Assembly (NCBI GenBank): GCA_039654915.1
Contig: CM077596.1
Location: forward strand, 52,326,501-52,390,500
Reading direction: 5' to 3'
DNA: 64,000 nucleotides
Source of the DNA: Aquilaria yunnanensis
Lineage: Eukaryota; Streptophyta; Magnoliopsida; Malvales; Thymelaeaceae
The notes beneath the pieces are model-generated. The model did not search any database. It was not told the DNA's origin and saw nothing but the letters and a program-made list of their open reading frames with translations. The translations under genes and the position numbers were made by a program. This document shows, piece after piece, positions 1 to 64,000 of the stretch. Numbering within the stretch: position 1 is the stretch's first letter; every line of letters begins with the position of its first letter.

Positions 1-225
1 AGTGATGTAATTCCATCACATTGGCGGAAATCACCTTTCTACACGATTGGAAGAACGATAAGTTGATTTGGGGAAATGTATTTGGTTGGGCCTTATGTGG
101 TGGCAGCTTCTATTGAGGACAGAACTCATTGAGTGATCAAACATGTTTTTTCAGAATACATAAAACATATGAGGTATGCTTGTTAACTTTATATGATTGT
201 GATAGGTTTATGCAATGATTAATGA

Positions 226-1459
226 TTGTGGATGTTTGCTAATGAAGTTTTTACTATTTCACCATCCGGCAATGAGTTGGTAAAAAAAGATGTTTGGACG
301 TTGAGGCCATACAAATGGCCGTTATTAACTATTCTCAGGTATATAGTGACTATTCTTTTTGCAAAAGAAAAGGGGAACACAAAGGGTATTCATTGTTGGT
401 GGTTCCAATAGAATTTTTTATTTGCGTGAATATAAATGTCCATTTTAGGTGTACGTTATTAACTATGGTGATGAATGAATATTTTTTTGCGCAAAGCAAC
501 ATGCTATACTAGGGGTGAACCATGTGCTTATGAACAAACTGATGACCATGGCTGGTTTGATCTTGATGCAAGGGTTCGATGGCATCTTGAAAAGGTTTTG
601 TAAAGATTAAATGTCTCAACTATTGCCATTGCATTTATTGTATTATTCATATGATGTGATTTGCTTTTGCAGATTTTATATGCCAGTGTACAATTAACCC
701 TATAAACAATTTTTCCTTATTGTTCAAGATATATTAAATAGATAAGTGCAGGTGTGGGACTCCATGTCACTTAGTAAACATGTGCATAAGTACAGGCATT
801 GGATATTACACATTATAAGTTTGGTATTGAAGTTATGGCAATTTGAAACCTGGAATGAGAGGGTGATTATAGTGGAGTTGTTTTAATTATAAGTTAAAAC
901 GCTGGAGTACATTATTTTACCAAAAGGGTATTGCTTTTTAGATTTTCATCATGTATGAGTTCCAATTATAGAGCAACCTCATGGGTATGATTGTGGGATT
1001 CTTACTTATATGCTAATGGAGAATCCGGAGGTAGCAACATATTTCAATAGTGATATAGTACGGTTCACTCTCTATTCATTACTTAGCTATCTTTTTTTAG
1101 TATTAATGTCTAACGTTTTATGGCGTTATGGTAGGATAACCATCAACAATTATGTGATTTGCTAGTTCAAATTTTGTGCGATGAAGAGAATCACTATTCC
1201 CAACTTCTAAAAAAAGCAGTAACATCATGGCACAACGCATAAGTGGTTAAACGTGCTGAAGTGGTAGATGACATTAAAAATACTTTCATCAAGTGATCCA
1301 CCTGTTCGAACTGCTGATAAGCGAAGAACACGTGCTGCTAAAGTTAAAAATGTGAAAAATGAAGTTCTTAGTCCAAAAGCATTTATAGATGAAGTTAAAA
1401 AGGGTAGAGGAAACAGGAAAGGGAAAAAGGAAAGTAAAGATATGAAAAAGAAGACCTGA
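226..1459 (+). pseudogene. Ulp1-like (C48) cysteine protease remnant
   Basis: This is a decayed relative of the Ulp1/SENP cysteine proteases (family C48) that plant Mutator-like elements often carry. An N-terminal stretch at 226-330 (residues ISPSGNELVKKDVWTL) resembles the start of the Ulp1 catalytic fold. Around 985-1,075 the translation contains EQPHGYDCGILTYMLME, which matches the family's Q-x4-D-C-G block carrying the catalytic cysteine. A basic tail with repeated Lys/Arg runs from 1,268 to the stop at 1,459. Several stops and frame changes lie between these blocks and I could not place the catalytic histidine, so the gene is broken. Family membership rests on the DCG block and its context; fine structure is uncertain. 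Confidence 0.6.
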
Positions 1460-1559
1460 TTGCTTGATTTGTTGTCTATTTGTATAGCAAACATATTAAA
1501 GGGAAAACAGTGATACATTTTCCAAATGCTACATGTTTTGAATGAAAAGCGCTATGGAA

Positions 1560-2160
1560 AGTGAAAGGTAACATGTAATAAAAAAAAAAAAAGGCAATGA
1601 AAAAAGAAAGGCGACATCTAACCAAGAAAAGTGACAACAGGAAAAAAAGCGATAAAAAGAAGTAAGATGTGACAGTTAAATGGAGAAGCGTTTGCCAGGA
1701 AAAAAATGTAATACATAGAAAATAAAGGCAATTCACACCTGGTATGTTTTGATTTAAACTAATCATGTTGTTGAGTTTTCGATGCATCAATTTTTTTTTT
1801 GGTGGATTTAACCATTTTAAAGTAAAATTTGACTTTCGTATAGTCCGCTCCACACATTAACTATAGTCAAATCTAAGATTTTGAAAAAATGACTGATATT
1901 AAAAAAGTGATTATTGTTTAAAAAAGACATTATTGTTTTTAAAAGGGCAATATTGTTTTGAAAAAACATTACTAGTTTTAAAAAAGCAATGATTTGATCT
2001 TGTTGTTATCACATTTTTTCATTTTCCCTTTTCTTTTCCTATTATCGTCTTTTCTTGTTGGTTGTCACTTTTTAATTTAAATTGTCACCTTTAGGTTTAT
2101 ATTGTCGCCCATCATCATTTTTTCTTAAATCTTGTTGCTTTTTTTAGTGGCTGGTCGCTT
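1560..2160. repeat. array of GTCAC/GTCGC-T-run motifs, subterminal type
   Basis: No gene is visible. The stretch is built from short motifs of the form A-run plus GCGAC or GTGAC (1,590-1,700 and 1,890-1,990) and then the complementary form, GTCAC or GTCGC plus a T-run (2,040-2,160). The orientation flips near 1,995. Dense subterminal motifs of this kind are typical of plant Mutator and CACTA transposon ends, where transposase binds. I infer that this is a junction between two element ends. Confidence 0.45.
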
Positions 2161-2163
2161 GTT

Positions 2164-4300
2164 ATGCACACACCGGGTTCTTATATGTATTTTGATATGC
2201 ACTTTGATATTTATAGCATAAGCAATGCATACCGTCAATATAACAGCGTGAAGCTTCTATTGGAGTGGTTTAATGGGTTCTTAAAGACTGTGAAATATAT
2301 TATTAGAGTGACGGGCATATTCAACACAGTCAAAGCATTGAAGTCCAATTACTGCGATAGACACTTAGTCACTAAGCCATTTTTTGTGGGATACAACCCA
2401 TACGTTTCACTATCCAACCATAGGTGAGATGACCATGACACCTGCAGAGTTTGCTGCAATTAGGCTTGCATTACAGTGGCTATAGGATACCTATTGATGT
2501 AAAAATAAGCAAAGATGCCTCCCGCCTATAACTGCTAGTCGATAATGGTTGGACAATATTCCATCAGAAGAGAAAGGTGAGTTTTAAGATAATAGTTCAC
2601 ACCTACAAAGACTACCACTTGAATACTATGGAAAGAAAAGAACACTTGAAGTGTGTTTTCTTAGCAACCTTTCTTAGGACCAGCATATTTTGCGACACAA
2701 GCACTTTTAGCTTTTATACATGGTGGATTTTAGTTGTAGCAAACACATCTCGACTCATAACGTGTAATTGGGGAAGTGTTGCATTAGCTAATCTGTACTT
2801 GTACATGGATGGTCTCAGCAATGGTGCTCAAAGGAGTGGTGGCTTTTAGCAATCCTAGCAGGTGACTATTACATAGCTTAATTACTTTATTGAATTATGT
2901 ACATCACCTATCTTGCAAATAATTATTGAATGATCATGTATAAATTATTTCTCATGACAAACATAGGCATGCGAGCATTTTATGGATATTGTACTTAACC
3001 TAAATTTGAGCGGAGATGGGACATACCCTAAAGCCAAGTATTATGCTGAGGGACATTTAGGTGACATGACATGTGACACCAAAATGTATATTGAGCTGTT
3101 TAAGATAATAAGAATGCCGACGATGAAGATATGACCATGGGAAAAATACATAGATGACCTTTCAGAGTATGTGAGTAAAAGTTTAGGGTAAACAAGGTGT
3201 CAAATTTTACTTGAAAGTTTAAGTGGTTGAGCATAGTTTTTAGGTGAGAGGGTCTTTTGACAACACATTAACTATCGACAAGTTCATGACAAGACTATTC
3301 CGAACCTACCACCAACATCCATGTTGAACAATAAGTGGTGACGTGAGGAACTGACAACAACAGTTAAGGGATCCTTGTGTGACAAAAATTCCACCACTTT
3401 GCTGTCCATTACATTTCAATTGTGGTAGGAGGGCATGATGAAGGAGCTGTAGAAGCCATGAAATGTGGTGGCCCAAGTGCATTTACCAGTGGCTTAGCTG
3501 GGGCATCTATGTCTACTGCACACCAAATAGACAGAATAGTAGAAGAAGCTAAAATACAGCTACCGACAACATTTATGTTACTCCCAGATTTTGAGATAGG
3601 AGCAGCTAAATTGCTCTGAATTCTAAGCATTAATGATGAGGATGTGGAGGATCTACCGCTTAATCATTTGATAAAATTTGTAAGTTTACGATGTCCTATG
3701 TTGTTGTACTCAATCACGTAATAACGTTAGGCTTACGATTTAACATGTATTTATAGGTGAGGAGAGACACTATGGAAAAGCTGCTACGCTTGGTGGTAGG
3801 TCTTAAGATGGCTATTATGGAAAAAATGTGGAAAGATGCTAAGAAATTTTCATTCAAACAGTGTGTAAGTATAGGCTATGTGCAATTTTTACATTAATAA
3901 ACATATTAATGATCTTATGGTTCCAGGTAACTTGTGGATGAACAACACAGGATTCTGGCTTGGAAAACAGGCCGCATTGTCATCCCGACAAATAAATGGT
4001 ACAAGAGCAAGGTTCCGAGAATGATGGAAAAGAGAGCAATGAGGTCGACGATGAATGTACTTAAAAGGAGTTCAACAGGATGACAATGGCTAGCATGAAG
4101 ACTCTGTTGGTGAATAAGGTAAAGATTTTGAGAGTGAAGACAGTGAATCCTAAGACAATCAAGATGATGATGGAGATGACTCAGGTGCAGGGTCAAATGA
4201 CCAACCTAGTTCAGACTCAGATAAGCCTGCAAGTGGTGAAAGATTTAAGGGCTGTACTAAGCACATAGAAGATAAGCTAACAACTAAAGGAAGAATGAGA
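2164..4300 (+). pseudogene. plant-mobile-domain (PMD) protein remnant
   Basis: This is a broken gene related to the plant mobile domain (aminotransferase-like) family found in plant transposons and in MAIN/MAIL proteins. The best block is 2,577-2,849, whose translation ends NWGSVALANLYLYMDGL followed by a GGF stretch. That matches the conserved NWG-x-A-x-A-x-LY and G-G-W/F core of the family. The upstream TMTPAEFAAI at 2,431 also fits. Further pieces appear at 2,970-3,190 and 3,422-3,619. An acidic Asp/Ser-rich tail lies near 4,120-4,260. Stops and frameshifts interrupt every frame. It reads in the same direction as the Ulp1-like remnant and towards the FAR1-type transposase. Exon limits are unknown. 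Confidence 0.5.
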
Positions 4301-4479
4301 AGGTGAATGCACACTCTACATCTATGCTCCTAGCTACCCTAGGCACAATTATGTCACATTAGATGTTGGTATTACAATGCTTTTATTTTCATTTGAAGAC
4401 AATATGACCTATGCTATGTTAGACGCATGGTAGATGCTAAAATGTTATTCAATGCTTTAAACCTTTATTATCTAGATTA

Positions 4480-4800
4480 AAGTATGATATATATCTTATT
4501 TCCTCTTGTTTTCCAGTAATTTTTTTTGTCAAATAAACAAAGTGCTTTTCTTAAAATGTTGTCACATTTTAATTAACCCTATCGCTTTTATGGTTATATT
4601 ATCATCTTTATTGATCTTTTGTCATTTCTTTTTAACTAAAGTCACTTTTTTCAATGTGAAATCGCAATTTCACACATAATTTGTGTAAGATGGCTTTTGT
4701 ACCTATTATTGCATTTTTCTTGATAGTATTGGCTTTTTATAACTACTCATTGCTTCTCGTTAACATCTACTATTTTTCTTAACACAATACTATCATTACA
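4480..4800. repeat. second array of GTCAC/T-run motifs
   Basis: This is an intergenic tract between the 3' ends of the PMD and transposase remnants. It holds repeated GTCACATTTT, ATCGCTTTT, GTCATTTCTT and GTCACTTTTT-like motifs in one orientation. They are the same motif class as at 1,560-2,160 and 9,040-9,420, which links these stretches to one transposon family. Confidence 0.45.
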
Positions 4801-4959
4801 GTCCCAGGTTTTAAATCAATACACGGTCTCCATGGTAATGACATGTCTTACATTAACCTGTACTAGAATGATGCCTCCATTTCCATTGAAAGCTACTTTC
4901 AACGTTATGATCATAATAGTCAGCTGACTTGTTGCACTTGTAAACCCAAATTCCCCTAT

Positions 4960-7430
4960 GTTGAAGGTCTACCCCATGAATTGAGATTTTAACAAACTCT
5001 GGAATGACATATCATTACCTTCCAAGGACTGTGACATTCTCCAAATGTCTTTAGAGTTATCTCGGACTGTATTAGTTTGAATTTCTTCATTATTTAGGCC
5101 AATTTGAGAACCTAAAGAGATTGGTTGGCTACTACTAACATGGCCATCCAAGATGAAGCTAACTGATTTGTTATGATAAAAAAAAAAAAAACATGTTCTT
5201 TCATTCATGCACATACAGGTTGTGTGGTTATTTGAACCACATTTTTTGTACTTCATCTGACATTCACAAATGTTTGATTTATTCATCCCACGTCTTCTAC
5301 TATTGATGACAACTAGATTACGAACTATATCTAAATCAAGAAATGTAGCCTCACTATCCATACTCTTCATTCTTCCTGACTTCTCTGGTTACAACTCTCC
5401 AGCCCAAATAGTTAGTTTACTTAATTTTTCTCTTACTTCATTATACTATTTTGCATCACACATAGTTACAAGATAAAAAAAAATTATTATCCATAGTAGT
5501 CATTTGTGACTATCTTGGATTGTACACCTCCTCCATATTAGTCAAATTATCTTTAGCACCCATATTTTGCACCAATTTTTTAGCGTCCTTTGTCCATCTT
5601 TTCATGATCAACCTCTTGGGTATCCTTGTTGAATTTTTGAACTTCAAGACTGAGAACATATGACGACATGGAATTCCAAGTACACTAGCATAACATACAA
5701 TTCTTTAGCATACCTATAAATAATTTTCAATCAAAATAACAAAAACTTAATTTATACAAAATTTACCTTTGTAAGTTGCCTATTTGAAAGAACATTCCCA
5801 TATCTCTCTGTCCAACAAGTGATGTACTAGCTGCAGTTGGGCCATTCTACCATATCGAGCAATAAGGTACATTTTTTCCTTCTCATAACACTATGGAATA
5901 ATTTGCCTCATCTATTATCTTACCACATACTTTTTGGAACATTGATAGGGTGTACACTCCAGCAGCGTGTATTCTCAAGTGTCCTAAGATGGGTAATGAA
6001 TTAAAGATTTGTATATCTGCTCTTAAAATTATTTAGCACTTTAATATCATGTAATCTTCCCAATGTTATATCGATCTGTCTTACAAATTCATACAACTTT
6101 AGCTTGCTTCCAAGAAACCTTTTTTTATGAGAGTGCATCCCTTCTGACCTTTGGTTATTTGTCTACCTTGCAAAAAAATATTATTTCAAATAAGAAATTT
6201 CCCATATTTTACGCCTCTTATAGGTTTTTTGCACCCGCTCATTATCTTCCAGCTTGAACATAGCAACAGTACTTGCCCATTGCTTCTCGAACTCATCCAC
6301 ATTGTCCAAACTATTAATCATCTTTGTGAAATGATCTCCAAATCTCTTGACCTTCACATTCTTCTTACAATTGCATTATAAGTGATAAAAGCATAAGGGG
6401 TGCTTTGCCTATGGAAATACTCTCCTTATTACAAGTCTCATTGCCTTGTCACCATCAATAATAACTGCTCCACGTGCATTTCTTCTCGTGCAATCCAAGA
6501 ACCTTTCTAGCGGCCACTCATAACCTCTCTCAGATTGATCAAACACGAGTGCACATCCAAAAACAATGCTATTATTGTGGTGGTTTATCCCAATAAACAC
6601 AACATACAGCATCCTGCATTCATTCGTTTTGAATGTCACATTAAATCCAACAATATCACCAAAACATGCATAGTCCATGCACATTGAACTATCAGCCTAA
6701 AAAATGTACTATAACCTATTTTCCTTATCAACTACATAACAACAATAAAACTCAGGGCTCTACTTGCATGACAGGTTACATATGCAATTGCAGTCTCTGC
6801 ATCACTATCTAAAATTTGCTCCGTTTTGTCGCTATCTACACAATTATATACATCTTTGGTAGTAAACCCCATATTCCCAAAACCTTCAGCAACCTGCACC
6901 ATAAAATCCATAATTTGACTTGTCTTCACACTAATCTTCCTAATTTGTTTGGCTTGCTCCTTATCAGCCACATTTATGCGTCTATTAGAACTGTAAATAT
7001 GAACTTCTTATTATTCGGCAAGGTCATGGTTATGCTTGGTGTTGAACTCTTTTAACACATATTTTTCTAATACTTGGTTGTAATTAACTCAAAATGATGT
7101 TGTGCAACCACATCTACTCACTTTCCTAGGTTCTCTTACTCTAGCTGTTGGTTCCAATTTTGGTTTATTGTGCCACTTTTTCCCACAAACCTATTTATGC
7201 CGATATACAATTTCCCCATTATCAACTTTAATATCTTTTCTTTTGGAAAAAAATCCCATCACATGCCTATATTTGTTATAGAATTGCTCAACCTTTTCAA
7301 TGGACTCAAATTTTATCTCATGAAAATATTCTATCTCCCATTATGCAATTGGTTTGTTTATCTTCATAACAATTGCATTTCATTCATTCCCTGTTGGAAT
7401 TTTATCTACCTCCTAATGTGATTCTACATT
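4960..7430 (-). pseudogene. FAR1-type Mutator-like (MULE) transposase remnant
   Basis: Reading right to left, the translation gives the parts of a FAR1/FRS-type MULE transposase in order. A FAR1 DNA-binding block (KFESIEKVEQFYNKYRHVMG) lies near 7,325-7,260 and KHNHDLA near 7,030. The region preceding the catalytic core is at 6,971-6,732. The MULE core at 6,684-6,409 contains FGDIVGFNVTFKTN and VIIDGDKAM. A SWIM zinc-finger block (LGIPCRHMFSVLKFKN, then RWTKDAKK) lies at 5,675-5,570. A cysteine-rich C-terminus lies at 5,370-4,969. The expected first catalytic aspartate (F-D-x-T) reads Asn here; the aspartate in the DGDKAM block is kept. Stops and frame changes occur between the blocks, so it is inactive as it stands. 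Confidence 0.8.
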
Positions 7431-7737
7431 CAAACCAATTTCATCATCACTTTGCACATGCTCACCATCATCACTCTCTACTTGTTGTGGAGAAATCTCA
7501 CGAGTTCCACTTATTCTTACAACCATCTCAGTTGGTATTCCTTTCATTTGTCATGTTATATGTCCATGAGTTTCTTCCTCTCCATATGTCCATCCCCACC
7601 AATTTCACTATTGTTATACATTTCTAATATCTGCATGACTCATGTAGCACATGATGTATTAATAATTAACGTTTTTATACAACAATAAATGCTTTCACAT
7701 ACTCCAACAAAAGGTTTTACTTTCATTTGTGTCGCTT

Positions 7738-7945
7738 TAAAAAATGGAACCACAATAGTCACTTTTCCTTCACTAATATAGTTTTTTATGGTTCATAATT
7801 ATTTTAGTACATAGGCATAACCACTCATATATTCCTACAAGAAAATGGAACCACAGCAATCACTTTTTCTTCATTAATATATTTTTTTATGGTTCATAAT
7901 TGTTTTAGTACATATGCATAACTGCTCATATGTTCATACAGTTGC
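7738..7945. repeat. tandem duplication, ~103-bp unit, two copies
   Basis: Two adjacent copies share TGGAACCACARYARTCACTT, a TTTTTTATGGTTCATAATT block and TTTTAGTACATADGCATAAC in the same order. The unit is about 103 bp and carries one GTCACTTTT-like motif per copy. No gene is visible. Confidence 0.75.
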
Positions 7946-7959
7946 CTTTATTGACATAA

Positions 7960-10420
7960 AGACACCTTTATCGACGTACAAATGCTTCTCATTTATAATT
8001 TTTTTATAACATAATCGCTTCTATACTATGAAAATCGCATGTTCATCTTGTTCATCACCTAAATAACACTAACTTATCATGGTTTTCTATTACTTATAAA
8101 TATGACACCTCAATCAAGAAAAAAATGTGACTTTGGAGAAAACAAATGCAACTTAATCTTATCGAATGTGATTATTCACAAGAAAAAGCAATTGTTTGTT
8201 TTTGAAAGCATTTTCAATGCGTCTCTCTTCTCTACACTCTTTGCAAACCGTTAAAAAACATTTGTGAAATAGATTAATCATCACCACTGACCTGAATCCC
8301 TCATAAACACTTTCACCTTTGATGATTCACACCTTCACCCTTGATGATTTATATATGCTTTACTTTCACATTCTCATCTAACATTGTTACATTAATCTTC
8401 TCTGAACTTAGAACTATGAAAAAAAAATGAACGAAGCCCAAACCTTCGTTAAACTCCTACTTTCAAATTTTCTTGATCCACCCATCTACCTTCATTGATT
8501 GTATTAACTTTTTACCAACAAACACAACTACTACTCCTATATTAATTTCCTTCTTCACTTTAAATCAAATTCTTCAAAATAACTCACTTTTCTTTTTTCT
8601 TCCACCCACCTAGTTCTTGTCATGTTAATGCTACTCTTTCTCTTAACCTCTTAAATGCCGTTTTGTTTTTACTTCTATCCCACATTAAGTCAAATTCATC
8701 ACATTAACTTCCCTTTTCCTTCTACCCACCCGTTTACTTCTTTCTTTCAAACTCTTTAATGCCATTTTTTTACTCTTATCTAAATTATTTACCAAAAACA
8801 TTGCCAACAATTATATTTACTGAATTTTGTAATATAATATTACACAATATTTCATCTTTCTACTATTTAATTCCATTCATAAATTAAACTTATAATTTAA
8901 ATTTACCTTACACTTCAATTAAATTTACCCTACACCACAATTAAATTTTTACAACCACCCACGTAGTAACTTCATTATTACTTTTCATCTTTTATCCTTC
9001 TTCACTTCCCATGCCTCTTACCCTTCATACCCATTAAATTTAAAAAAGGTGACTATGTTTGGGAAAATGTGACTGTATTTGAAAAAAGGCGATTGTACTT
9101 GGGTAAAAGTGACTATACTTGGAAAAAGGTGACATGGGAAGATTTTTGTGATTATGATTCTAGAAAAGCAATATATCCCTAACGCCTTGTCTCTTTTTTT
9201 CCTTATTGCCTTTAATATTAGTTTGTCATTTTTTTATATTGTTAAACCCTTTTATGTTATGTTGTCACCTTTTATATATTATTATCACCTTTTTTAATGG
9301 TTGTAGCCTTACTTGCTGCCTTTTTTGCTTTTTGTATACTTTGACCCACCTTTTCTATCAATTCTCATCTTTTACACATTATGGTCATCACTTATATGCC
9401 TTTTGACATTTGCAACTTCAGCTTAGTACATACCGTGACGTCACTTTTTCTATAAATTAATTACTTTTACTATACTAAAATCACTTGTTCATCTTGTTCA
9501 TCACCTTTATAGGTAATCTAATGCTAACTAATCTTCATCTTTCTGTTACTTACAAACACTAACACCTCATTTGAGAGAAATGTGACTTACTCAAAACTAA
9601 AATTGATTTAGTCCTAACAAATGCGATTTAGTTAGCTAAAAGGCTATTACGTATTTTTAAAAGTGTTTTCATGTGTCGTTCTTTTACTACACTCTTCCCA
9701 AACCTTGACAAAACATTTCACAAATAAATTAATCATTATTACTAGCTTGATTTCTTCACAAACACTTTCTCTCTCGATGATTTACACCTTCTCTCTTGAT
9801 GATTTATCTATGATTTACACTCACATTCTGTTATCACATTATTGCATTAATCTTCTCTAGGGTTAGAATTATGGAAAAAGATTAACAAAGCCTAGAGCTT
9901 CCACTTCTGCTTCCAGACTTTCTCCGATCCACCCATCTACCCTCATTGGTTGTATTAACTCCCTCTTACTGAGAAACACAACCACTACTCGTACATTAAT
10001 TCACTTCTCCACATTAAATCAAATACCTCACATTAACTCTCATTTCTTTTTCCTTCCACCCACTCTCTTCTTATTCTATTAATACATACTACTCTTTCTC
10101 TCAAACTCTTTAATGTTATTCTTTTTTATTTCTATCTCACATTAAATCAAACTCATTACACTAACTCTTATTCTCTTTTACTTCCATCACTGCTTCTTCT
10201 TCTGTTATTACATGCTACTCTTTCTCTCAAACTCTTTAACTCCATTTTTTTTTACTTATATCTAAATTATTTAACAATAATTTGTCAACAATTATATTTC
10301 CCAAACTTTTTAATATAATATAACAAATTATTTCATAGTTTTACTTTGTATTCCCATTATAAATTAAACTTATAATTACATTTACAATCAAAATACTCAG
10401 TTAATAGGTGAAACCTTTTT
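7960..10420 (+). repeat. diverged direct duplication, ~1-kb copies at 7.96-8.96 kb and 9.43-10.40 kb
   Basis: The two segments align over about 1 kb in the same orientation. Shared landmarks are CATGTTCATCTTGTTCATCACC, ATGTGACTT, GATGATTYACACC, GATCCACCCATCTACC, TTGTATTAACT, CTCTTTCTCTYAA and ATTTAACAATAAT-like blocks. The offset is about 1.45 kb. The segments are AT-rich without a credible ORF. The unit spans the motif array at 9,040-9,420, so it probably duplicates a transposon end. Confidence 0.75.
9040..9420. repeat. inverted two-part array of GGTGAC / GTCACC motifs
   Basis: From 9,045 to 9,180 the strand carries about seven copies of A-run plus GGTGAC, GTGAC or GCGAT. From 9,185 to 9,410 it carries the reverse form, GTCATT, GTCACC, ATCACC or GCC followed by a T-run, about nine times. 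The flip lies near 9,180. It may be a palindromic transposon-end junction. No ORF is supported. Confidence 0.55.
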
Positions 10421-10599
10421 ATATGTTATTTTTAATGTTTTGTCGTTTTCTATTTTAGCCGCTACAACAACTTACTGCAATAGCAATACAGAATCTTCCG
10501 TACTTGGGGATGCTTTCATAAACAGGAAGCTGTAACTTGGACTCAATTTCCCGCTCCTCGTTCAAACAGCCCTTTGATTAGTCAACATCAATCAAGGTT

Positions 10600-11600
10600 A
10601 TTGAGGGGTTTAGATTATTCTTTCCATTGATTTTTTTGGTTTCTTTCCCATTCTCTTGGTCATCAATTGAAAAGTTCAAGAGAGAACAAAAGATTCCCAT
10701 ATAAGTCATTTTGATCACTTCCATAAAACCCCCATACATATTAAGAGACTAAGGGGCTTATGCGTGAGCAAGGAACATGAACACAGAGGCTGCAGTTCCT
10801 AAAAAATGGACAAAAGAGAATAAAAAATTATCAAAGAAAGGACACGAACAGGCATATTAAAACCCACCAAAAATTACGAACAAGTAGTGTGGAAAAGCCA
10901 TGATTTCAACTCTCAATCCGCCCAAGCACCTAAATCTTCAACCAATAGGAGATGAAATTTCACAAGGAAACCAAAATGGATGAGAAACAATGCCGGATTC
11001 TCTTGAAATCTAGTTTCTTTCCCCTTATTTTGCTCATCAATTGAAAAGTTCAAGAAAGAGCAAAAGATCTATAATTTGTGTCCAAATAATATAAGAGTTC
11101 AAAGGTGAACTCATAGAATCAGAACTTCTTCACTTTTTTTCCCAACAAAGCGTTGAGGAAAATGGTGCAATTTTAACAAGAACAGTTTCCTTTTTGTTCC
11201 ATGTAAATAGTTCTAATCACTTCTATAAAACAATAGACAGAGAGGAAGAGAGAGAGACATAAGGGGCTCATACCTGAGCGAGGAACATGAGGACAGAGTT
11301 GGCAATTCCTAAAAGTAGGGACAAAATAGAATTGAAATTTTTACAGAGTCCATCTGTCCATAAAGAAAACAGACAAAGAGATCAAAGAAAGAAGACGAAA
11401 AGTTACAAACATTAAAACCCACAAAAATTTCCGAACAATAAGTGTCGAGAAGCCATGATTTTGACTTCTAACCCAAATTTTCTCATCCACCAAGGAGATG
11501 CAATTTCACAATGCAAACTAAAAACAATTTTGGATTCTCTTGAAATCTGGATTAAGTGGTGGGTTGAAGCAAGCGACCAAGAAGTATGAACATAAAATAC
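10600..11600 (-). pseudogene. two degenerate 5'-end copies of the SWEET gene (exons 1-2)
   Basis: Two neighbouring segments copy the 5' part of the SWEET gene at 14.6-16.9 kb. Copy B has a start codon at 11,456 with a MASRH reading and an exon-2 block ending at an acceptor near 11,308 (IANSVLMFLAQ), followed by a GTATGAG donor. Copy A has a start codon at 10,901 (MAFPHYLFVI) and an exon-2 block near 10,766-10,798 (TAASVFMFLAH), where the donor has become GCATAAG. Shared intron text includes ATTGAAAAGTTCAAGARAGA. No copies of SWEET exons 3-6 are seen downstream, so these are partial tandem duplicates and probably not functional. Confidence 0.6.
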
Positions 11601-12230
11601 TTAACTATAGGTCTCCCTCAGGATTTGGCGATGTTTAGTTGTTTACACTTTATCCACATGTTTGGAATTGACTATTATTTCCAGCGATATAAAAAAATAT
11701 CCTATCCAGCCTTACCTTCCCTGAATTTGGCTACCCAAGTCCAAACCGACCTTACTTGTAAAATCATTGGGAGGATATGAGTTTAACTTATCCTACCTAA
11801 CTCTATCCACACCCCATTTTAATTAGTATATTTATATTCAAAATATAATTTTATTCCAAAAATAAAATTATAATTTAACATAAATTATCTTATATTACTT
11901 TAATTTATGATTTTTTAAGTATTAATTAATTGTGAATATACACATTCTTTTAAAAATATATGTAAATATATAAAAAGGAAGTCTAAAAAAGTCAAACATA
12001 TATCTTAAAATGGGTTAGTTGGTAGTACCCATCTTTTCACGGGGCTGATACTACCTAAACCCATTTACTTGAAAAGAGGGTTTAGTATTAGCTATACCCA
12101 GTCCAAACCAGGCCAATTGATATCCATAGCTATACCTAAACTTGATTACTTGAAATGGGAGTTTGGGACTAGCTATGCCCAAATACTTGAGGGGAGAGAG
12201 CACTTCTCATTGTTGGGAAACCATACAAGA
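11600..12230. other. no gene; low-complexity repeats
   Basis: Nothing coding is supported. The stretch contains degenerate CCTAACTC, GGTTTAG and ACCCAT-type repeats (11,690-11,820 and 12,010-12,180) like those at 17.1-18.3 kb but shorter, and AT-rich filler. Confidence 0.5.
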
Positions 12231-12249
12231 ATAAGCTCAACAATTTAAG

Positions 12250-12636
12250 AGACAACATTATTATGGTTTATTTTGGCCAAAAGTTTGACAAACCAAGACT
12301 TCCGCCTCCTATGACCTTACCAACTAGATTACATTCACCTAGATAACTAGGCAAATTTGTGCAACAATGGGGCAACATAGTGATTCTAGCACATTCGCTT
12401 AGTGATGAGCAATAATCGAGTAAATACTCATTTTCTATCAAATCGTTGTCTTATAATCTCTTATATTTAATTATGTACTTCACTATGTTAGCATTTTTTA
12501 TGATCATGTAGCTTGGCACATATGCACTTAGGGGTACAAAGCCTCCCAAGCATTCTTTTGGAAGCCAGACAAAGCAAATAGTTTACGATAGCATGGTAAG
12601 ATTATCAACCTTTAGTACTATTCATATTTTTTATTC

Positions 12637-12711
<75 letters not shown>

Positions 12712-14240
12712 TTTGTAGTTTCAGGTAACAAATGAGGATGACCAACCTCCAGCTTTCATTGACTTCATTCACCCAATTGTGATCAAGCGTGTGTCGCAGT
12801 AGGTGTTTTCTTAGCAACAAATTGCTGATGTAGTAAGTAATTTCAATATTAAAATAATATTCTATTAAAATTACTAATTTTACAATAAGTTTCACTATTA
12901 TTGAATCCCAAACTTTATACGCCTTGTTAGGCCAAGTATGAGGAGGAGCTCGTACTTCAGTATGAGCTAGATAGGTCCTAGCACCCTACATTCTACAAGT
13001 AATACTTGGAAAAAGGCGATCGACGGGCGTTAAAAGGGACACTGGATAGGGGTACCACAAGTTTTAGCCTTTTTTGACTGATTCCGTCATCGTGCATGAT
13101 CCGAGGGCAATTTTTAGGGGTATGATGATAATACTATAAAGTAGCTATGTCAAAAGAATGCAAAGCTCTATGCTCAGCTTGCTACTATTTAGGACGAGAT
13201 GGCACCTTAGTGAGCTCATTAGGCTAAAACGGACATGAAGATCTAGAATTTTGAGGTTTTCATGATGCAAGTGCAATAGGGGTGGCAAACCTGAGCTGCT
13301 TCTGATTTGATGCCTGCTTGCATTGTGACATTAGCACAGATGTAGGCTCAAGGCAACCTGCCCTCAGTTGTTGATCCTATCTACATACCTAGAGTGTCGA
13401 ACGAAGGGGGGTCCTGTGCCCCACTGCCTAACCCCTACCTAGGCCATCGGGAACCTATCCCCTATCCTCTGCGCCTTATCTAAAGATGTTGGGATCTTAC
13501 ATTCCTACCCCTATTGCACCTTTTCCATGGATGATGAGATCTTAGCAGCAGCATCAAACAACACATTATTTGCATCGTTTGCCTACATCGATGATGAGAT
13601 TTGAGCACCAGCCTCATCATCCACTGACACAGTTTATGGGATTCCATCAAGAGTTTGATGCCAACTATCCTAAGGTGCCATTGATGACTCAGCAAGACCA
13701 AAGAAGTTAGCAGGGTGAGTTTGGGAGTCAGGAACCCGAGACATAAGGTACCTAATATGAACCCACCACTGAGGGTGATGAATAGGCCTCGGTTCATGCA
13801 CCCGAGTCACGATGATTTTTGTACATAATTGACTTTTGTATTAATACTTAATTAATTTCATTTCAATTTTTAATTTCATTATTTTATAAATCATTTTAAA
13901 TTATTTATATAATACATTTCCTATTTCTTTTAATGATATATTAAAAACAAAGTTTGACAGAAAGAGCAACTAAAACTTAGTCACTTTACTTTAGTGATTG
14001 AATCACTAGTCACTTCCTTTTTAGGACTTTAAAAAGTAAAGCAGCTGCTCCCTACAATAGCTTTTAGTAGTTGCTAGTTAGTCGTTTTTTTGTTAGCGAC
14101 TAATGCTTTTGTGATTGATTACTTTTTAGTCACTTTTTGTGATTGACTGTGACTATTGTGACAGCCGCTTTTCTACATTCACTTTGTAGTGGCAGCTGGA
14201 ATTGCAAACACTGTTTTTTTGTAGTATTTGAGTGGCTACT
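12250..14240 (+). mobile_element. probable CACTA (En/Spm) element 3' remnant
   Basis: From 13,960 to 14,200 the DNA is packed with AGTCACT, TAGTCGTT, GTGATTGA and GTGACT motifs, resembling CACTA subterminal repeats. It ends near 14,226 with GTTTTTTTGTAGTA, whose complement TACTACAAAAAAAC resembles a CACTACAAAAA-type terminus. The region 12,700-13,830 has fragments of open sequence in several frames with many stops, perhaps the element's accessory (Transposase_24-like) gene, but I could not align it confidently. The call rests on the motif array and terminus, and no 5' end was found. Confidence 0.35.
12639..12707. repeat. compound (AC)n(AT)n microsatellite
   Basis: About 20 AC dinucleotides run directly into about 13 AT dinucleotides. 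Such a tract is expected to vary in length between individuals. Confidence 0.97.
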
Positions 14241-14643
14241 GAAACTAGAACGATTTTCAATATAACTTGGATGTTGTGCACTCTGAGTTTCCATATTTGG
14301 GAAAATTGAGCTTTTGTGCAAATTAAATTTTGAATTTTTTTTATTTATTTCAAGCTTAATGTACTTACTGGCTCGATCGAAAGAGTTTAATTCGAGATTG
14401 AGATTTAAAAAGATGTTGATGAACTCATAGGCAAATGCTTGAAATTTAATGGTCATTTTGGAATTCGAGAGACGAAAGGTGACTTCATTCCGAGCTAGAA
14501 CCATGATGACCAGTGCCCAACTTTTCTCTCTTTTTTTTTTTTTCCTTCACGAAAAGGCAAAATGGCAAATTTCCTTAGCAAACATTAAAATGACAAAATA
14601 TTAACCCGGGCATATCCAAGTTTTGAATCATTCTAGTACGTAC

Positions 14644-16860
14644 TTAACCTGGCTGTGTAGGAGGCGCACTGGGGCTTGGCTGCCTGACTTTTTTGCGATA
14701 AATATGGTGTATGTCCACAATCCGCTGCACTCCTCCAAACACACATCCTAACCCAATCGCAAACTGCATTTGTTTCGATTTTCAGCTACATTTGAAAGAA
14801 AACAAAACGTGTAAACTTCTAGGTGAGAACTAATGGCAAGATTAAGCGAACAACTCACAATTATAAACGGATCAAGCGCAAGCACACCGTAAACAAGCCA
14901 TGTAGTAGCACAGAGGAACCCAAGGAGTGGCATAAATGCCATATATTGAACACCAGTATCCAGCTTTTCGAAGAAATACTCAAAGCTCTTGATTTTCTCC
15001 ACCATCCCCTGCAAACCAACACACACACACCCAAGACAGAAACCGGGGTGAAATTGTTTCGAACAAGCGGCGTTTTATGAGTTTGCTTCCATTGGATCGT
15101 TGTGCTAACTGTAATTGAGAAAGGGGAGGCATACATCATGTAGGAGCACAAGCAGGGAAGGATGCCAGCTACGGCGTTGGCTTGCCTGCCGTTGAAGCAA
15201 TAGGGGGAGGGCATCGCCGTAAATGGAAACATAATGCCGAAAAGAGTGGAGAACAAAATGAGTTTGATCCTCTCAAACGTGGTAGCATATATCACAAACA
15301 CTGTCAAGGATACTACAGCAATAACCGCTCCTATGCCATTACCTGTTAAAAGCAGCAAGTTGTCTTTTGACACAGGGGGCAGACTGTACCTGAAAGATAT
15401 CCATATCCAGTTTCAAACCATAAACTACAAATCAATCATAATTTTGCCGGAAGATGGGCTGCAAACTGAGAGTGGCGCTCCTAGTTAAGCACTAATTAAG
15501 GGTTTAACTTTAATCAGAGGTAAAACTAAAAGAACCAAAAATCACTCTCGAGTTAAGTTAACAAACGAGAAAGATTAGAGATTACAGAATAAACGAGAGG
15601 CAGCTGGACAAAGATATCACAATGACGCTTCCGGAGAGAGGCTCTTCCAAGGATTCCATCTCTAGCCGCTCAGCGGGGGTTTCGCCTTCCCATAGCCGTG
15701 CTTCCGGCGGTAGCTCAACGGCTCGCCGCAGTTCGGGGGAGAATGCGGTATGGAATCAAGAACAAAAAATCAGTAGGCGTGAATCAAATGATCCGCTTCA
15801 TGATTATGATGAAGGGGTTAAGATTTTTTTACGGTCGATGATTCCGGTTTCTTCCCCCTTTTCTTGCTCGTGAATTGAAAAGTACAGGAGAAAGCAAAAA
15901 AGAAAAAAAAATTTGCCCAGATCGTATAAACAACTAGTAAAAGTTCAAAATAAACACAGAAAGATGGGAACTTTGATTTTCTTTTTCAAAGCATTAAGAA
16001 AAAAGGGGACAATTTTAACACCAAAATGTTTTTTTTTTTTCACTTCCTAATCAACTTGTACCAAAAAGAAAATATTTGTCTTTCACGGGCAAAAATTACC
16101 ACTTGAATTGAGAAGTCCAAGAGAAAGCAGAAAAATTTCCGCTTCGTGCCCAAATCGTATAAACAACTAGTAAAAGTTCAAAATAAACACAGAAAGATTG
16201 GAACTTTGATTTTCTTTTTCAAAGCATTAAGAAAAAAGGGGACAATTTTAACACCAAAATTGTTTTTTTTTTCACTTCCGAATCAACTTGTCCAAAAAGA
16301 AAATATTTGTCTTTCACAGGCAAAAATTAGCACTTGAATTGAAAAGTCTAAGAGAAAGCAGAAAAATTTCCGCTTCGTGCCCAAATCGTATAAACAACTA
16401 GTAAAAGTTCAAAATAAACACAGAAAGGTTCGAACTTTGATTTTGTTTTTAAAAAACATTGAGGAAAAGGGGACAATTTCAACACCGAAAGCTTTTTCTT
16501 CACTTCCGAATCAACTTGTTCCAAAAAGATAAGGGTTTTTTGCTGTTAGCTCTTCAAGTTTCATCCTCCTCTAAGAAAAAAGAGCCTCATTTCTCCAGAA
16601 CACCCTGTGAGAAGGCGAGAGAGAGACAGAGGCGCCTTACGCTTGAGCGACGTACAGGATCAAAATCATGATATTTCCTAGAAACAGAGAGGATGCAAAA
16701 GGAAACTATAATACATCCGAATCCGTGAAAGAAAATACAAATAAAGGAGCGTCAGAAATAAACAAATCAAGTAAGGAAGAAAGAAAAAAAAAACTCGATT
16801 AGAACCCAAACTCGATTAGAACCCACCAAGAATCTCGAACACAAAGTGTAGAGAAGCCAT
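14644..16860 (-). CDS. SWEET (MtN3/saliva) sugar transporter, six exons
   Basis: SWEETs are seven-helix membrane uniporters for sugars. I read six exons from right to left: 16,860-16,827, 16,677-16,641 (37 nt), an exon ending at 15,586, 15,389-15,110, 15,008-14,859 and 14,763-14,644. Exons 1-2 join to give MASLHFVFEILGNIM. The third exon's ...SFILY junction continues in frame into SLPPVSKDNLLLLT. Exon 4 covers NGIGAV, FNGRQANAVAGIL and YMMYASPFSIT. Exon 5 has KSFEYF, TTWLVYG and DPFII. Exon 6 ends IYRKKVRQPSPSAPPTQPG. All introns read GT-AG. The start of exon 3 is unclear: its N-terminal half matches the family poorly, and exon 5 has about 12 extra residues. The predicted length, about 255 residues, fits the family. 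It could be a diverged functional gene or a recent pseudogene. Confidence 0.72.
15870..16560. repeat. ~240-bp tandem repeat, three copies, inside the SWEET intron 2
   Basis: Three units begin near 15,880, 16,105 and 16,345. Each carries GAAAAGTMYARGAGAAAGCA, TCGTATAAACAACTAGTAAA, AACACAGAAAG, a GGGGACAATTT block and AATCAACTTG. Diverged relatives of the same text occur in the partial SWEET copies at 10.6-11.1 kb, so the sequence belonged to this intron before it was multiplied. Confidence 0.85.
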
Positions 16861-17111
16861 GATAATCCACCCAAAAGCCAAATGTTTTGCCCTTCTTTCA
16901 GAAAACGATGAAAGGAGTGAAATTTTAAAACAAAATGAGAAATATTCGAGAAAGAGAAACAATGCCTTGTCTTGAAATTCGATGAACTAGTGGGTCGGAG
17001 CAAGCAACCAGGAGTATGAACATGAGGGAAAATTACACTTTTCTCTCATGGTTTGATGATTCTTACACTTTTACCCCGGACTTTGGTTATTGCCGACTTT
17101 CACAGTATGAG

Positions 17112-18266
17112 GTAGGGATGGAAATTGGGTACGTCGGGTTAGGTTTGGGTCAGGTCATTCAAGTTCGGATTTAGTCAGGTTAGTATTAATTCAGGTTTAT
17201 GTTGGGTTATTTGGATTTAGGTTGGGTTCGGATTTAATTCAGTTCGGGTCAATTTCAGTCTCGGGTAACTTCAGGTCGGGTTATTTGGGTTTTAGGTCTA
17301 ATCGGATTATTGATGCATAAGCTGAAATAATTGGATTAATTCAATTTTTTATTTAGATTTTGCTAAAATTTAAATTAAAGAATTTGATTTTTCATGCAAA
17401 TCTTTGAAAAGTTTAAAGACTCATGTTACAATTTTTATGAGTGACTAAAATGAAAATTTCAAAATTTAGGTACCTCATAACTAAAAAATTACTAGGCATA
17501 AAAAACAATCTAAAAAATTTAATTTAACTAATTAGTAGGCATAAAAAAACAATCCAAAAAGTTAATTTAACTAGATATAAATATATTAATATACAATTAT
17601 TTTAATAAAAATACCTAATTCAAAACTTTGCAAATTCGATTCATGAAACTATAAACTCGGTCATTTTATAACTTAAGAAGTTGGCAGGATCAGATGCATT
17701 TAAATTATGTTAGTACTTCAAGTTATAATTATTTCAGGATTTAAAATCATTATTTAGAGTCAAAATATGAATTAATTTAGTTTAAGTACTAATTTAAACC
17801 CTTAGAGGTCGTTTGACGTTAATGTAGGTAAGAGTTTGGGTGTTAATTGAAGGTTTTTAAAAAATTTTAGGTAAAATTAAATGTTTTAAGGCAAATCTAT
17901 CAACTCTCAAGAGTTTAAGGTAAATTTGGTAATTTTATAATGTAAAATCTGATGATCTCGTATAGTTATGGGCTAATTCAACAAATCCTAGAAATTAAGT
18001 CTTTTTCAGGTTTTAGTCAGGTCAGTCTTGGGTTTGGGTTATTTCGGGTTCAGTCCAATTTGAGCTTGAGTTATTTCAAGTTTGGGTATTTCAGGTTTGG
18101 GCTATTCATATTTTGGGTTTTTTTAGATTTAACTTTATTTGAATTACGGTTCAGATCGGATTGAATACAACCAAATTCAGGTTATTAAATTTTCTGGCCA
18201 TATAATATTTGGGTTTGAATAGGTCAGTCTAGACTTTTTTATTAGATCAAATTTTATCACCCCTAC
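17112..18266. mobile_element. non-autonomous DNA element rich in GGGTT/CAGGT repeats
   Basis: The two ends are imperfect inverted repeats: GTAGGGATGGAAATT at the left and, on the other strand from 18,266, GTAGGGGTGATAAAATT. Both ends are followed inward by dense GGGTTYGGGT and TTCAGGT-type repeats (17,120-17,310 and 18,005-18,230), with AT-rich sequence between. This resembles non-autonomous hAT-like elements of plants. No clear target duplication is seen and no transposase is encoded. Confidence 0.45.
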
Positions 18267-19160
18267 TGTCACGTTTTCCACAGCACTAAGCAAAAATGGA
18301 CGTTTGCATTGTGTACATGCACAGGAAAACTCCTTTTTACACCCTCCAACCAAAGTTGCTCCTTTGAGCGTATTAATAATGTTACAGGTGTTTATTTTTT
18401 ATATAGGTATTAGTTGCCCAAATTGCGTATTTATTCAAACTCTACATTTTAAAAAGTCTGAAAAGTATTTTTCATTAATAACACTTTAATTAAATTTTAA
18501 AATGATAATTCAATTAATTAAGTAAACCTATATAGTATAAACTAGTTCTGGAAAAACAACCATAAAAATAAAAATAATCTGTTTTGAATTGATCCGACTT
18601 AATGCTAAACCGTCCGCATTGATTTGTTGCATCTCCAGAACTGGCACAACTGTCAACTAACCCTTAAATATTTTGTATTTTAAGCAAACATGCCCTAAAC
18701 TTTAATAACTAACATGAATCCCATTCCCGAAACTTAATTACTAACGTATGAAAACGTGTTTGAAGAATAATCAACTACACTGCACAAAAAGAAATTATTA
18801 AAACCAATCATTAGTTTCCTGTGAATGCAATTCTTATATATGAAACAATTGAGGTTTTTGTCTTCTTTCAATATACTTAATTAGAAGTTATCTGTCTCAC
18901 CACACTAGCTGGAATGACAAAGGGACATTAGATCCTTGACCAAGACTAAGAGGATCAAATCCCTCTCCTCCTTTTTTCTCAATATTCCCATAATGCCTTA
19001 ATACTGGATTTGGTTACCTCTCAGTGCCGAACAAGTTTACATTTCCCTTTTGTGATTGTAATTCCTTGAACTCTATGTCTTATACTATTGATTTTGTGTA
19101 AAAAAAAAATACTAAAAGTTATCTTTATCATAGATGAGTAACATATAATAAGTTAAAATT
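18267..19160. other. no gene seen
   Basis: AT-rich sequence without supported coding content or clear repeats. It is the left flank of the Ogre element. The bases immediately before the LTR read AAATT, but the matching right target copy cannot be tested because the 3' LTR is truncated. Confidence 0.5.
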
Positions 19161-19674
19161 TGTTGACACCCAATTTCGTCCGGCCTTTTTTTTTTTTAAA
19201 AAAATTTTTTTTTAAAAACTAATTAAAAAAATTATTATTATTATTATTATTATTGCTAAAAAAATTTTAATTATGTTAATTAGTTTAAAATATATTTTTA
19301 TTTTGAGAAGATTTGATTTAAAATAATATATGTGTGAATATGTATGTGTTTGAAATAAAAATAAAATTTCAGAAAAAAATGACAAAAAATTAAAAGTTTG
19401 AGGTAAAAATGACATAATTGAGAAGTTTCGGACAAAATTGACAAATTCTGAAAGTTTCAGGAACTTTGGGTAATTTTTCGCGTCAATTTTGGGCCTAAAC
19501 GGACGTTTCTGGCCCAAATTGACAGAAAACGTTAAAATTGTCAAAATCAGAAGCTTCTGAGCTTATCCAGAGCTAGAGTAACGTAAAGGACTGAAACTGT
19601 CATTTTACCAATTTAAAAGATAAGTTTGAGATTTTTTATTAATTTATCCGTCCACAGTTCAGCTAAGCTCCTTC

Positions 19675-19682
19675 TATAAATA
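19675..19682 (+). promoter_or_regulatory. TATA box of the Ogre LTR promoter
   Basis: TATAAATA lies about 515 bp into the LTR, before a pyrimidine-rich leader. Transcription would be expected to start about 30 bp downstream, near 19,705-19,715. The assignment is by motif and position only. Confidence 0.6.
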
Positions 19683-19841
19683 CCCCCGAAAATTCAGTGC
19701 TGAACACATAGAAAATCATAGGAAAAATTTAGCGCTCCGTTTTAAAAATAGAGAAAATTACAGCCTTATTCCCTAGCCTCTCGTCCTTCTGCCAGAAAGT
19801 CTCAAAATTTTATTTTTCTACGATTTGACTATCTCCTTCGT

Positions 19842-20171
19842 TTGATCTCCTTCGTCGTTCTCTCTCTCTCCTCTCGTTTTCTCTCTCTTTCTCCTCCTGC
19901 CGTCACGCCGTCGCCGGTCGTCGTTTGCTCCCACGCCGTCCCGCCGCCGTCTTTTTCTCCTTTCCGTTTTCCTTCCGCCGCGTTTCTTCTCTCCCTCCGC
20001 CGGCTGCTGCCTGCCGCTCCTCCACCGCCCTCCGCCCATGCCGCCGTCGCCCCTCCGCCCACGCCTCGCCGCCCCACGCCCGTGCTCGCCTCCCTGCCGT
20101 GCCAGCTGCGCTTCGTCGCGTTTTCTGTTTTCCCAGCAAAACAGAATTTCAAATTCATTTCCCAAGGGTAA
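19842..20171. other. GC-rich island in the 5' LTR, open in several frames
   Basis: This block is strikingly rich in CCG/CGC and CTCTC within an AT-rich LTR. It is open on both strands in several frames, giving Pro/Arg/Ser-rich or Arg/Gly/Lys-rich translations. That pattern follows from composition and does not show coding. It most likely forms a structured pyrimidine- and GC-rich leader in the element's RNA. Confidence 0.55.
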
Positions 20172-20279
20172 AACCTCCTTTCAGTCCTTCATCTTTTCAA
20201 TTTCTTTCACTTTGGTCACTAACTTTTTATTTTGTTCTTGCAGAATTAATTACTAACCCTTTTTAATTTTTACTTGTTT

Positions 20280-20475
20280 ATTCATTATTATTATTACTAA
20301 CCTTTTGTTTTATTGTTGTTAACAATTGATTAATCTAACTTTACTAACTTTTATATTTATTGTTATTAACAATTAATTGATCTAACATTACTAACTTTTA
20401 TTTTTATTGTTACTAACAATTAACTCAACTAACTTACTAACTTTTATTTTTATTGTTACTAACTTTTGCTAATTA
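20280..20475. repeat. tandem repeat, ~60-bp unit, about three to four copies
   Basis: Repeated units contain ACTAACTTTTATWTTTATTGTTAYTAACAATTAA-type text with small changes. They lie inside the 5' LTR, downstream of the GC-rich island. Confidence 0.7.
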
Positions 20476-21064
20476 TTATAATTCATGGAAGGTTATACCT
20501 CCTATTTATTTAATTCTTTTAATGGATGGCCAAACAGCCCCATTTTTATCATTTATTTAATAATTGTTTTTAATATTTCTTTATGTGTTTTCTCTTTATT
20601 TGTTTATTTATTTTATGCATCTTTTACTTTTTAAATGGATGTCTAAACCAAAACAAAAAAAAGAAAACCTCCACTTTATTCATTTTCCTTTATTTACTTT
20701 ATGCAAAAATTTTATTTAAAAAAAAAAAAGAAATTAATCATGAAAGAAAAACTAATATAAATAAGTAAATGATAACTAATTAAAAGAAAATCCTTTTATG
20801 TGAATAATTAATTTTATTCTTTAAGACTAATATAATTTTTTTTCTTTAAAAAGCAAAAAAAATTTAATTAACTTTTTATTCCTTTTATTAAAATTAAATA
20901 AACATAAGTAAATAATAAAAAAAAATAATAATACAAATCATTTCTTTTTAAATATATCTTTAAAAGTAGCAATAATTAAAATTTAATAAAAACAACAATA
21001 AAAATCTAATAAAATTATAATTAAAATAATTATAATTAATTAAATAATTAAAATTTAACAAAAA

Positions 21065-22645
21065 TTAAAACTCCATGACCAAATGATCCGCCAGGATCCA
21101 TGGCTTGGAAATATTTTTTTAATAAAGTATATAAATAAATTTTTCTTTATTAAAAATAAACACTTTGGACTAATATATTAATTATTTAATAAAATATAAT
21201 TTTTTAGTAAAACGAATAAAAAGAGTAAAAATTTTGAGTTAATATTTTATTCAGTAATATTTTTACTTATTTCTTTCAAAATAATGAAAAGATATAACTT
21301 TTTGTTTCCTTTATAAAAATCTTAGTCAAAAATAATAAAAAATAAATAAAAAAAAAAAGTGAATTGAATTTCTCTTAAATATTTTAGACTTATTAATTAG
21401 ATATATTTTCAGAGATATAAATTAAAATTATTTAAAAAAATCTTTCATCAAACAAAAATAATATAAAAATAACAAATAAATATCAAGATTTTTATATACA
21501 TGTAAATTTTTAAATAATTACTTTTGGTTAAATTTCTATCAAAAACAAAACAAATAAATATCAAAAATTTTCCTTTATGTTTAAAATATACATAAAATTT
21601 TTTAGTTTCTTTTCTTGAATAATCATTTTTGCTTAATTCATTCAAAACAAAATTAAGACTTTTGTTCTATTTTTGAAAAATACATATGAATTTTGCTTTC
21701 ATCATTGAATAAATAAAATTTTAATTAAATAATTACTTTTTGATTTGCCTTTTATCAAATAAAAATATTAAGACTTTTCTTGTATTTTTGAAATATACAT
21801 ATAAGTTTTTATTTTCTTTATTAAATAAATAAAATCTTGATTAAATAATTTCTTTTTTGGTTTATCTCTTATTGAATAAAAAAGAATAAACATAACATAT
21901 AAATATGAATCTTTCTTTTATTTTTAATAAAACCTTGATAAATTTATTTCTTTAAAAAAAAAAACATAAAATAAATCTAAGCCATATTGTTAACTCTAAA
22001 AAAAAAATTTTTAGTTCATGGTATATTGGCTGGAAACTGTCTCGTGCCCGCTTTTGAGCTGCTTCACCTGGTGAAGAGGGTCTGGCTGAGTAACAACGCC
22101 CCGTACCATGATCAAATTTTTTTTTGAATTAACTTCTTATTAAAAAAAATTAATTACTTTTATATTCTTTTATAGATTAAGTAATTCTTTAAATAATAAA
22201 TATCCTTCATTAAACAAGAAAAATTAATAAAAAAAAAGAGAAAAAAAAAGATAAGAAAGATAAGAAAAAGAAAAGAAAGAAAAGAAAAGAAAATATAAAG
22301 AAAGAGAAATCAAATTTTTAGATTATTAATAAACCTAAAATTTCCAAATTAATAATTAAACTAATAATTAATTTCATAAAATAATAATTAAATAATTAAC
22401 TTTAAATTAATTTCCATATCCGGATGATCCGGCAGGATCTACGGTTCGGAAATATAAACCTTTTTTAAAAAAAAAAAACTATATAAATTAAATAAAAAGA
22501 TAAAAATCCATATTTTTACAATATGGATAAAATTATTTAAAATTTCACCAAATTCCGTGTCCAAATGACTCGGCAGAGTCCATGGTTCGGAATCAAAATC
22601 TTCCGTGTCCAAATGACTCGGCAGAGTCCATGGTTCAGAAGTATA
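21065..22645. repeat. dispersed ~38-bp motif, four copies, plus a hairpin island
   Basis: The motif, of the form CCAAATGAYYCGSCAGRRTCCATGG plus a CTTGG or TTCGG end, occurs near 21,074, 22,420, 22,556 and 22,602; the last two are in tandem. At 22,017-22,113 a GC-richer island is bounded by TCATGGTA and TACCATGA and contains the palindrome CTTCACCTGGTGAAG. These blocks stand out from the AT-rich background and could be RNA structures in the element's leader, but no function is shown. Confidence 0.6.
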
Positions 22646-22918
22646 AAATTTTACCCGAATTAATTACCAAAATCAACATTTTCGATTAATTCAGTTAAAA
22701 TTTCTAGTTTGAAAATTAACTGAATTTTTTTAAAGCAAAGTAAAATAAAATTAAAATCAACTAAGGTGCCAATTTTGGACGCTATAACAATATTGTTTTA
22801 GCGTAACCGTACTCCCGATCCCCGAACTCTCGCAGACCATATTTTAAGGTATCCAATCGACCTGAGCGAAAACCGATTGGTGGCGACTCCCGAAAAAGAC
22901 CCGTAGGTTGCCACAGCT

Positions 22919-22936
22919 TGGCGACTCCATTGGGGA
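22919..22936 (+). other. primer binding site, tRNA-Arg type
   Basis: TGGCGACTCCATTGGGGA follows the probable LTR end by three bases. TGGCGACTCC is the 3'-end complement of tRNA-Arg used by Ogre/Tat elements. A second TGGCGACTCC occurs 38 bp upstream inside the LTR end (22,881), so the exact site is a choice between the two. Confidence 0.7.
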
Positions 22937-23535
22937 GGATACGTTAGTGAGTCGAACCTAAAGTTGATTTGTTTTGATTTACTTTGCTTATTATGTGGAT
23001 TTTTATATGCTATATTTACTTAGCAAAAACATGCATTATGCATTCACAATATGAAGCTCTATACCCGAGCTTCCTCAAATCAAACACAATTCATTCTAAG
23101 CGGAATTGGTGTTGCTGTCCTTGTGAGGCCATGGTCTCCAAGCCTTCACCGGTTTCAAAGTAGCAAAGTAGTGTATTGCCTTCTGAGACGGTTAGTCTCT
23201 GCATGGGCCCACGAAAAGCTACGACTCGAATTAATCCATTCCTTACATTAACCCTAGAGGGTAAGGAATTGGGCCGTCACTATAATTTAGTGACGGGATT
23301 CGGGAACTATCCCTATCCTTTTTGATTAACCACATTCTGCATATAGAATTCCTTACTCTTCCGTAGAGCCAGCCATTAAGAAACTCCTATACTTCGGTTC
23401 CAATTACCATAGGCCTTGTCTTTTCTATATGTTTGTATGAATCTATGTGTTACCTTTTTACTAACTCTGTTTTTTTTTTTCCGGCATATACATTTCATCA
23501 TTAAAGAAAAATATTTGGTGAAAGAAATTACTATC
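22937..23535 (+). other. Ogre leader between primer site and ORF1
   Basis: No protein is supported here. A 66-codon open stretch at 23,051-23,251 has no recognisable similarity and is probably incidental. Confidence 0.5.
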
Positions 23536-25230
23536 ATGGATATTCTCGATTACCTTCCCACGGCTGTCAGTGGATCGTGGAATAACACGGTAATAAAAAC
23601 TCAGCCCGAAGCTATGGAATACTCCGAGATGGCCCAAAAACTTCACGGAGATTTTCTGATGTCCCACTCTCACGTACAGCTCAAGGACCAGGTATCGGTC
23701 CGGATAAATCAGAATGACACCACTGAATTGTTACAAGTGTGGAATAGTTGGAGCCCTACGGATCGCGAAGCATTCACAGCAACGTACGGTCATATTGCTC
23801 GCTTACTAAAAGTCACCGTCGACGCATCACTTATCCGGGCTCTAATCCAGTTCTGGGATCCATTTTATCGGTGTTTTTCGTTCGATAAGATAGATCTGGT
23901 TCCAACCTTAGAAGAATACAGTAACCTCTTGGGTTGGTCCTCCGACTATCCAATTGAGACGTATCAACATGACAGAAGAACGGAACCTCATCGAGCCCTG
24001 GCAAAATTATTGGATGTGCCAGCTTCCAGTCTTCAAGCCAAGTTTGCAACAAAAGGATGTCGGAAATTTATCAGTTGGACAGATTTGAAGCAATTGAGCC
24101 ATTCTCTTCCTCAGAAGAATCAACGACGCAAGCTTTTTGCATTGGCAATATATGGCCTGGTAGTCTTCCCAAGAATTGTTGGATTCATCGAAGGAGACGT
24201 TATCACGCTATTTGAGCAAGTCTGCTACACTCAAGTGAATCCGACCTCAGTAATCTTATGCGAAACTATTAGGGCATTAAACTTCTGTCACCAAAGAGGG
24301 GGCAAATTCATAGGATGTTCACACCTTCTCAACATTTGGATTAAAAGCCACCTTCATTGTGATAAGCAACACTTCGAAAATCGTTTTTCAAAGGACTTCA
24401 TACCAATCGAAGCTTTTTTGAAAAGTGAAACCACTCACCATGATAGCAAGGAAGCATGGGTTGACTACTTCAGAAATATCACTGAATTCCAAATTGAATG
24501 GAGAGCCCCCTGGTCCACCTCCACCCGAGTAGTCTACCGTTGCGGCAATTGCCCATGGGTTCCTCTCCTAGGTATATGGGGAGGAACAAGTTATGCCCCA
24601 GCTCAAGTGCGAAAACAATTTGGGTCCATGCAATTTATACCCATGACGCATAACCTGAGTAAGTTGGAATTCTCACATGAAGATCCAAATTCAAATAAGC
24701 TTGCAATGGGTATTTCAATTGCATGGAAAAGACTCTTCATATTAAAGTCGGGCCCTATTATTTCTCCCACTGCTTATTATGAATGGAGAAATGACCGAAA
24801 AGAAGGAATAGTTCTACCCGACGAGCTTATCAGAAAGTTGGCGAAAAGAGAGCTGGAGAAAGAACTAGATGAAGAAAAGGAGAAGAACAAGAAGATGCAC
24901 CTCGACATACAACAGCTCGGTCACAAGACACAACTCCTCGAAGAGAAGATCGAATGCCAAAAACAAGTTATCTCCCAACTAGTGGACGAAAATGATCAAA
25001 AGGAGATGAGAGCAAGATATTGGGAAGATCAGTACATGCTTTCCCAAGAACAACTACAAATATTTTTGGTAGAAGTCAGAAAAGTTACAGAGCAAGCCCA
25101 ACTAATGGGCGAAGAAGCCAAGGAGTTAGAAGAACTGAGCTGTCCTACTCCATCAGTAAATGTTCAAAGAATGATGGAGTTCATATCTAAGGCCAAAAAG
25201 CAGTATTGTACTTTGGGTCGTTTCTTTTAA
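23536..25230 (+). CDS. Ogre ORF1 protein (DUF7745-like)
   Basis: Ogre elements carry an extra ORF upstream of gag, of unknown function; this fits it in place and size (564 codons). I prefer the ATG at 23,536 (MDILDYLPTAV) over one 120 bp upstream, because the extra 40 residues are an unrelated hydrophobic run. Residues near 80-150 (SPTDREAFTATYGHIARLL, then PTLEEYSNLLGW) match the DUF7745 family seen in plant retroelements and related to plant mobile domains. The C-terminal ~150 residues are Glu/Lys-rich with heptad-like leucines, consistent with a coiled coil. It is uninterrupted, unlike most ORFs in the window. Confidence 0.85.
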   Translation: MDILDYLPTAVSGSWNNTVIKTQPEAMEYSEMAQKLHGDFLMSHSHVQLKDQVSVRINQNDTTELLQVWNSWSPTDREAFTATYGHIARLLKVTVDASLIRALIQFWDPFYRCFSFDKIDLVPTLEEYSNLLGWSSDYPIETYQHDRRTEPHRALAKLLDVPASSLQAKFATKGCRKFISWTDLKQLSHSLPQKNQRRKLFALAIYGLVVFPRIVGFIEGDVITLFEQVCYTQVNPTSVILCETIRALNFCHQRGGKFIGCSHLLNIWIKSHLHCDKQHFENRFSKDFIPIEAFLKSETTHHDSKEAWVDYFRNITEFQIEWRAPWSTSTRVVYRCGNCPWVPLLGIWGGTSYAPAQVRKQFGSMQFIPMTHNLSKLEFSHEDPNSNKLAMGISIAWKRLFILKSGPIISPTAYYEWRNDRKEGIVLPDELIRKLAKRELEKELDEEKEKNKKMHLDIQQLGHKTQLLEEKIECQKQVISQLVDENDQKEMRARYWEDQYMLSQEQLQIFLVEVRKVTEQAQLMGEEAKELEELSCPTPSVNVQRMMEFISKAKKQYCTLGRFF

Positions 25231-25420
25231 GGAAACAAACTTTTGCTGAATGTAATTGAGAAATTCCACTATAGTTATTCTTTCACCAAGTCTTTACAAT
25301 ATTCATGCATGCATCCATCACATCAATCATATACACATAGAATCTAATAAAATAAATATTCCTTGAAAGGGTAAAATTGGACCTCAACACCGATATTCAA
25401 CTCTGCTCCAAACAAGATTA

Positions 25421-27157
25421 ATGGCAGAACAAGCCGAAGGACGTCTCATAGAGATGGAGTCCAAGATTGAAAGTATGGCAGAACAGATGAGACAATTGAT
25501 GGAACTAATCAAGGGGAAAGCAACTCAAATTCCCATCAAAGAAGCACAAGATCCCACTTATCCTCCGGGATTCACTCAGCAACGAGTCTCAGTCCAAGAA
25601 AACCTGTTTCAAGAACCAGGACAGTCTGCTAGTGTTCACCTGAAACAAGACACCATACATGAAGAGAAGAATATGTTACCAAAAGAAGAAGCAGAATCTC
25701 AAAAACTCGAAACGATAGAAAAGAGACTGCGAGCCATTGAAGGAGGTACTATGTTTGGATCTCTCTCAGTGGATGACCTCTGCTTAGTGCCAGACGTCGA
25801 AATCCCTTCGGACTTTAAGGTGCCAGATTTCGTGAAATACGATGGAACGAGTGATCCCATCACTCACATCACTTTGTTTCTTAGAAGACTACAACCACTT
25901 ACCAAAGCTGAGAAGGTGTGGATCGCACTTTTTCAGGAAAGTCTCACAAAATCAGCATTACAGTGGTATCTAAGCCAAGGTCCAAGAAACATAAAAACTT
26001 GGAATGACCTTGCTCAGGCCTTCATCGGCAACTATAAACATGTTATGGACTTAGCTCCGGATCGCCAAACTCTCCAAAACATGGAGAAGAAAAAAACAGA
26101 AACTTTTAAGGAATATGCCCAACGATGGAGGGACTTAGCTACACAAGTACAGCCACCCATGACAGAAAGAGAAATGGTCACTTTGTTTGTCCAGACACTG
26201 AAATACCCATATTATGACAAACTTATTGGCAATGCGGCAACTAACTTCTCCGACGTAGTCATGTCTGGAGAAAGGATCGAGCATGGTATCAGGACCGGGA
26301 AGATTACTGAGTCCTTTAGTGATCCTATGAAAAGAGGAGGACCATCCAGAAGAAAAGATGAGGAAATACAACAAATCGGACGAGGAAGAGGGATTCCCCT
26401 CGTGGGTACCGTGGCTACCGGACCTCGCCTATCCTATTCTGCCAATAGGCCCAATTATTATCCTACCAGTAGGCCCAATGATTATCCTCTAAATAGGCCC
26501 AGTGATTATCTTCCCAATAGACCCAACAATTATCCTCTCAACAGGCCTAATCAGTTACGGCCACCTGTTCCGACTCCTCCAATGCCTGCACCAAGACCAA
26601 GAGAAATTTTCGCACCGATTCCCATGACTTATACTGAGTTGTATCCAAAACTCATCCAGAGCCAACTCATTCGCCCAATTCCCACAAGGCCATTCGAACC
26701 CCCATATCCAACATGGTATGACCCTAAACTAAATTGCCCATATCATGATGGTGCCGTGGGCCACGGACTCGAAAATTGCATAGCATTGAAGTGTATAGTC
26801 CAACAATTAATTGAGTCAAAGTGGTTGGACTTTTCCGATGAACCAAACGTCACTCATAATCCATTGCCTCCTCATCAAGCCAAACCAGTCAATATGATGG
26901 AAGAATACTGGCCGATGAAGAAAACAGTCAATGATATCATAACCCCTCTTAAGCATGTATATTCATGCCTTGTGAAAGAAGGGATTATCATAGGAAAGTC
27001 TTCTGGAAATAAAGAAGTCGAGCATGAGGAGTGGTGCAACTTTCATAACAGTAAGAGTCATTCTATCCAAGAATGCCCAGAATTCCGTAAAAGTCTACAA
27101 AGTCTCATGGACTCCTCCCAAATCACGTTTTTATGTCAGATAAAGAGGATGACGTGA
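25421..27157 (+). CDS. Ogre gag polyprotein
   Basis: This encodes the structural protein of the virus-like particle. The plant gag core lies near residues 130-270 (LTKSALQWYLSQGP, EYAQRWRDLATQ). A proline-rich linker then contains about five copies of an N-RP-N-x-Y-P unit (26,440-26,560), a small in-frame tandem repeat. Two Cys/His clusters follow: CPYHDGAVGHGLENC and CNFHNSKSHSIQEC, variants of zinc knuckles. The N-terminus has a short coiled coil. The ORF overlaps the protease ORF by 25 nt in a different frame. Confidence 0.9.
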   Translation: MAEQAEGRLIEMESKIESMAEQMRQLMELIKGKATQIPIKEAQDPTYPPGFTQQRVSVQENLFQEPGQSASVHLKQDTIHEEKNMLPKEEAESQKLETIEKRLRAIEGGTMFGSLSVDDLCLVPDVEIPSDFKVPDFVKYDGTSDPITHITLFLRRLQPLTKAEKVWIALFQESLTKSALQWYLSQGPRNIKTWNDLAQAFIGNYKHVMDLAPDRQTLQNMEKKKTETFKEYAQRWRDLATQVQPPMTEREMVTLFVQTLKYPYYDKLIGNAATNFSDVVMSGERIEHGIRTGKITESFSDPMKRGGPSRRKDEEIQQIGRGRGIPLVGTVATGPRLSYSANRPNYYPTSRPNDYPLNRPSDYLPNRPNNYPLNRPNQLRPPVPTPPMPAPRPREIFAPIPMTYTELYPKLIQSQLIRPIPTRPFEPPYPTWYDPKLNCPYHDGAVGHGLENCIALKCIVQQLIESKWLDFSDEPNVTHNPLPPHQAKPVNMMEEYWPMKKTVNDIITPLKHVYSCLVKEGIIIGKSSGNKEVEHEEWCNFHNSKSHSIQECPEFRKSLQSLMDSSQITFLCQIKRMT

Positions 27158-28727
27158 ATGTGATAATTAAAGAACAAGAAGTCAATATCATGCCAAGACC
27201 ACTAGTCATTCCAATCTCAAAATCTGCTCTCAAGCCTTTAAGAATTCAAGTTCCAAAGCCATTCCCGTACAAATCAGACAAAACTGTTCCATGGAACTAT
27301 GGCTATACTTCTAACATCACATCAACTCCGTTAGAAGTTGGGGGCATGACTAGAAGCGGTCGGTGTTATTCTCCCGAGCAAATGAATAAGCTCCAACAAG
27401 AGAAGAATGTTACGGATCCAGCAAATGGACCTATTAACACATCTAAAGAGCAAGAGATGCCTCGAGCAGTAACAGATGAACAAGCTACTGAGTTTCTCAA
27501 ACTCATAAAGCAAAGTGAATACAGCATCGTGGAGCAGTTGAACCGTCTGCCAGTAAAGATCTCTATACTTTCATTGCTCTTAAGTTCCGATGCCCATCGA
27601 GAAGCTCTTCTCAAAGTCCTGAATAAGGCTTATGTTGAACAAAATATCTCCGTGAACAACTTTGACCACCTTGTCAACAACATCACGGCACAAAATCTCA
27701 TCACATTCACTGACGATGAGATACCAGCAGAAGGAATGGGTCACTCTAAGGCTCTACATATTTCGATTAAATACAAAGATCGGATTATGGCTAGAGTTCT
27801 GATTGACAATGGATCAGCTCTAAATGTAATGCCATTAGAAACTTTACATAAGATCGGTTTAGACCCATCACACCTCAACAACAGTCATATTGTTGTTCGA
27901 GCATTTGACGGAACAAAGAGAGATGTGGTTGGAGAAATAGAGCTACCAATTGGGATTGGTCCCTGTCTTTTCCATATCACATTCCAAGTCATGGACATTT
28001 CTCCATCTTATACTTGTCTGCTGGGAAGACCATGGATCCATATGGCTGGAGCAATTCCTTCCTCATTACATCAAAAAATGAAATTCATCATTGAAGGAAA
28101 GATAATCACAGTTTTTGCTGAAGAAGACATTCTGCTATCTAGACCTGCGGATGCTCAATATGTTGAGGTCAATGAAAATATACCTGATTGCTCATTCAGG
28201 TCTTTTGAGATTGTCAATGCTGCTTATGTCAGTGAATATGGAGAAGAACCCGTTCCTAACATCTCTAAAACAAGTCGCATGGTCGCCAAACTCATGATAA
28301 AAGGAGGATACTCACCGGGGTTAGGTTTGGGACAAGATTTACAAGGAATCCCAGAGCCATTGAAAATATCCGCAAATGAAGGGAAATACGGCCTAGGCTT
28401 CACACCGACAAGACACGATAAAATGAAGGCAATAGCTGAAAAGAGAGAAAAGAGGATTGCACGATTAACAGGGCATCCTCTCCAGGAAAGAAATCTGGAT
28501 ATCCCTGAAATCACCGAAACGTTCGTGAGTGGTGGTCTCATTCCGAAAAATGACAATGAAGGCAAGCTAACTATCAACATCAACAAGTCTTTTGAAAGTC
28601 TTTCTATTCAGGCAATCATCAGCGATTCACCTGAAGAGGAGGAGCTCGTTCAACCTTGTGGCCCACGGGATGTGCTGAACAATTGGGAGGCGATAGAACT
28701 GCCTGTTATAATCGAAAGCTTTACAAA
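27133..28727 (+). CDS. Ogre protease with G-patch domain
   Basis: This is an aspartic protease that would cleave the polyprotein. The active-site block reads VLIDNGSALNVMPLETL (27,797-27,847), the form common in Tat/Ogre elements, followed by the LLGRPWIH flap-side motif. A G-patch lies near residues 385-425 (GGYSPGLGLGQDLQG, KYGLGFTP), a known RNA-binding addition in some plant elements. The frame is -1 relative to gag, with a run of five T at 27,128-27,132 at the overlap. The reading frame continues into RT if the 200-bp intron is removed. Confidence 0.88.
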
Positions 28728-28927
28728 GTAATCTAATAGTAAAAACCTCCTAAAGAAAGGTTCAATCAATAGGATGTAGTCTTTGTTTAAGTGAACCTTT
28801 TAGTTATTGCTTTTTATTCCAATAAAGTTGTGATTTATGCACATTGTAAATAAAGTACCAGTTTGCATCCATCTCATTCGTGCCAATTTTTTTTCTCTTC
28901 TCTTTCTTTTCTCTCTGGATAATGCAG
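28728..28927 (+). other. putative intron between protease and RT
   Basis: Ogre elements are known for an intron at this point. Here the protease frame stops at 28,731, and a GTAATC donor begins at 28,728. A pyrimidine-rich stretch (28,890-28,915) leads to TAATGCAG, ending at 28,927. Removing these 200 bp joins the frames exactly: the split Lys codon is completed and the reading runs through PKTLFDDNER into the RT ORF. The frame match supports splicing; unspliced RNA would make gag-pro only. Confidence 0.78.
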
Positions 28928-31900
28928 ACCCAAAACTCTCTTTGATGACAATGAAAGAATGAACTTTGATAATCCTGTAAACACTACCGACTCGGATGAC
29001 GAAGATCTTCAAGTATCTCCTGAGCTATTAAAAATGATTGAGCGAGATGAAAAAGAAAGAGCAACAAGTCAAGAACCAACTGAGGTATTCAACCTGGGAG
29101 ATAGTCAGGATGTAAAAGAAGTCAAGATTGGCACTTTATTCCCTCCTGAAGAAAAAGAAGAATTAGTCCATTTATTGAAAGAATATGTGGATGTATTCGC
29201 TTGGTCATACCAAGATATGCCCGGCTTAAGCTCAGACATAGTACTACACAAAATACCCTTGAAGCCTGGGGTGAAGCCTGTTAGACAGAAGTTACGAAGA
29301 TTAAAACCGGAGTTAATCTTAAGAGTAAAAGACGAGATTCGAAAGCTGTGGGATGCAGGATTCCTTGGGGTCGCTGAATATACAGAATGGGTGGTTAACA
29401 TTGTCCCAGTCGAAAAGAAAGAAAGTGGGAAACTAAGAGTTTGTCAGGACTACCGGCCTTTGAACGAAGCCAGTCCTAAAGATAACTTCCCACTTCCTCA
29501 TATTGATACACTGGTGGATAATACCGCAGGAAACTCCTACTTTTCCTTCATGGATGGTTTTTCTGGATACAATCAAATCAAACTTGATCCAGATGACATG
29601 ATAAAAACTGCTTTTATTACCCTTTGGGGTACCTTCTACTATAAGGTGATGCCTTTCGGGTTAAAGAATGCTGCTGCTACATATCAAAGAGCCATGGTCA
29701 CGTTGTTCCATGACATGATGCATAAAGAAATTGAAGTATATGTGGACGACATGATCGCCAAAACTTTCACTGCTGGGGGGCATCTAAAAGTGCTAAGAAA
29801 ACTATTCGATAGACTTCGAAAATATCAATTGAAGTTGAATCCTGCCAAATGTACTTTTGGAGCCTCTTCAGGAAAGTTATTGGGTTTCATGGTCAGCAAG
29901 GACGGGATTCGAGTTGACCCGAGTAAAGTCAAAGCGATACAAGAAATGCAACCCCCGAAGACTCCAAAACAAGTAAGAAGTTTTCTGGGTAGAATCAACT
30001 TCATAGCAAGGTTCATATCACAATTGACGTCCAAGTGTGAACCGCTTTTCAAATCACTAAAGAAGAACAATCCGATTGAGTGGAATAACGAATGCCAAGA
30101 AGCGTTCGAGAAAATCAAACAATATCTATCAAATCCACCAGTCTTGATACCACCTTGATCCGGAGAACCGTTGATTCTATATTTATCCATACAGGATTCT
30201 TCATTAGGATCCGTATTGGGTCAACGTGATGAGACAAGCAAGAAGGATCATGCAATTTACTATTTGAGCAAAAAGCTTACCACATATGAAGCTAAATACT
30301 CAATAGTAGAAAAGTCCTGTTGTGCCCTTGCATGGGTAGCACATCGACTACGACACTATATTCTCAACAACACAACATTGCTGATCTCCAAGACTGATCC
30401 CATTAAGTACATTTTTGAGAAACCCGCTTTATCAGGCAGGATTGCAAAATGGCAAATGCTGTTATCTGAATACGACATACAGTATGTCACCCAAAAGGCC
30501 GTAGAAGGAAGTGTGATCGCTGAATATCTGGCTGATAGAGCATTGGAGGATTATGAGCCCATGAGAATGGACTTTCCTGATGGAGATATAATGACGATAA
30601 AACAGGAAGTCGATGAAGAAAATGAAACATGGAAAATGGCATTCGATGGAGCATCTAATGCTTTGGGACAAGGGATTGGAGCTATACTCATCTCTCCAAG
30701 CGGAGAGCAGTTTCCCCTCACAGCAAAAATTACATTTCCTTGTACCAACAATATAGTAGAGTATGAAGCATGTGCTATGGGACTCCAAATGGCATTGGAT
30801 TTGAAAGTGCGAGATCTCCGAGTCTATGGGGATTCCGCATTAGTCATATATCAAATCAATGGAGAATGGGAGACAAGAGATTCAAAATTAATCCCTTACC
30901 AAAAGCTTATACTAGACATGACTCGAAGATTTAACAGTATAAGTTTCCATCATCTTCCAAGGGAAGATAATCAAATCCCAGATGCTTTAGCTACTTTGGC
31001 TGCTATGTACAAGATAAGCGACCCTGAGCATACTCCTATGTTCGAAATGAAAATAATAGATTCTCCAGCTTATTGCATGAGCATCGAAGAAGAATTGGAT
31101 GGAAAGCCTTGGTATCATGATATCAAGAAATACCTCCAAGAACGAACATATCCACTAGAAGCATCAGAAAATGACAAGAAATTTCTACGAAGATTGTCAA
31201 TGGGTTTTCTTTTAAACCTAGACATACTCTACAAGAAAACCCCAGACTCGATGCTACTTCGCTGTGTAGATACTCATGAAGCACGAAAGATTATGGAAGA
31301 AGTTCATTCTGGAATATGTGGAGCACACACTAGTGGTCATACCATGGCAAGACAAATAATGAGGGCTGGCTACTATTGGCTCACATTGGAAAGTGATTGT
31401 ATTAATCACGTGAGAAAATGTCACAAATGTCAAATATATGCCAACAAGATCCAAGCTCCACCCACCCCTCTTAATGTAATAGCAATACCTTGGCCTTTTG
31501 CCATGTGGGGAATTGACGTCATTGGAGCCATTACCCCTAAAGCTTCCAATGGTCACAAATTCATCCTAGTGGCAATTGACTACTTCACTAAATGGGTAGA
31601 AGCTATGTCATATGCAAGTGTGACTCAAAAGGTGGTATGCCGGTTCATTAAGAAAGAAATCATTTGTCGCTATGGGCCGCCGGAATGTATCATCTCAGAC
31701 AATGCCACGAACCTGAACAATGCAATGATGCAGACTTTGTGCCGGCAGTTCAAAATCAAACATCTCAATTCGGCACCTTATCGACCAATGATGAATGGTG
31801 CAGTAGAAGCGGCCAATAAAAATATCAAGAGAATTGTTGAAAAGATGATCGTCACTTATAAGGACTGGCATGAGATGTTACCTTTTGCACTACATGCTTA

Positions 31901-32357
31901 TAGAACTTCTACCCGTACTTCTACTGGAGCAACACCTTTTTCCCTGGTATACGGTATGGAGGCTGTATTGCCTATCGAAGTCGAAATTCCTTCATTAAGG
32001 GTACTAATGGATACTCGATTAAGAGAAGCAGAATGGATCAAGGCTAGATACGAGCAATTAAACCTAATTGATGAAAGAAGAATGATAGCCCTTTGCCACG
32101 GACAGCTTTATCAAAGAAGGATGATTCGTGCTTACAATAAAAAGGTTCGCCCACGACAATTTCACGAGGGTGACATAGTGCTCAAGAAAATTTTACCCAT
32201 TCAGCATGATTCCAGAGGAAAATGGACACCAAATTATGACGGGCCATATGTTGTAAAGAAAGCATTTTCAGGAGGGGCACTAATTCTGACAGAAATGGAT
32301 GGACGAGAGTTACCAAAGCCAGTAAATTCAGATTCAGTAAAGAAATACTTTGCATAA
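28928..32357 (+). pseudogene. Ogre pol: RT, RNase H (two regions), integrase; one internal stop
   Basis: RT runs from about 29,280, with YVDDMIAKT at 29,739 carrying the catalytic Asp pair. A single in-frame TGA at 30,156-30,158 lies just after LSNPPVLIPP, where RNase H begins; otherwise the frame is open to 32,357. The first RNase H is around 30,180-30,520. A second RNase H-like region (MAFDGASNALGQGIGAIL, VYGDSALVIYQI, PDALATLA) at 30,630-31,000 matches the extra RNase H of the Tat lineage. Integrase follows: an HHCC zinc region (HSGICGAH, CHKCQ), then WGIDVIG, SDNATN and NGAVEAANK carrying the D, D and E residues. No chromodomain is seen. The stop makes this copy defective unless read through. 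Confidence 0.9.
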
Positions 32358-33691
32358 TGAAGACATTTTCGGACAGAAGGGAAGAAGTGGATACAGAGTT
32401 ACCAAAGTTTATTTGATCAAAGTTGTCAAAGAGAGCTTTCTTCCCTTACACTTTCATTATCTATCTGTACCCAAGATTTTTATATTCTCTTACACATAAA
32501 TAAAAAGCCAATTCTCTTTAGCTTGCCTTTGATTCTCACGTTCAAAATGCTAAAGTCGCTTTTATCCAGTTCTTTTCCTTCAAATCTCACATTCCTACTA
32601 ACCTTAAGTGTGCAATAAATTGTGACTTTTGAAGGAAGAATAGTAATAATTAAAACTTAGAAAAAAAAAACAAAGACCGTACATTACTTTGATAAGCTTT
32701 ATGAATTAAAACAGATAAGATTGAAGTCCTGCTTTGCGAGCGGCACAGAACACAGGCTAACAAAGAAGAAGGAGTAACAAATCTTTGGGAGATAGCCTGA
32801 ATGATCGCTTCAAAAGTCTTAACATGTCCATGTCAGCAAGAAAGAATCATACTCACGAATATCTCAACAGGGACAATTATCCAGAGAGGCATAAAGTACG
32901 AGGCGGACATTAAGGAAATTGAAGCCAAAATTTAAGAACAAATCAAGGAAAGAAGATTTTTGAAAAGAGTTAGGCTTTTGAGACAATGGACAATAGCTGG
33001 AAAGCGAGACAATGAACAACAGCTGGAAAGCGAAACAATGGACAACAGTTGGAAAGCATAAAGAGATTCAACGATAGAAGGCAATTACAAAGAGGATCCA
33101 GTAAAGCAAAGATATAAAAAAATAAATCCATCAGTTACACATGCTCTGCATTCACGCATTTCACATCATGCATGCATGGCATACAGAACAAGGATCAAAT
33201 GGGAAGCGTATCCACCGCATAGTCACAGCAGTATAAGCTGACATCTCAGTGACATCCACTTTTACCAATCTACCGCTGAATGCACAGCTGATATAGTGGA
33301 CCCAACCCCATCAGCAATTCAAGGATAAAGTAGACAATATTGTCAAAATCCTGGTAATCAATTCAATAATCGAGGCTACACCGGGATGGACAGAATTGAC
33401 GCCAGTTTAGCGGTATCCAAGATAAGAAATAGCTATGGTCAAAGATAAGCGCGGATATCGAGAAATATTGTCGTCGAAAGCAGACAATGGATTCAATAAT
33501 CAAGGACTGGATCAATGTCATGCCTGATGAGATATCAAAGATAAGAAATATCTATGATACTAAAATAAAGTAGGATCCACTTTTCCGGTTAAACGGCGGA
33601 TACGGTACTCCGTGACTCTCAAGTCGGTTCTCTCAGTTGCCCATAATAACTGATTCCTTCACCCCTTCTTTCTTTTACTTCCTCCTAGAAA
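32358..33691 (+). other. Ogre 3' region, first part; 26-bp repeat
   Basis: No ORF is supported. Near 32,978-33,056 three copies of GARACAATGRACAAYAGYTGGAAAGC lie in tandem. Further on, GGTATCCAAGATAAGAAATA (33,409) recurs imperfectly as GATATCAAAGATAAGAAATA (33,530). The last ~100 bp resemble the segment preceding each of the next three ORFs (GATACGGTAC-TCCGTGACTCTC). Confidence 0.6.
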
Positions 33692-34240
33692 ATGGATCCT
33701 ACTTTTTCCGCCTTGCGAAAGTATTTCCCTTCTCTCCCAATGAACATCCTAAAAAAGATCTACCGAGTTCGCTGTGAACGATTAAGAGCTCTGATGCACA
33801 AAGGAATACCTGAAGATGTACGGTGGTTAATTGAAACCAAGGTTCGTCTGGCAGGTGAAATCCCAGAGACATTTGCATCTTACATGCCTGGTGTTGGCAA
33901 AAGTTCTTATGCCAGAAAAAGAAAAGCGAAAAGATTACAAGTCTGCCATAAATGTGGTAGGTGGACTTGTAAGACTAGGTGTCGTTCTTTAGGAATGATC
34001 TCCAATAATCGAGAAGATAAAATACGGTTCATCAAGAATGGCTTGAGTAAGGACTCATTGGATGATATCCAATTGACTCTTGAGACGCATTCTTGTGGAT
34101 CTGTGCAACATGAAATTCTTGATTTATGGAGTATTTTTCATGAAGAACGAGACCGTTACAATCCCGGGAATCTGACTTTAAACGACCCTGTTTGCCGGCT
34201 TGTAAGAAAGCTAGATGGGAAGCAGATCCTCGACTCATAG
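33692..34240 (+). CDS. cysteine-rich nucleic-acid-binding-like protein, copy 1
   Basis: A 182-residue ORF, first of four tandem paralogues. The N-terminal half is helical and basic (ALRKYFPSLPMNILKKIY). A basic run (residues 73-82, YARKRKAKRL) precedes four cysteines at 85, 88, 93 and 97 (C-x2-C-x4-C-x3-C). G-M-I-S-x-N and F-I-K-N-G follow. This order, YA-x-KRRA, then CxxC, then a second Cys pair, then G-x-I-S-x-N and FI-xx-G, resembles the cysteine-rich nucleic-acid-binding proteins of carlaviruses (Carla_C4 / Viral_NABP families), which bind nucleic acid and can suppress RNA silencing. The role here is inferred. It has no clear TATA box of its own. Confidence 0.75.
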   Translation: MDPTFSALRKYFPSLPMNILKKIYRVRCERLRALMHKGIPEDVRWLIETKVRLAGEIPETFASYMPGVGKSSYARKRKAKRLQVCHKCGRWTCKTRCRSLGMISNNREDKIRFIKNGLSKDSLDDIQLTLETHSCGSVQHEILDLWSIFHEERDRYNPGNLTLNDPVCRLVRKLDGKQILDS

Positions 34241-34402
34241 AAGCCGTTAATGCCGTTACTGGACGTAAAACCAGTGGAAGATGTGAGCCACAGTCACAAT
34301 TACTGTACATACAGTTTGTTATATTTGGAAAAATTTGCATTTTCTTTTGACAGATGTACATGCTCCCCTAAGTGTAATCGACACGTTATCCCTTTTTATC
34401 AC

Positions 34403-34409
34403 TATAAAT
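34403..34409 (+). promoter_or_regulatory. TATA-like box before copy 2
   Basis: CACTATAAATGCGTGTTCTTCC lies 127 bp before the copy-2 start codon. Near-identical text stands before copies 3 and 4, which suggests a conserved promoter segment duplicated with each ORF. Confidence 0.5.
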
Positions 34410-34529
34410 GCGTGTTCTTCCTTCTGATTAAACAGCAGATAAGATACCCCGTGACTTCTAAAATCGGTTATTCCAGTTTCCTGCAATAACTGATTCATTT
34501 CCCTCTTCTTTCAAATTCTTCTCTCATCA

Positions 34530-35063
34530 ATGGATTCTACTCTTTCTGTACTGCGAAAATACTTTCCTTCCCTCCCACTAAAAGTTCTTAAAAAGATCTA
34601 CCTTGCTAGATGTGAAAGAATCAGAGTTTTTACACGCAAAGGCATTCCCGACAATGTCCAGTGGATAATTGAGGCTAAGGTCCGTTTGGCTGGTGAAGTT
34701 CCAGATGCATTTAAGCCTCGTATGCCCGGCCTAGGTAAGAGCGCTTATGCCAAAAAGCGAAGAGCAAAGAGGCTAGATGTCTGTTATAAATGCGGACGAT
34801 GGAATTGTAATACTAAATGCCGCTCTTTAGGATACATCTCCAGAAATCGTGAAGATAAAAGAAAATTCATTAAGAATGGCCTGCGTAAGGAATCTCTGGA
34901 GGATATACGAGGGACTCTTGAAACGCATTCTTGTGGAATAGTACAACGCGAAATAGTCGGTTTATGGAGAACTTACCATAAAGAACGAGACCGTTACAGT
35001 CCCCAAAATCTAATTGTAAACGATCCTGTTTGCCAGCTTGTAAGAAAACTAGATGGGAAGTAA
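34530..35063 (+). CDS. cysteine-rich nucleic-acid-binding-like protein, copy 2
   Basis: 177 residues, the same architecture as copy 1, with the basic run YAKKRRAKRL and the cysteine cluster CYKCGRWNCNTKC. It ends five residues earlier than its paralogues because the Gln codon after KLDGK reads TAA. The core is intact, so the protein could still be functional. Conservation of the start, the basic run, all four cysteines and FIKNGL across copies argues that the coding frame was kept for some time after duplication. Confidence 0.75.
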   Translation: MDSTLSVLRKYFPSLPLKVLKKIYLARCERIRVFTRKGIPDNVQWIIEAKVRLAGEVPDAFKPRMPGLGKSAYAKKRRAKRLDVCYKCGRWNCNTKCRSLGYISRNREDKRKFIKNGLRKESLEDIRGTLETHSCGIVQREIVGLWRTYHKERDRYSPQNLIVNDPVCQLVRKLDGK

Positions 35064-35225
35064 ATCCCCGACTTATGAAGGCATTAAAGCCATTACTGGA
35101 CATAAACTAGTGGAAGATGAAAGCCACAGACATTATTGCTGTGCATATAAGCTGTCATTTGTCTTTTCTATTGATAATAATGTACTTGCCTCTGTAAGCG
35201 TAATAAACACGTTATCCTTTCACCG

Positions 35226-35232
35226 TATAAAT
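35226..35232 (+). promoter_or_regulatory. TATA-like box before copy 3
   Basis: CGTATAAATGTGTGTTCTTC lies 114 bp before the copy-3 ATG, matching the boxes before copies 2 and 4. Confidence 0.5.
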
Positions 35233-35339
35233 GTGTGTTCTTCTTTCTGGATACGGTACCCCGTGACTCTCACAGTCAGTTATTTCCGTTTCTTACAATA
35301 ACTAATTTCTTCCTTTCTTCTCAAATTCCTCTTTCATCA

Positions 35340-35888
35340 ATGGAATCTTTTCTTTCCACCCTGAGAAAGCATTTTCCTTCCCTCCCAAAAAATGTTCTTA
35401 AAAGGATTTATCAAGCTAGATGCGAACGATTCAGAGTATTTATGCACAAAGGTATTCCTGATAATGTGCGGTGGTTAATTGAAGCTAAGGTTCGGTCGGC
35501 TGGTGAAGTCCCAGATGCGTTCTTTCCCCGTATGCCCGGCTTTGGTAAAAGCGCTTATGCCAAAAAGCGAAGAGCAAAGAGGCTAGGTGTCTGTCATAAA
35601 TGTGGACGATGGAATTGCGATACTAAATGTCGTTTTTTAGGGATGATCTCCAGAAATCATGAAGATAAAAGAAAATTCATCAAGAATGGCCTGCGTAAGG
35701 AATCTTTGGATGATATCCTATTAACTTTTGAAACACATTCTTGTGAAACAGTGCAATGGGAAATTATGGATTTATGGTGGACTTTCCGTAAAGAACAGGA
35801 TCGTTACAGTCTTGGAAATCTAACTTTTAATGACCCTGTTTGCCAGTTTGCGAGAAAACTGGATGGGAAGCAAATCCCCGACTTATAG
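35340..35888 (+). CDS. cysteine-rich nucleic-acid-binding-like protein, copy 3
   Basis: 182 residues from the ATG at 35,340; the frame is open 35 codons further upstream, but the paralogues all begin at this M-x-(S/P)-x-(F/L)-S site. The basic run is YAKKRRAKRLGVC and the cluster CHKCGRWNCDTKC, with all four cysteines present. It is closest to copy 4 in the first 85 residues (both read IPDNVRWLIEAKVRSAGEVP and DAFFPRMPGFGKSAYAKKRR), pointing to a recent duplication or gene conversion between them. Confidence 0.75.
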   Translation: MESFLSTLRKHFPSLPKNVLKRIYQARCERFRVFMHKGIPDNVRWLIEAKVRSAGEVPDAFFPRMPGFGKSAYAKKRRAKRLGVCHKCGRWNCDTKCRFLGMISRNHEDKRKFIKNGLRKESLDDILLTFETHSCETVQWEIMDLWWTFRKEQDRYSLGNLTFNDPVCQFARKLDGKQIPDL

Positions 35889-36037
35889 AAGGCATTGAAG
35901 CCGTTACTAGACATAAACTAGTGGAAGATGAGAGCCACAGTCATGATTGCTGTACATATAAGCTGTCATTTTTCTTTTCTTTTGGCAATAATGTACTTAC
36001 TTCCGTAAGTGTAATAAACGCATTATCCTTTCATCAC

Positions 36038-36044
36038 TATAAAT
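36038..36044 (+). promoter_or_regulatory. TATA-like box before copy 4
   Basis: ATCACTATAAATACGTGTTC lies 115 bp before the copy-4 ATG. Upstream at 36,002 is TCCGTAAGTGTAATAAACG, which also occurs before copies 2 and 3 in related form. Confidence 0.5.
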
Positions 36045-36152
36045 ACGTGTTCTTCCTTCTGGATACGGTACTCCATAACTCCCAAAGTCAGTTATTTCCG
36101 TTTCCTACAATCACTAATTTCTTTCTTTTTCTCTTAAATGCCTCATTCATCA

Positions 36153-36701
36153 ATGGAGCCTTCTCTTTCCGCTCTACGAAAATATTTCCCTTCTTTCCCA
36201 ATAAATGTTCTTAAAAAGGTTTATCAAGCTAGATGTGAACGATTCCGACTATTTATGCACAAAGGCATTCCTGATAATGTGCGATGGCTAATCGAAGCTA
36301 AAGTTCGTTCGGCTGGTGAAGTTCCAGATGCGTTCTTTCCTCGTATGCCCGGCTTTGGTAAAAGCGCTTATGCCAAAAAGAGAAGAGCAAAGAGGCTAGG
36401 CGTTTGTCATAATTGTGGATGGTGGATTTGCGGCAATAAATGTCGTTCTCCAGGAGTGATCACCAGAAATTGTAATGATAGAATAAAATTCATCAAGAAT
36501 GGCTTGCGTAAGGAATCTCTGGAAGATATTCGAGAGGTTCTTGAAGCGCATTCTTGCGGAATAGTGCAATTTGAGGTTGTTGGATTATGGATAATTTTCC
36601 AAAAAGAACGAGATCGTTATAGTCTTGGGAATCTGACTTTAAACGACCCAGTTTGCCAGTTTGTGAGAAAACTGGATGGGATGCAAATCACCGATTCATA
36701 G
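36153..36701 (+). CDS. cysteine-rich nucleic-acid-binding-like protein, copy 4
   Basis: 182 residues from the ATG at 36,153 (another in-frame ATG lies five codons upstream, without a counterpart in the paralogues). The four cysteines are kept (CHNCGWWICGNKC), though two basic or polar residues around them differ from the other copies and the ISxN motif reads ITRN. FIKNGLRKESLED is retained. ORF starts are spaced 838, 810 and 813 bp, so the whole ORF-plus-spacer unit was multiplied. Confidence 0.75.
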   Translation: MEPSLSALRKYFPSFPINVLKKVYQARCERFRLFMHKGIPDNVRWLIEAKVRSAGEVPDAFFPRMPGFGKSAYAKKRRAKRLGVCHNCGWWICGNKCRSPGVITRNCNDRIKFIKNGLRKESLEDIREVLEAHSCGIVQFEVVGLWIIFQKERDRYSLGNLTLNDPVCQFVRKLDGMQITDS

Positions 36702-36744
36702 AAAGCATTGAAGCCATTACTGGACGCAAAGCCAGTGGAAGACG

Positions 36745-37200
36745 AGGATCAAAGTCACGATTACTGTACGTGCTAGCTGTCGCTTTTGAAATTTTCCTCC
36801 CCTTTTGGTAATAATGTATCCACTCCTGACGTGAACCAAAGTCACGATTACTGTACGTGCTAGCTGTCGCTTTTGAAATTTTCCTCCCCTTTCGGCGATA
36901 ATGTATCAACTCCTGACATGAGCCATAGTCACGATACTGTACATGCTAGCTGTCGCTTTCAAAATTTTCCTTCTCCTTTGGCAATAATGTACCCACTCCT
37001 GACACGGACTACTGTATATAGCTGCCACTTTTGAAATTTTCCTTCTCTTCCAACAATCACGTACCTACTCCTGACGTAAGCTACAGTAGTGACTACTGTA
37101 CATGCTAGCAGCTATTTTGAAAATTTTCCTCCTCTTTTAACGATAGTGTACCCATACCTGACCAGAGTCATACTCGTGACTACTGTGAATAGCTGGCAAT
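36745..37200. repeat. ~86-bp tandem array with TGACG-like motifs upstream of the LOG-like gene
   Basis: About five to six imperfect units of AGTCACGATTACTGTACRTGCTAGCTG, a TTTTGAAATTTTCCTYC block, GGYRATAATGTA and CCTGACRTGA. The last block reads TGACGTGA (36,827), TGACATGA (36,914), TGACACGG (37,000), TGACGTAAG (37,072) and TGACCAGA (37,159). TGACG is the core of plant bZIP (as-1-type) sites. One copy of a related unit is present in each spacer between the cysteine-rich ORFs (for example 35,937-36,005). The array sits immediately upstream of the LOG-like gene's TATA box and may act as an enhancer. Confidence 0.75.
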
Positions 37201-37248
37201 AATGTATCTATTCTTGAAAATAAAATTATTGCCTTATCTCTTCATCTC

Positions 37249-37255
37249 TATAAAT
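37249..37255 (+). promoter_or_regulatory. TATA-like box before the LOG-like gene
   Basis: CTCTATAAATATATCC lies 40 bp before the LOG-like start codon and directly downstream of the 86-bp array. This would give a very short 5' leader. Confidence 0.5.
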
Positions 37256-37288
37256 ATATCCTCTTTTCTCACAAGGATAAGGATAGGA

Positions 37289-37918
37289 ATGGAGAAAACC
37301 CCAACTCGTAAATCCCGAAGTATTTGTGTATTTTCTGGGGCTTTTCCTGGAAAAGATGAAGAGTATTTAAAGGCAGCCAACCATTTGGGTAGAGTATTAG
37401 CTGAGCGAAAAATACATTTAGTTTATGGAGGAGGTAGTGTCGGATTAATGGGAGGTGTTGCATCAGCAGCATCTTTAGGAGGAAGTCAAGTTTTGGGCAT
37501 CATCCCTGGACCTTTGAAATTTGTTTCTGGGGGCACGATTGGAGAAGAATTAGTGGTTAAAAATTTGTAAGAGCGTGTGTTACAAATGCTTTTAAATGCT
37601 GATGCTTTTATCGCTCTACCAGGTGGTTTTGGCACATTGGGAGAAGTCTTTCAAATTGCTTCCATGGCCCAACTTAATTTGCATAAGAAACCCATTGGGC
37701 TTTTAAATGTTAACAATTTCTTTACAGGTCTGATAGCTTTTATGGATTATGCTATGCAGAAGAATTTCATATCAAGAGTGGCACGGCGAATCATAATATC
37801 CGCAACAACTGCTGAAGAATTGCTAGATAAAATACAAGCTTTTGTTCCTGAACCAGATCCAGCAATGATTCAGATAGACTGGACACGACAGTCTTTCCCG
37901 ACCAGTTCACTCCCATAA
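37289..37918 (+). pseudogene. LOG-like cytokinin riboside monophosphate phosphoribohydrolase, intronless, one stop
   Basis: LOG enzymes release active cytokinin bases from nucleotide precursors in the cytosol. The 209-codon frame matches the family from end to end: [15 protein letters not shown], then [23 protein letters not shown], then ADAFIALPGGFGTLGEVFQ with the PGG-x-GT-xx-E active-site motif, and HKKPIGLLNVNNFF. One in-frame TAA at 37,568-37,570 breaks it at codon 94, in a position where the family has polar residues. Plant LOG genes normally have several introns; there are none here, which suggests a captured cDNA copy. It lies inside the Ogre element in sense orientation. It was probably functional when captured; this copy is not unless the stop is read through. 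Confidence 0.88.
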
Positions 37919-38394
37919 TGGTCCTCTACTCACCCTGTTGAAGTATTGTGGAAGAAGAAGTGATCCGATCCGTTTTGCTTGTCCTTTAGTTTTATTATCA
38001 GCATTTTCTTTCGTGTTTTAGTTTTTCTTTCAGGGAATTTCTTTTTTTTTTTATCTTATAAGATAGTTTCGTCCATGCTGATATTAAAACCATAGGACAA
38101 TGCCTTTAGGTTGGAATGGCTGAGTAAAGAGTAATTTTTATTGCTCTTGAGACGCATCCTATTAGGTCTACTAGGCATAACATTTTGGGATAGTTAAGCT
38201 TCAACCTTATTTGGATGACATATCTCTCAAGCGAATCTATATTTACTAAAGAAAATATTAGATGAACCTTGGATATTGATTCCAAACATCCGTTCCCTTT
38301 ACATAATTTGTTAGCGATATTGTCATCATCAAGATTCACTCATTTTATCGAAGTCTAAAGTTTCACACTTGCCTATTATGCAAATTCACACTTT
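37919..38394. other. spacer between LOG-like gene and satellite
   Basis: No gene is visible. A T-run followed by ATCTTATAAGAT (38,055-38,066) could form a small hairpin downstream of the LOG-like gene. Confidence 0.45.
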
Positions 38395-40560
38395 CGAAGA
38401 AAATTATTCCAATTCTAATTGCTTTCATATAAATTTCGCTCGAGGTTCAAGGAAAGTTCCTTAACCTCATTCAATCAAATTTTCAAATGATAGGAAAGTT
38501 CCTATCATCGAGGTTAAAAGAATTTTCCTTAACCTCAAAATCATCAATTTACCTTCAAACGATAGGAGAGTTTCTATCGTCGAGGTTCTAAGGTAGGACC
38601 CTTAACCTCAAAACAATCAATTTTACTTCAAACGATAGGAGAGTTCCTATCGTCGAGGTTCTAAGGTAGGACCCTTAACCTCAAAATCATCAATTTTCCT
38701 TCAAACGATAGGAGAGTTTCTATCGTCAAGGTTCTAAGGTAGGACCCTTAACCTCAAAATCATCAATTTTACTTCAAACGATAGGAGAGTTCCTATCGTC
38801 GAGGTTCTAAGGTAGGACCCTTAACCTCAAAACAATCAATTTTACTTCAAACGATAGGAGAGTTCCTATCATCGAGGTTCTAAGGTAGGACCCTTAACCT
38901 CATTCAAACGATAGGAGAGTTCCTATCGTCGAGGTTCTAAGGTAGGACCCTTAACCTCATTCAAACAATTTTCCTTCAAACGATAGGAGAGTTCCTGTCG
39001 TCGAGGTTCTAAGGTAGGACCCTTAACCTCAAAATCATCAATTTTCTTTCAAACGATAGGAGAGTTTCCATCGTCGAGGTTCTAAGGTAGGACCCTTAAC
39101 CTCAAAACAATCAATTTTACTTCAAACGATAGGAGAGTTCCTATCGTCGAGGTTCTAAGGTAGGACCCTTAACCTCAAAATCATCAATTTTCCTTCAAAC
39201 GATAGGAGAGTTCCTATCGTCGAGGTTCTAAGGTAGGACCCTTAACCTCAAAACAATCAATTTTACTTCAAACGATAGGAGAGTTCCTATCGTCGAGGTT
39301 CTAAGGTAGGACCCTTAACCTCAAAATCATCAATTTTCCTTCAAACGATAGGAGAGTTCCTGTCGTCGAGGTTCTAAGGTAGGACCCTTAACCTCAAAAC
39401 AATCAATTTTACTTCAAAGGATAGGAGAGTTCCTATCATCGAGGTTCTAAGGTAGGACCCTTAACCTCATTCAATCAATTTTACTTCAAACGATAGGAGA
39501 GTTCCTATCGTCGAGGTTCTAAGGTAGGACCCTTAACATCATTCAAACAATTTTCCTTCAAACGATAGGAGAGTTCCTGTCGTCGAGGTTCTAAGGTAGG
39601 ACCCTTAACCTCAAAATCATCAATTTTCCTTCAAACGATAGGAGAGTTCCTATCGTCGAGGTTCTAAGGTAGGACCCTTAACCTCATTCAAACAATTTTC
39701 CTTCAAACGATAGGAAAGTTCCTATCGTCGAGGTTCTAAGGTAGGACCCTTAACCTCAAAATCATCAATTTTCCTTCAAACGATAGGAGAGTTCCTGTCG
39801 TCGAGGTTCTAAGGTAGGACCCTTAACCTCAAAACAATCAATTTTACTTCAAACGATAGGAGAGTTCCTATCGTCGAGGTTCTAAGGTAGGACCCTTAAC
39901 CTCATTCAATCAATTTTACTTCAAACGATAGGAGAGTTCCCATCGTCGAGGTTCTAAGGTAGGACCCTTAACCTCATTCAAACAATTTTCCTTCAAACGA
40001 TAGGAGAGTTCCTGTCGTCGAGGTTCTAAGATAGGACCCTTAACCTCAAAATCATCAATTTTCCTTCAAACGATAGGAGAGTTCCTATCGTCGAGGTTCT
40101 AAGGTAGGACCCTTAACCGCATTCAAACAATTTTCCTTGAAACGATAGGAGAGTTCCTGTCGTCGAGGTTCTAAGGTAGGACCCTTAACCTCAAAATCAT
40201 CAATTTTCCTTCAAACGATAGGAGAGTTCCTATCGTCGAGGTTCTAAGGTAGGACCCTTAACCTCAAAACAATCAATTTTACTTCAAACGATAGGAGAGT
40301 TCCTATCGTCGAGGTTCTAAGGTAGGACCCTTAACCTCAAAATCATCAATTTTCCTTCAAATGATAGGAGAGTTCCTATCGTCGAGGTTCTAAGGTAGGA
40401 CCCTTAATCTCAAAACAATCAATTTTACTTCAAACGATAGGAGAGTTCCTATTGTCGAGGTTCTAAGGTAGGACCCTTAACCTCAAAATTATCAAATTTT
40501 CCCTTCAATGATAGGAGAGTTCTTATCGCAGAGGCTCTAAAAAAATTTTCCTTAACCACA
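38395..40560. repeat. ~72-bp satellite array, about 29 copies, two hairpins per unit
   Basis: The unit reads AACGATAGGAGAGTTCCTATCG, TCGAGGTTCTAAGGTAGGA, CCCTTAACCTC, then a short AT-rich linker of two or three alternating forms (AAAATCATCAATTTTCC, AAAACAATCAATTTTAC, ATTCAAACAATTTTCC). CGATAGGA-GAGT-TCCTATCG is an 8-bp stem with a 4-nt loop. GAGGTT-ct-AAGG and CCTT-AACCTC form a second bulged stem. Edge units at both ends are the most diverged. Pea Ogre elements are known to carry variable tandem repeats in this position, just before the 3' LTR. Confidence 0.93.
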
Positions 40561-40649
40561 TAGTTTAGGCGGCGAGAAAGTTCTCAATGGCTAGCTAAGA
40601 TGGACGAAATTTGGTAACTACTTTGCATACATCATGTCCCATGAAGCAT

Positions 40650-40664
40650 GCAAAGGGGGGCAGC
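40650..40664 (+). other. polypurine tract of the Ogre element
   Basis: GCAAAGGGGGGCAGC stands directly before the 3' LTR start. This is the expected site for plus-strand priming. Confidence 0.85.
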
Positions 40665-40766
40665 TGTTGACACCCAATTTCGTCCGGCCTTTTTTTAAAA
40701 AAAAAAAAATTTTTTAAAAAAACTAATTAAAAAAATTATTATTATTATTATTATTATTGCTAAAAA
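40665..40766 (+). repeat. truncated Ogre 3' LTR (first ~102 bp)
   Basis: It matches the first ~100 bp of the 5' LTR and stops at GCTAAAAA, where copia sequence begins. The remaining ~3.65 kb of the LTR are absent, also beyond the copia element. Confidence 0.9.
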
Positions 40767-40965
40767 CCATCTGTACTAATCATTTTGCTCCTGAAATTAT
40801 CACCCGTTGCGCGGTCCCAATAACTGGTATCAGAGCAAGACCCGGTGTTTATATCTACTTATTGTATGCTCTGTGGTTGCCGCTGAAAAGTGGATTCTCC
40901 ACATCAGAAAATAAGTTAGATTATTATTCACCATTTTTGGTTGATACTGGGTATTTATTAGCATC

Positions 40966-42334
40966 ATGGAGGCCAAGACCAGCAAGATGATTAGTCTGAA
41001 TGGCTCGAATTACCACATATGGAGAAGCAAGATGAAGGATCTGTCATATGTGACGAAGATGCACTTGCTCGTATTTGGTACAACCAAACCGGAAGACAGA
41101 TTGGAAGAAGAATGGGCATTTGAGCATGAGCAAGTATGTGGTTTCATCCGACAATTTGTCGAAGATAATGTCTACAACCACATACATGGAGCAGCCAGAG
41201 GGTTTCAAAGTAAAAGGAAAAGAGGACTATGTTTGCAAGCTAAAGAAAAGCTTGTATGGTTTGAAGCAGGCACCTAGGCAGTGGTACAAGAAGTTTGAGT
41301 CGGTTATGGGGAAGCAAGGCTACAAGAAGACTACTTCTTATCACTGTGTGTTTGTGCAGAAATTCTCTGATGATGATTTCATTGTTCTATTGCTCTATGT
41401 GGATGATATGTTGATTGTTGGTCAGAATATTTCCAGGATCAACAGCTTGAAAAAGCAGTTGAGTAAGTCTTTTGCTATGAAAGACTTAGGGCCAGCAAAA
41501 CAAATTCTTGGCATGAAGATAACAAGAGATAGGAGCACCAAGAAATTGTGGTTATCACAAGAGAAGTACATTGACAAGGTACTTTAGAGATTTAATATGG
41601 ACAAGGCTAAAGCGGTTAGTTGTCCTTTTGCTAATCACTTTAAATTAAGTTCTAAGCAATGCCCTTCTACTGATAAAGAGAATGAAGAAATGGAAACAGT
41701 TCCATATACCTCAGCAGTTGGAAGTTTGATGTATGCTATGGTATGTACACGGCCAGATATTAATTACTCAGTTGGAGTAGTGAGTAAGTTCCTTTCAAAT
41801 CCTGGTAAGGAACATTAGGCTGCAGTGAAATGGATTTTCAGGTATCTTCGTGGTACTTCCAAAACGTGCTTATGTTTTGGAAATGCAAAGCTTGTGTTAG
41901 TTGGCTACACAGATGTAGATATGGCTGGCGATGTTGACTCGAGAAAATCTACATCAGGTTACCTAATTACATTTGCAGGGGGAGCTGTGTCATGGCAATC
42001 AAGATTACAAAAATGTGTTGCTTTTTCAACAACTGAAGCTGAGTTTATTGCAGCAACGGAAGCATGTAAGGAGTTGCTGTGGATGAAAAAGTTCTTAAAA
42101 GAACTTGGTTTTCACCAGGAGAAATATGAACTATTCTATAATAGTCAGAGCACAATTCACCTTGGTAAGAGCTCCTCCTTTCATTCAAGATCCAAGTATA
42201 TTGACGTAAGATATCACTGGATAAGAAATGCATTAGAGATGAAGCTACTACAGCTTGAGAAGATCCATACTGACAAAAATGGATCTGATATGCTGACCAA
42301 GATTCTACCAAGAGAAAAGTTTGAATATTGTTGA
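40966..42334 (+). pseudogene. copia gag-RT-RNase H remnant
   Basis: It begins [20 protein letters not shown] (copia gag N-terminus). Near 41,180 the text jumps to the RT part: [20 protein letters not shown] in the +1 frame, then LKQAPRQW and YVDDMLIVG with the catalytic Asp pair. About 3 kb of gag, protease and integrase is deleted at this point. Stops at 41,586-41,588 and 41,816-41,818 break the frame, which otherwise continues through VGSLMYAMVCTRPDI and the RNase H block DVDMAGDVDSRKSTSGY to 42,334. It cannot encode a complete element. Confidence 0.9.
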
Positions 42335-42383
42335 CTCACGGTAGGAATGACAGAATTCTCACATAAAGCGGAAGGGGGGAGAT

Positions 42384-42877
42384 TGTTAATAATTTAAAAA
42401 AAAAAAAAGAAAAAAAATTCCCGCTTCCATGTGAACAGTAGCCGCCGTATGAACAGTAGCCGTCGAATGAATAGTAGCCGCCATATGAATAGTGACCTAG
42501 TGGAACTCCTATAAATAGCCTTAAGTTCTTCAGTTCATTTTGTCAAACTGAGAGCCAAAGCAAAACATACTTGCTTTGAAAAAGATATTATGATAAAGAG
42601 ATTTATTTTTGGAAAGTGACAAAATAGTGAGAATTTTATTTGGAGTGTTTGGGAAACACTTGAGTGTCATTATTTTGGGTTTATCTCAAACCTTTAGAAT
42701 TTTTGTCTAGAGAAGATTCTCTCTTTGTAAGCCTACTATTTTTTATAGTGGAAGAAAATCTCGGAGTTTATTCCGTGGACGTAGCCCTAAAATTAAGGGT
42801 GAATCACATAAATTTCTGGTGCCATCTGTACTAATCATCTTACTCCCGAAATTATCACCCGTTGCGTGGTCCCAACA
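42384..42877 (+). repeat. copia 3' LTR with GAACAGTAGCC repeats
   Basis: 494 bp, TGTTAATAAT to GTCCCAACA, with TG and CA ends. Four ~18-bp repeats of RTGAAYAGTAGCCGYC type (42,432-42,500) precede a TATA box (CCTATAAATAG, 42,510). Short repeats upstream of the TATA box are typical of Tnt1/Tork LTRs, where they act as regulatory elements. Confidence 0.88.
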
Positions 42878-43335
42878 TTTTGGTCCTCTTAACACTCCGG
42901 CCATTTCCTCTTCCTGCACCTTGTTTCATATGAAGACACGTAATTGGGGGAAGTAGAGATATTAAGTCTATTTTCTAGCAGAGTACCCTGCTTTGGGGAT
43001 TAGTAACATTTGGGGGGCTTAAAGGTACTGTCTTCTATTCCTTCGAGGGCCTTCTCTTCCTAAGAGCTCGGATAGGGATCAAGACCTTTCTATTTTTTTG
43101 AGTAAGCACAAAGAGCTTATTTCTTTTCCTTTCAGGACCCATCTCTTTGAAAATTTTTGTTGGAGTGCTTACGCTCTTACTTTATGTATTGAGTAATTCA
43201 GATGTATAGATACAAGTGGATAAAAGGTGTGTTTGGAATAAAATAAAAAATACAAATTCAAATGGTACGATGTTATCTAATCTTTTTGTTTGAATATTGC
43301 TGTTGGTTGGACATATTTAGTGGTTTAGATGCCAT
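42878..43335. other. no gene seen
   Basis: The right flank of the copia element. No Ogre LTR sequence resumes here, and no coding or repeat signal is supported. Confidence 0.5.
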
Positions 43336-43620
43336 GTGCTCATTACACCCCCTCAAGTGAAGTGCAGAAAAAAGGACAACTATGAGCTTGTTGGTAGGAG
43401 ACTGAAAACGATAATGAATGAGTGGTTCAATAAACAAATCCTCATGCAGTTGTGTAGAAGAATTGGTGTAGTGAGTGGTACATTACCAGCAGCCACTTTT
43501 TTCTCGAACAAAGTGATAGTTGTCTTCAATGTGCTTAGTACGACCATGAAAAACTAGATTAATGCTCATGTACAATGCACTTACATTGTCACAAAATGGA
43601 GTACGAGAAGTAGAAAGACA
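43336..43620 (-). pseudogene. antisense copia RNase H fragment
   Basis: On the minus strand, about 43,610-43,440, the reading [20 protein letters not shown] continues [18 protein letters not shown]. This is the C-terminal RNase H block of copia polyproteins (D-N-x-SA, FH-x-RTKHIE, YHF-x-RE-x-V). It is a short remnant, unrelated in orientation to the element at 40.8-42.9 kb. Confidence 0.75.
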
Positions 43621-44621
43621 CCAAGATCATGAAGCAAGGAGCAGAGCCAAGTAAGATCTACTGCACTTTTGCTAGCTTGCCCAAATCAATCATAAACTCT
43701 ACAATTTGTCAAACATGTCCTTAAAACTTAAAATTGTTAACCTATTTTCACGTTTTGCCAAGCCAATCATAAAACTTATGTTTTTTAGGTAAAATGCTTA
43801 TTTAACACTTAATGCCATTATATACAGTGACTAAACTGACATAACATTAGTAACTTGGTTGAAAATTTATCAAAGCTTAGTGATCACTTTGCAATACCCA
43901 TATTGTAATTCCTGAAAAAATTGAGACTATTGTTATTTTTCCAAATTTTGGAATGAATTAATTCAAAGTTCTATGGATTAGAATGAACATTCTCCTTTGC
44001 TTTATAGAAATTTGAATTCGACCATCTCTGTTAAAACAAATTTTCTGCTACCCATCAGCAATAGACTACAGGGGCTTTGATAAGCTTTTAGTATTTTAAA
44101 GAACGTAGATCCACTCACTTCATTAGGTTCCATATTACTTTATTCCCCAATTTGAGATAATAACTCTTAATATTTTAGAAATTACAATTTGGTCCTTATA
44201 ATTTTTAGAAATACATTTCAGTCCCTAATTTTTTTTTTAAAAAAACTACAAGGTGACTCCTACACATTTATTAAATTTTCAAGTAAGTTACTAAAGTTTG
44301 AAAGGTGTTATTTTAGCCACTAGAGATAACAGGTTAAGTTCCACATAAGCATTTTCAGTAAAAATGATTTTTGGATTGACTTAGCAAAACGTGAAATGGT
44401 GGAACTTTTAGAACTAATGAAGTTAATGATTTTAAGTTTTATGACTTGTTTGAAAAACTCAAGGAGCTTTAGGACTGATTTGGTAAAAAAAAATTATTTA
44501 AGACTTGAAGTGTACTTATCCTGGTTAGAAATGTATGAGTTGTTGGGAAAGACCGTCTAGAAAGATCATAAAAATGAAAAGCTTTTTAACTGATTCTCAT
44601 AGTACGATTGTGCTAGGCAAA
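43621..44621. other. no gene seen
   Basis: AT-rich sequence with low-complexity TTAGAAATTACAATTTGGTCC and CAGTCCCTAATTTTT-type text near 44,190-44,300, common in plant MITE-like DNA. No ORF is supported. Confidence 0.45.
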
Positions 44622-44630
44622 AAATAATAA

Positions 44631-44954
44631 GGGTAAATTGCACTTGTCATTCTTAAATTATACCCAATGTTGCTTAATCGTCTTGAAACTATCAAATATT
44701 ATTTAATGGTCTTTAAACTATATCCAAAGTTGCTTAATCATCCTGTCATCCATCACAATCGTTAAGAATGAATGAAAAAATGACGTGGCTGCTGATGTAG
44801 CATCATTTTTCCATTCATGCTTAATGGTGCGGTGGATAGCAGGACGATATAGCAATAATTAAATAGTTTGAGAACGATTGGTGCAACGCTTAATAGCTTC
44901 AGAACGATTAAGCAGCATGGGATATAGTTTAGGGATGACTTATGACATCTACCC
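44631..44954. mobile_element. foldback/MITE element with 9-bp target duplication
   Basis: A 324-bp element whose halves are inverted copies: GGGTAAATTGCACTTGTCAT...TTGCTTAATCG at the left, and the complement of CGATTAAGCAGCATGGGATA...ATCTACCC at the right. It is flanked on both sides by AAATAATAA (44,622-44,630 and 44,955-44,963). A 9-bp duplication fits Mutator-type mobilisation. No coding capacity. Confidence 0.85.
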
Positions 44955-44963
44955 AAATAATAA

Positions 44964-47059
44964 ACCACATTACCTCTATCAAAGAATAATTGTCCTTTTT
45001 ACTATGCAAGTCTTGCTCATAATTTTACTTCAATTATATTTCCTATACTATTTTTATAAAACCAAAAATATTTATAACTATACATGATCCTTTGACATGG
45101 AACAATGAACCATGCAATTAAACTATTACAAATCTGTTTTTCACTTGATGTTTCAAAAGCTATCTAGTAAACAATTCAAGTAGTGAAGATGCATCCCGGC
45201 AAACTTTATTGTTAATGATTCAAAAGCTATGAAATGCATGAGTTAAATACACCTTTTTAGATGTTAAAGCAATAAAGATCGATAATATGCAGATTTTAGC
45301 TCAAATACATGGAGATTCCTGCTTAGATTGGAGTGGGAACTCTTTTACAACATGAATTTTTATTTAGATTTGATTTTTCTTCCAATTTTACTTTAGTTTT
45401 GGGATTTTTGTAAATATGTTAGATCTGTTATTTCTATTAATATTATGAACCATTATGGATAATTTGATGCTTGTAAATACATAACTCATTAATTATTTCC
45501 ATGATTTATCAGCTTTTTTTAGCTTGTGTTTGAATGTGTTCTTCATTTATTAACCACTTGCGTTAAACGACTTACTAGACTTAGGAAAAAATGTGATAAA
45601 GACTTCTTAGGTTCGAAGAAGGCTAATAGAATGTGTGGGTAATGGGTACAATTGAGAGAACCTATTATTCCTATAAGGCTATAGATGAGAACTTGAGGTT
45701 AAGAGTTCCTAAGACAATCGGTTAGAATGAGAATATCTAACAGGGATAATGAGCTAATTGACCTACCTTGAGAGAAGGGAGTTGATAATTTAGAGTTTTC
45801 CACCTACAATTATAAAAAAAATATCATTACGGCTAGGTAGATACTTGTGCCCAATCTATGTCTATCTAGTAACCTATTTGGATAACACTCTTTAAAAACC
45901 TTGTAAATATGTGTTTATGATGGTTTATTATGTCTATTTAGTTTGGTTGTTGGGTGATCCATAATTTTGGTAGTTTAGCCTATTATTTCTTGTCTCCATT
46001 ATCAGTTTACTCTAGTTAAAGTTGAGGTCAATACACTTTGGTACTTGATAGAATTCTTTTCATACAATTCTTTGTGTAGTCGATACCTAACTCACCACTA
46101 GTACAGTTCACACTGTATACATGTCGGTGAGAATAAAATTAAGGTTGAAAGGGGTTTTTTTTTTCTTTCTAAAAGTGGTCAAATTACTTTGAAAGTCCTT
46201 TTAACTTTTTGAATTTAAGCCATTTTTACCATAACTTTGTGTAAAAGTGTCTAATTAAGATAATTATACCCACATAAAGCTAAGAGCAAGGACTAAAATT
46301 CTTGTAACTGCTCTAGAGCAAAAAAATGTAAGGATGAAATAAAAAAATTAGGTTGCAAGTTGAGACTCTGCTCATCCTTATGTTTCTTCCTTCCTAGAAA
46401 TTAGCCTTTTATTCCCATTATGCTTCACTTCATTTATATAGGTTCGGTAGAGATCAAATTATAATTTTGAATTAGGTGGTGCTATTTTTTTTTTCCTAAA
46501 TCAGCAAGGAAAATGTAGCTGAAGTAAGATACGACAAAACTTGAAGAACAAGTTGAGACTAATGAATACGTAGTGATTTATTTCTTCATTGAATATAACT
46601 AGGTTTGGGTATTGCCTAAATGTGAAGTGGTAATTAAAAATGGTTTGCTTTTAGTAAGAGGAAGATAATAAGTTCTATAAGAAAGCATTATGTGACGTGC
46701 AAGAGTATATGAGAGACCTTTATACTTTCATTATTTTTGTATTCGCGTAATCTCCGATCCTTAATAATGAATTGGTGTGTTGGTTTTGTGAGTACTTGTG
46801 TTTCCACTGTGTGTGTAGTACAATATATCAAAGTGTGTTGGATTGGCGCAAGCGTAGTGTTGGTCTTACCAAGTGATCACTGACAAAGTCAAAATTTATG
46901 ATCATTTCTCAAAAAATTAGTGAAAAGTTTTAAATTTATGCTAGACTTGCCTCTGTTTGTTTCCCATTCAAAACTCATTAAAAAACATTATTTTCAATTT
47001 TGTTGTTTTTTGTCAAAAATGAATATGGTTTGAAAGCTAATATTTGGTTTTGATTCACA
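44964..47059. other. no gene seen; AT-rich
   Basis: No supported coding region. The part 45,600-46,120 reads like non-coding retroelement flank but has no identifiable LTR boundary, primer site or repeat partner in this window. Confidence 0.4.
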
Positions 47060-49265
47060 TTGAGTACATATAATAATGAACTATGCTCATACAGTTTGCT
47101 ACTCGGTCTTGGTAAATGGTACCCCATTTGATATCTTTTATCCTTCTTGATGCATCCTACAAGGGGACCCAATCTCCCCTTATCTATTTTTTATCTATGT
47201 TGAAGGATTTTCATCTCTCTTTCATCAAGCATCTAGATATAGGTTAATACATGGGATCTTGGTTGGAGTGACCAGTCCTCACATATTGCATCTTTTATTT
47301 GTTGACAATTCACTTTTTTTCACTCATGCTGATGATGATGAAGCATGGTTCGTTTCAACTCTTTTGGAGTAACATCAATGAGTATTAGCCCAACTTGTAA
47401 ATCTCTCAAAGTCATCCATCTTTTTCAGTACTATTGTTCCTAAAGCATAACGAGTAAGATTGAAACAAGTTGTTGGCATTATAAAGGATCTAGAGGACAA
47501 AAAATATTTGGGAAACGAAATCATTCTGGGTCATAAATGCGACTAGTACTTTGAATATTTATGTGATAAGGTTTGCAATATATTGAAATTATGGAAACCT
47601 AGATTACTTTCCCAAGCAGGCAAGGAAGTACTTCTCAAATCTATTCTTCAAGCAATCTTCTCATTTGTTATAAGTTGTCTTCCTGTCCCTAAGACAGTTG
47701 TTAGGAAATTTCATTCACTTATGGCAAACCTTTTTTGGAGCCATTACTCTAATCATAGATCTGTTAATTAGTGCACCTAAACGAGCATGAGCTGATTGAA
47801 TATGAATGGAGGTTTAGGGTTCAGAGATTTGGAAGCCTTTAATGTAGCTTTCCTCACCAAACAAAGTTGACATTTGTTGAAGAATCCAACTTCCTTAATC
47901 TCTTAAGTTATGAAAGGGAGATTTCATCCATATTTGACTTTATTGGATAATAAAGATTCTCCTAGTTGATCTCATGTTTTGCAGGTTATTCTGGTATGAT
48001 GCAAACTCTTATAAATGGGAAGATTTTGGCAAGTTGGAGATGGAATCTTACTTAATATATAGAAAGATAGATGGGTTTCTTTAGCACCTACTTTTCTTAC
48101 TGTTTACAGTTCCAATACCAGAAATGAAAAATTGGAAGGTTGTTGATCTTTTATTCCATGATGGAAGTGGATGAAACCTTAGGCTCCTGATATTTATTTT
48201 TCACCTGATTGATGTCTCTCATATTATACAAATTTCAATCAGCTATCAACCAACTTCAGATGTATTCACTTAGGGTGGTGAAACAAAGGGGGAGTGCATT
48301 ATACGTTTGGGTTACCATTTGTAGCATAGCTTCTTACATTTGGATTCAGGTGCTTCACAACAAGAACAATCCTAATGGAAGCCTTTTTTGCAATTAAAAT
48401 TACCACAAAAGTTAAAAAAAATTTGGTGGTAAGTGATTTCTAACTCTCTTCCCACTCAAGTTAACTTGTGGCGGTGTCACATCATCACCAATAAAATATG
48501 CCCCATTTATGGTGATGAACCTAAATCGACTGAACACATATTGTTCTACTCAGTCACTCAAAAACTTCTTCACCAGTTTGCCTTATATAGGCTCTAGAGT
48601 AGTATTCCCCATTTATGGGATATATTTCGAACGACTCATGAAGTGTTGCGGGAAAGTGAATGGCAAAGTTTCCTTGCAATAGGCTAGTTTGGTTGGCACA
48701 GCTGAAACTTGTATGTATTTGATGTAATCTGCCCTATACCAAAGGCTTTAACCTATCAGGTATGAAATTGGCTTTACATAGAAGCTAATGTGATGCACCA
48801 ACGTACTCCTTCACCTTGGGTACATTGCCGATCTTTTTGCATCTCTCAATTCAACAGGTCTTGGTGTGGTGGCAAGAGATTCTCATTTTTTTGTCCTTCT
48901 TGCAATCTCTTACATAGGCCCATATGTCCATGATATTGCTTATGCTAAGACTTTTACTATTTGGAAAGGAATACTTGAAGGTCGAGCACGAAGATGGCAA
49001 AATATTGTTATCAAATCAAATTATCAGGTGGCAATAGCTGCTCTCTTGCATTACTCACGGCTAACTTTATATGCATATGGAGTTGTGCACAATGATATTG
49101 TGATTGATTCGGTGTTTTAAGTCTTGTCAGTTTGTTTATGTCCTTCATTCTACAAACGTTGTGGCACATTTTCTTGTGGTTATGTCCAAGGAATTCTTAG
49201 GTTGGGTGGAATGGGGCTTACCTTATCCTGTCTTGCTGGCTGAGGCTCTATTGGCAGATTCTTAA
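47060..49265 (+). pseudogene. L1-type LINE remnant (RT and RNase H)
   Basis: Broken reading frames give YSVLVNGTPF and QGDPISPYLF (RT), then LLFVDNSLFF where the F-A-D-D catalytic block has become FVDN. WKPRLLSQAGKEVLLKS follows at 47,583-47,660. A short RNase H domain follows near 48,866-49,120 (VARDSHFFVLLA, YAKTFTIWKGI). Several stops and frameshifts show it is dead. The 5' part (ORF1 and endonuclease) is absent, as expected for 5'-truncated LINEs. Confidence 0.8.
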
Positions 49266-50051
49266 TGATATATGATCCTTCTTTAAAAAAAAATTAATTT
49301 TTTTTTCATAGCCAACTAAGGAAAAAAGAAAATTTAATAAAAAATATTTGATTTTCTAAAAAAATATTTTAAAACAACTTTTGGGCTTTTTAGACATTTT
49401 CAATTGGTATAAAACTAAAGAATTGAAAAAACTGAAAATAATGGATTAAAAAACTCATTATTTAATGAGAAAATAAAAAAAAAAAACATCCTTTATATTT
49501 GCCCTATCCTATATTTACACCCCTATTTTGGAATATCTAGACTTTCTCCTGAAGTATTAACTCCGTCACTCTACCCATTAACATTAATTTCTTTGATTGC
49601 CCTTCAAGTTTCAATATTGTGCATATTAACCAAACGTATTTTTTTTCTTTTTATATTTCTAGCTACTCAATAATTTAAACTCCTAAATAGTTACTAGTAT
49701 AATTTAGCTCTCGTCAATGTTTCTATTATTTCCAAATTCTTCAAAATATAATTATTTATGTATTTTTAACAATTTATATTTATCATATTGTTTAGTATGT
49801 TTAATATATCTTTATTATATGTTTTTTGCTCCCATTTAAGTTATTTCTTTGTTCTTCTTCTTTTTTTTTTTTTTTGTTTCTTGTTTATCGTTTTGTCTTC
49901 TTCATTCCTCTCTCCCTCTCTTCTTATTTATCTCCTTTTTCTTTCTTAGTTCTGCTCTTTTTATGTTATAATTCATATTATCTATTACATTATCGCAATT
50001 ATCAACATTTGAGAAGATAAACTGTAAATATTTAAAGAAAACAATGACTAG
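49266..50051. other. no gene seen; AT- and T-rich
   Basis: Low-complexity A- and T-runs, including a long T/C stretch at 49,848-49,945. The open stretches are compositional. Confidence 0.5.
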
Positions 50052-50197
50052 AGGCCCTAGCTGCACGTTCTCCGCTCTTGTCTCCAGACTCCAGAGGTCG
50101 TGGCAGTTTGGTGAATGTAAATGCTTCCTCTCCTACGCTTCTTTCCGCACCGTCATCACCATTCTCTTTGCCTCAACTGCCAGCATTCACATTGATT
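50052..50197 (+). other. orphan exon-like block of unknown identity
   Basis: A GC-balanced block of about 146 bp in AT-rich surroundings. One frame is open with ordinary codons and reads EALAARSPLLSPDSRGRGSL and continues NVNASSPTLLSAPSSPFSLP. It is flanked by an acceptor-like ACTAG and a donor-like GTAATC. It looks like a single exon of a host gene, perhaps captured or left from a deleted gene. I do not recognise the family. Confidence 0.4.
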
Positions 50198-52804
50198 GTA
50201 ATCAAACATATTTAATTTTTTCATTTGACGGGTTATGAAATTAGTTCCAATTAATGCCGGAATACATTGTTATATATTGAATATTTTATGAAGCATTTGT
50301 TCACACCTTTTATCGCATATATGCTTTCTGAAAGTAACCTCTTAGCAAAGAAAGATGAATTTTCATACAGCTTAGTCATGAAATGAGCATACAAAATTCT
50401 TTTTTCTTTTTTTATTAAAAAAAAAAAGAAAAAAAGTTCTTTCTTACTTGGTTTTTAAAATTATTCTTCATTAGAAAATTGAGTATGTTTGTATCAATGA
50501 TTGCTATTGTTTATAGGTGTAAAACAAATGTTCATACTAATTGAATGTTTATCTGAAAACGATGTAAAATTATGTAAAATTATATTTTCGATCTCTCTTT
50601 AGTTTGGAACTGGAGACCATAGACAACCTGCGCCATTAATATCTTTGGTTGAACACCACTTAGTTCGACGTGGATTTTATGAAGATCCCCCCTTAATATT
50701 TTCGCATTCAATTCAATGCTTTGCGACCGAGATGTCTTCCCATCTTTTTTTTTTTTTTTTTGCTTTCTTTTAACAAAAGATGATGTATTCCAATTAAAGT
50801 GTGAGTCAAATGATATCTTCCAACTCAATGATGACATAAAACTTTAATAACAATAGAAACATAAAACTGGCCACAAAATACTACTAGTTCTTGCGACACT
50901 AAAAGAAGGGAAGAGAATCGGGTCAAGCCGAACCTTCCAGTTAAGGCAGAATAAATTTGAGGTACAGAATTCATAAATAATTGGAACAAAACCCAGGGCA
51001 AAATGACAATAACTAAAAAATGCCGAAACCAAACAAACATCAGAAACTTGAATAAGAGACATAAATAAGATTATCTATGAAATAAAAATACAACTAATAA
51101 AACTTAAAAAAAAAATAAAGATTGACGTTATTCTATATAATCGCCTTTATATTTATTGCCAAATTTCAAGATACTCCAGTAGGGTCAAGATTCTAATGAA
51201 TCTAATAGAAAAACTTAGATCCATTACTACCCGCCTTCAATTGAAAATTTATCCTATGAGAGTCTCAAATCACTTTGAAACATCAAAATTTGAAGAATAT
51301 TGCATCTACCATAAAATCTGATAGATAACGTCAGATAAAGTCAATCAAATAATATAATAAATGAAAGAAAACCAGTCAGATGATAGTGAAGGAGGCGGTA
51401 GAGAACTAGGTTTGGGGAGAGAGAGTTAGTTTTATTGGGAAATTAGATTTCTTCCCAGCTTAATTCGTAGCAAAAGGTTGTAATAAATAATAATGAAAGT
51501 ATGAATCTATATATATTTTGACATGTAAAAGTTTTGGTTTCTCAATAGAATCACTCATTAATTTGTTTGTGTAAATCTTTTTTTTTTCTTGTGTAAGTCA
51601 GTCTCACATGTGACAGGACTCCTGCCAAAAATATAAAAGGATGTAAATATCATAGTACTTACAAAAAGAAGAATTGATAAACAATCAAGATTTGACTAAT
51701 ACTATGTAAATGTTACCAATGGTCAAACATTTAGTATGATAATGCATATTTAGTATTATTATAAAAAGGGATAATCAATCTAGAACATATTCATACAATA
51801 AAAAAACAATTCATAAAATAAAAATAACAAATTCATAGGATAAAAAAAATTACCTTAATTATAGATATTAAACTAAATAGAAACTAAATATTTAACACAT
51901 GATATGTATAATTACTTTCAATTAGAATTGAATTGTTCAGCCTACCTAATGGTACAAAAATTTCCTATACTTTTGTGATTCTAATTTTCTATTTCTGAAT
52001 GAAACAAAATAAAAATAGTTAAATTCAACTTTCTCATTCATCAGTTATTTTTAATTCAATTCAATTTAAAAGAAATGATTTCTTTTTAAATCATCTATTT
52101 GAATCTCGAGATATATGAATTTCTCTATCTTATTATAATCAAATACAGTTCACTGGTCAAACTTTGTTCAACAAAAATAGGGAAAACTTTTCTTTTCAAT
52201 TCAATATTTATTATATTGATTTTTTTAGAAATCCTTTGTCAGTACTTGAATTAAAGAGCTATGATATTATTGAATCTATTGTACCAATTTATTTGAAGAT
52301 ACAACGTAAGGCGGATCTAAAAAGATTTGTTTTTTTTTTAATTTATTTTTGTTATCTAGAATTGAGAATATTCCACAAATTTGTCATCATAAAAAGGACA
52401 TATTCACATTATCTGAATCGCTTCTTAAAAATTACTATTTTGAAAAACAAATTTACAACATGCAAATAAAACAACATAAAAAAAATTTAACATCATAAAA
52501 AAACATATTCACATCACCCAAGCCCCTTCTTAAAATTACTATTTCAAAAGAACAAGTTCACAACACACAAAGAATAACATAAAAGGAATTGTCAACTTCT
52601 ATTTCTATCTTTTCTTATTTAGAATGTTGAGCTTAGAGAGTTGTAGTCGAAAACAGACATCAATAAGTTAAACAAGTCCTACTTTAGCAATGAATTGTGG
52701 GAGGTGAAAAACACTTTCAACGCCTATATCAACATTTTTTCTAAGCTGGACTGTTGATAATTAGTTGCATTGCTTCATGGACTTCTTTTGTAGAGCATCT
52801 TGAC
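50198..52804. other. no gene seen; AT-rich
   Basis: No supported coding region. A 101-codon open stretch at 52,164-52,469 is very rich in Phe/Ile/Lys, has no recognisable motif and looks compositional. The stretch 50,600-51,060 has minus-strand open pieces without family features. Confidence 0.45.
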
Positions 52805-53135
52805 GTAAAATAGGAGACAATTTGTTTCAACTAAATCTAAAATAGCTTATTTTTATTTTTATATCTTTTTTACTCAAAACTAATTTTATTTAAAAGCTAA
52901 TATTATGTAGGTGTAATAATCCACTGAAAATATAATTTTTATGAATTTTTCTAACTTTAGGCATTAAAAAAATTAAGAAAAATTTAATAACATCATGAAA
53001 ATTTACTTTCAAATGAATTATTATACTTACATAATATTAACTTTCAAATGAAATTGTTTTGAGGCAAAACATATGTAAAAATAAAAATAAGTTATTTTGA
53101 ATTAAGTTAATTTAAGTTAAAACGAATTGACTCTA
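52805..53135. mobile_element. long inverted-repeat (foldback) element
   Basis: Arms of roughly 130 bp are imperfect inverted copies. The left arm has TCTAAAATAGCTTATTTTTA, CTCAAAACTAATTTTATTT and TATTATGTAGGTGTAATAAT. The complement of the right arm gives TTCAAAATAACTTATTTTTA, CTCAAAACAATTTCATTT and TATTATGTAAGTATAATAAT. The centre is near 52,970. The outer limits and target duplication are uncertain. Confidence 0.65.
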
Positions 53136-53827
53136 TGTTTGTAACAAATTATGACAAACAAAAGTGTTAATTGGTAAGTTCAGCCAAAGAGCAAACAACT
53201 ATTAATAAACGAACAACTAATTTTTACTATATATAAAAATGTATAGAGTTATTTACTGTTTATTGAACAATAACTAAAATGACACTGTTTGGGACTGGAC
53301 TAGAAATTTTAGAATTCGCTAAACTCCTAGGCAAACTAGGCAGTTCCGAAATCTTAATTTCCAATTTTACTGGTATTTTATTTTATACCCCACATTTCGG
53401 AGAGTTACGTTGCTTGTGGTTAACTGCTCGTTTGTCTCCAAAGCTCATTGCTTGGCACTAGGGCTCTGAGGTTGACTGTGTAATTTACTTTCTTTCCGGC
53501 TACATAAAAAATAATAGCATGTTAGTAAAAATTGCTGCTCTAATGTCCTGTCTGAATATAATCTTACATATTATGTCTTATTTTTGCACAAACCTATCCT
53601 TTTAACATGTCCATTTTCCATATTAATCCTGCAACAGTGCGCGCGCTCTAGTAACTAGTAAATAACTATCAATAAAAAAAATAACTAATTTATCTAAAAG
53701 GATAAGTAAGAATTGATAAAAGAAAAGAAAGTTGACCCAAAACAAATAACTATTAAGAAAAAAATAACTAGTTTAACTAAGAAGGAACTGATAAAGAACA
53801 AAGAGCTACTCATTAAAGAATAACTAA
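53136..53827. other. no gene seen
   Basis: AT-rich. A 60-codon open stretch at 53,279-53,461 has ordinary composition but no recognised motif. Repeated AATAACTATTAA-type text occurs on both sides of it (53,190-53,270 and 53,655-53,775). Confidence 0.4.
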
Positions 53828-54180
53828 TCTACTATTATATATGAAAGCAAGTAGTTTGACCTATTTGTCTTTTCATAATTTGAAAAAATGCAACAATAAT
53901 TGACAAAGCAACACGTGTAACTTCAAATGAACTACAAAACGACACCTGGTAATTTCCAATTTTACCCCCTACTAAATGACATGGTAGATTATAATTAGAC
54001 CTCAATTTAACGCAAACTAATATATACAGGTTTTTAAAAAAATATTGTGTTTTACATCAAATTGACACCTGTTCTACTCACAGTTACGAAAGATTTTTTT
54101 TATTTGGAGTTTATCCCACGTTCCTATCACGATTTTTTGAGTTCAAATTGCAACGGTCCATTTGCGCAATTATCTCCACA

Positions 54181-54320
54181 CTTCCACTACACTATCCCTC
54201 TCCTCCACTATTGTTACCCATTATTTATTTACAGTTACAATCAATCACTACTTCCACTACACTATTCTTCTCCTCCACTATTGATACCCATTATTTATTT
54301 ACAGTTACAATCAATCACTA
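54181..54320. repeat. 70-bp tandem duplication
   Basis: Two adjacent, almost identical copies begin CTTCCACTACACTAT and end CAGTTACAATCAATCACTA; the second starts at 54,251. It lies ahead of the coiled-coil ORF. Confidence 0.92.
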
Positions 54321-55111
54321 TAAAAAAATGAGTCACTACATTTTCTACTTTACACGCAACCAAAGTTAGTCCACACATTCTCCTACGCAAGTTCGCCATT
54401 CTGCTTCTTCCTCTAGTTACTGCTACCTTTCGTCCTCCATTTGTTCAGCCTGTGAAGGTACACAGTAGTGGACACCATGTCATTTCAATAACAAAATTTT
54501 ATACAGCATGTGTTACTTCATTCCCGTAATTTTAATTTTGGTTATTTGACTTACACTTTATATATTTTTTTTTCAAAGGGATTTTATCAACAGCAGTAGA
54601 CAATTTCTGATATCAATTATTGGCATAAAAGAGAGTTAGTCTACTAATTCCTATAGGTACACATGTTGGTCATATTAAACCATCAGATCCAGTTATCATA
54701 CTACATTGGACTCACTATCAGGTATTGGTTATTCTCAACAGACAAGAGCACGCATCAGAAGACTACCCATTTTAAAGAGATACACGCAACAGGAAACAGG
54801 TTCACATTTTATAACATTCATTCCATCTGCTATGTGTGTTTTGTGTGTTTACAGTTCGTTCCTCCTGTTTGTGTTTCTAATAATTACCTTAAAATCCTAA
54901 CTCTTTAATCTCCTAACTATGTTCAGAAAGTGCAATGTGGTGGTACTTCTATCTCCAAGAAATAGTTCAATTTTTTTAACATTATCAAACCATGCAGAGA
55001 CTCAAATGTGTGCCAAATGTTTTAAGAAAAAAGTTATATCCCCTTGATTATTTTTCTAAAGATCTAGACAGTAAAATATTTGTTTAAAATCTCCATCCAA
55101 CTTATTTTACT

Positions 55112-55602
55112 ATGCTACTTCATTTTCTAGTTTTAGTGGATGTCATCGAGGTCGTGTCCATCCCTTTCGTTGAAAGCCTCGAACACATTTGTGACATGCT
55201 TAAAAAAGTTAAGCCTGCTTACTCTAATTCCCTTCAAGGAGGCAAGTTTGGGGTGAATGTCCATATTCAGCTTGGATTAACAGAAGGAGAAACTAATTTT
55301 GTCAAAGTTGACAGCCGACTATCTATGAACCTCGGGTATGCTAAGGAGTCAGCAGCAGAGACTGCTATACATAGGATTAAGCTGTTTCATGGTTTTTTCA
55401 TCCATGATGTAAATTTTGATGGTAATGTTAGACTGAGGAAGGTGGTGACAGAGAAGGAACAGGAGAACAATGCCCTAAAATACCAGTTAGAGATAATTCA
55501 AACCACATTTGCAGCTATGAATAATGTTTCATAGAGCAAGTTAATCTTCTGCAAGCCAAGATTGCAAATCTTAAGGCTCAATTGGCTGCAGTTCAGCCTT
55601 GA
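55112..55602 (+). pseudogene. unrecognised protein fragment with C-terminal coiled coil
   Basis: A 140-codon ORF ends at 55,534. In its last third the pattern KESAAETAIHRIKLF faintly resembles the helix of double-stranded-RNA-binding domains, and VTEKEQENNALKYQLEI starts a coiled coil. The coiled coil continues in another frame as EQVNLLQAKIANLKAQLAAV up to 55,602, so there is a frame change or a missed intron near 55,525. Upstream exons may exist between 54,400 and 55,100 but I cannot define them. It lies within the probable Helitron and could be captured host DNA. Confidence 0.4.
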
Positions 55603-57322
55603 AACCTAGAGAGTATCGAGACTAACCCTTCCGAGGCCAGTAGTTGAGACTTTTCATTCCTCTTTTAAGAACATTCATATTAAGTTATCTTTTATTTGGG
55701 CTAAAGTTGTATTAACATATGGTAATTGTATGCAGTTTGCTTTTATTAAAGTACAAATATTATTTTCCGTCATAATTATTTCTTTTATACATTTTCTTAA
55801 ACTAAGTAGTCCTCACATTGCCTTTCCCTTACTCATCGCTTAAGCTTCTTAGGTGATTATCCCATAATTATACACCTGGATATTAGTTTATGACAGCAAA
55901 CAATCAAAGGATGCCAGATATGTTTACCGCAGTAACCATAGAGTACACGCATTAAATGTATTACCTACTAGAACTCCTTACTTCCGTTTAAAAACAAAAT
56001 AAAAAAAAAAGTTAAAGGCCTTACCTTGCATTCCTTCATTCCCACTTAAGAGAACTCCTCTCCCCTGCTCCTCCTTGCATTCCTTCATTCCCACTTAAGA
56101 GAACTCCTCTCCCCTGCTCCTCCTTCCTACTGAATTCTTCTATTTCCCTCACATTAAACAAGAAAAACATAAAAAAAATGCTAGTTACTTGAATGTAATC
56201 CCATAGGATGTATGAATTTAGGAGAAACAGGTTAAAAAAAAATTGAAGGGTACCTTTACAAAAGAAGGACCGCCACAGAGGGCGGTGTGTGGTGAGTACG
56301 CGCCCATTCTTGTCCTGCTGAACGGCCGCATGTCTGTGTATCCTTTTGGCAGGAGATCGTCAAACTTCCTCCTCCATTTTTTTAAAACTGAGAAGCAACT
56401 AAACCCACAAAAAAAAAAGTAATTTTTTTTCCCCTGAATTTAAAAAATCTTAAGACCACCAGATTCCTCTTTTCATGACCTTTACCTTTGTCTTAAACTA
56501 TTTCTTACAAAATGCAACATTTTTTGGTAGATCAGGGTAGACAAAAAAATTTTCAAAACAAAAATAGACGCCAGATGTAGAGAAATCCCTTTAGAATTTG
56601 ACATTTGTGCTTTGAAGAAAAGTGTAGAGGAGGCGAAGACGAAGAGGAAAATGTTTATGAAAATTGAATCTACAAAAAAAAAAAAAAATTAATCGGCACC
56701 GCTGCCGGAAAATTCATATCAACGGCGGCATTATTCTGGAAAATCCCCCCAAGTAACGGCACCATAAAAAATGTTGTCGCGACGACCATTTTAAAATCTA
56801 CCATCAACGCCACTGGAAATTTCATCTGGACGGTGGCGCCGGCGCTTGAAACCCAGAAAATGTTTCCCTATTCTAGAGAGAAGTTAGAGCATAGGTAAGT
56901 CTTAGAGAGAGAAAGAGAGGGTAGTGAAATGAAGAGATACCAAAAATTTTGGTATTTATTAATTTTCTGGCAAAGAAATTACACTGCTTCGTCCTTCACC
57001 TTTCAGCGGCTTGTCAATTTTGCCCCTAACTTCCGAAGCGCCTTTCATTTTCACCCCAAACTTTAAATCTTACATTTTTTACTGTCACAGTTTTAACATG
57101 GATGTCTTTTAGTTTTAAATAAATTATGGAATATTGCATAAACTACATTTTAAAAATACTATACCTTTTACTCAAATGCCACATTTTTTTGTTACACAAA
57201 TTAAGGAAAAAACCTATCAATAATGGAGCATAGAATTATATGCACTTTTCCCTTGTTTACGATACCGTGCATCCTGTTTTCAAATATACCCAAATTTGGC
57301 TTTTTTTCATGGCATTCACATG
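55603..57322. other. no gene seen; 49-bp tandem duplication and a GC-rich patch
   Basis: Two adjacent 49-bp copies of CCTTGCATTCCTTCATTCCC plus ACTTAAGAGAACTCCTCTCC lie at 56,024-56,121. A GC-richer patch at 56,690-56,850 (GGCACCGCTGCCGG, GGTGGCGCCGGCGC) has no clear ORF; it could be a leader of an unrecognised gene. Confidence 0.6.
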
Positions 57323-57331
57323 TTATATTTA

Positions 57332-57816
57332 GGCATAAAGCCCCCTTTTGCCCCTTGAATTTTGCCAACTCGTACCTTTTACCTCTTGGACTTTGACATG
57401 GTTCAACTCGACTCTCAAACTTTAAAAATTGGGACCTTTTATCCTCTCAACCCGATTAAATGGAGAATGTGTACTAAAATAAAAATAAAAATAGAACTAA
57501 AAGGTAACTAAATTATTTATCCAATAGTTGCCCGTTGTTAGTAAACAATAAGCACAAAGGCTTCAATTTCATATTGAGATTATTCATCTTTCCCTTATTT
57601 TTCCCTATAGGTTTGTATTAATGCTTCTTATTGTTTGCTCACAAGAGTTAATAATTAGACAAATGATTTAGTTAGCCCTTCGATTTTTCTTTTATTTTTA
57701 TTTTAGTAGATATTCTTTATTTAATTGGACTGAATGACTAAAAGGTTCCAATTTATAAAGTTTGAGGGGCAAGTCAAACCAAGTTGACGTTCAAGGGGCA
57801 AAAGAGACATTAGGCC
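57332..57816. mobile_element. MITE with 9-bp target duplication, nested in the Helitron
   Basis: A 485-bp element with inverted ends: GGCATAAAG...TTTTGCCCCTTGAA at the left, and GGCCTAATG...TTTTGCCCCTTGAA on the other strand at the right. The target duplication TTATATTTA is perfect on both sides (57,323-57,331 and 57,817-57,825). The arms extend about 110 bp (both contain CTCAAACTTTA). No coding capacity. Confidence 0.88.
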
Positions 57817-58128
57817 TTATATTTATGGCTACTATTTATGTTTTGGTAACAAATGATTAATACTTTAATAAATAAATTCAAAAAAAAGTATATGAATAGG
57901 GAATCGAAGAATGGTACGTATGGTTATGATAATTTTTGTATTTTCATCTTAAAAATATCCATCCCAATTGTGTTTCTTTTCTAATTTTATATTCCTATAC
58001 TTCATAATTACTTTAAAGTCATACTTATGTGAATATTATTTGCTATTAAAAAAATTTTGTTCAAATTTATTTCCTATCCCCACTTACTGTGTTGTACGTG
58101 CCTCACCTTACAGATACAATTCTTCATC

Positions 58129-58836
58129 ATGTTGCGCCTACCCATTGATATTATTGCTCTCATTCTCTCAAAAGTCTTATTTGATACGCCAAATGAATCT
58201 AGGAATCTAGCATCTGTGCACAGCTCTTTTGCAATTGCCTTCACTATCCTTGCTATTTTCACTTCTTTCGATGTTTCACCTCTCATGTGGGCTTGGTATC
58301 CTAATCGAGCTTCCCCTCGGTACAAAAAGTTGAAGAACTCCGGCCATCCGATCGCTGTCTTCATTCATGGCGTTATTTCATATTTTAAGTACGGTGCATT
58401 TGATGAAGGATTATCTTTCATATATTTATCTTCTGTTCGTGGGATACCTGTTGCAAAGTACCTATATGCTATTCTTGGAAGTGTTTGTGGTCCTTTTCAT
58501 ATGAAACAAGGGATTGAATACATCAATACACTTAAACAAGAAGAGGGCAGACGTTGGGGGAAGTGTATCATTGATCTTCGACATGAAGCTGATTTTGTGA
58601 TTGCGACTGTTGTCGAGAGATGGCCTGGTCGAAAGTGTTACTTATTCATTGAACCTGCCGATCCACAGAACCAGCATCGCCGTTGTGGAATGTGTGTCCA
58701 TTGCATCCTTCTCACTCCTCGTATGAATAGGTGGATTGAGGCCTACTATGAGATTGGTGATCCTAGGTTGTGTGAAGAATGTGTAGTTGATGACAAGTTT
58801 AGGTTTCTCATTACACTGCTTCGTAGGTTTGAATAG
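58129..58836 (+). CDS. F-box protein, At2g35280/At1g67623-like
   Basis: A 235-codon uninterrupted ORF. The N-terminus, MLRLPIDIIALILSKVLFD, is an F-box helix region that would bind SKP1 in an SCF ubiquitin ligase. It is followed by YKKLKNSGHPIAVFIHGVIS and a Sel1-like helical stretch typical of this plant subfamily. Cysteine pairs occur near the end (CGMCVHC and CEEC). I chose the ATG at 58,129; an acceptor-like TTACAG at 58,108-58,113 suggests an upstream intron. It stands 390 bp upstream of the Helitron Rep gene, in the same orientation, so it may be captured cargo or part of the element. Confidence 0.72.
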   Translation: MLRLPIDIIALILSKVLFDTPNESRNLASVHSSFAIAFTILAIFTSFDVSPLMWAWYPNRASPRYKKLKNSGHPIAVFIHGVISYFKYGAFDEGLSFIYLSSVRGIPVAKYLYAILGSVCGPFHMKQGIEYINTLKQEEGRRWGKCIIDLRHEADFVIATVVERWPGRKCYLFIEPADPQNQHRRCGMCVHCILLTPRMNRWIEAYYEIGDPRLCEECVVDDKFRFLITLLRRFE

Positions 58837-59222
58837 GCATGTCCCTTTACTTTCTACGATTTACAAGTTAGGGTTATTCTACTTAGGATTTACTATTTCG
58901 TGTCCCCATTTAAATATACTCCCTATTTTGTAGGCGCATATTTATCAACGCTTGGTCTGAACACATTTTAATTGGTCTATACCACTGCTCTTCCTTAATG
59001 GTTGTTCTCATGTCAATGTGTTTTTCATTATTCCTTCCTTAGTGTGATTTATATTGTTGTTATGCTTTCATTATATATATCTTTCTCCTTGATTGACTTT
59101 TTTTCAATGCATTTACTTTTTGTTTGATGCAACTCCGTGTAGATTCTATAAACTGACTATCATATACAATTAGGCTTAGGGATTATATTAATATTGTTAC
59201 ACTACCTTACAATTGTAAGGAC
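58837..59222 (+). other. spacer between F-box ORF and Helitron protein
   Basis: AT-rich with no ORF. It probably contains the 3' end of the F-box transcript and the promoter of the Helitron gene. Confidence 0.45.
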
Positions 59223-62200
59223 ATGGATTCTCGTGCTCGAAGAGCACACTGGATTGAGCTGTGACGTGCTAATCGAGAAGCTCGCTGATTTGTTCCAATT
59301 ATAGCCAATCATAATTCTAACCGATTGGCTATTGGACCTTGCTCTTTTACTCCTTGCTTAGCCACCGCTCGACTTGATTTCTTATCTCGAACCCCATCTT
59401 CTTCTACTGTTCCAACTCATTCACCATGTAATATTTCGTCATCTCGTCCTCTTTTTCCTGATATATCAAACCGACCCCCCTTTAATGATGAGTTTACAAA
59501 TTCTTCACCACCAATTAACCAAGATGCCATTCGTACGCCTTCTTTAATATCTCATTCCTCACAATTAGTGTGTATTCCTCAAACCTTGGAAGTGGGTGAG
59601 AGTTCCTCTTCTGGTAGAAGACGTTCACGCATGCACAGAAGATTATCTCTCAGTCCCAAATATACCCCTATTACACCATTCAATGATTTCACACCTCATA
59701 TTCCAGGTACGGTTATATGATGTTTAAAATATTTCCATTATAGTTCATCGACCTCCTTCTGATACACATGCATAACTTTTCTTACCAAATATTACTTCGA
59801 TGTGAAAGCCCAAGAAGTTGATGACATTCAAGAACCTAGTATTCATGGCCATCAGTTACAACAAGATGATCATCAACGTATGCCATATTCTTTTATCACC
59901 TTACCCTGTTTCTAAGTAATATGTTATCCTCTTCCTAATTTTATTATATGATCTAGGGAGATGTTCATCTTATGAAGATCTTGGTTCCCCAAACTGTATT
60001 TGTTCACATTGTGGGGCCATTATGTAGTATGATGAAAGAAGCAATAAGTCACATAGCAGGAGTAACCCTAAATTCTTTTTATGTTGCCGTAAGGGCAAGG
60101 TTTATATTCCTCATTCGCCACCACCACCTGAATTTATTCACCATTTGTTTGACTATAATGGTGATGAGATATCAAAGTACTTTCGTAGGCATATCGGAGA
60201 ATTCAATTGTAGATTTTCTTTCACCTCAACTGGTGCATATGTCGATTCAAGTACACATGATGGACAAGGTCCACCAACATTCAGATCTTTTGGAATGAAT
60301 TACTACCGCATTGGATCTTTATATCCTAATACGGGAGATCGTCTTTGCTTTGCCCAGCTTTACCTGTATGACACTGAGCATGAAACATACAATCAGATTA
60401 TGAGTTTTGGTGATGGAAGTTACACTAAGAATAATTGACTCATTGTTGACGGTTTGATATGGATGTTTGAGGAACACAATGCGCTAGTGAGATTTTTTAG
60501 AATGGCCCGAGATCATGTTAGTGATATGACACAGCCCTGTGTGCGCATCCGGCTTCTAAGTTCTAGGGGACGCAATAGACGTTATAATCTCCCTATTTCT
60601 AAAAAGGTTGCTGGCTTGTTTGATGACATTGATGAGGACAACGGTAACTATCAAGATATACTTGTTTATCCATGAAATTCAAAACCACATAGAATTGACT
60701 TCTTCCACCCAAAGTGTTGTGCTATGCATTTCCCTTTATTCCTTGTGTATGGAGAAGATAGTTACCATTTTGAAATAAGTTATGTGACAGAGGATGGCCA
60801 GCTATCTCATGTAAGAACTGTAACTCCAAGGGAGTTTATGCATTTCAAATGCAGTAACGACATAATGTTCATTCTCTTATTCTCTTGAGGGGTTGATTAT
60901 TCCATGAATTTGCTGTTGATGCTTATTGTGTAACCCTTGAATCCTATTTTTCTTGGCTTAGAAGGAATCAAAATCGATTTTGTGCTGAGATCTTGTGTAG
61001 GTTACAAGATGCAGTGAATCGGGGTGATATAGATGCTTCATTGTATGGTAGGAGAACCATTCTACCGTCTTTCTTTGTCGGGGGTCCAAGGTATATGATA
61101 CAAAATTATTAAGACTCGATGGCGTTAAGTCGAGTTATGGGGTATCCAGATTTATTCATTACATATACGTGTAACCCAAAATGGCCAGAAATTCAACATT
61201 TTCTCCAACTAATTCCTGGACAGCCCCTTGAAGATAGACCTGATATTGTGGATCGTGTATTCATGATGAATTTATACTATTTTATGCAAAGATATCACCA
61301 AAGGGAGACACTTCGGCCGCACCATTGGAGATATTTGCACAGTTGAATTCCAGAAGCGTGGCCTACCTATATTGCTCTTTTTCTTCATCCAAACGACAAG
61401 ATTAACACGCCTGCTAAAATTGATCGGTTCATTTCTATAGAACTCCCTGATAAGGATAAAGATCCCGTCGGATATAAGGCAGTTGTTACCCATATGCTTC
61501 ATGGTCCATGTGGGCCTGCCAACCCATGATGTCCATGTATGGTGAATAATTCCTGTTTAAAACATTACCCACGTCCTTTCCAGAATGAGACCATGATTAA
61601 CGAAGATGGTTTCCCCCTTTATCAGAGGAGGCATGATAATCATGTCGTAACAATCAATGGAATAACATTAGATAATTGTTCAGTCATCTCGCATAACGGT
61701 GATCTATGTGTTAAGAATGATTGTCATGTGAATATGGAGCTCACAAACAGGGGCATGTGTGTCAAGTATTTGTGTAAATATGTGTGTAAGGGTGCTGACA
61801 TGTCAACTGTTATTTTGGAAGGGCATCGACTGGGTTAGGGTAGTACAAGTAGGTCATCTAGGAATGAATATGATGAGATAAAGGCGTACATGGATTGTAG
61901 GTTTGTTTCAGCATCTGAGGCCATCTGGTGTATTTTTGGCTTCTTTATTCATGGGCATCATCTAGTTGTAGAAAAATTGTCTTTCTATTTACCTAATGAG
62001 CAGAATGTGATGTATGAAAAGGGTGAAGACTTTCATGATATCGTGCGGGCTCAGCAGGAAAGTATGACCAAGTTTGAGGCTTGAATGCACTGTAATTCGT
62101 ATGATGAGCTAGCAGCTACATTGACATACATTCAATTCCCTCAACATTTTGTGCTCAATAGACAAACAAAAATGTGGACTCGTCGCCATAGGGGACACAG

Positions 62201-64000
62201 TGTTGGGAGATTATACTTTGTCCACCCGATTGCAGGGGAAAAATTTTACTCACGCATTCTTTTGAATGTTGTTAAAGGGCCGCGATCATATGAGGAAATC
62301 CGCACAGTGAATAGGGTTCTATACCGAACATATAGAGAAGCGTGTTTTGCACTAGGGCTTCTAGAGGGTAACGGAGAATGGAATCAGTGCTTATGTGAGG
62401 CAGCTGAGTGGGCATCTGCAAACCAGTTACGACAGCTATTTATGATCTTCTTACTATTTTTTTGTGTTGAGGATCCACTTGCACTATGGACAGGTAATGT
62501 TTCTTCCTTATGCGAAGATATCTTATACCGGCAACGAAGGTTATTCAACAATTCATAACTTTTTCTTACTGAAGAGGAACAACAAAATTATGCACTATAT
62601 GATATTGAAGTAGGAATGAATAGGGTCGGAAGAAGTTTGCGAGAATTCCTAACTATGCCATTCCCACAACTTGATAGTACGATCTTGCTCCAAAACTCAC
62701 TCCTAATTGAGGAACTTAACTACAATAGGCTTGCTCTTGCTGCAGAACATTCAGAGTTGGTTCAACAATTAAATGATGGCCAACGCCATGTCTACTCAGA
62801 GCTCCTTCGTGTTGTACAGTCTCGTGAAGGTGGTTTTTTCTTTGTGCAGGGTAGTGGAGGAACAAGTAAGACTTTTTTATGGCACGCTATCATTTCTAGA
62901 CTACAATCGTCTGGTAAAATTGTCCTCGCTATAACGAGCTTTGGAATTGCATCACTTTTTATACCCGGAGGAAGAACTGCACATTCTAGGTTTAAGATCC
63001 CTATTCCTGCAGATAGTACTTCAATGTGCAATATTAAAAGATCAACCCTAATGGCTGAGCTTATTTTCAATACCAGTTTGGTTATATGGGATGAAGCTCC
63101 TATGGCACATCGACATACCTTTGAAGCTGTTGATCGCATCTTTCGTGACATTCTTACTGTGGTTGATCCTGGTTCTGCAACCAAAATATTTAGTGGTATT
63201 CCTGTAGTTCTTGGTGGTGATTTTAGACAAATTTTTCCTGTTATTCAACATGGTAGTCGTGTGAATATAGTTGGAGCTTCAATATTGTCATCTCCGCTTT
63301 GGCCTCAATGTATAGTGTACTACCTTACGCAAAATATGCGCCTACAAAACTCAACATCACCTGAAGTAAATGCATTTTATCAATGGATTATGCAAGTAAG
63401 AGATGGTTCTGTACTATCACAAAAACTATCTGAGGATGAAGAGGAAGCTACATGGATTGAGATCTCGACTGAGTACTTAATTCTATCTTCTATAGATCCT
63501 ATTGCTAATGTCATTGCTACAACTACCCGAATTTGGTTCTGAGATATGAGGATGTCAACTACTTGAAGGAACGATCTATTCTTTCATGTACTAATGATAT
63601 TGTTGACAAGGTGAATGATACTATTATTAGTATGCTCCCTGGTGATGTGGAAACTTTTCTCAGTGCCGATAAAGTTTCACCTGTATCAGATAACTTTGAA
63701 TCACATACATCCTTGTATCCAACAGAGTACCTTAATATCTTCAAGTTCTCCAGTTTCCCTAACCATAAACTTCGACTGAAGGTTGGCATTCCTGTTATGT
63801 TGTTGAGGAATTTGAACCAATCCCTGGGTTTGTGCAATGGCACACGAATGGTCATTACAAGGTTAGCACAAAGGGTCATTGAGGCAGAAATTATCACAGG
63901 TTTGAACTCTGGACACCGTTATTTAATTCCACAAGTTAAAATGGTGCCTTTTGATAGCGACTTGCCTTTCGTTTTCTGCCGGAGACAATTCCCACTCAAG
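59223..64000 (+). pseudogene. Helitron Rep-Pif1 helicase gene, broken, runs off the window
   Basis: Helitron transposase with an N-terminal zinc region (CSHCGAIMW, KFFLCCRKGKVYIP; about 59,980-60,110). A Rep part follows (MALSRVMGYPDLFITYTCNP at 61,119, VEFQKRGLP at 61,330, VKYLCKYVCKGAD at 61,760). Then comes a Pif1-type helicase with Walker A GSGGTSKT (62,853), Walker B VIWDEAPM (63,080), LGGDFRQ (63,215) and a later CNGTRMVITRL. In Walker A the usual Gly before Lys-Thr is Ser. Multiple stops and frame changes break it, and the first HUH motif is lost near 61,355. The C-terminal end is beyond 64,000. Confidence 0.9.

Follow-up and report, generated by a model that had tools for sequence, protein, structure and literature searches.

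Ogre-type and, presumably, Athila-type LTR retrotransposons in the genome of Aquilaria yunnanensis carry an accessory cassette of one to four genes that are related by sequence to plant-virus nucleic-acid-binding proteins (NABP), followed by a LONELY GUY-like gene (LOG). Both genes match their protein families, are under purifying selection and group across the two element families in gene trees. The cassette probably weakens host silencing and keeps host cells dividing through a predicted release of cytokinin. The window, i.e. the whole stretch of 64,000 nucleotides that was analysed (contig CM077596.1), contains one copy of the Ogre-type family with four NABP genes (Table 1).

Table 1. Annotated features of the retrotransposon in the window
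Feature	Position	Strand	Evidence and remarks
5' LTR, TGTTGACACCC...GCCACA, 3,755 bp	19161..22915	+	LTR match; boundaries read from sequence
Primer-binding-site-like TTGGCGACTCCATTGGGGA	22918..22936	+	Sequence; immediately 3' of 5' LTR
Extra ORF, DUF7745 / plant mobile domain (PMD), 5' of gag	23416..25230	+	PF24924 E 3.9e-55, PF10536 E 2.1e-9
gag	25421..27157	+	Retrotrans_gag E 2.3e-12
Protease region containing G-patch; frame differs from gag in this copy	27133..28731	+	G-patch E 3.9e-8
Reverse transcriptase ORF, stop-terminated in window copy	28959..30158	+	RVT_1 E 6.2e-27
RNase H, second RNase H (RVT_3), integrase	30171..32357	+	Order RT_RNaseH, RVT_3, Integrase_H2C2, rve
NABP1, viral-NABP-like; copy nearest Athila-borne NABP	33692..34240	+	Viral_NABP E 5.4e-6, Carla_C4 E 9.8e-5; ATG at 33692
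NABP2	34530..35063	+	Viral_NABP E 3.8e-8, Carla_C4 E 1.7e-4; ATG at 34530
NABP3, extra unit	35340..35888	+	Viral_NABP E 2.1e-6, Carla_C4 E 4.9e-5, locus comparison; ATG at 35340
NABP4	36153..36701	+	Viral_NABP E 5.9e-6, Carla_C4 E 3.5e-5, locus comparison; ATG at 36153
Intronless LONELY GUY-like gene	37289..37918	+	PGGFGTLGE kept; in-frame stop 37568-37570 in window copy
Tandem array, ~72-73-bp units, LOG to 3' LTR interval	38436..40540	+	Repeat comparison
Polypurine-tract-like AAAGGGGGGCAGC	40652..40664	+	Sequence; abuts 3' LTR
3' LTR remnant, ends at copia-like insertion	40665..40766	+	LTR match

The window element has a PMD ORF and a second RNase H placed between the first one and integrase; by this domain content it is classified as an Ogre-type LTR retrotransposon of the Tat lineage, in line with the original prediction. 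It is one copy of a large family, and the idea of one odd copy was rejected by locus sampling and by a genome-wide count of a LOG tag. The 102-bp segments 19161-19262 and 40665-40766 match at 92%, and the similarity to locus L015 extends to the end of the 5' LTR at 22915. The sequence directly downstream of it is taken here to be a putative tRNA-Arg-type primer-binding site as in Ogre elements. Such sites are a trait of Ogre elements (PMC9289625), and a PMD ORF was found in 57% of Ogre elements according to PMC6317226. The pol region of this copy has one stop, as had been noticed before (30156-30158). The gag and protease frames disagree, and the 3' LTR is truncated after 102 bp by a copia-like insertion that was recognised by eye; both defects, like the LOG gene, were absent from the earlier description.

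Four ORFs of about 180 residues in units of about 810 bp had been predicted between integrase and the 3' LTR, and this arrangement was borne out: the ORFs encode 177-182 amino acids, with start-to-start distances of 838, 810 and 813 bp, and longer upstream starts are also possible for the third and fourth in the ORF listing. ORFs 2, 3 and 4 are 69%, 68% and 66% identical to ORF1. The motifs described at that time, a basic run A-(K/R)-K-R-(R/K)-A-K-R-L, a C-x2-C-x4-C-x3-C finger, G-x-I-(S/T)-x-N and FIKNG, are present, and the basic run ends with KRL two residues ahead of the first cysteine in all four. The proposed profile search placed all four ORFs above the curated Pfam cut-offs of both Viral_NABP and Carla_C4, and each model matches 63 of 64 aligned proteins at E <= 0.01. 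Chance or composition bias was rejected as a source of these matches, since none of nine shuffled versions of ORF2 matched either model. An ordinary host zinc-finger family was rejected as well; Pfam gave no better match, and ORF2 had no match in the PDB. The AlphaFold model was too weak to base an argument on (pLDDT 65, pTM 0.30). With this weak model, Foldseek found no viral match at E <= 0.001 in BFVD (best 0.045), and ranks 1-28 had query-normalised TM values of <= 0.27; the 24 of these that have names are flexivirus NABPs, suppressors or small proteins.

The original prediction assumed one gene multiplied within one element. Instead, the cassette is a family-wide set of accessory genes of the Ogre-type element, usually three NABPs plus LOG. 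A first-look genome scan for NABP gave 7,053 candidates, of which 150 were scored, and 20 loci of the family were sampled, with loci L001-L008 left out of the analysis. Three NABPs were found in 14 of the 20, four in three and two in three, so that four copies as the normal state were rejected and the window has an extra one. Nine of the sampled loci run straight from 35239 to 36087 and skip NABP3, and its unit also occurs in L017 (92%). LOG follows the NABPs on the same strand in 19/20. Among 12 places of this family chosen by integrase (C1, below 30.63 Mb), 10 had an exact LOG tag 3.5-5.7 kb downstream on the same strand, so the link between NABP and LOG does not come solely from the use of NABP to pick loci. 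A TATA box lies upstream of NABP2 in 17/18 copies, of NABP3 in 4/5, of NABP4 in 18/19 and of NABP1 in 0/18, which is weak evidence for promoters because such boxes are passed on among the copies of one family.

The retrotransposon LOG belongs, as judged from its sequence, to the LONELY GUY family and is a predicted cytokinin-activating enzyme. An open copy (P0121, locus L022) matches PF03641 over model positions 1-131 of 131 (E 1.6e-30) and Arabidopsis 2a33 with E 8e-52, and all 150 scored LOG places in the genome span PF03641 1-131 in a single frame. The LOG active-site motif, PGGxGTxxE, is present in the window LOG piece and in 112 of the 121 proteins P0121-P0241. The 38-base LOG tag was counted at 2,372 places genome-wide and its reversed control at none; an exact cellular-LOG motif occurs five times.

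Purifying selection acts on both NABP and LOG. In a minimum-spanning-tree analysis, for which frameshifted copies (match <90% of query) were dropped beforehand, pN/pS was 0.29 for NABP1 (P 1.9e-20), 0.40 for NABP2 (P 1.6e-18), 0.32 for NABP4 (P 2.7e-22), 0.32 and 0.28 for two LOG pieces (P 7.9e-7 and 1.6e-12) and 0.14 for RNaseH-IN (P 3.3e-20). Values were 0.24-0.36 in 13 loci without RT-IN and higher in small subsets (0.54 for a LOG piece with five copies, 0.52 for NABP1 with four). The selection suspected in the original prediction was thus found, with cassette ratios of 0.28-0.40 (P 8e-7 to 3e-22) that are not near 1. Its argument from open frames did not hold: in-frame stops occur in 25 of the 56 full-length NABP copies of the 20 sampled loci, so an open frame in a single copy carries little weight and the evidence lies in the substitution pattern. 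LOG pieces have stops in 7/18 and 4/18. These many stops would suit genes that are passengers without benefit, which is highly improbable given the purifying selection on the NABP1, NABP2 and NABP4 slots and on the two LOG pieces, and given that NABP and LOG occur together both in two lineages of retrotransposons and in derivatives lacking pol.

The second family (L029-L033) is presumably Athila, a label based on similarity. Its cassette in the Aquilaria yunnanensis genome consists of one NABP and LOG, as judged from eight fetched loci. The nearest integrase group had NABP in 5/5 and LOG in 4/5 fetched loci, the more distant group neither gene in 3/3. The integrase end of L029-L033 is 74-83% like Rhamnella P0075, which is 24% identical to the window integrase. 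In the NABP tree, the NABPs of this genome group with P0001 and P0002 (support 100/94) and Ogre NABP1 with the Athila NABPs (95/76, moderate support); in the LOG tree, Ogre and Athila LOGs of this genome group with P0122 (100/100). As both trees group copies of the two families, the cassette most likely moved between the Ogre-type and Athila-type lineages. The original prediction had the retroelement capture a gene derived from viral RNA. Because Athila-type elements in this genome have a cassette with one NABP, it is more likely that the Ogre cassette was acquired from another retrotransposon than straight from a virus, and NABP may have passed between virus and transposon in either direction.

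Relatives of NABP were found in eudicot genomes of several families, with names from Xanthoceras, Rhamnella, Orobanche, Parasponia and Striga. In Rhamnella, NABP is fused with LOG in one gene model (P0087) and with an integrase end in another (P0075); in Orobanche, it is fused with a protease-like end (P0112). Matches to NABP and LOG on sequences of equal size (P0009/P0173, 4,511 bases; P0090/P0240, 2,425; P0073/P0174, 2,128) hint at linkage in other plants. No relative was confirmed in IMG/VR, and a core-profile search of short proteins showed no virus among 120 of 488 matches listed, the names being those of plants, metagenomes and one bacterium. The fold might be of plant cellular origin and have been taken up separately by retrotransposons and flexiviruses, or have passed from retrotransposon to virus. 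The spread in eudicots, the finger spacing, a length (182 amino acids) exceeding most viral Foldseek matches and the absence of viral sequences from the NABP tree make this a real possibility, if short of a probable one; all 20 sampled matches of this genome, however, sit in loci of the Ogre-type family, and no cellular NABP gene was seen among the 150 scored of 7,053 first-look candidates.

Small basic cysteine-rich proteins often serve as nucleocapsid-like chaperones. NABP might accordingly help the element in its structure or replication (as RNA chaperone or as packaging or nuclear export factor), in an env-like position and without an anti-silencing role, leaving LOG alone to affect the host. 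The NABP of four Athila-type copies lies 327-347 bp past the integrase match, and NABP is retained even by derivatives that lack RT, IN, gag and most of protease, which fits a factor acting on element RNA. We regard this as rather unlikely, since the viral proteins matched in Pfam are described as acting in silencing suppression and transcription control (PMC12172455), and a diffusible factor with a dose-dependent effect would account for the tandem multiplication no less well. The function of viral cysteine-rich proteins (CRPs) is also covered in PMC8839810 and PMC3689765, and carlavirus CRPs are described as switching on proliferation genes.

For the favoured reading, silencing suppression together with cytokinin-driven proliferation, we infer the following course. 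In the Athila lineage, the cassette would have begun with a single NABP and LOG, and an Ogre element in the ancestry of this plant would have gained it by recombination. The NABP gene may then have multiplied along with its leader and the TATA box in it, so that more copies would be transcribed independently. The protein could reach the nucleus via its basic run, bind RNA or DNA, and block small-RNA silencing or turn on proliferation genes like carlavirus CRPs; LOG, by its predicted activity, would free active cytokinin. Together they would help new insertions in meristem cells to be expressed and inherited. A more far-reaching version, in which these elements are a plant counterpart of oncogene-carrying retroviruses, is doubtful: NABP would act as transcription factor and suppressor and LOG as cytokinin source, host cell division would carry insertions into the germ line, and the module would jump between Athila and Ogre and be kept in derivatives lacking gag and pol.

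Plant LTR retrotransposons are usually viewed as gag-pol parasites that are kept silenced; in this genome, two lineages have a common, selected two-gene cassette that pairs a member of a viral silencing-suppressor family with a member of the enzyme family making a meristem hormone, and LOG tags of the transposon outnumber exact cellular-LOG motif matches. Should these functions be confirmed, transposons would be steering the development and defence of plants with tools of a viral kind, and the exchange of genes among RNA viruses, retrotransposons and plants could be tested for each gene in turn.

Among known systems, Steinbauerova et al. 2011 reportedly described LOG extra ORFs in Athila-like Ty3/gypsy elements. 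YgdH was noted in Citrus and Populus elements in PMC9289625. The occurrence of LOG in Ty3/gypsy elements of plants is thus known from the literature; NABP in retrotransposons, or its pair with LOG, was not found reported in our literature search. The Athila-type copies look like these published elements, with LOG in common; different are the NABP partner, the presence in an Ogre-type family and the abundance of the tag. Giant Tat/Ogre-related elements of Phalaenopsis are likewise large and of the Tat lineage, and they carry one further ORF whose function is of cellular type, an AlkB-like dioxygenase with shown m6A RNA demethylase activity; NABP or LOG is not described for them in the parts of PMC9289625 at hand. 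Ogre elements with a PMD ORF (PMC6317226) have in common with the window element this ORF and the second RNase H that lies between the first one and integrase; that survey counted extra ORFs only from 250 codons upwards, and ORFs of 180 codons fall below its limit. Carlavirus and other Alpha-/Betaflexiviridae CRPs are alike in the Pfam scores above cut-off and, according to PMC8839810 and PMC9559581, in a basic run directly ahead of a C4 finger. Of the carlavirus likeness claimed in the original prediction, the family match and the basic run stood and the finger spacing did not: the carlavirus form C-x2-C-x9/12-C-x4-C (PMC8839810, PMC9559581 and PMC3689765) occurs in 0 of 120 NABP relatives, whereas 109 have C-x2-C-x4-C-x3-C. 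The transposon proteins further differ from flexivirus CRPs in their 177-182 residues and tandem copies, and they sit in an LTR retrotransposon, whereas the CRP is the 3'-terminal gene of a flexivirus RNA genome.

The carrier of the four viral NABP-like ORFs (NABP1–4) is an Ogre-type element, as originally predicted, and its domain order can be read in the window from the 5′ LTR through the integrase to a 3′ LTR remnant. All four ORFs lie at the predicted positions and match both Viral_NABP and Carla_C4 above the Pfam cut-offs, and neither family was matched by any of nine shuffled NABP2 sequences. Their frames are open although pol has a stop. This copy is defective: the gag and protease frames differ, and both pol and LOG carry a stop. 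The LOG (LONELY GUY) gene, which belongs to a cytokinin-activation enzyme family, had been overlooked; an open copy elsewhere in the genome (P0121) matched PF03641 (1.6e-30) and the Arabidopsis LOG-family structure 2a33 (8e-52). G-patch domains are described in other plant Gypsy elements as well (PMC9289625).

Features of the element and its surroundings in the window
Feature	Position	Strand	Remarks
Direct repeat, ~950 bp	7999-8906 and 9445-10385		outside element; 75% identity
5′ LTR	19161-22915
Order after 5′ LTR			plant-mobile-domain ORF, gag, protease region with G-patch, RT, RNase H, second RNase H, integrase
Protease region with G-patch domain	27133-28731
NABP1	33692-34240	+
NABP2	34530-35063	+
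NABP3	35340-35888	+
NABP4	36153-36701	+
LOG	37289-37918		intronless; PGGFGTLGE present
Tandem repeats	38436-40540		~72-73 bp; between LOG and 3′ LTR
Copia-like insertion	40767-42860		copia by eye; truncates 3′ LTR; ORFs 41075-41587 and 41825-42334 (by eye); stretches near 40767 and 42822 resemble each other and are probably its ends
3′ LTR remnant			102 bp; ended by copia-like insertion

The cassette of NABPs followed by LOG belongs to a family and not only to the window copy. A search of the 842 Mb of the same genome gave 7,053 NABP candidates at first look and 3,311 LOG candidates. The best 150 of each were scored: every NABP place was above the cut-off (144 with no stop within the match) and every LOG place covered the full domain without a change of frame (145 stop-free), the choice of top-scoring places biasing intactness upward. 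A 38-base LOG tag occurred 2,372 times with up to three mismatches (reversed control, 0), and the exact degenerate motif of cellular LOG occurred five times, a lower bound for cellular genes. A sample of 20 of the scored NABP places was drawn across the ranking, with 10 kb each. All 20 held two to four NABPs (three in 14, four in 3, two in 3), with LOG downstream on the same strand in 19 and RNaseH-IN upstream in 7; the exception, L015, lacks LOG because its array ends early and LTR-end sequence comes next. Independently of the choice by NABP, 12 places of the family were chosen by integrase (sequence C1 below 30.63 Mb); in 10 of them the LOG tag followed without mismatch at 3.5-5.7 kb downstream, and the other two may have mismatched tags. 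NABP3 is skipped in 9/20 loci, where the alignment jumps from window position 35239 straight to 36087, but is found in L017 at 92%, and so the window copy is not alone in having this extra unit.

Selection on the proteins, which the original prediction had suspected, was borne out by the substitution pattern. Among the window's own NABPs dN/dS was 0.19-0.29. Across copies matching at least 90% of the query, which leaves out frameshifted or truncated ones, and with stop or gap codons skipped, pairwise dN/dS was 0.22 for NABP1, 0.32 for NABP2, 0.25 for NABP4, 0.20 and 0.25 for the LOG pieces and 0.11 for RNaseH-IN (5 copies). Minimum spanning trees, used against double counting of pairs, gave pN/pS (one-sided P) of 0.29 (1.9e-20), 0.40 (1.6e-18) and 0.32 (2.7e-22) for the three NABPs, 0.32 (7.9e-7) and 0.28 (1.6e-12) for LOG and 0.14 (3.3e-20) for RNaseH-IN. 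Ratios rise in the closest pairs, up to 0.70 (NABP2), as expected from decay after insertion. Stops occur in 25/56 full-length NABP copies and in 7/18 and 4/18 of the LOG pieces, which means that individual copies degenerate although the lineage as a whole is under constraint.

Thirteen loci without RT-IN (reverse transcriptase to integrase) within the fetched stretch had ratios of 0.24-0.36. Four of them (L011, L018, L024 and L028) share a deletion junction between window positions 25479 and 28040, have also lost gag and most of the protease, and keep LOG and three or four NABPs despite the loss of reverse transcriptase and integrase; their ratios were 0.16-0.52, and those of the five loci that keep gag or protease 0.24-0.54, both from few differences. 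The four also hold other sequence, ~2.4-2.7 kb in the three measured, with no ORF above 130 codons.

A TATAWAW box, expected 0.11 times per 150 nt, lies 60-200 nt before the ATG in 17/18 copies of NABP2, 4/5 of NABP3 and 18/19 of NABP4, and in 0/18 of NABP1. The 19 LOG copies have 18 boxes at 31-50 nt from the ATG, a short distance for a promoter. This distribution suggests internal promoters for NABP2-4 and LOG, and the tandem unit likely duplicates gene and promoter together. LOG-family enzymes free active cytokinin from its nucleotide. Carlavirus cysteine-rich proteins (CRPs) are described to suppress silencing, CVB p12 to act also as a transcription factor and cause hyperplasia (PMC12172455, PMC8839810, PMC3689765), and LOG-family members to regulate cytokinin activity (PMC9289625). 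By analogy, the NABPs might suppress silencing as carlavirus CRPs do, the LOG of the element might release active cytokinin, and the two together would promote expression and division in cells from which insertions can be inherited.

The NABP also occurs in a second lineage. In Rhamnella gene model P0075 it is joined to an integrase end, which we take to be Athila-type, 24% identical to the window integrase; in Orobanche model P0112 it is joined to an apparent protease end, and in Rhamnella model P0087 to LOG, the Pfam match of the NABP part there coming from a precomputed table only. Searching the Aquilaria genome with the P0075 integrase end gave 150 scored places, of which eight were picked by eye and fetched. 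The five at 74-83% identity contained NABP in 5/5 and LOG in 4/5, and the three at 59-62% contained neither (0/3 each). In L030-L033 the integrase match is followed after 327-347 bp by NABP and after another ~200-230 bp by LOG; in L029 the NABP is split, its two parts lying 1.2 and 2.5 kb past the integrase, and LOG is absent from the 6 kb. These copies are decayed too, with frameshifts and stops. Two Xanthoceras gene models (P0123, P0124) contain the LOG sequence twice. A 98-aa NABP fragment on a 293-base contig filed under Clostridioides difficile (P0354) is probably plant DNA within a bacterial assembly.

In the NABP tree, the Athila copies of this genome form a clade with Ogre NABP1 (support 95/76), NABP2/3/4 form another (100/99), and all copies of this genome group with the foreign contigs P0001 and P0002 (100/94), separate from other plants. 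In the LOG tree, the Ogre copies with the protein P0122 (100/97) are sister to the Athila copies (98/85) in a joint clade (100/100). Since both genes show this joint grouping, the simplest reading of the trees is that NABP and LOG moved together between Ogre-type and Athila-type lineages within the ancestry of this plant. The single NABP of the Athila copies and the closeness of NABP1 to them suggest a transfer from Athila to Ogre.

In the titles and abstract starts returned by literature searches, no retrotransposon with an NABP or an NABP-LOG pair was found. YgdH/LOG is described for elements of Citrus and Populus in a survey that covered 121 angiosperm genomes, and section 12 of that paper does not name NABP (PMC9289625). 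The spacing in the transposon proteins differs from the finger spacing published for carlavirus CRPs, which occurs in 0/120 NABP relatives. Foldseek with a poor NABP structure model gave no viral match at E <= 0.001, and in the same search the 24 named matches in ranks 1-28 were NABPs, suppressors or small proteins of flexiviruses.
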